A stretch of DNA of 32,987 nucleotides from assembly GCA_029862005.1 (NCBI GenBank), contig JAOTYD010000036.1, forward strand, positions 1-32,987. Direction: 5' to 3'. The stretch is from Gammaproteobacteria bacterium. Its GTDB lineage: Bacteria > Pseudomonadota > Gammaproteobacteria > GCA-001735895. Below the pieces are notes generated by a model. It ran no database searches. It worked only from the letters and a program-made list of their open reading frames with translations, and was not told the DNA's origin. Shown in pieces: positions 1 to 32,987 of the stretch (its first letter is position 1; the number at the start of each line of letters is the position of its first letter). The translations under genes were made by a program, and so were the position numbers.

Positions 1-1784
1 ATGGTGGCCGCATCGTTCGTCCCGGTGATGGTAATGGCCTGGGTCGCAGTCGTACCATCATCGGAGGTAAAGGTAATGGTATCGACCAGGGTCTCGCCAT
101 CGGCGAGGGCATCGACAACAGGATCATTGTTATCGAGGGTATAAGTCCAGTCACCACTGCCATCGACAGTCACGGTGCCGTAGTTTGCGGTACTGGTGTC
201 CAGGGTGCCTTCACCATTATCGACATCGCTGATCGCAATGGTGCCGCTGGCGGTCTGGTTGGCCCCGTCGTCTTCGGTGACCGCGGTATCGACTGGGGTT
301 ACCGAAATGTTCGCGGTATCATTGACAGCGCTAATCGTGCCGCTGACTGTTGCGGTATTGGTTAAGCTGCCATCACTGAGGGTGTAATCAAAGCTGACCG
401 GACCATTGTAATTAGCAGCAGGGGTAAAGGTGATGTTATCACTGGCATCGATATTCACGGTGCCGTTGGTCACGGCGATACTCTGCACGCCACCGACTAG
501 GGCGGTGCCATTGATCGCGGTAATACTGATCGGATCGCCTTCGGGATCGCTGTCGTTCGCCAGAAGCGTTGCATTCAAGCTGGCCGTGGTAGTGTCTTCT
601 GCACCATCCAGGGCGCCCACGTCAACGATCGCATTCGGGGCGGTATTTACCGTATAGGATTCTGTATCAGTGACTGGTGCCGCGACATTGCCGGCCGCAT
701 CGGTGGCAATAAAAGATGCATCGATGGTAGCGTCGGGATCATTTCGCAGGTCGCTGCCATTCACATCGATGCTGAAACTACCGTCGGCAAGCACGCCACC
801 ACTGGCACTAACCCCGTTGATAGTCAGCGTGACAATATCACCAGCCTGAAAGTCGCCAGCGACGCTACCAGTAATACTAACTGTGCCAGCGGCCTCTGCG
901 GCATCGATGATGTCATCAGGAGTGATGTTTGCATCCAGCGTGATACTGGCCGTGGCTGTAGTATCAACTGTATGAGTCGAAGTTGTGGTCGCACTATATG
1001 GATTACCCGCTCCATCGATACCGGATACTGTCGCGTCAAAGCTGGTGTCAACCATCAGGTCCGCAGCTGCAACCGGAATACTAAATGTGTTAACAGCACT
1101 AACGGTTCCGCTATAAGCCGTGCCGTTAACGTTGAGGTCGATAGAATCGCCCGTTGTGGCGAAGCCGCCCACGTTGCCCGTCACGTTAATCATACCTGCC
1201 GTTTCGGTGGCACTGATGATGTCATCGGCAGTAATATTATCAACCGCGATTGATACATTAGGGGCGCTAGTGTCACTAACGGCACTAACCGTTTGGGTGT
1301 CGGCTGTTGGAATAATAACCGCATCTTCAAGCGGCGATTGATTATCGGGTCCAGCAGAACCCAGATCGAAAGGAGTAAGGCGGGTTTCAACAATGCCTTC
1401 ATTACCGTCCCTGGAGTAAACTGATGCCTGGTGTAATGCATCCGAATCACCGGCGGCTCCGGCAGCGGTAGCTTCCAGTTCGGCAAGGTCGATACCCTCG
1501 ACAATCAGGCTCTGCAATTCAGCTAATTGATCAACGCGCGACTCGGGATAGTCACTGAGGCCTGCGAAAACCGACTCGTCCAGCAGCATTTCGGTATTTT
1601 CACCAACCTGCAACTTATTCCCGTTGTAGAACTCGAGCACAATCTGGGTATTGAGACCTGTTGTGAGGATATCGCCCTCGTTAATCTGGTCACCAATACT
1701 GAGAACTCTGATTACACCATCTACGCTGCGAACCTGTGCATCGCCGATTAATTCGGCGACATAACCGATACTTTTAGTTGCCAT
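1..1784 (-). CDS. LapA/BapA-type giant repeat adhesin, N-terminal part (runs off left edge)
   Basis: This open frame starts at the ATG at 1784 and continues past base 1, giving about 594 residues of a longer protein. Residues 1-105 look like the retention module of LapA-type type I secretion adhesins: GYVAELIGDAQV, then a DGVIRVLSIGD segment and a GDILTTG loop. Residues 106-109 are TAAG, the motif LapG proteases cut, at almost the same distance from the start as in Pseudomonas LapA. Two bacterial Ig-like repeats follow (about 172-272 and 273-377, each with a DNIT/ANIT-xDDII opening), then a cadherin-like domain (about 379-483) and a VCBS-type repeat (about 484-594). The protein is probably exported through the LapB/LapC/TolC genes upstream and held in the outer-membrane channel by the retention module. 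No strong Shine-Dalgarno is visible. The C-terminal secretion signal lies outside the window. Confidence 0.93.
   Translation of the reverse strand, partial: MATKSIGYVAELIGDAQVRSVDGVIRVLSIGDQINEGDILTTGLNTQIVLEFYNGNKLQVGENTEMLLDESVFAGLSDYPESRVDQLAELQSLIVEGIDLAELEATAAGAAGDSDALHQASVYSRDGNEGIVETRLTPFDLGSAGPDNQSPLEDAVIIPTADTQTVSAVSDTSAPNVSIAVDNITADDIISATETAGMINVTGNVGGFATTGDSIDLNVNGTAYSGTVSAVNTFSIPVAAADLMVDTSFDATVSGIDGAGNPYSATTTSTHTVDTTATASITLDANITPDDIIDAAEAAGTVSITGSVAGDFQAGDIVTLTINGVSASGGVLADGSFSIDVNGSDLRNDPDATIDASFIATDAAGNVAAPVTDTESYTVNTAPNAIVDVGALDGAEDTTTASLNATLLANDSDPEGDPISITAINGTALVGGVQSIAVTNGTVNIDASDNITFTPAANYNGPVSFDYTLSDGSLTNTATVSGTISAVNDTANISVTPVDTAVTEDDGANQTASGTIAISDVDNGEGTLDTSTANYGTVTVDGSGDWTYTLDNNDPVVDALADGETLVDTITFTSDDGTTATQAITITGTNDAAT
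1458..1469 (-). other. LapG cleavage site (TAAG) in the adhesin
   Basis: These codons encode Thr-Ala-Ala-Gly at residues 106-109, inside an alanine-rich helix-like segment just after the retention module. LapG-family proteases cut LapA-type adhesins between the two alanines of TAAG or PAAG. A Gly-Ala-Ala-Gly overlaps immediately downstream and could be a secondary site. Direct reading of the codons is certain. Cleavage is inferred from the family and from the lapG gene in the same cluster. Confidence 0.85.
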
Positions 1785-1810
1785 ATATCTGCAGAAAAAT
1801 ATGAATGAAA

Positions 1811-1822
1811 CCTATATATAGG
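1811..1822. repeat. Perfect 12-bp palindrome upstream of the adhesin
   Basis: CCTATATATAGG is a perfect inverted repeat 27 bases before the adhesin start codon, in the 143-base gap between the LuxR-type regulator and the adhesin. It could be an operator for the neighbouring regulator, or it could contain the -10 element. On the minus strand an ATGACA hexamer lies 20 bases upstream of its TATATA, which is longer than the usual spacing. No other clear signal was seen in this gap. Confidence 0.45.
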
Positions 1823-1927
1823 CTAGATTTAGTGGGTCTGTGTCATACCTAAGTCGTAGACCAGCGGAACTAAAATTGCGGATTGAGAGGTGGGTCACAT
1901 AGCCAGGGTGACATTGCGACCGAAATG

Positions 1928-2527
1928 CTATGACTGCTTGAGGTAAAGTACCAGCCCGACTCGGTCCTTGAGTTCGAGTTTTTTAAAGATTTTGGTCAAG
2001 TGACTCTTCACGGTAACTTCAGAAATCTCAAATAAATCAGCGATTTGTCGGTTAGATTTGCCTTCGCCGACGGCAAATGCGATATCTCTTTCTCGCGCGG
2101 TTAATATTTCCAGCTGCTTTTGTTGACCGGAGGGATTTACAGCCTGTTGCGCGAGCTTGAAAGCTGCATCCAGCATCTGCGGCGGAAACCAGCTTTGATC
2201 GTTTTCCAGTAACCGCAGCATCTGGTGATAGTGCGGGGCGGCCATGTGACTATTGCAATAGGCTTTGGCGCCGAGACGCACACATTCGAGCATTTCATGG
2301 ATGTTGGGAAGATCAGAGCAGACGCCAACGCGAAGCGGTTTACCGGAAACATGTTTCAGTAACCACTCGTAGCATTCGAGTTCCATGCCCGATACATGTA
2401 CCAGATAGAGTCGCTCGGTATCTTCCGATGGTACTTGTAACTCCCTGCTATATTCGAAGGCGATGTCCAGGTGGCGTTGCAGAAAACGATCAAATGAACG
2501 CGATGTTGAATAAACGAGAAGCTTCAT
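1928..2527 (-). CDS. LuxR/CsgD-type transcriptional regulator with degenerate receiver-like domain
   Basis: This is a 199-residue protein. The C-terminal part (about 138-199) is a LuxR/FixJ helix-turn-helix: LTARERDIAF, then GKSNRQIAD and SEVTVKSHLTKIFKKL. The N-terminal 120 residues have the alternating strand-helix pattern of a receiver domain, but where the third strand should carry the phosphorylated aspartate the sequence is LVHVSG (about 42-47). Phosphorylation control is therefore unlikely in the classical form, as in CsgD- or VpsT-like biofilm regulators. The start ATG overlaps the lapC stop by one base (TAATG), so the two are translationally coupled. The gene sits directly before the adhesin, and inference from context makes it the likely local regulator of adhesin expression. 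The signal it senses is unknown. Confidence 0.85.
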   Translation of the reverse strand: MKLLVYSTSRSFDRFLQRHLDIAFEYSRELQVPSEDTERLYLVHVSGMELECYEWLLKHVSGKPLRVGVCSDLPNIHEMLECVRLGAKAYCNSHMAAPHYHQMLRLLENDQSWFPPQMLDAAFKLAQQAVNPSGQQKQLEILTARERDIAFAVGEGKSNRQIADLFEISEVTVKSHLTKIFKKLELKDRVGLVLYLKQS

Positions 2528-3894
2528 TACCGCTCTCGTAACGCCTTGTCTATTCCACGATGAACCGGTTCAGTCAGGTATGACAATATCGTTTTCTTGG
2601 CAGTTATAATATCAGCCTCAGCGGTCATGCCGATTTTAATGGGTAATTCGCCACTTTTTCCACCGAGAAACGATTTTGTCGGTTTCACTCGGACCAGGAA
2701 GAAACTCTGACCCTCTTCATTGGTAATGGTGTCGGCGCTGACAAAAGTTACGATACCTTGCAAACTGCCATGAATCGCGAAATCGTAGGCCGAAAATTTC
2801 AACCTGGCGAACTGTCCGACATTTACATAAGCGATATCTGCAGGCTTTATATTCAGTTCAACCAGAAGGTCGTCTTCCTGGGGCACGATGTCGAGAATAC
2901 TATTCCCCGGTGTTATTACGCCGCCGATGGTGTTGAAATACAGGCGTTGCACGATACCGTTAACCGGCGAGCGCAGGGTAGTGCGTTTGACTCGATCTTT
3001 CAACGCGGTTTGCGTCTCCTTGATGCGACTGATCTCGGCGGTTACTTCGTTTAGTTCCTTTTTGGCATTGTTCTGAAAGTTAAGCCTTTCTTTCTGCTTA
3101 CTGAAACGAGCCTCCTCGATCGTAGACTCGATGCGGGGTACAGATAATTTGACCGCCTCGATTTCGCCTTCAAATTCGGCCTCTCGCTGTTGCAACTGTA
3201 AAAACTCGACTTCGCTGATAATGCCGCGGTCCTTTAATGGCTTTTTGATAACAATCTCTTTTTTGACCAGGTTCAGGGACCGTTGCAGTTGACGCCGTTT
3301 CGACTGGGCTTCGAGTAAGGCGCTTTTTTGCTGGCTTATTTTTTCTTCAAGAATGCTTAGCGTTTCCTTGAGTTGTTGCTGGTTCGAATCGAACAGGCTT
3401 TTCTCTGACTTGATCAGTTGGGGTGCTTCCGCGCTAACTTCGCTATCGGGTATAAAATCCCGGTCGAAGGCTTCGGCAGTCAGACGACTGGCCTTGGCCA
3501 CCAGTTCGAGGTAGAGCAGTCGGTTCTCTTCGAACGAGCTTGAAAACGCGACGTCACTGATCTTGATCAATGCCTGTCCTTCCTCGACCGCCTGTCCTTC
3601 AGCAACCAGAATCTCCGATATGATGCCGCCTTCAAGGCTCTGAATGTTCTGCACCTGGCTCGCCGGTGAAACCTTGCCCGAACCGCGAATAACGACATCA
3701 ATTTTCGCCCAGTTCATCCAGGCGATCGCGGCGATGACGAACAGCGCAAAGATCATTACAACCGCGATCAGGTGGCGCGGTGACCGATGTACAACTGCAG
3801 CTGAAAGGCTGCGCATATACACCATGTCCTGCTTGCCATGGATCCCCATTTGGGTGATATCTTCAAAATTGGTATTGTCGTCATCGTTATGCAT
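2527..3894 (-). CDS. lapC: Type I secretion membrane fusion protein, HlyD/LapC family
   Basis: This 455-residue periplasmic adaptor joins the ABC transporter to the outer-membrane channel. It has a cytoplasmic tail of 40 residues, one membrane segment (about 41-60, LIAVVMIFALFVIAAIAW) and a lipoyl-like half-domain containing SLEGGIISEILVAEGQAVEEGQ (about 86-107). A long charged coiled coil follows (about 120-300), then the second lipoyl half with LRSPVNGIVQRL and a C-terminal beta-barrel region. Size and order fit the HlyD family. Its start overlaps the end of the transporter gene by 8 bases and its stop overlaps the regulator start, so it belongs to the same operon. Its partner is the adjacent LapB-like ATPase. 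Confidence 0.95.
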   Translation of the reverse strand: MHNDDDNTNFEDITQMGIHGKQDMVYMRSLSAAVVHRSPRHLIAVVMIFALFVIAAIAWMNWAKIDVVIRGSGKVSPASQVQNIQSLEGGIISEILVAEGQAVEEGQALIKISDVAFSSSFEENRLLYLELVAKASRLTAEAFDRDFIPDSEVSAEAPQLIKSEKSLFDSNQQQLKETLSILEEKISQQKSALLEAQSKRRQLQRSLNLVKKEIVIKKPLKDRGIISEVEFLQLQQREAEFEGEIEAVKLSVPRIESTIEEARFSKQKERLNFQNNAKKELNEVTAEISRIKETQTALKDRVKRTTLRSPVNGIVQRLYFNTIGGVITPGNSILDIVPQEDDLLVELNIKPADIAYVNVGQFARLKFSAYDFAIHGSLQGIVTFVSADTITNEEGQSFFLVRVKPTKSFLGGKSGELPIKIGMTAEADIITAKKTILSYLTEPVHRGIDKALRER

Positions 3895-6037
3895 TCTGAG
3901 TACCTTTCAGGGCATTCAATACCTCGTCCTTGGGACCATCCATGACAACGCGTCCCTCGTCCATGACGATTAACCGTTCTACCAGCTCAAGCATCGGTGC
4001 CTTGTGCGTCACCAGCAGCAGGGTCCTGTCGCGGGTGTATTCAAAGATCCGTTTCTTGACGATGGATTCCGTTGTGTTATCGAAACTGTTGGTTGGTTCA
4101 TCGAGAATCAGGAGCGGCTCGTTCAATAGCACGGCTCTCCCCAGGGCGATTGCCTGTCTTTGACCGCCGGACAGGAACCCACCTTCCTCGCCGACCTGGG
4201 TATCAAAACCCTGCGGTAACTGATTAACGAAGAGGTCTACGCCACTAATAGCTGCTGCCTGGATGAGCTTTTCATCGTTAATATGTAAATCCTTGTAGGC
4301 AATATTTTCTCGAATCGTACCGCGTAATAATTCGATGTCCTGCGACAGGTAACCGATATTTCTGCGCAGGTCGGCCGGGTCTATCTGATTGATGTCGATA
4401 TTGTCGATTGCAATCGAACCGCTGTCTGCCTGGTAGAGACCGATGATCAGTTTCATCAGGGTGGTTTTTCCGGATCCCACCTTACCGATGACACCGACAT
4501 GCTCACCTGCCTTGATTTTTATCGAAATGCCCGCGAGGGATTTCTTGGGAGATTCAGGGTAACTGAAATCCACCTCTTTGAAGTTGATAGCACCTTCGAA
4601 ACCAGGACGACGCACATAAGACTTGCCGTCGGGTCTCTCGACCGGTTTCTGCATTAAATTTTCGAGAGAGCGGAATGCTGTGCGAGTCTGTTCATAGCTG
4701 GTAATCAATGCGGCAATCTGGCCCATCGGCGCCACCGCTCGAGATGAAAGCATGACGACGGCGATTAATCCACCCAGGCTGAGTTCCAGGTCACTGATAC
4801 GGTAGATGCCAAACACGATTAAACCAATCGTGTTGAACTGGACCATCAGATTGGTCACCACGGTGATCGACGACGCCAGCATGCGTGCACGCATCGAACG
4901 GTTAGCAATGGTCCCGGATGATTCTTCCCATACCCACTGTGAATAATTGGCGACGCCGAGTGCCTTCACGGTTTTTATCGAACGCAAGGTCTCGATCAGG
5001 TGTGCATTCTTGTTTGCAGTCGCTTCGTAGGTTGCTTCCACACTGGCTTTTAGTGGCCTGATCAAAATAAAACTGTAGAGCATCAACAACGCGATAATGA
5101 TCAGGGGAACCGCGATCATCGGGCCACCGATGTAGTAGATGACCAACAGGAAAATAATTGCAAAGGGCAGGTCAACGAGGGTCGCGATCGTCGATGCTGT
5201 GAAAAAGTTGCGGATACTTTCAAATTCACGTAACTGGCTGGCAAAAGCACCGATGCTTGCCGGCCATTGATCCATTTTCAGGTTCAGCACATGGGAAAAT
5301 ATAATGGATGACATGATGATATCGCTTTTTTTACCGGCGATTTCAAGCAGATAGTTGCGGACGAAACGTAAAGCCGTGTCAAAAACATAAACCGTGGCAA
5401 TGCCGGCGGCCAACACCCAAAGGGTCGCGATAGCGTCGTTCGGCACCACCTTGTCGTACACGTTCATCGTGAACATCGGCGTCGCAAGTATGAACAAATT
5501 GATCAGTATCGACGACAGCAGTACGCTCGCGAAAATGTCCCTGGACTTGGCCAGTGTTCCCCAAAACCAGTGACCTGTGCCTTCGCTAGCTTCCGTGGAT
5601 TCGCCGGATTCCTTACGTAATTCCTTTTTGAGCAGGAAGGCATAGCCAAGATATTCGTTGCTCAATTGGCTCAGTTCGAGCCACTCTTCTCCTTCACCGA
5701 TCTCCGGGAAAATGACTTTGGCGCGATTGTTTTTACGGTCGATGCTTTCAAGTATGCAGGCATTGCCATTCTTTAATACCAGGATACAGGGCAGCAAAAG
5801 TCTCGACAGCTTGCTGAGATCGCGATGAATCAGGCGGCTGGCAAATCCAGCGCGTAATGCGACCCGTGAAAATAAACCCTTGGGACGGTCGATACTGAAA
5901 AGCTCCGGGCCATCTGCACCAGGTTCAACCGGTAAACCCGCAATCAAAGCCTCGACGCTGATTGGCCGGTTATGTATCTTGGCAAAGATAACCAGGCACT
6001 CGAGCAAAGGGTCATACTGATGATGAGGGTCGATCAT
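3887..6037 (-). CDS. lapB: Type I secretion ABC transporter, LapB/HlyB family
   Basis: This 716-residue inner-membrane exporter powers secretion of the adhesin. The N-terminal domain (1-135) resembles a C39 peptidase but has no catalytic DCG-type motif, so it is the non-cleaving C39-like domain used for RTX-type substrates. The membrane domain covers about 165-440, with several strongly hydrophobic helices. The ATPase domain follows (about 480-716): Walker A GKVGSGKT (518-525), ABC signature LSGGQ (623-627), Walker B LLILDE (642-647) and the H-loop histidine at 678. All catalytic residues are intact. The start ATG at 6037 has no strong Shine-Dalgarno. A gap of 144 bases separates it from lapD, the only sizeable break between lapG and the adhesin regulator. 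Confidence 0.96.
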   Translation of the reverse strand: MIDPHHQYDPLLECLVIFAKIHNRPISVEALIAGLPVEPGADGPELFSIDRPKGLFSRVALRAGFASRLIHRDLSKLSRLLLPCILVLKNGNACILESIDRKNNRAKVIFPEIGEGEEWLELSQLSNEYLGYAFLLKKELRKESGESTEASEGTGHWFWGTLAKSRDIFASVLLSSILINLFILATPMFTMNVYDKVVPNDAIATLWVLAAGIATVYVFDTALRFVRNYLLEIAGKKSDIIMSSIIFSHVLNLKMDQWPASIGAFASQLREFESIRNFFTASTIATLVDLPFAIIFLLVIYYIGGPMIAVPLIIIALLMLYSFILIRPLKASVEATYEATANKNAHLIETLRSIKTVKALGVANYSQWVWEESSGTIANRSMRARMLASSITVVTNLMVQFNTIGLIVFGIYRISDLELSLGGLIAVVMLSSRAVAPMGQIAALITSYEQTRTAFRSLENLMQKPVERPDGKSYVRRPGFEGAINFKEVDFSYPESPKKSLAGISIKIKAGEHVGVIGKVGSGKTTLMKLIIGLYQADSGSIAIDNIDINQIDPADLRRNIGYLSQDIELLRGTIRENIAYKDLHINDEKLIQAAAISGVDLFVNQLPQGFDTQVGEEGGFLSGGQRQAIALGRAVLLNEPLLILDEPTNSFDNTTESIVKKRIFEYTRDRTLLLVTHKAPMLELVERLIVMDEGRVVMDGPKDEVLNALKGTQNA

Positions 6038-6082
6038 ATATGGGCTTTTTTCTGTAATCGAATATTGCTGAAACAGCTGGAT

Positions 6083-6101
6083 TTGGTCTGAGAGGGACCA
6101 A
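6083..6101. repeat. Small inverted repeat in the lapD-lapB gap
   Basis: TTGGTC and GACCAA form a 6-bp inverted repeat with a 7-base loop, in the 144-base gap between lapD and lapB. There is no T-run on either side, so it is not a convincing terminator. It could be an operator half-site pair or a processing hairpin, or it could be chance. Confidence 0.25.
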
Positions 6102-6181
6102 TTCTATTAGGCTCCCAACCTCGTGTTTTAACTGCGCGCCGATGGATCATCTCTGTATTTGCCCCCGGGTGGTAAATCACG

Positions 6182-8107
6182 CTAGATTGCTTCCGCTTCG
6201 GCGAGAAAGTTTCCTTGCATGACATCGATTCCAAGAGATTTTAGTTCATCAAAAACTTCCTGCGAATCGACCGCTACGGCAATGATGCTGATATCCAGCG
6301 TGTCCGTGATTGTTTTTAATGCCTGGTAACCGGCCCGCATGTCATTGCGACTCATCTCGTGTAGTGTTTTAGCATTGATTTTAACGTAGTCAAACTGGCC
6401 GGATTGCAGCAACTGCAAAGACTGGCCGAGGTCCAGATTGTCGATTCCAAACTGATGCTGATGTTTCCTGACACGATCAGAAACCTTCCCGCACATGATC
6501 GGATGCTGGTTGAGGACGTAATGGCTGGCTTCGATGCATAAACTGGTATTGGACTGTTCGAAATCCTGCAGCAATTGATCGAATTCGGTCTGGCCCTCGG
6601 CCAGCTCGAAGAACGCGGCGCTCAGATTAATGGCGATTGGAATTTTTCGGTCGATGTCCCGATTTGAGGTCACCAGGCGGAACACTTCCTTGTCGATATC
6701 CAGAGACATGCCTAGACGCGAAGCCATAGGCATAAATGCCGATGCCGGCACTATCTGGTCTTTTTTATTTCGAATTCTGACAAACAACTCGCGCTGGATC
6801 GGAAAGCGTTCATTGCCGATCGCCAGTTGCGCGACCAGGAAAAGCTGATTCGATTGCAAAACCGACTCGAGCCAGCTGCGCCATTGCATTTTTCCCTGGG
6901 GTAATTCGAGATTGGTCGAGAGTTGTCGTTCAATCGAAAAGGGCCCCCGGGTGTCTGCCTGTGACAGGCAGTAGTCGATGCTGGCGAGAATACCCCCGAT
7001 CTCGCCACCTACTTCAAGATCGCAAATACCAGCCAAAAGTTTTACCTCGGACATATGAGGTTCCTTTTGTGATAGCGCCTGGAAATCATCGAATAATTTA
7101 CGAATAATTTCGGAGACCTCGGATTCGTCGGCAGCGCTTAAAAAAGCAAACTCATCCTCGTTAAAGCGTGATATGCGCTCAACGCCATGATCCGACTGCG
7201 CCTGGCGCAGCAGGTCTGCCAGAATCCGGATTAAATTGTCCGACACCTCGTAGCCTTGTTGATCACGCAATTGCTCGAAATCGACGATCTTGATAATCGC
7301 CATGCAACCATGCAGCCCTGATTCTTCCGACGTCGATTGCTGCAGCTGGTCAAGCAAGTAACGACGATTGCCCAGGTTTGTCAGCTTATCCCGGTAAAGA
7401 AGTCGTTGGTAATCGCCCAGAGTCTTTTCCTGGTTATCAAAGATATCCTGGACCTTTGCGACCATCAGGTTCATTGCTTCGACCACCCGTTTAAGCTCGA
7501 CTGTGGTTGGAAACTTTTCCTGTTGAACAAACCGGTTGCTATGTATCGCATCTGCCTGTTCCCTGACCCTTTGTAATGGCTGCAGTAGGTATCTAAGAAC
7601 CACCCAGAGCACCAGCATCGAAACCACGAACAACAGTACAAACCAGCGCAGTGCAGAAACCAGTGCCTGGTACATGGTGCTGTAGGCAAACCCTGGATGA
7701 ATCTCGAGTTTAAGTTCGCCAAGCTGGTTCCATCCCTTCATGACCCGGGTTGTTCCCCGTGCCGGCTCTAGCGGCACCAGGTGCAGAAACCAGCCAGGCA
7801 CTCCGGCAATATCCAGGTCCTGGCTTTTCTGATGGACGGTCTGACCATCAACCGCAACCAGCTCGATTCGCGTATAGTAGCCACTGTCGAAAACCGCGTT
7901 AAACAGGACTTCAAGCGTGGTCTCGTCGTCTCCTTCGGGCAGATTACTGATTGCGATCCCCAGGGTTGTGGCCATGTCCTGTGCCGTCGTCTGTAACTGC
8001 CCCTGCTGAAAACTACTGGTGCGAGAGAAATCGTTAATCACGATGATCAATAACAGGATTAAATAAATCGCCGATACCAGCATGGCTATCTGTTTGAATA
8101 ATGTCAT
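6182..8107 (-). CDS. lapD: LapD-type c-di-GMP receptor (periplasmic domain, HAMP, degenerate GGDEF and EAL)
   Basis: This 641-residue inner-membrane protein signals c-di-GMP levels to the periplasm. It starts with MTLFKQ and a first membrane helix (about 4-26), then a periplasmic LapD/MoxY-type domain including the family-typical FDSGYYTRIEL stretch (about 73-83). A second helix (about 155-175), a HAMP region, a GGDEF-like domain (about 235-385) and an EAL-like domain (about 405-641) follow. The GGDEF site reads NEDEF (316-320) and the EAL site reads ELF (440-442), and the usual DDFG is DNLD, so catalysis is unlikely and c-di-GMP binding by the EAL domain is expected. The ATG at 8107 overlaps the lapG stop as ATGA and has AAGGAAA upstream. 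A longer in-frame start at 8146 lacks this support. By analogy, the liganded form binds and holds LapG. Confidence 0.94.
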   Translation of the reverse strand: MTLFKQIAMLVSAIYLILLLIIVINDFSRTSSFQQGQLQTTAQDMATTLGIAISNLPEGDDETTLEVLFNAVFDSGYYTRIELVAVDGQTVHQKSQDLDIAGVPGWFLHLVPLEPARGTTRVMKGWNQLGELKLEIHPGFAYSTMYQALVSALRWFVLLFVVSMLVLWVVLRYLLQPLQRVREQADAIHSNRFVQQEKFPTTVELKRVVEAMNLMVAKVQDIFDNQEKTLGDYQRLLYRDKLTNLGNRRYLLDQLQQSTSEESGLHGCMAIIKIVDFEQLRDQQGYEVSDNLIRILADLLRQAQSDHGVERISRFNEDEFAFLSAADESEVSEIIRKLFDDFQALSQKEPHMSEVKLLAGICDLEVGGEIGGILASIDYCLSQADTRGPFSIERQLSTNLELPQGKMQWRSWLESVLQSNQLFLVAQLAIGNERFPIQRELFVRIRNKKDQIVPASAFMPMASRLGMSLDIDKEVFRLVTSNRDIDRKIPIAINLSAAFFELAEGQTEFDQLLQDFEQSNTSLCIEASHYVLNQHPIMCGKVSDRVRKHQHQFGIDNLDLGQSLQLLQSGQFDYVKINAKTLHEMSRNDMRAGYQALKTITDTLDISIIAVAVDSQEVFDELKSLGIDVMQGNFLAEAEAI

Positions 8108-8757
8108 GGTTTTTCCTTTTGAATATCGGCCAGTAATTTTGTCCACTTACTGTTCTTGATTTTATGGGTGGGCAGTGATTTGCCCAGTCCGGCCGACGCA
8201 TTGGACAAGAAAAGCGATTTGGCGTTGAAACTGTAAACGGGCAGTAAATCCGATCTTTTGTCAGCGCTGACAATAATTGGGTTGTAATTATCCAGGACCT
8301 GGGGGATGCTGGCCGGGGTAGGGAAGTAACTCAGCACCATGTGCGCCACATTCTGCTTCAGGGCCTTCACATAGGTCAGATAGAGACGTTCGTCGGGCAC
8401 GCCGAGTTTACGCAGGGCGAAGTACTTGGCAATGACAAAATCCTCGCAGTCGCCCTTGTGTGTCCCCAGGAATTCATTCGGCGTGGCCCAGTAATCCTGT
8501 TCACCCCAGTGGGCCCGATCTTCCGCGTATTCGAATTGATTAAAAAAGCGATTCACCTCGGTTAATTGCTTTTGAATACTTTGGCCCTGAAGTTCACCCA
8601 ACAGCTTATTGATTGCGAGACCCCGTTGATAAGCCCTATCAGAATAAGTGGTCTTTAAATGGTTCAGCATATCGTTGCTAACCAATGGACCGGCCAGATG
8701 CCTGGCAGGATTCATTAACAGAAGTGCTGCAACGATAAAGACACATCTATTCTTCAC
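8104..8757 (-). CDS. lapG: LapG-type periplasmic cysteine protease (transglutaminase-like)
   Basis: This protein of about 217 residues should cut the adhesin at TAAG and release it from the cell surface. A signal peptide is visible (KNRCVFIVAALLLMNPARHLAG). The catalytic triad of the bacterial transglutaminase-like cysteine protease family is present: Cys104 in GDCEDF, His139 in VAHMVL and Asp156 in LDNYNP. I chose the GTG at 8757 because GAGAGGG ends six bases before it; a GTG six codons upstream (8775) is also open but lies before that ribosome-binding site. The gene overlaps lapD by four bases (ATGA), which matches the functional pairing of the two proteins in Pseudomonas. There is a 164-base gap to the channel gene upstream. 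Confidence 0.95.
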   Translation of the reverse strand: MKNRCVFIVAALLLMNPARHLAGPLVSNDMLNHLKTTYSDRAYQRGLAINKLLGELQGQSIQKQLTEVNRFFNQFEYAEDRAHWGEQDYWATPNEFLGTHKGDCEDFVIAKYFALRKLGVPDERLYLTYVKALKQNVAHMVLSYFPTPASIPQVLDNYNPIIVSADKRSDLLPVYSFNAKSLFLSNASAGLGKSLPTHKIKNSKWTKLLADIQKEKP

Positions 8758-8763
8758 TACCTG

Positions 8764-8770
8764 CCCTCTC
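8764..8770 (-). promoter_or_regulatory. Ribosome-binding site deciding the lapG start
   Basis: On the minus strand GAGAGGG ends six bases before the GTG at 8757. This spacing fits that start and not the upstream GTG at 8775, which would place the site inside the coding region. Confidence 0.6.
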
Positions 8771-8878
8771 AGCACCGGGTGCCTGCATTACCGTAAAAAC
8801 CATATCCTTTTAACGCCGGGTAAGATTTTTTGACATGCTGGATTGGGTTATACAGGAGAGGCTTCCAAACTTACGTTA

Positions 8879-8919
8879 CTGCCTCCAAGTGTATACTACT
8901 TGGCGCAACCAGGCGGCAG
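8879..8919 (-). other. Nested hairpin directly after the channel gene
   Basis: An inner inverted repeat CCAAGT/ACTTGG with a 7-base loop (8885-8903) lies within an outer CTGCC/GGCAG pair (8879-8883 and 8915-8919), two bases beyond the stop codon of the channel gene. No T-run follows on the minus strand, so complete termination is unlikely. It could be an mRNA stabilising or processing hairpin that lowers downstream expression of lapG and lapD relative to the channel. Confidence 0.35.
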
Positions 8920-8921
8920 CT

Positions 8922-11108
8922 TTACTCTGCTTGATTCCTGGTTTTGAAAACGAATTCTCCGCGACGATTGATCGCTTTTCCAGCCTCGGTCGAATTATCG
9001 GCGATGGGCTCATTTTCTCCCACTCCAATCGCGATGATATCCGCGCTATCGATGTCGTTACTAATCAGTAAATTTTTCATCGCCTCGGCTCGTTTTTCAG
9101 ACAGGACCATATTATATCGGTCCGAGCCAACATTATCCGTATGCGTGTAAATCTCGATAATAATGTTGTCCATACGTTTAACCTGATCGATGATAGCCTT
9201 CACCTTGGCCTTGGACAGGTCAGTCAGTTCAGATTCATCATATATAAAGTTGACCAGATGAACCTTTCTAAGATCTATGACTTCAGCTACGAACACCCTT
9301 ACCCGCACTGTCGCGGTAGCGTTAGCCGTTGCGCCTTTATTATCCGTGACGGTGTATTTGAAAGTGTCGAACCCGATAAAACCCTCTGCGGGTCTGTACA
9401 CCAGGTTATTGCTGTCATTGAATGCCAGGCGGCCTACTTCAGGTTGGCTCACATCGATGATTTCCAGAGGATCGGAATCCGAGTCATAATCATTCGCAAG
9501 CAACTGTGCGGTCGTGATAACCAGTACGCTATTGGTTTCGATTTCAAACTCATCATCGTTCAGAATTGGAGCCGAGTTGGATGCTGGCAAAACAGGCTCC
9601 GGTTGTTTTACTTTCGAATCAATCCTGGTATCAAGCTGTTCGTTACATCCAAAAGGATTCACCTGGACATCGAGCAGCGTATTATCACAGTGGTCCATGG
9701 GATCAACTTCAGCATCCCGATCCTCGTCGTCGGGGAGCGGGAGGGCATCAACCTGGTTAGTGGTCAGTCGGGCAACCTGCAGATTGCCGTCTTTTAATTC
9801 GAATTCGATTGCTGCGGCTTCAAACAACCTGCCGATACCCTCGTAAACCCGATAGCGGGCAACCAGCGAATCATACTTAGCCTCGGTATATTGATTTCTT
9901 GCAGTATTCAGTTCGTTCTCTGCATCGAGCAGGTCGATAAGGTCGCGCTGGCCGATAAAAAACTCCTCTTTATAAGACTCGACGGTTTGTCCGGCCTTAA
10001 GGACGTGGGCATTGAGAAATTTAAGTTGCTGGACCAACAGGTCATCAGCAGTCCAGGATAACCGCAGGGTATTGATAACCTGCCGCCGCACCCGGGCGGC
10101 GAACTCCTTTTGCTCGTAAACGGCGCTGACTTTCTTTTGCTGCTCGGCATCATTTCTGCCACCGCGATAAAAATTGTACGAGAGATTGAGCACAATACTG
10201 GTTTCCTCGGTATTTCCGTCGAGGCCGTCAAGGTCTTCGCCATACTCGGTGGCAAGGCGAAGGTCGAGATTGGGATAGCGCGTTTTCAGTGACCGACGAT
10301 GATCCGACTGGGCCGCCTCGATATTGCTTTTCGCAACCCGCATCGCCGGATGGTCAACCAGCGCCTGGTCAATCAGTAAATCCAGTTGCTCTCGCGGCAT
10401 GGAAGGCAGACCGGGCTCGGACAATTCAAAGGGATCGATGTAGCGCCCCAGGATTTGATGCAGCTGCGTGGCCGCGTCTTCGAGATTGTTTTGTTGTGCG
10501 ATCTGGCTTGCCTGGGCGCGGGCGAGACGCCCCTCGGTTTGCTGCAGTTGCGAAAGCCTGCCAACACCGGAGAGATTACGCTCTTTTATCCGTGACAGAA
10601 TTTCTTCATGGGCCGCAACGTTTTCAATTGAAAGCTGGTAAAGCCGGCGTTGCTTGATGACCTCGAGATAAGCCTGTATTGCACGCAGTGCAATATTGTC
10701 GGCGGTGTCATAAACCTCGTATAGCGCGGCGTCGATGCGGGCCCTGGTTTGCTCGATCTGGTAGGTCGTGTCATAGCCGTTAAACAGATTCTGGGTGAGC
10801 GAGAGTTCGAGCCTGGTGCTGTCGTAGTCGACAGACTGGTTGCCGGTGGAGGGGGAATCGGTGTCATAAAATCCGGCGGAAGCGTTCAGATCAACACTGG
10901 GTCGCCAGCCACTTTCGGCGATATTACGGTCGCTGATAACCTGGCGGTAGACGTAGATCTTTTCTTTTACTTCCGGATGGGCACTGATCGCGTCAACAAC
11001 CATAGCCTGCATATCGAGAGCTTTTGCAGGTACTGCCAGGCTCAGCAAAAGGATGAGACCTGTCAGCGCTGTCTTCGAACCTGGATCTCGGACTGTAAAT
11101 GTGTTCAT
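8922..11108 (-). CDS. TolC-family type I secretion channel fused to cadherin-like and OmpA peptidoglycan-binding domains
   Basis: This is a 728-residue protein with a signal peptide (TALTGLILLLSLAVPAKA). Residues 31-435 are a TolC/LapE-type outer membrane efflux protein with its two repeated halves; the second contains LVDHPAMRVAKSNIEAA and later DLIDLLDAENELNTARNQY. An acidic linker (about 455-500) ends in DHCDN and NPFGC, resembling the calcium-binding linker of OmpA-like proteins. Residues 512-604 form a cadherin-like domain (LLANDYDSDSDPLEI, then GFDTFKYTVTDNKG). Residues 612-728 are an OmpA C-terminal domain with THTDNVGSDRYN, LSEKRA and NRRGEF; Asp658 and Arg673 match the diaminopimelate-binding pair. 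Plain TolC/LapE proteins are about 430-480 residues. The ATG at 11108 is chosen because it puts the signal peptide at the N-terminus; a TTG at 11162 is also in frame. It is the first gene of the secretion cluster. Confidence 0.93.
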   Translation of the reverse strand: MNTFTVRDPGSKTALTGLILLLSLAVPAKALDMQAMVVDAISAHPEVKEKIYVYRQVISDRNIAESGWRPSVDLNASAGFYDTDSPSTGNQSVDYDSTRLELSLTQNLFNGYDTTYQIEQTRARIDAALYEVYDTADNIALRAIQAYLEVIKQRRLYQLSIENVAAHEEILSRIKERNLSGVGRLSQLQQTEGRLARAQASQIAQQNNLEDAATQLHQILGRYIDPFELSEPGLPSMPREQLDLLIDQALVDHPAMRVAKSNIEAAQSDHRRSLKTRYPNLDLRLATEYGEDLDGLDGNTEETSIVLNLSYNFYRGGRNDAEQQKKVSAVYEQKEFAARVRRQVINTLRLSWTADDLLVQQLKFLNAHVLKAGQTVESYKEEFFIGQRDLIDLLDAENELNTARNQYTEAKYDSLVARYRVYEGIGRLFEAAAIEFELKDGNLQVARLTTNQVDALPLPDDEDRDAEVDPMDHCDNTLLDVQVNPFGCNEQLDTRIDSKVKQPEPVLPASNSAPILNDDEFEIETNSVLVITTAQLLANDYDSDSDPLEIIDVSQPEVGRLAFNDSNNLVYRPAEGFIGFDTFKYTVTDNKGATANATATVRVRVFVAEVIDLRKVHLVNFIYDESELTDLSKAKVKAIIDQVKRMDNIIIEIYTHTDNVGSDRYNMVLSEKRAEAMKNLLISNDIDSADIIAIGVGENEPIADNSTEAGKAINRRGEFVFKTRNQAE

Positions 11109-11400
11109 AGGGATACCGAAAATGGAAATACGAATTTCATCTCGGCGAACACCGAAATGCAAATTCCAAGCATAGCTCCGGGTACAGCCTTACGGGAAGA
11201 TCTGGCTAACACAATGGATAGTTTCGACCTCTAGTGTAAGGGTATTTATAATTAAAATTAAGTATATCGCTTAAGTTGTTGAAGATAATAGTCTATTTTG
11301 GCTTGTATTCAACCCGAAAATAGCCTCCGGCACGGCAGTTCAGAGGGCTTCTGTGACCTATTTAATCTTTCTGATTCGGGCCGGAGGTCCGATGTCAGTT
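11109..11400. other. Intergenic region upstream of the adhesin cluster
   Basis: These 292 bases separate the kinase operon from the adhesin cluster, both on the minus strand. An AT-rich stretch at about 11235-11275 could contain the cluster promoter: on the minus strand TATAAA preceded 18 bases upstream by TTAAGC, which is a weak -35. An 8-bp inverted repeat (CCTCCGGC at 11324-11331 and GCCGGAGG at 11380-11387) with a long 48-base interior lies just after the last gene of the kinase operon. There is no classic T-tract terminator, so read-through from the kinase operon into the adhesin cluster is possible. No credible gene is seen here. Confidence 0.4.
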
Positions 11401-11670
11401 TTATGCGTAGAGGACATAACCCAATGCAATGGAGGCAGCTATTCCAAGGGCGATGATGATCCAGTCCGATGAAGTGTATGATTTTTGAATCTTCGGGGAA
11501 TCCGAACCCTGTAAAGCGGTGAAGTTCTTTAAATCCGATTCATCGATCTTGCCCCGGTTTTCAAGTCGCTTCAGCAACTGAGCTCGAATCTCTACGTACT
11601 GTTCCCTGGATATCAAGTCGTTTGCGTAAGTTTTGGCGAGCAAACGCAAAGGGGAGGTTTGCTGATTCAT
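11401..11670 (-). CDS. Small membrane-anchored protein of the kinase operon
   Basis: This is an 89-residue protein of unknown function. The first 55 residues are soluble and helical, with charged heptad-like stretches (AKTYANDLISREQYVEIRAQLLKRL) resembling short SHOCT-like oligomerisation segments. A linker follows, then one membrane segment at the very C-terminus (about 68-88, IIIALGIAASIALGYVLYA). That arrangement is a tail anchor with the soluble part in the cytoplasm. The ATG at 11670 overlaps the kinase stop as TGATG, so it is translated with the kinase; a TTG one codon earlier is less likely. Position suggests a substrate or adaptor of the kinase-phosphatase pair, which is inference only. 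Confidence 0.75.
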   Translation of the reverse strand: MNQQTSPLRLLAKTYANDLISREQYVEIRAQLLKRLENRGKIDESDLKNFTALQGSDSPKIQKSYTSSDWIIIALGIAASIALGYVLYA

Positions 11671-13673
11671 CAATTTTGAAACTGTGCGTTTATTTGCTTG
11701 TTCAGGCTCTGCAAACGAGTATCTTCCGGGAATAGTTTCAGACCGGTGATAATGTAGTTTGACGCTTCATTGTACTTGCGCTTTGCAATCAGTTTTTCAG
11801 ATTCGGAAAGATAAAGATCGGATAGCGCCTTGTCCTTGAGCAGATAGTGTTTTGGATCAACGCGTTTAATAAGTGGAATAACGGTGGTTAAATCCTCTCC
11901 GTTAGGCGTTTTAACCAGCTTTTTGGCATTGAAATAGCGTTTGTACAGTGAGATCAGGCTGTTCATCAGGCGATCACGCTGTTCCTTGACCTGGTCTTCG
12001 ATCGTAGACAGGGCAACAGAATCGGGATAGTGCTGCTTCGCCTGCGCCAGCAGATTTTGAGCTTGCGGGTAATCGTATAGACCTTCATTGGGTCGAAACA
12101 CCGAGCGGATGCGATCCCGGTAAAATGTGATTATTTCCCGTCGCAGTCCAACCGAGATGATCTTCTGCTGTTCCGGGTTAAGTTGATCCAGCGACCAGAT
12201 CGTCTCGATCATCAGTGCCTTGTCACCATCCTTGATTAACTTGATCTTGTCGTATAGCTGCTGCTCGGCCTGGAACTCGAGAAAGGGCTTGTAACCTATT
12301 CCGGCCCCGATAACTCCCACAAACAGGGCTACCAATAAAATAGTCTTGCTATGCGATTTCCGCAGGCGCATGCCCTCGGCGAATTTCTCTACATTACTGA
12401 TTCTATCTTCACGAGCCGTCGTTAATGCTTTCATCAACGTTTTTTGCTGACGACGGTTTAATCCCTTGATTGGCTTGGGTTTTATTCCCAGCTCTTTAAT
12501 TTTGGGCGACGCGACCTTGTTATAGGGATGCTTGCCCCCAGCGAGCAGCTGGTAGGCGACACAGGCAAGACCGTAAATATCGTCTCTCGGATCGGGATTC
12601 ATACCGGCAAACATTTCCGGGGTTGCATAGGCTGGCGTGACTGCGCTGAGCTTGGCCGGATCAAACATCGTATTTTCTCGTTCCTCGTCCGTTTGCGTGC
12701 TTGCCCGGGCGATGCCGAAATCGAGGAGTTTGACGTGGCCGTCACTTAACAGGAAGCAATTACCCGGCTTGAAATCAGAGTGAATCAGCTTTTTCTCATG
12801 CGCATAGGCCAGGCCGCTGCAAAGCTCTTCGATAATGTGCAGCGCATGGTCAAGTTTGAGCGGTTTTTTATTTATTTCCTTGATCAGCTGGTTCAGGGGT
12901 TTTCCCTGCAGGTATTCCATGGTCATGAAAACGGTATTGCCGTCGCGGTCAAAATCATAGACCGTTGCGATATTCGGGTGTGCCAGGCGTTGCGCTTTAC
13001 TGGCCTCGCGCTGCAATGCAATGAACGATCCGGAATATTTTTTGAACGCATCGGTCAGTACCTTGATCGCGACGTAAGGGTCTTTATCCTGGGCCTCGAC
13101 TTTGAGTAAATCCTTGGCCTTGAAAACCACGCCCATACCGCCCTGGCCAAGCTTTTCCAGCAGCACAAACCGGTCTTTCAGGGTTACGCCCGGCCCGAGA
13201 TTTTCGTACTGTGCCGTTTTTGCTGGGTTCTCAACGATCTTTGGACTCATCGGAGATTCATCTTCGCCCATGCTGATCGAAGGTTCCGAAATTTCGATTT
13301 CCTTGCTATTACCACCGGCGCTAACCCTGACGATAACGGTCTTGTCGCCAGCTTCTCCATCATCGCCCCCGGCGGACAATTCCGAAATATCGGTCAGATG
13401 CATCGTTTTGTCTTCCGCAAAGTAGGAAATATCGGTTTCCTGGCTGTTTTTCAGCGTCGAATTGATATTTATCTTGGAGATTATGTGGGAGATCTGGGTG
13501 AATCCGTTGGAATCGATTTTATCACTGGTATAAAGGGACTGCAGATAGCTCTGGGCTTCTGTATGGCCGTGTGGCACGGCGTCGAATATGCTCGCCAGAC
13601 CCTGTTCCAGGTCTTTCATATCCAAAGTACCTGCAATGTAGTCATTTATCAGCGATTCGCAGACTTCAGACAT
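11670..13673 (-). CDS. Membrane-anchored Hanks-type serine/threonine protein kinase
   Basis: This is a 667-residue protein. Residues 1-165 are an acidic, variable N-terminal part without a recognised domain. The kinase domain covers about 169-435: glycine loop GQGGMG (176-181), Lys204 in VAIKVL, Glu223, catalytic loop HSDFKPGN (298-305) and DFG (318-320). The loop has serine where most kinases have the arginine of HRD, making this a non-RD kinase; YATPE replaces the usual APE. One membrane helix (about 443-462) is followed by a 205-residue C-terminal region of helical repeats, probably periplasmic. The ATG overlaps the phosphatase stop as TGATG. Key catalytic residues are intact, so it should be active. 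Its substrates cannot be read from the sequence; the FHA-cyclase at 27585 is a candidate target or reader. Confidence 0.94.
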   Translation of the reverse strand: MSEVCESLINDYIAGTLDMKDLEQGLASIFDAVPHGHTEAQSYLQSLYTSDKIDSNGFTQISHIISKININSTLKNSQETDISYFAEDKTMHLTDISELSAGGDDGEAGDKTVIVRVSAGGNSKEIEISEPSISMGEDESPMSPKIVENPAKTAQYENLGPGVTLKDRFVLLEKLGQGGMGVVFKAKDLLKVEAQDKDPYVAIKVLTDAFKKYSGSFIALQREASKAQRLAHPNIATVYDFDRDGNTVFMTMEYLQGKPLNQLIKEINKKPLKLDHALHIIEELCSGLAYAHEKKLIHSDFKPGNCFLLSDGHVKLLDFGIARASTQTDEERENTMFDPAKLSAVTPAYATPEMFAGMNPDPRDDIYGLACVAYQLLAGGKHPYNKVASPKIKELGIKPKPIKGLNRRQQKTLMKALTTAREDRISNVEKFAEGMRLRKSHSKTILLVALFVGVIGAGIGYKPFLEFQAEQQLYDKIKLIKDGDKALMIETIWSLDQLNPEQQKIISVGLRREIITFYRDRIRSVFRPNEGLYDYPQAQNLLAQAKQHYPDSVALSTIEDQVKEQRDRLMNSLISLYKRYFNAKKLVKTPNGEDLTTVIPLIKRVDPKHYLLKDKALSDLYLSESEKLIAKRKYNEASNYIITGLKLFPEDTRLQSLNKQINAQFQN

Positions 13674-14449
13674 CAGTTAACCTTTTGTTGCGTTTTCAAA
13701 GTAATAATCGAGGTATTATCGGTCCCACCGGCATCCAGCGAGGCGGCCAGTAATGACTGCGAGAGTTCGGTCATATTCTCCGGATTAGACTCGATTATGG
13801 GTGTTATTTTGGTTTCTTCCAGATCTTTATAGAGCCCGTCGGAACAAATGATGTAAATATCGTCCTGCTCGACTTCGAAGTACTCGAAATCCAGGCATAG
13901 ATTATCGTCGATTCCCACTGCTTTCAGCACGACGTTCGCTGCCGGGTGCTCCTCGGCTTCTCGCGCCTCGATTTTTCCCATTCTGACCAGTTCCTCGACA
14001 TAACTGTGGTCTTCAGTCAAGCGTTCCAGCTTCCCGTCCCTGTAGCGATAAAGGCGACTGTCCCCTGCCCAGAAGGTGAACAAAAGGTTATGCCAGATAT
14101 AGACGCATATGATGGTACTGCCGATCGTTGCGCTACGCCCAAGTTTAAAGGACTTTTTCCTGATAATTGAATTGGAGTTTAGTATATTTTCCTCGAGCAA
14201 TAAAATACTGTCATCCAGTGAAGCATGCTGTTTGAACAAGCTCAGATTGTTGGTAATCGTCTGGCTTGCGAAATCACCTGCATGATGGCCCCCCATACCG
14301 TCGGCAACGATCCAGACGTTTTCGTCTGCATGTACCAGTATCGAGTCTTCATTTTTGTCTCGGACGTGCCCGGTATCGGTTACGCCGTTGCTAGAAATTT
14401 GGAAACTGATTGGGGATAGCTGATCGTTATGTGCTATGTAGCGTGACAA
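13673..14449 (-). CDS. PP2C-family serine/threonine phosphatase (Stp/PrpC type)
   Basis: This 258-residue protein should dephosphorylate proteins modified by the adjacent kinase. Metal-binding and catalytic motifs of bacterial PP2C enzymes are present in order: RDKNED (30-35), VADGMGGHHAGD (48-59), GDSRLYRYRDG, then CSDGLYKDL and GGTDNTS near the end. There is no membrane segment, so it is cytoplasmic. The start is TTG at 14449, supported by AAGGAG five bases upstream; no alternative ATG nearby would keep the first motif. It is the first gene of the phosphatase-kinase-small protein operon. It is divergent from the putative beta-barrel gene, across a 176-base gap that must hold both promoters. 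Confidence 0.95.
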   Translation of the reverse strand: MSRYIAHNDQLSPISFQISSNGVTDTGHVRDKNEDSILVHADENVWIVADGMGGHHAGDFASQTITNNLSLFKQHASLDDSILLLEENILNSNSIIRKKSFKLGRSATIGSTIICVYIWHNLLFTFWAGDSRLYRYRDGKLERLTEDHSYVEELVRMGKIEAREAEEHPAANVVLKAVGIDDNLCLDFEYFEVEQDDIYIICSDGLYKDLEETKITPIIESNPENMTELSQSLLAASLDAGGTDNTSIITLKTQQKVN

Positions 14450-14454
14450 CGCAA

Positions 14455-14460
14455 CTCCTT
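14455..14460 (-). promoter_or_regulatory. Ribosome-binding site supporting a TTG start of the phosphatase
   Basis: On the minus strand AAGGAG is followed by five bases and then TTG at 14449. The near-consensus site is the reason for accepting the rare TTG start codon. Confidence 0.75.
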
Positions 14461-14625
14461 AAAACTCAGGGATTATCGACGGTAACAACTATAATAGTAA
14501 ATTAATGGCAAATTGGTATGTTTTACCGGGGAAAGTGCATAACTTGATTGAGATCAGTTCCAGGCACTCGAAAAACCTTATTCTATCATTACTTTTATCG
14601 TAAATTTTCTTCGGGGATATTTCAT

Positions 14626-15318
14626 ATGAAAAAAATAATTGGGCTGGGATTCGGGCTTCTATTGTTTGTATCAAATGTAAACGCACTGGATTTTGGTGTC
14701 GGAGTTAAAGCGGGAACGGTAGGCGCCGGAATCGACCTCAGCGCTGCGGTGACAAAAACCGTAAATGTACGTCTCAGTTTGACCAGTGTTGATCTCGAAG
14801 GTGAGGATGAAACCATTACCGTTGGCGATACCGTCGAGGGCGATATTGACGCCGAACTGGATCTTGACTTTGGCGCGAATGCGTTACTGGTTGACTGGTT
14901 CATTTTCAATGGGGGTTTCCACCTGACCGGGGGCATGTTGAGGCATTCCGGTGAAGCCGATCTAACAGGTACGCTTCTAAGTACAGCCACGTTTGATGGC
15001 GGGACTATTAGCCCAGGTGATCTGGTCGGTGGCGAGATTAACGGTGAGCTCAAACTTGCAGATTCTTATCAGCCTTATATTGGTATAGGTTGGGGGCGCA
15101 AAGCCGGTAAAGGTGGCGGGGTGTCGTTTACAGTCGATTTTGGAATTGTTCTGCTTGATCCTTCGGTGGAACTCGAAGCCACGGCGGATCCAGGTGGTGC
15201 ATTGACCCAGGCGGAGGTGAATGCCCGACTTCTTGAGATGGAAGGCGATGCTGAAGATGAACTGGACGACTTTGAAGCCTGGCCGATATTGTCTGCCGGT
15301 GTGAATTATGCGTTCTGA
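14626..15318 (+). CDS. Putative small outer-membrane beta-barrel protein
   Basis: This is a 230-residue protein I cannot assign to a named family. It has a clear signal peptide (KKIIGLGFGLLLFVSNVNA) and then alternating-residue beta-strands rich in Gly and Asp, such as VRLSLTSVDLEG and YQPYIGIGWGRKAG. It ends in AGVNYAF with a C-terminal phenylalanine, the usual outer-membrane barrel signature. An acidic loop (DAEDELDDFEAW) precedes the last strand. The architecture resembles OmpW- or OmpA-like 8-strand barrels. The ATG at 14626 is chosen for the signal peptide and the GGGGA upstream; an in-frame start at 14548 would bury the signal. It is a single-gene unit, ended by a strong terminator. Confidence 0.85.
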   Translation: MKKIIGLGFGLLLFVSNVNALDFGVGVKAGTVGAGIDLSAAVTKTVNVRLSLTSVDLEGEDETITVGDTVEGDIDAELDLDFGANALLVDWFIFNGGFHLTGGMLRHSGEADLTGTLLSTATFDGGTISPGDLVGGEINGELKLADSYQPYIGIGWGRKAGKGGGVSFTVDFGIVLLDPSVELEATADPGGALTQAEVNARLLEMEGDAEDELDDFEAWPILSAGVNYAF

Positions 15319-15344
15319 TCGGATTTAAATTTGGTATCATGCAA

Positions 15345-15373
15345 AGCAGCCGACAAGCGGCTGCTTTTTTTTT
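15345..15373 (+). terminator. Rho-independent terminator of the beta-barrel gene
   Basis: AGCAGCCG and CGGCTGCT form a perfect 8-bp stem with an ACAAG loop, followed directly by a run of nine T. It lies 27 bases after the stop of the beta-barrel gene and only 12 bases before the yggX start. yggX transcription must therefore arise from read-through or from a promoter inside this region. Confidence 0.92.
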
Positions 15374-15385
15374 GGGGTGGTTTAA

Positions 15386-15670
15386 TTGGCAAGACTAGTA
15401 AATTGCGTAGTACTCGGTGAGGAAGCGCCCGGGCTCGAAAGGGTGCCGTATCCAGGTGAACTCGGGCAGCGTATCTATGATAACGTTTCCGCCGAGGGCT
15501 GGAATAAATGGATCGAACGCCAAACCATGATCATTAACGAGAATGGACTTTCGACGATCGACCCGGCAAGCCTGGCGATTCTCGAACAGCACATGCTGGG
15601 ATTTATTTTCAAGGAAGGTGACCTCGGGCAACAGCCAGAGGGTTTTCGCGCACCTGGTGCGAAGAAGTAA
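15386..15670 (+). CDS. yggX: YggX-family Fe(II)-trafficking / oxidative damage protection protein
   Basis: This 94-residue cytoplasmic protein has the features of the YggX family: VNCVVLGEEAPGLE at the start, YPGELGQRIYDNVS, the invariant WNKWIERQTMIINE and a C-terminal FIFKEGDL. In enteric bacteria YggX protects iron-sulfur enzymes from oxidative damage and may move iron. The start is TTG at 15386, with GGGGTGG just upstream and no in-frame ATG before the conserved region. It is convergent with the ATP-grasp gene, with one base between stop codons. Length matches the family (about 90). Confidence 0.95.
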   Translation: MARLVNCVVLGEEAPGLERVPYPGELGQRIYDNVSAEGWNKWIERQTMIINENGLSTIDPASLAILEQHMLGFIFKEGDLGQQPEGFRAPGAKK

Positions 15671-15671
15671 G

Positions 15672-16949
15672 TCAGACCGCCAGGTTTTCCAGCTCCCACA
15701 TGGGTTGAGTAACGAAGCGCAACTCGGCGTGAGCATTTTTCAACGCGGTGTAAGTCTGTTCGAAGTCAGGTGCCTGCGCAAAGATAAAACCCAGGTAGCT
15801 TGAACCCTCGGGCAAGGGGATCAGTTCATAACCCGGATTAATATGGATTTCGATATCCCGGATATAGTCGATCTGCTGGGCTTGCGTTAATCCTTCCACG
15901 CGTTTCAGAATTCCCGAGTCGTTTATCGGGATCATTAACACCCCGGCGGATTCAACCGCCTTATTGGCTCGCGGTGCAATACCGCACATGCCCATGATGA
16001 TCAGTTCCTCGAGTTTTTGTTGCAATGAGAACTCAACCAGTTGACCGCATTGGCCGCCGATGGTACGCGCAGCCAGTTCCAGCAGGACGGCGCCGGCGCC
16101 CGACAGGCGTGCCTCGGCATGCACCGGCCCATGCGAAAGCCCGTAGGCGGCACAACAGCGCGTAACCTCGTCGATTAAGACCGTTTCCTGCTGATCGTCG
16201 AGTCGACTTGGCGTTACGTAATAAGTCTCTTCAAAATAAGGGCCAATGAGAGGCTCGGGTTTATCAAAGATGGCAAGCAATTTGAATTTGCCATCAATCA
16301 CGAAACCTTCGACGGCGTACTCGGGGCCGTTTATATAGGATTCAACCAGTAAGTTTTCACGCGCGAATCCCTGCTGACCCGCAGCTTCCAGTATGGCATC
16401 GATACGTCGCACTGCAACCCGGAATTCTGAATCATCGTTGGCGCGTATGACACCACGACTCGCAGCGAGTGCCAGTGGCTTGATGACGACGGGATATTCG
16501 ACTGACAGGGAGACGCGGTCAATTTCGACGATGTTTACCACCTGGTACTCGGGGGTGTTACATCCGGCTCCTGATAAGGCTTCACGCGCCAGGTCTTTTC
16601 GTTTGGTTAGCAGTGCCGCACGAGCGCTGTTCTGCGGCAGGTCGAGATATTCGGCGACATTGCTGCAGATCTCGACACAGCTATCATCGGTGGCCAGTAC
16701 GCAGGCGACGTCAATTGTTTTCAATGCCGCCATAATATCCTTAGATGCCTGCTTGGGGTCATCAAAATCGACCGTAATTCCCCGCGCGATCTCGGGCACC
16801 AGCGAATGTTCACTGTTGGATACCACCATGATGGGCATGCCAAGATTTTGCGCGGCCCGGGTATAAGCAGCGACTCGATAACTGGCCGCAGGCGCGACTA
16901 AAAGAACAAAGCCTGGTTCGGGGCCAGGCTTTGAATGGATTTGTTTCAT
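15672..16949 (-). CDS. ATP-grasp family carboxylate-amine/thiol ligase of unknown substrate
   Basis: This 425-residue protein has an ATP-grasp core. The N-terminal domain has a nucleotide-fold opening (FVLLVAPAASYRVAAYTRAAQ). The ATP-binding region has YPVVIKPLALAASRGVI (about 155-170) and NLLVESYINGPEYAVEG, and the metal-binding end has VHAEARLSG and LLELAARTIGG. A C-terminal domain of about 110 residues contains GVLMIPINDSGILKRVEGL. Such enzymes activate a carboxylate as acyl phosphate and join it to an amine or thiol. Its start is 12 bases after the stop of the A-type Fe-S carrier gene, so the two probably form one unit. I cannot name the substrate; purine-type carboxylases and peptide-forming ligases share this fold. 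Confidence 0.85.
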   Translation of the reverse strand: MKQIHSKPGPEPGFVLLVAPAASYRVAAYTRAAQNLGMPIMVVSNSEHSLVPEIARGITVDFDDPKQASKDIMAALKTIDVACVLATDDSCVEICSNVAEYLDLPQNSARAALLTKRKDLAREALSGAGCNTPEYQVVNIVEIDRVSLSVEYPVVIKPLALAASRGVIRANDDSEFRVAVRRIDAILEAAGQQGFARENLLVESYINGPEYAVEGFVIDGKFKLLAIFDKPEPLIGPYFEETYYVTPSRLDDQQETVLIDEVTRCCAAYGLSHGPVHAEARLSGAGAVLLELAARTIGGQCGQLVEFSLQQKLEELIIMGMCGIAPRANKAVESAGVLMIPINDSGILKRVEGLTQAQQIDYIRDIEIHINPGYELIPLPEGSSYLGFIFAQAPDFEQTYTALKNAHAELRFVTQPMWELENLAV

Positions 16950-16961
16950 GTTTATCAGTGC

Positions 16962-17402
16962 TTAGCCGTAGCCGCCACCGCCAGCCGCGCCACAACCACC
17001 GCAAACTCCGGAACCGCCGGTTTCCGCAAATACGTTGTTGAAAACGAATCGCTCGCGGCCAACTTCCTGGACGTAATCAATCTGGGCGCCCTTGAGATAA
17101 TTCAGCGCGACGACGTCTACGAGTACCTTGAATCCGTCGAACTGCAAGGTGGTATCAAAATCACTTTGCTCGTCGGTAAAGGTCATGCCGTATGACATGC
17201 CACCACAGCCACCACCGCTGATATAAATTCGAATCGCCGAGACGTCCTCGTCGGTCTGGGAGATGATTTCGTGCAACTTATCCTGTGCGGCCTGGGTGAC
17301 CTCGAGGTCACTGACCGTCAGGCTGGGCTGAAAAACACCAGAGCCACCACTAGCAGCCGGCTTGGCTTTCTGCGGTGGCCTATAGATCCCTACATTTTCC
17401 AT
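16962..17402 (-). CDS. A-type iron-sulfur carrier (HesB/IscA family) with atypical cysteine tail
   Basis: This 146-residue protein carries the HesB/IscA fold: LEVTQAAQDKLHEII, then IRIYISGGGCGGMSYGM and VLVDVVALNYLKGAQIDYV. A-type carriers bind iron or an Fe-S cluster through one cysteine in the GGGCGG loop and a C-terminal Cys-X-Cys. Here the first cysteine is Cys66, but the tail is GVCGGCGAAGGGGYG, giving Cys134-X-X-Cys137. A 30-residue low-complexity N-terminal extension is also unusual. I prefer the ATG at 17402, which has AGG nine bases upstream; an ATG two codons earlier (17408) is too close to that site. It is followed by the ATP-grasp ligase and divergent from glyA. Confidence 0.9.
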   Translation of the reverse strand: MENVGIYRPPQKAKPAASGGSGVFQPSLTVSDLEVTQAAQDKLHEIISQTDEDVSAIRIYISGGGCGGMSYGMTFTDEQSDFDTTLQFDGFKVLVDVVALNYLKGAQIDYVQEVGRERFVFNNVFAETGGSGVCGGCGAAGGGGYG

Positions 17403-17571
17403 GAACATTTACCTGCTTGCTTGATCGTCGGAATTATACACATGAAAACTGAAGTTCGACACGTTTTTACGCAAACGTGATTTAGCGTCGATGCTCGACG
17501 ATATATAGGTCTCAAGGGCCGAAATACAAGGTCTGATGCCGCTATAACCTGCCTTTCTGTCGTGATTTTTA

Positions 17572-17600
17572 GTGATACTTGCGGGACTTTTTCGTATTAT
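17572..17600 (+). promoter_or_regulatory. Candidate sigma-70 promoter of the glyA operon
   Basis: GTGATA (17572-17577) and TATTAT (17595-17600) are spaced by 17 bases and lie 29 bases before the glyA start. Matches are four of six and five of six to consensus. No later promoter of similar quality was noticed down to the retropepsin gene, which fits a single long operon. The rest of the 227-base gap to the Fe-S carrier gene shows no other clear signal. Confidence 0.4.
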
Positions 17601-17629
17601 CGCCTTCTTTTTCTCTCGAGGAATACCCG

Positions 17630-18886
17630 ATGTTCTCAAAATCCATGAATATTGCCGATTTCGATCCGGATCTATGGGCGTCAATGCAGGCCGAAGAAAA
17701 GCGCCAGGAAGATCATATCGAATTGATCGCGTCGGAAAACTATACCAGTCCGCGGGTCATGCAGGCCCAGGGGTCGGTATTGACCAATAAGTATGCCGAG
17801 GGCTATCCGTCCAAGCGCTACTACGGTGGCTGCGAGTTCGTTGACGTGGCTGAAGCGCTGGCCCTCGAAAGAGTCAAGAAACTTTTTGATGCCGACTATG
17901 CCAATGTTCAGCCGCACTCAGGATCGCAGGCCAATGCGGCCGTGTATTTTGCGTTGCTGAATGCCGGTGACACGATACTGGGAATGAGTCTGTCTGATGG
18001 TGGGCACCTGACCCATGGCGCCAAGGTTAACTTCTCCGGCAAATTGTTCAACGCCGTTCAGTACGGTCTGAACAACGCAACGGGTGAAATTGATTATGAC
18101 CAGGTCGAAGCTTTGGCGCAGGAACACAAGCCGAAGATGATTATCGCGGGTTTTTCGGCTTACTCCCGGGTTGTGGACTGGCAGCGTTTTCGGGATATTG
18201 CGGATTCGGTTGGCGCATACCTGTTCGTCGACATGGCACATGTTGCCGGCCTGGTCGCGGCCGGAGTTTACCCGAGTCCGGTTCAAATTGCCGACGTCTG
18301 TACCAGCACCACGCATAAAACACTGCGTGGGCCGCGCGGTGGAATCATTCTCGCCAGGGCCAACGAGGAAATCGAAAAGAAATTGAATTCAATGGTTTTC
18401 CCGGGCACCCAGGGCGGTCCGCTGATGCATGTCATCGCGGCCAAGGCGGTCGCTTTCAAGGAAGCCATGAGCGATGATTTCGTCGAATATCAAAAGCAGG
18501 TCGTGGTGAATGCCAACGCGATGGCCGAGGAGTTTGTCAAGCGCGGCTTCGACGTGGTTTCAGGGGGTACTGACAATCACCTGTTCCTGCTGTCGTTGAT
18601 CAACAAGGGCTTGACCGGCAAAGATGCTGACGCGGCATTGAGCAAGGCGCACATCACCGTTAACAAAAACTCGGTGCCCAACGATCCGCAATCGCCGTTT
18701 GTTACCTCGGGTCTGCGTATCGGTTCGCCGGCGATTACCACGCGTGGCTTCAACGAGCAGGATTCCCGGGACCTGGCGAATTGGATCAGCGACGTGCTCG
18801 AAGATATGGATAACGAAGACCTGATAGCGACAGTTCGCACCAAGGTCACCGAAATCTGTGCGCGCCTGCCGGTTTACAGGAATTGA
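17630..18886 (+). CDS. glyA: Serine hydroxymethyltransferase
   Basis: This 418-residue PLP enzyme converts serine and tetrahydrofolate to glycine and methylene-tetrahydrofolate. Family signatures are intact: [30 protein letters not shown], the [12 protein letters not shown] strand and the PLP lysine in [13 protein letters not shown]. The length equals that of the E. coli enzyme. The ATG at 17630 has GAGGAA six bases upstream; an upstream in-frame start at 17579 would overlap the promoter. nrdR follows after 11 bases, so glyA heads the long housekeeping operon and links one-carbon supply to nucleotide and riboflavin genes. Confidence 0.98.
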
Positions 18887-18897
18887 TCCGCTAAGCG

Positions 18898-19401
18898 ATG
18901 AAATGTCCTTTCTGCGGCACGCCTGACACCCGCGTGGTCGATTCCCGCCTGGCGTCGGAATCTACCCAGGTGCGCCGCAGGCGGGAGTGCGTTTCCTGCG
19001 AAACCCGATTCACGACCTATGAATCACCCTTGCTGAACATGCCGATGGTGATTAAAAACGATGGCAGTCGTGACACCTTTGACGAAGTCAGGTTGCGCAG
19101 TGGCATGTTGCGCGCACTCGAAAAACGCCCCGTTTCAGCAGAACAGATCGAGGATGCGATAAACCATATCAAGCGCCAGCTGGTGGGTCTCGAGGCACGC
19201 GAGATCTCGTCGCGGGAGATCGGCGAGATGGTGATGCGCGAATTGCAGCGGCTAGACCAGGTCGCTTATATCCGGTTCGCATCGGTCTACCTGAGTTTCG
19301 AAGACATACAGGCATTCGAAGAAGCCATCGAGGCGCTTGCGGCCGAGCCTACCCCGGAAATGCACCGCAGACAGGTTCCACTCATTGATGAGGATGACTG
19401 A
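18898..19401 (+). CDS. nrdR: Transcriptional repressor NrdR
   Basis: This 167-residue repressor of ribonucleotide reductase genes senses ATP/dATP. The N-terminal zinc ribbon has CPFCGTPDTRVVDSR and CVSCETRFTTYE. The ATP-cone domain (about 48-138) has VIKNDGSRDTFDEVRLRSGM and later AYIRFASVYLSF. A C-terminal tail of about 20 residues goes beyond the typical length near 150. Position between glyA and ribD is the conserved gammaproteobacterial order. Confidence 0.98.
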   Translation: MKCPFCGTPDTRVVDSRLASESTQVRRRRECVSCETRFTTYESPLLNMPMVIKNDGSRDTFDEVRLRSGMLRALEKRPVSAEQIEDAINHIKRQLVGLEAREISSREIGEMVMRELQRLDQVAYIRFASVYLSFEDIQAFEEAIEALAAEPTPEMHRRQVPLIDEDD

Positions 19402-19403
19402 CG

Positions 19404-20519
19404 GTGGCTGTGCAGTCTCACCACTACTGGATGGCGGAAGCCTTGCGCCAGGCACGCAAGGGATTTTATTCGACACCGCCTAATCCACGCGTAGGTTGTG
19501 TCATCGTCGCTGATGGAAAAATGCTCGCGGCGGGCTGGCATGGCTACACCGGTGGTCCCCACGCAGAAGTCAATGCGCTCAATTCGGCAGAAATACCGGT
19601 CGGGGCTGATTTTTACATTACCCTCGAACCCTGTTCGCATCATGGCAAAACACCGCCCTGCGTTGATGCCCTGATTGAAGCCAAACCGGCGCGGGTGATT
19701 GTTGCGATGCTGGATCCCAATCCGCAGGTCGGTGGTCAGGGACTGGAAAAACTGCGTGGCAACGGGATTGAGGTTATAACCGACGTGCTCGAGGCGGAGG
19801 CGCGTGAACTCAATCGTGGATTCGTAAAACGCATGGAGCAGGGTTTGCCGTTTGTCAGCGTGAAAATGGCCTGTTCACTCGACGGTCGCAGCGCGCTGAA
19901 AAACGGGATCAGCCAATGGATAACTGCAAAACCGGCCCGACGCGATGTACAACTGCAGCGTGCGCGCGCATCCGTGATTCTCAGCAGCGCCCAGACCGTG
20001 CTCGAGGACGATCCAGCGCTTAACCTGCGACTGTCAAAGCAGGACTTGAAGCAGATTTTCGAAGTCCGCCACCCGGTGCGCACAATTGTCGATTCGAGGT
20101 TGCGCCTGAGCGGTAGTGAAAAGATCTTTTCAACCCCGGGGGAAATCTGGATTTACACGCTCAGCCAGGATAAAGAGAAAAAACAGATGTTGAGTGATCG
20201 GGGCGCGAAGGTCATCGAACCAGAAGCCGAGGAATCAGGGCATATTAGTCTGCAGGCAATGATGCAGGACCTGGCGAAACGTGGGATTAACGAAGTCCAT
20301 ACCGAGTGCGGACAGCGTCTTGCAGGCGCTTTGTTGAGCCAGCAACTTGCAGACCAGGTCGTGTTGTACCTCGCACCGCATCTGCTGGGCAGCCAGGCTC
20401 GAGGCGGTTTCGAGATCGGCGAGTTCACCGCTATGGAACAGCGTAAATCCTGTCTAATTCGCGATATTCGCCAGATCGGCGATGATCTTCGTTTAACCTT
20501 GAGCGTTAACCAGGAATAA
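19404..20519 (+). CDS. ribD: Bifunctional riboflavin deaminase/reductase RibD
   Basis: This 371-residue enzyme performs the second and third steps of riboflavin synthesis. The N-terminal zinc deaminase domain (1-145) has GPHAEVNAL and PCSHHGKTPPC, holding the zinc ligands and the catalytic glutamate. The reductase domain (about 148-371) begins with VSVKMACSLDGRSAL. The GTG start at 19404 is two bases after the nrdR stop, with GAGGA nine bases upstream inside nrdR. The next gene begins three bases after its stop. Confidence 0.97.
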   Translation: MAVQSHHYWMAEALRQARKGFYSTPPNPRVGCVIVADGKMLAAGWHGYTGGPHAEVNALNSAEIPVGADFYITLEPCSHHGKTPPCVDALIEAKPARVIVAMLDPNPQVGGQGLEKLRGNGIEVITDVLEAEARELNRGFVKRMEQGLPFVSVKMACSLDGRSALKNGISQWITAKPARRDVQLQRARASVILSSAQTVLEDDPALNLRLSKQDLKQIFEVRHPVRTIVDSRLRLSGSEKIFSTPGEIWIYTLSQDKEKKQMLSDRGAKVIEPEAEESGHISLQAMMQDLAKRGINEVHTECGQRLAGALLSQQLADQVVLYLAPHLLGSQARGGFEIGEFTAMEQRKSCLIRDIRQIGDDLRLTLSVNQE

Positions 20520-20522
20520 ATT

Positions 20523-21095
20523 GTGTCTACCATCGTCGCCGTATCCAAGAATAACGTGGCCTGCATTGCTGCCGACAGCCTGACCAGCTTTGGCGATACC
20601 CGGCAGGCGGCCGACTTTGTCACCGACTACGACAAGATCATCGGGTTTGCCGATCAAAACTATATTGGCATCGTCGGGAGTGCGGCTCATCACCTGGTCA
20701 TGGGTAACCTGCTCAATAAACATGCTGATAAAATCGATTTCTCGGATCGCTTCAGCATATTTGAATCAATGCGCCAGATACATCCCATTTTGAAGGCTGA
20801 ATATTTTCTCATTAGTAAAGATGAAGATGATGATGCTTACGAGTCGTCCCGGGTAGACGCGTTAATCATTAACAAGAACGGAATTTTCGGGCTTTACTCG
20901 TTGCGCGAGGTCGACCAGTACACGCGTTTCTGGGCGGTTGGCTCGGGTGCTGAATTTGCATTAGGAGCGATGCAGGCGGCCTACGATTTGCTCGATAATG
21001 CGGTCGATGTTGCGCGTGCTGGAATAGAGGCGGGTGCCTGTTTTGATAACGCCAGCGCTTTGCCCATGACGATCTACAGTCTGGAGCTCGATTGA
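20523..21095 (+). CDS. Proteasome-beta/HslV-like Ntn hydrolase (BPH-like) with serine at the nucleophile position
   Basis: This 190-residue protein opens with MSTIVAV, matching the MTTIVSV opening of HslV-type proteasome homologues. After removal of Met the first residue would be Ser instead of Thr. Asp18 in AADSL and Lys38 in YDKI fit the catalytic Asp17 and Lys33 positions of the family, with a small insertion. The strand IGIVGSAAH matches the conserved Gly-rich core turn. It is shorter than Anbu (about 240) and close in size to the betaproteobacterial homologue BPH. The GTG start has AGGA seven bases upstream. It lies between ribD and ribE and overlaps ribE by one base (TGATG). No unfoldase gene is visible nearby, and its substrate is unknown. 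Confidence 0.8.
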   Translation: MSTIVAVSKNNVACIAADSLTSFGDTRQAADFVTDYDKIIGFADQNYIGIVGSAAHHLVMGNLLNKHADKIDFSDRFSIFESMRQIHPILKAEYFLISKDEDDDAYESSRVDALIINKNGIFGLYSLREVDQYTRFWAVGSGAEFALGAMQAAYDLLDNAVDVARAGIEAGACFDNASALPMTIYSLELD

Positions 21096-21760
21096 TGTTT
21101 ACCGGGATTATTGAAACGATCGGCACCGTCGAGCACAGTGAATCCCGGGGTGGTGATATTCGACTTGGCATCGCTTGCGGCGAGCTCGATTTGTCGCACA
21201 CGCGACTCGGCGACAGCATCGCGGTGAATGGTGTTTGTCTAACCGCGATAGCATTTCATGGTCAGACTTTCATGGCCGATGTTTCGGCAGAAACCATGAG
21301 TAAGACCAGTTTGGGTCAAATCTCGGTGGGCAGCCCTGTCAATCTTGAAACGGCGCTCACGCTGAACACAGCGTTGGGTGGTCACCTCGTCAGTGGACAC
21401 GTGGACGGGCTTGCAACCCTGATAGAAATGCAGGCCGACGCGCGCTCGACTCGCTACCGCTTTGAAGTGGAACCGGCGATCCAGCACTATATCGCCACCA
21501 AAGGTTCGGTGACGATTGACGGCACCAGCCTGACCGTCAATAACGTCGATGGTAACCAGTTTGATGTCAATATTGTGCCGCACACCCAGCAGAAAACTGT
21601 TTTTCAATACTATCAGGACGGCTCCCGGGTAAACGTCGAGGTCGATATAATTGCACGCTATCTGGAACGCTTACTGCAGGGACGGGCCGATGCGAGTACA
21701 GTTAAAGACCAACAGATACTCGAAACCCTGATAAAATCAGGATTTATCAATCATGAATAA
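21095..21760 (+). CDS. ribE: Riboflavin synthase, alpha subunit
   Basis: This 221-residue enzyme makes riboflavin by dismutating two lumazine molecules. Both halves of the duplicated barrel are visible: MFTGIIETIGTV with VNGVCLTAI, and LGGHLVSGHVDG with TIDGTSLTVNNV. The ATG at 21095 overlaps the stop of the preceding Ntn hydrolase gene (TGATG), and its stop lies inside the next gene. An in-frame TTG at 21092 is less likely. Confidence 0.97.
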   Translation: MFTGIIETIGTVEHSESRGGDIRLGIACGELDLSHTRLGDSIAVNGVCLTAIAFHGQTFMADVSAETMSKTSLGQISVGSPVNLETALTLNTALGGHLVSGHVDGLATLIEMQADARSTRYRFEVEPAIQHYIATKGSVTIDGTSLTVNNVDGNQFDVNIVPHTQQKTVFQYYQDGSRVNVEVDIIARYLERLLQGRADASTVKDQQILETLIKSGFINHE

Positions 21761-22874
21761 GCCAGTTAACTTAGATATGGAATTGAATTCGACCCAGGAA
21801 ATCATCGACGATATCAAGGCCGGAAAAATGGTCATTATCATGGACGATGAAGACCGGGAAAATGAAGGCGATATTCTGATGGCTGCTGCAGCGGTGACGG
21901 CTGAGAGCATCAATTTCATGGCCAAGTACGGTCGTGGATTGATTTGTCTAACGCTATCCGAACAGCGTTGCAAGCAGTTACGCCTGCCGTTGATGGTAGG
22001 AGACAACCGCGAAAACCTGGAAACAAATTTCACGGTTTCGATTGAAGCCGCGGAGGGGGTTACCACTGGAATTTCAGCTGCCGACCGCGCCACCACTATC
22101 CAGGCCGCGATTAAGCCAGATGCGACGCCGGGAGGCATTGTGCAGCCGGGACATGTATTCCCGGTGATGGCACGCAAGGGTGGGGTGCTGTTCAGGGCAG
22201 GCCACACCGAAGCGGGCTGTGACCTGGCCCGACTCGCGGGATTTGAACCTGCTGCCGTAATTGTCGAAATCCTGAACGATGATGGCTCGATGGCAAGGCG
22301 TAAGGATCTGGAAAAATTTGCGATGAAGCACAACCTGAAAATCGGCACTATCGAGGACCTGATCCGTTACCGTATCGAAAATGAACATACCGTCGAACGT
22401 ATTGTCGAATCGCGTTTTGAAACCGATTACGGCGAATTCAAACTCTACGCTTTCGAAGACAGTACCGCGCAGGAACTGCACCTGGCGCTGGTCATGGGCA
22501 GGATTGACCCGGAAAAGCCAATTCCGGTGAGGGTGCACGTGCAAAACACATTGACCGATTCGCTGGCAGGCATCAAGGGGCGAGGTTGGCCACTGCATGA
22601 CGTAATGAAGACGATCAGCAAGGCCGGTACGGGCGTTATTGTATTCCTGCGCCAACCGGAAACACCCAAGGACATGGTAAATGTTATCGAGTCGATGATT
22701 CAGGGCCACGGTTCCGAGGACCGGGTTGACGATCAGCGAACTTACGGCATCGGGGCCCAGATACTGGCCGATCTCGGGGTGCGCAAGATGAGTTTGTTGA
22801 GTGCTCCCAAGGTGTTCCACGGCCTGGCCGGATTCGGCCTGGAAGTAGTCGATTATTATTCGGATGAAGGTTAG
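21753..22874 (+). CDS. ribBX: 3,4-dihydroxy-2-butanone 4-phosphate synthase with non-catalytic RibA-like domain (RibBX type)
   Basis: This is a 373-residue protein. The RibB domain (about 1-205) has the acidic site [10 protein letters not shown] (31-40) and [16 protein letters not shown], all intact. The C-terminal part (about 208-373) aligns with GTP cyclohydrolase II in overall layout, but the zinc-binding cysteines and the usual GDVFGSLRCDCG segment are absent: the region reads [20 protein letters not shown]. This matches the RibBX variant described in Proteobacteria, where the second domain lacks cyclohydrolase activity. A separate ribA should therefore exist elsewhere in the genome. It overlaps ribE by eight bases. 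Confidence 0.94.
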
Positions 22875-22878
22875 CAAT

Positions 22879-23352
22879 ATGGCGGAATTCAACAAGATCG
22901 ATGGAGACCTGGTCGTCAGCGAGGCGAAAATCGCAATTGTTGTCGGGAGATTTAACGGCTTCATCGTCGAGAGCCTGTTAAGCGCCGCGCTGGATACCCT
23001 GCAGCGTGCGGGTATCGACGCCGGGGACATTACCGTAAGCCACGTGCCCGGCGCCCTAGAGATCCCATTACTGGTACAAAAATATGCGGCTGGCGGCAAG
23101 CATGATGCGGTCATTGCCCTGGGCGCGGTAATTCGAGGCGCCACCCCGCATTTCGATATTGTCGCGGGAGAAAGTGCCAAGGCTCTGGCGTCGTTGGCAC
23201 TGGCGCATTCGCTGCCCGTGATTAATGGCGTGCTGACGACTGATACGATCGAACAGGCGATCGAGCGCGCCGGTACCAAGGCGGGGAACAAGGGTGCCGA
23301 TGCGGCTATGAGCGCGATGGAAATGATCAGCCTGATACGAAAAATCAAGTAA
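22879..23352 (+). CDS. ribH: 6,7-dimethyl-8-ribityllumazine synthase
   Basis: This 157-residue enzyme makes the riboflavin synthase substrate and normally forms shells or pentamers. Motifs are [23 protein letters not shown], and [16 protein letters not shown] with the catalytic histidine, then NGVLTTDT and NKGADAA. I prefer the ATG at 22879, which has AAGG eight bases upstream; an earlier ATG at 22864 overlaps the previous gene and lacks a site. Confidence 0.97.
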
Positions 23353-23367
23353 GAAGCTGGAATTCCG

Positions 23368-23811
23368 GTGAATGACAAGGCGCGGTTTATCAAGAAACGG
23401 AAGCATGCCCGCGATAAAGCTTTACAAGCCCTGTATCAATGGCAGTTGTCAGGGGAAGACCTGGACTGGATAAGAGATCATTATCAACAAGAACAGGGTA
23501 TTGCATCCGGCGATGAAGCTTATTTCCTCGAGTTGCTTTACCAGATTCCACCACAGGTCGATACGCTCGACAGTTGTTATCGCAAATACGTTGAACATTT
23601 CGAGGACCATATTGATCCTATCGAAACCAATATCTTGCGCATAGCGACTTACGAACTCGATAATCACCCCGAAATTCCGTACAAGGTTGTTATCAATGAA
23701 GCGATTAACCTGGCCAGGGTTTACGGCGCCGACGACAGTCACAAATTTGTCAACGGTGTGCTGGATCCACTCTGTGCAGAATTACGTAAATCCGAAGTGG
23801 ACAGGCAGTAG
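23368..23811 (+). CDS. nusB: Transcription antitermination factor NusB
   Basis: This 147-residue factor binds boxA RNA with NusE in rRNA antitermination. It has the family opening (KKRKHARDKALQALYQWQLSG), the central DPIETNILRIATYEL and the C-terminal VVINEAINLARVYGADDSHKFVNGVLD. The start is GTG at 23368, 15 bases after ribH. Adjacency of ribH and nusB is the standard proteobacterial arrangement. Confidence 0.97.
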   Translation: MNDKARFIKKRKHARDKALQALYQWQLSGEDLDWIRDHYQQEQGIASGDEAYFLELLYQIPPQVDTLDSCYRKYVEHFEDHIDPIETNILRIATYELDNHPEIPYKVVINEAINLARVYGADDSHKFVNGVLDPLCAELRKSEVDRQ

Positions 23812-23832
23812 TAATACGGATCGGCAACGGCG

Positions 23833-24789
23833 ATGGCGCACGACGAATTCGCGATAATTGAAGAGTACTTTACGGGTATCGGAGATTCGGCCGACGATGT
23901 GCTGCTGGCAGTTGGTGATGATGCAGCGGTCGTCGAGGTTGCGCCGGAACACCAGCTCGTTGTCAGCATGGATACACTCGTGGGAGGCGTCCATTTTCCT
24001 ATCGACACCAACCCTGCCGATATTGCCTACAAGTCGCTTGCGGTGAATCTCAGCGACCTGGCCGCAATGGCCGCAAGTCCTGCCTGGTTCCTGTTGTCAC
24101 TGACCTTGCCACGAAACGATCCCCAGTGGTTGAGAGAATTCGCCGGTGGTCTTCGGCAGACCGCTGATGACTTTAAGCTGCCGCTGATTGGTGGTGATAC
24201 CTGCCGCGGGGAGCTGTCGATTACCGTTCAAATTGCAGGCGTGGTACCGACCGGTCAATACGTTACCCGCCAGCACGCGAAACCCGGTGATTTGATCCTG
24301 GTATCGGGGGAACTGGGTAATGCGGGACTTGGATTGGCGTTTAAACAAGGCCTGGTAGACTTGCCGCAGGATCTGCAAACTCGCTGCCTGAAGGCATTAG
24401 ATCGTCCACAACCGAGGCTCGAACTGATTCCTTTCCTGCGGGAGTTTGCATCCGCGGCAATCGATATTTCGGACGGCTTGCAGGGCGACCTGGCGCACGT
24501 GTTGAAAGCCAGCCAATGTGGTGCCAGGATTTCACGGGACTCGATTCCGGTGAATCCGTGGATAGCACAACAACAGGCCTACCAGTATGCGTTGGGCGCG
24601 GGCGATGATTATGAAATTTGCTGCTGCCTTCCAGCCAGGTACCAGCGTGAAATCGAGAACTGGAACCTTGAGCATCCGGCTTGTCGGCTGACTGTAATCG
24701 GTGAAATTATCGAGTCCGGTATTTTCCTGCGAGAAGGTGAGAGTTTGATCGAATTGGGCGATGCGCAGGGGTATCAGCATTTTGGCTAG
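23833..24789 (+). CDS. thiL: Thiamine-monophosphate kinase
   Basis: This 318-residue enzyme makes thiamine diphosphate from thiamine monophosphate. Motifs are LLAVGDDAAVV and SMDTLVGGVHF, NLSDLAAMAASP, GGDTCRGE and a later AIDISDGLQGDL with GAGDDYEI. All nucleotide and metal-binding aspartates are present. It starts 21 bases after nusB and overlaps pgpA. Confidence 0.97.
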   Translation: MAHDEFAIIEEYFTGIGDSADDVLLAVGDDAAVVEVAPEHQLVVSMDTLVGGVHFPIDTNPADIAYKSLAVNLSDLAAMAASPAWFLLSLTLPRNDPQWLREFAGGLRQTADDFKLPLIGGDTCRGELSITVQIAGVVPTGQYVTRQHAKPGDLILVSGELGNAGLGLAFKQGLVDLPQDLQTRCLKALDRPQPRLELIPFLREFASAAIDISDGLQGDLAHVLKASQCGARISRDSIPVNPWIAQQQAYQYALGAGDDYEICCCLPARYQREIENWNLEHPACRLTVIGEIIESGIFLREGESLIELGDAQGYQHFG

Positions 24790-25258
24790 CATTTCGCCGA
24801 AATTGTTACGTAACCCGTTACACCTGTTGTCGCTGGGTTTTGGTTCGGGCCTTGCCCCGGTTGCTCCGGGAACATTCGGTACTCTCGCGGCGATCCCGCT
24901 TTACTTGTTAATTGCGCAGCTGGCCTTGCCATATTACCTGGCAATCGTGGTGCTTGGATTTGCCGCAGGCATGTACTTGTGCCGGTACACCAGTGCCACG
25001 CTAGGAGTGCACGATCATGGGGGTATTGTCTGGGATGAGTTTGTCGGTTTCTGGATTACGATGATAGCAGTGCCGGTTACCTGGCAGTGGATAGTGGCCG
25101 GTTTTGTGCTATTTAGAGTATTCGATATAGTCAAACCCTGGCCGGTGAAAATTGCGGATAAAAAGATGAAAGGTGGTTTCGGAATAATGTTCGACGATGT
25201 GCTCGCTGGTTTATATGCCCTGGGCTGCCTGCAATTCGCGCTGTATCTGCTGGTTTAG
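24761..25258 (+). CDS. pgpA: Phosphatidylglycerophosphatase A
   Basis: This 165-residue inner-membrane enzyme dephosphorylates phosphatidylglycerophosphate. The signature GFGSGLAPVAPGTFGTL lies at about 26-42, with GVHDHGGIVWDEFVGFW and VKPWPVKIADKK further on and four hydrophobic segments. The ATG at 24761 overlaps thiL by 29 bases and gives an N-terminus as long as that of the E. coli protein. A TTG at 24782 with AGGGG ten bases upstream is a real alternative. Confidence 0.95.
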   Translation: MRRGISILASISPKLLRNPLHLLSLGFGSGLAPVAPGTFGTLAAIPLYLLIAQLALPYYLAIVVLGFAAGMYLCRYTSATLGVHDHGGIVWDEFVGFWITMIAVPVTWQWIVAGFVLFRVFDIVKPWPVKIADKKMKGGFGIMFDDVLAGLYALGCLQFALYLLV

Positions 25259-25260
25259 GC

Positions 25261-25905
25261 ATGAAGTTCCCACAATTTATCCTGGCAGCTTTATTGATAC
25301 TGAGCATGGGTCTTTCCCTGGCGGCTGATGCCGAAGTCAGGGTAATCGCGCTGTTTTACGATAAGGCATTATTGCAGGTTGGCGACAAACAAAAGATCGT
25401 AAAAAAGGGTGAAACTTTCGAGGGCGTACTATTGGAGTCCGCATCCGGGCGAGGAGCGGTGGTAGTCATCGACGGTAACAGGTTAAAACTTGGCCTGAAT
25501 CAGTCAATCGCGGGAAACTTTAAGAAACCTGATCGCTCCAGCATGAAAATATATCCCGATTCGCTGGGGATGTATTACGTCAAAGGGGCTATTAATGGAC
25601 AACCAACACGCTTTCTGGTCGACACGGGTGCGACCTTTGTCACCATGAGTGGCAGAAAAGCCCGCAGTCTCAAAATTGATTATCTCAGAGGTATACGCAG
25701 TACCGCGCAAACTGCTGCTGCTATCGTGCCAGTCTTTCAGATCAAGCTTGAATCGGTGAGTATTGGTGGTATCAGGTTGCCCAATGTCGATGCGACGGTA
25801 ATTGCGGGGGACCAACCCGTCGATGTTTTACTCGGCAACTCTTTTCTGCAGCATACCCGGATGCAAAAAGCAGGTTCCGTGCTCGAGATCAGGCAGCGTT
25901 TCTAG
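25261..25905 (+). CDS. Retropepsin-like aspartic protease, TIGR02281 type, periplasmic
   Basis: This 214-residue protein has a signal peptide (FILAALLILSMGLSLAADA). An N-terminal segment (about 25-95) is rich in beta-strands and holds no recognised domain. The protease domain (about 96-214) has the single active-site motif FLVDTGATFVTMS and a C-terminal VLLGNSFLQ. Having one DTG motif means it would act as a dimer like retroviral proteases. It begins two bases after pgpA and is the last gene of the operon. Its substrate is unknown. Confidence 0.88.
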   Translation: MKFPQFILAALLILSMGLSLAADAEVRVIALFYDKALLQVGDKQKIVKKGETFEGVLLESASGRGAVVVIDGNRLKLGLNQSIAGNFKKPDRSSMKIYPDSLGMYYVKGAINGQPTRFLVDTGATFVTMSGRKARSLKIDYLRGIRSTAQTAAAIVPVFQIKLESVSIGGIRLPNVDATVIAGDQPVDVLLGNSFLQHTRMQKAGSVLEIRQRF

Positions 25906-25906
25906 A

Positions 25907-25920
25907 ACGTTAAATAACGT
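25907..25920 (+). repeat. Short inverted repeat after the last gene of the operon
   Basis: ACGTTA and TAACGT flank two bases and are followed by AAAATTTTC. The stem is AT-rich and short, so it is at best a weak terminator. It sits directly after the protease stop, in the 83-base gap before gltX. A TAGAAT hexamer at about 25955 could serve as the -10 of gltX, without a good -35. Confidence 0.3.
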
Positions 25921-25988
25921 AAAATTTTCAGGCTCGCAGGGTATTATTCCGGTAGAATACCGCGCGTCTTAATGCCTGTCTGATCGTA

Positions 25989-27398
25989 ATGATAAAAACC
26001 CGATTTGCCCCGAGCCCCACCGGATTGTTGCATGTTGGCGGTGCGCGAACGGCGCTGTTTTGCTGGTTATTCAGCAGGAAAATGGGTGGCAAATTCGTGT
26101 TGCGTATCGAGGATACCGATCTCGAGCGTTCAACGCCCGAATCGGTACAGGCGATCCTGAATGGCATGGAGTGGTTGGGTCTCGACTATGACGAAGGACC
26201 TTACTTTCAAACCGAACGCTTTGACCGCTATCTCGAAGTTATCCAGAAACTGGTCGAGCAAAGGGATGCTTATTATTGCGAATGCTCCAGGGAGCGGCTC
26301 GACGCCTTGCGCGCACAGCAAATGGCAGCGAAACAAAAGCCACGTTACGATGGTTGTTGCCGTGAACTTGGATTGCAGCCCGGGACTGAGAAGTCGTTGG
26401 TGGTTCGATTCAAGAATCCGTCACAGGGCACGGTAAGCTTTTTCGACCATGTAAAAGGCGAGGTCACCGTCAACAACACCGAGCTCGACGATTTGATCAT
26501 TGCACGCAGTGACGGCAGCCCCACCTATAACCTGTCGGTCGTTGTTGACGATATGGACATGGAGATCACCCATGTTTTGAGGGGTGACGATCATGTGAAT
26601 AATACACCGCGGCAGATAAACATATTGAGTACCCTGGGTGCCAGGATTCCCGAATATGCGCATGTGCCGATGATACTCGGTGATGATGGCAAGCGCCTGT
26701 CAAAACGTCACGGCGCAGTTGGCGTGATGGAATATTTCGAGTCTGGCTACCTCCCCGAAGCGATGTTGAACTACCTGGTGCGATTGGGTTGGTCTCATGG
26801 TGATCAGGAGATATTTTCGCGACAGGAAATGATCGAAAATTTCAGCCTTGATGCGTTAAACAAATCGGCTTCAAGCTTTAACACGGAAAAACTCAACTGG
26901 GTTAACCAGCAGTACCTGATAAGCGAATCGTTGGAAAAGATAGTCGAGCTGGTCAAGTCAAGGCTCAATCGACTGGAGCTCGCATATGATAGTAGTCTCG
27001 ATTTCAGTACGATCGTCGATTTGTACCGCCAGCGGGCATCGACCATAAACGAACTTGTCGATAGCATCCTATACTGTTTCCAGGATTTTGCAGAATATGA
27101 CCAAAAAGCGGCGCAGAAGGTACTCAAACAGGAGGCGCTGGAGCCATTGCGACAGTTGCATCATCAACTTTCCGGACTCGAAAACTGGGATGCGCAGTCA
27201 ATACATGCCGTAATAGAGTCGATTACCGAAGCACTTGGCGTCGGCATGGGGAAAGTGGGTCAGCCCCTGCGCGTGGCAGTTACCGGCGGATCTTTTTCGC
27301 CACCCATTGACCAGACGGTGGAGCTACTCGGCAAGGAACGCAGTATTAGCCGAATTGAGCGCGCAATTGACTATATTTCGGCAAATACTGTACCGTGA
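25989..27398 (+). CDS. gltX: Glutamyl-tRNA synthetase
   Basis: This 469-residue class I synthetase charges tRNA-Glu. The HIGH-type motif is APSPTGLLHVGGARTAL near the N-terminus and the KMSKS-type motif is DDGKRLSKRHG. A cysteine-rich insertion (YYCECSRERL, then YDGCCREL) matches the zinc site found in many bacterial enzymes. A long anticodon-binding domain ends the protein. Length is normal. Confidence 0.97.
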   Translation: MIKTRFAPSPTGLLHVGGARTALFCWLFSRKMGGKFVLRIEDTDLERSTPESVQAILNGMEWLGLDYDEGPYFQTERFDRYLEVIQKLVEQRDAYYCECSRERLDALRAQQMAAKQKPRYDGCCRELGLQPGTEKSLVVRFKNPSQGTVSFFDHVKGEVTVNNTELDDLIIARSDGSPTYNLSVVVDDMDMEITHVLRGDDHVNNTPRQINILSTLGARIPEYAHVPMILGDDGKRLSKRHGAVGVMEYFESGYLPEAMLNYLVRLGWSHGDQEIFSRQEMIENFSLDALNKSASSFNTEKLNWVNQQYLISESLEKIVELVKSRLNRLELAYDSSLDFSTIVDLYRQRASTINELVDSILYCFQDFAEYDQKAAQKVLKQEALEPLRQLHHQLSGLENWDAQSIHAVIESITEALGVGMGKVGQPLRVAVTGGSFSPPIDQTVELLGKERSISRIERAIDYISANTVP

Positions 27399-27449
27399 AT
27401 CCTCATATTATTCAGTAACATGCTATATAAACTTAAGGAACAACTGGAT

Positions 27450-27471
27450 CGGGCATGTTAAACTCTGCCCG
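27450..27471 (+). other. Hairpin in the gltX-cyclase gap
   Basis: CGGGCA and TGCCCG form a 6-bp stem around a 10-base loop, 52 bases after gltX. No T-run follows, so termination is uncertain. A 10-bp palindrome GCTCCGGAGC lies further on at 27532-27541. The rest of the 186-base gap shows no gene or tRNA. Confidence 0.3.
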
Positions 27472-27584
27472 CCGCAAAAGAGGCTTCCAGAAGTCATCTG
27501 GCGCGACCATTTGCCAGTTTAAGATGAAATCGCTCCGGAGCTTACCTGAATGCGGCAAAACCAGGCTGGTCCGGCCGGATAATC

Positions 27585-28508
27585 ATGCAGGAAAGTGAGT
27601 CAGTGACCCGAAAAACGATCAATTGCGTGGTGATGTTTGCCGATGTGGCAGGCAGCACAGCCATGTATGAAAACATGGGCGACGACCTGGCAAGAGAACG
27701 TATCTCCAAGGCACTGAACTCATTGATATCGATCTCACGCCGCCACAACGGCAAGTTGGTAAAAACGATCGGCGACGAAATCCTGGTTTATTTTACCGAT
27801 ATCGATATGGCTGTTTTTGCCGCCAAGGCGATACAGGAAGCCATGGAAGACGATCGTTCACCGGAAACCGTCGGGGTATCGATCAGGATCGGTATGCAAT
27901 ACGGCAGTACCATTCTTGAAAACGACGATATTTTTGGCGACACCGTCAATGTAGCGGCCCGGGTTTCGAGCATGGCGAAGGCGCGCCAGATCCTGTGCAC
28001 GCAGGAAATCGCATTCATGGTCAAGAGTGGGGAACTTTCAAATAATATGCGCCCTTTTGACCGCTTGCGGGTAAAGGGAAAAAACGAGCAGCTCGATGTA
28101 TACCTGTACGCCTGGGAGCAGGAAGGTGATATTACCAACATGGCAACGGCTAGCAGTTTCACCAATCCGGCACGACACGATCAGGTAAAACAACTCGTCC
28201 TGAAGTACGAAGGCAAGCCTCATAGCATCGTAACCGATACCACGTCGTATGTCCTCGGCAGAGGTCAGGATTGCGATTTGATCGTTAAGGGTGATTTGAT
28301 TTCGCGCCACCACTCGAAACTGGAACATCGGCGTGGCAAGTTCATCATCACGGATCAGAGTACTAATGGTACCTTCATTCGAACAACGGAAGGGCAGGAG
28401 ATATTTCTGCGCCGCGAGGAATTCACGATATTCGGCTCCGGCCACATCAGTCTCGGTAAAAAAGTTGATCTCACCGACGAAAATATCATTCATTTCCGCT
28501 GCGAATAA
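27585..28508 (+). CDS. Class III nucleotide cyclase with C-terminal FHA domain
   Basis: This 307-residue cytoplasmic protein has a cyclase homology domain (about 10-180) followed by a forkhead-associated domain (about 203-300). The cyclase residues are intact: metal aspartates in MFADVAGST (Asp20) and TIGDEIL (Asp64), Lys60, and FGDTVNVAARV with the transition-state Asn and Arg (Asn122, Arg126). The FHA domain has LGRGQDCDL, SRHHSKLE and STNGTFI, the phosphothreonine-binding loops. It may make cAMP under control of a phosphoprotein, or recruit itself to one. A Hanks kinase and PP2C phosphatase lie 13 kb away in this window. GTG at 27603 with AGGAA upstream is an alternative start that removes six residues. 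Confidence 0.93.
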   Translation: MQESESVTRKTINCVVMFADVAGSTAMYENMGDDLARERISKALNSLISISRRHNGKLVKTIGDEILVYFTDIDMAVFAAKAIQEAMEDDRSPETVGVSIRIGMQYGSTILENDDIFGDTVNVAARVSSMAKARQILCTQEIAFMVKSGELSNNMRPFDRLRVKGKNEQLDVYLYAWEQEGDITNMATASSFTNPARHDQVKQLVLKYEGKPHSIVTDTTSYVLGRGQDCDLIVKGDLISRHHSKLEHRRGKFIITDQSTNGTFIRTTEGQEIFLRREEFTIFGSGHISLGKKVDLTDENIIHFRCE

Positions 28509-28513
28509 CGCGA

Positions 28514-28519
28514 TATAAT
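28514..28519 (+). promoter_or_regulatory. Candidate -10 element of acnA
   Basis: A perfect TATAAT lies 32 bases before the acnA start, just after the cyclase stop. No good -35 hexamer is seen at normal spacing, so activity may need an activator. Confidence 0.35.
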
Positions 28520-28550
28520 CTCCGCAACAGTATGCCGGAGCAAATTCATT

Positions 28551-31190
28551 ATGACACCTGGAAGCGATAGCTTTAAAACCTTGACCGCGCTCGAGATCGA
28601 TGGTCAGGAATACCACTACTTCAGCCTCGAGAAACTCGCCGTTGATGACCTTTCCGCTATTCGCCAGCTACCATTCTCGCTGAAAATTTTACTCGAGAAT
28701 ATATTGCGATTTGAGCAGGGCGGGGAAGATGCGGCAGGTGATATCAGGGCTTTTGCCGAATGGGTCGGCGCGCGCAGCTCGGATCGCGAAATCGCGTTCC
28801 GACCAACCAGGGTGTTAATGCAGGATCTCACCGGGGTGCCGGCCGTGGTTGACCTGGCCGCAATGCGCGACGCCGCGGTCGATGATCCGCAGCGTATCAA
28901 TCCGCAGATTCCGATTGACCTGATCATCGACCACTCGGTGATGGTGGACGAATTCGCAACGCCGGACGCGTTTGCACATAATGTTGCGCTCGAGGTGCAA
29001 CGCAACGACGAACGCTATCGATTTCTCAAGTGGGGTGCCACGGCATTTGATAATTTTCGCGTGGTCCCGCCGGGCACGGGAATATGCCACCAGGTAAATC
29101 TCGAATACCTGGCAAAAACAGTCTGGACGCAACAGGTTGATGGCAGGAATTTCGCATTTCCGGATACGCTGGTCGGTACCGATTCCCATACCACAATGAT
29201 CAATGGCCTCGGCGTGCTCGGTTGGGGAGTAGGTGGTATCGAAGCCGAGGCCGGCATGCTCGGTCAACCGGTATCGCTGCTGATTCCGGAGGTTGTCGGA
29301 TTTCAGTTCACCGGCCAATTACGCGAGGGAATTACCGCTACCGACCTGGTATTGACGGTTACCCAGATGCTGCGTGAACACGGTGTGGTTGGAAAGTTTG
29401 TCGAGTTTTTTGGTGATGGACTCTCACAATTGCCGCTCGCGGACCGGGCGACCCTGGCAAATATGTCCCCGGAATACGGGGCCACCTGCGCTTTCTTTCC
29501 AGTTGACCAGGAGACCATTCGCTACTTGCGTTTAACCTCGCGCGACGAGGCGAATCTGAAGCTGGTCGAGGCCTACTGCAAAGCCCAGGGATTATGGTAT
29601 CAGGCGGAAAGCCCGGATCCCGTATTCAGCAGCAGTCTGACTCTCGATCTATCCTCGGTCGAAGCCTCGCTGGCCGGACCCAAGCGTCCACAGGATCGCG
29701 TGTCACTTTCGGGAATCAAGGCTGCAACGGAATCCATAATCGGAGCAGCTGCGCCATCCAGCCGAGATTCAGACGATGAACTGCTCGATGGCGACGTCGT
29801 GATTGCCGCGGTGACTTCCTGTACCAATACCTCAAACCCCAAGGTAATGATGGCCGCTGGACTGCTGGCACGTAACGCTAGAGCGGCCGGACTAAGCACC
29901 CGGCCCTGGGTTAAGACCTCGCTCGCACCCGGGTCCAAAGTAGTCACGGAGTATCTGAATGCCGCCGGACTGCAGCAGGATCTGGACGCGATCGGCTTTA
30001 ACCTGGTTGGCTACGGTTGTACCACCTGTATTGGAAATTCCGGGCCTTTGCCCGAAGCGATCGAATCCCAGATCAGGGAAAAGGACCTGACGGTTGCCAG
30101 TGTTTTATCCGGTAATCGCAATTTCGAGGGTCGCATTCATCAGCGTATCAAGTCTAACTGGCTCGCCTCGCCGCCACTGGTTGTTGCCTACGCGCTGGCC
30201 GGTAGTACCTGCATCGATTTGACTTCGGAGCCCATCGGCGAGTCAGCCGACGGTAAGCCGGTGTTTTTGCGCGATATCTGGCCGAGCAACCAGGCGATCG
30301 CGGATGAAGTGATGAAGGTGAGTGAAAGCATGTTCAGGGAGCAGTATGCCGATGTGTTCAGCGGCGATCGGAACTGGCAGGATATCGATGTGGGCGATGC
30401 GTTGACTTATAGCTGGGATGATTCCTCTACCTATATTCGTAATCCACCATATTTCAAGCTGGACAACAGTAAGCAACTGGAGCCGATAGTGAATGCCCGT
30501 ATCCTTGCCCTGCTGGGTGATTCGATAACGACAGACCACATATCTCCGGCTGGTGCGATTGCGGTCGACAGTCCTGCAGGCAGGTATTTGCTCGAACAAG
30601 GGGTTGATCGGAACAGTTTCAATTCCTATGGATCCCGTCGTGGCAACCATGAATTGATGATGCGCGGCACCTTTGCCAATATCCGTATTCGGAACGAGAT
30701 GACGCCTGATGTCGAGGGTGGAGTAACGCTGTACATGCCGGATCGTGAGCAAATGAGTATTTACGATGCGGCCATGAAATATAGTCAGCAGGGAACACCG
30801 ATGGTGGTCGTCGCGGGCAAGGAATACGGTACCGGATCGAGCCGCGACTGGGCTGCCAAGGGGCCACGCCTGCTCGGCGTTAAGGCGGTAGTTGCCGAGA
30901 GTTTCGAGCGTATCCACCGCTCCAACCTGATCGGTATGGGCGTCTTACCGCTGCAGTTTATCGACGGATTCGATCGCAATAAACTGAACTTGACCGGCGC
31001 CGAAAAAATCACCATCAGCGGAATGCAAAAAGGTCTACAGCCCGGGCAGCACCTGGAATTATCGGTTACCGATGCGACCGGTAGTATCCTTGCGGTGGAT
31101 GTCCTGTGTCGCATCGACACCCGCGACGAGGTCGCTTATTTCGAGGCGGGTGGCATACTGCAATATGTGCTGGACAAGGATCAGGACTGA
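28551..31190 (+). CDS. acnA: Aconitate hydratase A
   Basis: This 879-residue TCA-cycle enzyme interconverts citrate and isocitrate using a [4Fe-4S] cluster. Cluster ligands are in TSCTNTSNPKVM and GYGCTTCIGNSGP. Substrate regions include TDSHTTMINGLGVLGWGVGG and, in the C-terminal swivel domain, YGSRRGNHELMMRGTF and EYGTGSSRDWAAKG. Length is close to E. coli AcnA (891). It has GGAG ten bases before the ATG. The DUF1840 gene follows after six bases. Confidence 0.98.
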   Translation: MTPGSDSFKTLTALEIDGQEYHYFSLEKLAVDDLSAIRQLPFSLKILLENILRFEQGGEDAAGDIRAFAEWVGARSSDREIAFRPTRVLMQDLTGVPAVVDLAAMRDAAVDDPQRINPQIPIDLIIDHSVMVDEFATPDAFAHNVALEVQRNDERYRFLKWGATAFDNFRVVPPGTGICHQVNLEYLAKTVWTQQVDGRNFAFPDTLVGTDSHTTMINGLGVLGWGVGGIEAEAGMLGQPVSLLIPEVVGFQFTGQLREGITATDLVLTVTQMLREHGVVGKFVEFFGDGLSQLPLADRATLANMSPEYGATCAFFPVDQETIRYLRLTSRDEANLKLVEAYCKAQGLWYQAESPDPVFSSSLTLDLSSVEASLAGPKRPQDRVSLSGIKAATESIIGAAAPSSRDSDDELLDGDVVIAAVTSCTNTSNPKVMMAAGLLARNARAAGLSTRPWVKTSLAPGSKVVTEYLNAAGLQQDLDAIGFNLVGYGCTTCIGNSGPLPEAIESQIREKDLTVASVLSGNRNFEGRIHQRIKSNWLASPPLVVAYALAGSTCIDLTSEPIGESADGKPVFLRDIWPSNQAIADEVMKVSESMFREQYADVFSGDRNWQDIDVGDALTYSWDDSSTYIRNPPYFKLDNSKQLEPIVNARILALLGDSITTDHISPAGAIAVDSPAGRYLLEQGVDRNSFNSYGSRRGNHELMMRGTFANIRIRNEMTPDVEGGVTLYMPDREQMSIYDAAMKYSQQGTPMVVVAGKEYGTGSSRDWAAKGPRLLGVKAVVAESFERIHRSNLIGMGVLPLQFIDGFDRNKLNLTGAEKITISGMQKGLQPGQHLELSVTDATGSILAVDVLCRIDTRDEVAYFEAGGILQYVLDKDQD

Positions 31191-31196
31191 AATCTT

Positions 31197-31496
31197 ATGC
31201 TGATTACGTTTAAGACCACGGCCTACGCGAATATCACGATGTTCGGTGATATCGGCCGACAAATGCTCGAAATGATGGCATTCGGTACTTCGGTACCCGG
31301 CGCCATCAATGTGGAGGATGTGCCGCAGGCACTGCAGAACCTGAAACAGGCACTCGATAAATTACCGGAACAGGTTGAGCCCGCGGGAGATGCCGATGAT
31401 GATCAACCTGCGGTCAGCCTGCACACGCGTGCAGTACCACTGGTAGAATTGCTGCAGGCGGCCGTCAAGGAAGAAACCTACGTTCGCTGGGAGTAG
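31197..31496 (+). CDS. DUF1840 family protein
   Basis: This 99-residue protein of unknown function matches the DUF1840 pattern: it opens MLITFKTTAYANITMFGDIG, then has GTSVPGAI and ends with SLHTRAVPLVELLQAAV and WE. It has no signal peptide or membrane segment. It follows acnA by six bases and is probably cotranscribed. Confidence 0.88.
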   Translation: MLITFKTTAYANITMFGDIGRQMLEMMAFGTSVPGAINVEDVPQALQNLKQALDKLPEQVEPAGDADDDQPAVSLHTRAVPLVELLQAAVKEETYVRWE

Positions 31497-31539
31497 TTGT
31501 TTCGCACCACAGAGAATGCGATTCTGATGGAAATAATTT

Positions 31540-31545
31540 TATAAT
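31540..31545 (+). promoter_or_regulatory. Candidate -10 element of the HerA-like gene
   Basis: A perfect TATAAT followed by a GC-rich stretch lies 58 bases before the start of the HerA-like gene. The -35 region is poor. Placement in the 107-base gap after the DUF1840 gene fits a separate promoter. Confidence 0.35.
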
Positions 31546-31603
31546 AGCGCCCGGGTGCAAATTTCGGGCAGTATAAACCGATAACCAAAACAAGGCTGAC
31601 ATC

Positions 31604-32987
31604 ATGGCGGATAAAGAGATATTGCTGGGTTATGCAACCCAGGATAAAACCCGCGGGAGCGGGGTTTTCCCGGTTCATCTGAACTTAAAACGCGCCAATC
31701 GGCACGGACTTATCGCGGGTGCAACCGGCACCGGCAAGACCGTTACCTTACAGGCGCTGGCAGAAAGTTTTTCTCAACAGGGCGTGCCGGTATTCCTGGC
31801 AGATATCAAGGGTGACGTTTCGGGCATCAGCCAGGCTGGGAAATCTCATCCCAAGGTCAATGAAAGATTGCAGGCCCTGGAACTGCCCACCGATCAATGG
31901 CGTGGATGCCCGACCGTGTTCTGGGATATATACGGCAAAAAGGGCAATCCGATTCGCGCCACGATTTCGGATATGGGCCCGGTGTTGTTATCGCGATTGA
32001 TGAATCTGAACGACACCCAGGCCGGGGTTTTGAGTATTGCCTTTGCCGTGGCCGATGACAATGGTCTGCTGTTACTGGATCTTAAGGATTTGCGGTCCAT
32101 GCTGCGCCATGTTGCAGAAACGGCCTCCGAGCTGAGTAGTGTCTATGGTAATGTCTCCGCGAGCTCGGTCGGTGCGATCCAGCGGCGCCTGCTGGTTCTC
32201 GAGCGCAGCGGGGCAAAAAAGTTTTTTGGCGAACCCATGCTCGACCTGGACGACCTGATGCAGGTCGATGCCAATGGCGCGGGTATTATCAATATACTGG
32301 TGGCTGACAAGCTGATGCAGGAGCCTGCAGTTTACTCGACAATGTTACTGTGGCTGTTATCCGAACTGTTTGAGAATTTACCGGAAGTAGGCGATCCCGA
32401 TAAACCAAAGCTGGTTTTATTTTTTGACGAAGCGCACCTGATGTTCAAGGGTACGCCAAAGGCGCTGGTTGAAAAAATCGAGCAGGTGGTGCGCCTGATT
32501 CGTTCCAAGGGGGTCGGTGTTTATTTTATCACTCAAAGCCCGGGTGACATCCCCGATTCCGTATCGTCCCAATTGGCAAACCGCGTGCAGCACGCGTTGC
32601 GTGCGTTCACTCCGAGAGAACAGAAAGTGGTCAAGGTCGCGGCACAAACGTTTCGCAGTGATAAAAGCTTTTCGGTGCAGGATGCGATCACCGAAATGGG
32701 GGTCGGGGAGGCGCTGATTTCGACCCTGCTGGCAAATGGCGCGCCTTCGCCTGTAAAACGAACCATGGTAAAACCACCGTTTTCCCGAATCGGGGCTGCC
32801 AGCAGGGCCGAGGTTGCTGAAGTTCTGACACATAATCCGTTTGCGGAAAAATATGCCACTACGGTCGATCGTCATTCTGCATTCGAGAAGCTCGCAAAAC
32901 GCGCCGAAGAGGCTGCCAACGCCGCCGCCGAAAAGAAGCCGCCGCGAAAGCGAGTCAATGCCGCACCGAAACCGCGCGGCCGATCGC
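31604..32987 (+). CDS. HerA/FtsK-like ATPase, DUF853 (YjgR) family, C-terminus beyond the window
   Basis: At least 461 residues are visible and the frame is open to the right edge. Walker A is GATGTGKT (39-46), and Walker B is LVLFFDEAHLMF at about residue 270-280, followed by VRLIRSKGVGVYFITQSP and an arginine-bearing LANRVQHALRAFT. These match the DUF853 family of HerA-like ATPases (E. coli YjgR). A charged, alanine- and lysine-rich tail begins near residue 425. The ATG has AAGG eight bases upstream. No nuclease such as NurA is visible, so the role in DNA processing is unproven. Confidence 0.93.
   Translation, partial: MADKEILLGYATQDKTRGSGVFPVHLNLKRANRHGLIAGATGTGKTVTLQALAESFSQQGVPVFLADIKGDVSGISQAGKSHPKVNERLQALELPTDQWRGCPTVFWDIYGKKGNPIRATISDMGPVLLSRLMNLNDTQAGVLSIAFAVADDNGLLLLDLKDLRSMLRHVAETASELSSVYGNVSASSVGAIQRRLLVLERSGAKKFFGEPMLDLDDLMQVDANGAGIINILVADKLMQEPAVYSTMLLWLLSELFENLPEVGDPDKPKLVLFFDEAHLMFKGTPKALVEKIEQVVRLIRSKGVGVYFITQSPGDIPDSVSSQLANRVQHALRAFTPREQKVVKVAAQTFRSDKSFSVQDAITEMGVGEALISTLLANGAPSPVKRTMVKPPFSRIGAASRAEVAEVLTHNPFAEKYATTVDRHSAFEKLAKRAEEAANAAAEKKPPRKRVNAAPKPRGRS

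Follow-up and report, generated by a model that had tools for sequence, protein, structure and literature searches.

Peptidoglycan-binding domains of two unrelated folds, OmpA and SPOR, sit on LapE-type outer-membrane channels in several separate clades. What is new is that wall-binding domains of two folds recur on one kind of channel, rather than any single fusion. One such fusion, a protein of 728 residues, is encoded in the window (the whole stretch of 32,987 nt that was analyzed; Table 1). This protein is probably a channel in the role of LapE that is tethered to peptidoglycan by its OmpA tail, working like TpgA of the adhesin AtaA.

Table 1. Features of the fusion gene and the surrounding Lap locus, numbered from the first letter of the window.
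Feature	Position	Strand	Basis or remark
LapE/TolC-OmpA fusion gene	8922..11108	minus	single open frame, 728 aa + stop; kept in relatives
Signal peptide, residues 1-30	11019..11108	minus	by eye: hydrophobic N-terminus ahead of channel domain
TolC/LapE-type channel, residues 31-435	9804..11018	minus	TIGR01844 and TolC fold match
Acidic Asp-rich linker, residues 461-488, with Cys474 and Cys488	9645..9728	minus	residue conservation
Ig/cadherin-like domain, residues 511-604	9297..9578	minus	Big_9 69.3 bits, Cadherin_5 63.5 bits (Pfam)
OmpA peptidoglycan-binding-type domain, residues 612-728	8925..9275	minus	Pfam OmpA, OprF 5u1h, structure matches
Asp658, putative peptidoglycan-binding position	9135..9137	minus	aligns with OprF 5u1h
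Arg673, putative peptidoglycan-binding position	9090..9092	minus	aligns with OprF 5u1h
lapG, periplasmic BTLCP protease	8104..8775	minus	Peptidase_C93 52.8 bits, cut-off 27 (Pfam)
lapD, c-di-GMP receptor	6182..8146	minus	LapD_MoxY_N 120 bits, GGDEF, EAL; HAMP-like under its cut-off (Pfam)
lapB, type I secretion ABC transporter, LssB type	3887..6037	minus	TIGR03375 888 bits, cut-off 693
lapC, HlyD-type adaptor	2527..3894	minus	TIGR01843 389 bits, cut-off 209
LuxR-type regulator	1928..2527	minus	between lapC and adhesin
LapA-type adhesin, N-terminal 594 aa, continues past contig end	3..1784	minus	retention_LapA NF033682 60.9 bits, cut-off 50
TAAG, LapG-cleavage-like motif, adhesin residues 106-109	1458..1469	minus	sequence inspection

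The sequence-only reading had described one continuous frame that joins a channel, an acidic cysteine-containing linker, a cadherin-like domain, and an OmpA domain with Asp658 and Arg673, and this description was borne out by the open reading frame, the Pfam and NCBIfam matches, and the alignment with OprF. The channel, Ig/cadherin-like, and OmpA parts were each matched by at least one Pfam or NCBIfam model above its curated cut-off. For the channel, the NCBIfam model TIGR01844 (type_I_sec_TolC) scored 254 bits over residues 30–434 against a cut-off of 225, and Pfam OEP matched in two stretches with 143 bits. For the C-terminal part, Pfam found both Big_9/Cadherin_5, over residues 511–603, and OmpA, as that reading had anticipated, the latter with 66.9 bits over residues 621–715 (cut-off 27.2). 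The OmpA part also matched OprF (5u1h) with an E value of 6.2e-20, and Asp658 and Arg673 aligned with the same residues of OprF, a pair that we take to be the diaminopimelate/peptidoglycan-binding residues of OmpA-family domains.

Cys474 and Cys488 are the sole cysteines of the protein. Both are unchanged, together with Asp461, Asp463, Asp465, Asp469, Asp472, and Gly487 of the linker, in 12 of 12 aligned fusions. By eye, the linker is similar to the Asp/Cys-pair linkers, of thrombospondin type-3-like character, in OmpA-family proteins; Pfam TSP_3 is absent from the reported Pfam matches of the fusion protein.

In the predicted structure of the monomer (mean pLDDT 80.9), the TolC-like channel stops near residue 434, and the low-confidence stretches, which lie within residues 446–509 (the region of the Asp-rich linker) and 609–628, separate the ordered domains. 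The block of the Ig-like domain has pLDDT values of mostly 84–93. Residues 31–434 of the model superimposed on TolC (1ek9) with a Z score of 30.9 and an rmsd of 4.0 over 391 aligned residues, and the OmpA part superimposed on 5wtp with a Z score of 11.5 and an rmsd of 3.1 over 110 aligned residues. The OmpA part also matched structures of TagL, Dot, and Pal with Z scores of about 10–11 (10.5–10.9 for TagL and Dot). The C-terminal end of TolC lies in the periplasm. In the single-chain model the OmpA domain hangs on flexible linkers, and the model is neutral on its reach to peptidoglycan.

The genes around the fusion confirm the Lap setting that had been proposed for the channel, since lapG, lapD, lapB, lapC, and an adhesin with a retention module lie alongside it. 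On the minus strand, the order is the fusion gene, lapG, lapD, lapB, lapC, the gene for the LuxR-type regulator, and the start of the adhesin gene, and the locus is a Lap-type adhesin system. The lapG product also matched the NCBIfam LapG equivalog (E value 1.1e-55) with a score of 188, under the model cut-off of 320. The partial adhesin carries Ig-like repeats (Pfam and NCBIfam), and its TAAG motif is presumably the LapG site, judging from its likeness to the LapG cleavage motif. An antifreeze-protein structure, 5ix9, matches the N-terminus of the adhesin (E value 1.3e-6). The window is the whole contig of a 3.99 Mb draft genome, and the closest named loci among the best 80 of 573 relatives belong to uncultured Gammaproteobacteria (L141, L142, and L143).

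In the mechanism that we propose, the fusion protein would let a LapA-type adhesin under c-di-GMP control out through the outer membrane and would retain it there. Its C-terminal tail, periplasmic in TolC, is extended by the flexible Cys-pair linker, the Ig-like spacer, and the OmpA domain, and a channel trimer could be attached to the cell wall at as many as three places via these C-terminal arms. The retention module of the adhesin would plug the channel from inside, such that the plug and the channel would pass a pull on the adhesin to the wall, and the outer membrane would not bear it by itself. At low c-di-GMP, LapG would cut the adhesin at the TAAG-like site, with LapD and LapG setting the timing, following the LapD/LapG release mechanism given in the available text of PMC6890996. 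The trimer, the binding to peptidoglycan, and the transfer of load by the fusion channel are steps that we infer. The tether role, which the sequence-only reading had put forward, is supported by the intact Asp/Arg pair and by the presence of OmpA or SPOR domains fused to such channels in several separate clades. The load-bearing and the placement near LapD and LapG that the same reading proposed are hypothetical.

The fusion was found as a full-length single open frame in 14 of 31 genomes of the same genus, its own included, and as a partial match in 2; the other 15 gave no such match, and the distribution of the locus in the genus is therefore patchy. Among five genomes of the same family, the fusion was full length in two and in pieces in three. 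The other 11 rows of a 12-row alignment of fusions are 57–87% identical to the 728-residue protein, and the channel-Ig-OmpA form also occurs in four families (f1, f123, f130, and f41) of a 370-genome draw from the class. A sequencing or assembly error that joined two genes, named beforehand as what could undo the fusion, is excluded by the same open frame in many separate genomes and in other families; nothing was found in favor of such an artifact, the probability of which is negligible.

The class draw of 370 genomes gave 53 LapE-like channels. A fused wall-binding domain was present on 14 of these, as a C-terminal OmpA domain in 10, an N-terminal OmpA domain in 1, and a C-terminal SPOR domain in 3, counts obtained with a survey profile that was made from fusion proteins and may favor finding fusions. 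A further 35 of the 53 channels lacked both a fusion and, in the fetched region, an ompA gene on the same strand, and in the remaining channels the ompA gene lay just upstream (2 of 53) or elsewhere in the cluster (2 of 53). Among 23 rows of fused C-terminal OmpA domains (21 distinct sequences), Asp occupies the peptidoglycan-binding position in 22 and Arg the second position in all 23, the pair being kept in 22. One fusion protein (L072) has two OmpA domains.

A comparison of the fusion with lapD and lapG, which had been suggested as a check, gave an association in the class sample. The fetched region contained lapG or lapD for all 10 of the C-terminal OmpA channels, versus 15 of the 43 others (Fisher p=1.7e-4, a value that ignores kinship and overstates the association because the 10 channels belong to three clades). 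A retention module above its cut-off was only somewhat commoner, with 7 of 10 genomes carrying a C-terminal OmpA channel versus 20 of 40 without one. For the three SPOR fusions of the class sample, neither lapG/lapD nearby (0 of 3) nor a retention module above the cut-off in the genome (0 of 3) was found, indicating that the wall-binding tail is also carried by channels that are not shown to retain an adhesin. Conversely, the Aeromonas channels L154, L162, L165, and L167, with lapG and lapD next to them, have no OmpA domain and no OmpA neighbor in the fetched DNA. A tether common to lapDG systems at large is thus ruled out by these Aeromonas loci and by the SPOR fusions without lapDG.

The channel might instead be merely another link between the outer membrane and the wall, like Pal or OmpA, to which the adhesin is incidental. 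The OmpA part of the fusion is a standard OmpA domain by its OprF and structure matches, and the genome itself holds 10 OmpA-domain matches, which would suit such a role. The tails, however, recur on this clade of channels. Among 57 other OEP open frames in the fusion-bearing class genomes (E value up to 1e-8, counted by hand in 13 of the 14 genomes, G032 being left out), one tail was found in the 13 long frames examined, a SPOR domain on a TolC-like paralogue (L128), and the other 12 had neither SPOR nor OmpA; these 13 comprise all frames of at least 494 residues and one of 485, with five of 487–490 residues and the shorter frames outside the set. We therefore regard a general envelope tether as improbable.

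For the wider range, a phylum sample of 397 genomes had a match in 56, from which 12 channels were chosen, mostly for long frames, and a Pfam scan covered 9 of them; this sample gives no rate. Two C-terminal extensions of other kinds, the beta-barrel domain BBP2_2 of L090 and the NTF2-like Cds6_C of L221, were left out of the tether count.

Phylogenetic trees separate the fusions into distinct clades. A quick channel tree of 138 rows, from which the identical L202, L142, and L188 and the short L143 were dropped, gave a long-branch warning, and 45 chosen channels were therefore rebuilt with a mixture model. On the latter tree, the C-terminal OmpA domain requires three changes, the same number as across the 5–95% range of 200 bootstrap trees. 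A single clade for all C-terminal OmpA fusions was rejected (p-AU 2e-13), and they form three separate clades. With the phylum loci added, four changes are needed for OmpA and four for SPOR, of which three OmpA and three SPOR changes are required by starred branches; among the seven SPOR rows, L237 depends on the SPOR match of L224, which is just under the cut-off (20.7 vs 21). The parsimony count of three changes is also compatible with one gain and two losses. On a weaker tree of the OmpA domains themselves (102 columns, built quickly and with long branches), those of the C-terminal OmpA clades do not group together either, so that separate gains are a simpler reading than losses. We infer that the C-terminal OmpA tails were gained separately.

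Within one genus, one channel ends in OmpA with Asp and Arg present (L234), another in SPOR (L233), and a third in neither (L106). These three channels are 75–92% identical and have the same LapB-LapC neighbors, and SPOR is fused at the same, C-terminal end of the channel as OmpA. The last residues of the L106 tail match, by eye, those of the L233 SPOR tail, and L106 may have lost a SPOR domain. The presence of OmpA and SPOR, unrelated wall-binding domains, on the same kind of tunnel suggests a benefit from fixing it to the wall.

An OmpA-like protein is also encoded as a separate gene next to many such channels. Of 76 named channels, 39 have such a gene immediately downstream, at an offset of −44 to +17 bases and with a length of mostly about 200 codons; the named channels were drawn from the best 80 of 573 relatives by similarity, so that this fraction is not a rate. 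These channels are mostly from relatives of Vibrio, Aliivibrio, Photobacterium, Shewanella, and Psychromonas. In view of the 39 neighboring genes and the 14 fusions in the class sample, the earlier statement that ordinary TolC/LapE proteins end after the channel is too strong. Loose motif scans found a lipobox in 21 of the 39 next-gene proteins and an Asp/Cys-pair linker in 27.

At the position of the peptidoglycan-binding Asp, all 38 next-gene proteins of the Vibrio/Shewanella type have Ser, suggesting that they may not bind peptidoglycan in the usual way. The next-gene protein of another lineage, L150, keeps Asp, the sole one among 40 domains apart from a second L150 domain 6.7 kb upstream, which also has Asp. 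From these residues, the fused and next-gene forms may do different things. The OmpA domain of the fusion clade appears to lie outside the next-gene clade (branch support of 99 SH-aLRT, on the quick, long-branched tree of 102 columns), and the 728-residue protein has Asp658 in place of the Ser of the SO4321 type. The idea that the gene is a Shewanella aggA fused to SO4321, in the manner of a Rosetta stone, is accordingly unsupported, both by this position on the quick tree and by the difference in the key residue. An aggA-SO4321 fusion fits L113, whose fused OmpA domain lies inside the SO4321-type clade and also has Ser.

The absence of the Asp from the neighboring proteins of Vibrio and Shewanella (38 of 38) indicates that some members of the association may have another ligand, and the fusion gene adjoins lapG and lapD. 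The OmpA domain could accordingly bind LapD, LapG, or the adhesin plug, and act in regulation rather than anchorage. The fusion clade keeps both Asp and Arg, however, and SPOR replaces OmpA within one genus, which fits peptidoglycan as a shared ligand better than a shared protein partner. A regulatory partner is therefore very improbable for the fusion.

For the known systems, the fusion resembles LapE of the Pseudomonas Lap system in its channel domain, the secretion of an adhesin with a retention module, and the neighboring lapG, lapD, lapB, and lapC, whereas the sampled Pseudomonas channels (L184, L187, and L206) have no OmpA domain or OmpA neighbor in the fetched DNA. LapE is described as the anchor of the adhesin (PMC6890996; PMC13090378), and LapEBC is mentioned in PMC8277102; the word OmpA is absent from the examined text of these three papers. 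With Shewanella AggA and SO4321, the fusion shares the order of channel, OmpA, lapG, and lapD, SO4321 lying between the secretion genes and bpfG, whereas there OmpA is a separate gene of another OmpA clade (on the quick tree) with Ser for Asp. OmpA-domain proteins of other secretion or motor complexes, namely TagL of the type VI system, Dot/Icm, and the ring protein MotY, have an anchoring role, in different machines and without fusion to a TolC channel.

TpgA of Acinetobacter AtaA is likewise an OmpA-domain periplasmic partner of the outer-membrane anchor of a giant adhesin, whereas it is a separate protein in type V secretion (a trimeric autotransporter) without a channel fusion. The TpgA model NF047726 scored 35.9 bits on the fusion against a cut-off of 350; the fusion would thus work like TpgA without being a member of its family. 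According to the available text of a review (PMC5861075), TpgA is encoded after ataA and binds both peptidoglycan and AtaA, and its loss lowers adhesiveness and display.

These accounts also bear on an alternative role, in which the tail places or stabilizes the channel during biogenesis, or helps the adhesin to thread out, and carries no load. Proper translocation and display of AtaA, and adhesion too, depend on TpgA (PMC5861075), and in the simulation described in the available text of PMC13082670 the AtaA-TpgA anchor was reinforced even without coupling to peptidoglycan, whereby an assembly or stabilizing role stays a serious rival. YbjP, a lipoprotein partner of TolC, is proposed to anchor or escort TolC (excerpted text of PMC13016604), and accessory anchors on the TolC fold are thus being found. 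SPOR domains bind denuded peptidoglycan, as described for the septum (excerpted text of PMC7901474), so that SPOR tails might set location, and the SPOR-tailed channels of the class sample have no lapDG nearby. Conversely, the 35 of 53 class-sample channels with neither fusion nor same-strand ompA in the fetched region indicate that channels can in general be assembled without the tail, and every fused C-terminal OmpA channel of that sample lies beside lapG or lapD. A pure assembly role is on balance unlikely, though far less so than the alternatives discussed above, and the tethered channel in the role of LapE remains our preferred reading of the fusion.

More tentatively, and at somewhat less than even confidence, wall anchorage of the retention channel may be a so far unrecognized and repeatedly evolved part of Lap-type machines, in which OmpA, at either the C- or the N-terminus, or SPOR was fitted many times and the folds were exchanged within a genus, because otherwise the outer membrane by itself would take the pull of a retained adhesin. 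A channel-OmpA fusion is unreported in the open-licence literature searched, which was covered mostly at the level of titles and abstract openings and has most subscription papers outside it; in the available text of PMC3499465, OmpA-domain proteins and TolC are mentioned only apart.

The fusion is also relevant to the unexplained part that SO4321, the next-gene OmpA-like protein of Shewanella, plays in the biofilm; a caveat is the loss of the Asp from proteins of the SO4321 type. According to the available text of PMC4523816, deletion of SO4321 affected the biofilm, and its authors, for whom the role was unknown, guessed at adhesin localization or the translocation of BpfD/BpfG.

Overall, a channel with its own wall-binding domain, and two unrelated domains in the same place, provide a direct handle on how a giant adhesin of the type I pathway resists force when a plug in an outer-membrane channel is all that holds it.

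In the next-gene OmpA-like proteins of the SO4321 type, which are encoded immediately after the channel gene (loci L144-L218), the conserved peptidoglycan-binding Asp, the counterpart of Asp658 in the window's fusion protein, was replaced by Ser in all 38 of the 38 proteins, with the Arg that corresponds to Arg673 retained. From the sequences, this substitution may reflect a change of ligand.

The reverse gene order was observed at two other loci (L085 and L093), where the gene immediately upstream of the channel, at a distance of 13-16 bases, is small and encodes an OmpA-domain protein that has a lipobox-like motif. This order is the mirror image of the Vibrio arrangement, in which the OmpA-like gene follows the channel. 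At L074, an OmpA domain is fused to the N-terminus of the channel itself.

Other C-terminal extensions of LapE-like channels were also seen. One of the channels lying in tandem at L090 is fused at its C-terminus to a BBP2_2 beta-barrel porin domain of ~370 residues, and an NTF2-like Cds6_C domain ends the channel at L221 and, in the same place, at L238, with lapG and lapD adjoining. The LapB proteins of L081 and L082 (949 and 938 aa, respectively) carry ~240 additional residues at the N-terminus.

Locations of features in the window and in loci from relatives
Feature	Location	Strand	Remark
Ser/Thr protein kinase and PP2C phosphatase genes	window 11670-14449	-	directly upstream of the lap locus
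Seven scanned genes	window 15672-32987		ATP-grasp ligase, SHMT, RibD, RibBA-like, Glu/Gln-type tRNA synthetase, aconitase, HerA-like protein
BBP2_2 fusion, tandem channels	L090:6573-9176	-	
Cds6_C fusion	L221:1651-3531	-	
TolC-like paralogue with SPOR	L128:753-2414	-	genome of L094

SPOR domains, peptidoglycan-binding domains unrelated to OmpA, were found in two LapE-like channels of >1000 aa (L222 and L223), each of which contains two SPOR stretches; their genomes belong to the window's phylum and to a different class. A C-terminal SPOR domain is also present on the TolC-like paralogue L128, and wall-binding tails are therefore not confined to LapE-like channels.
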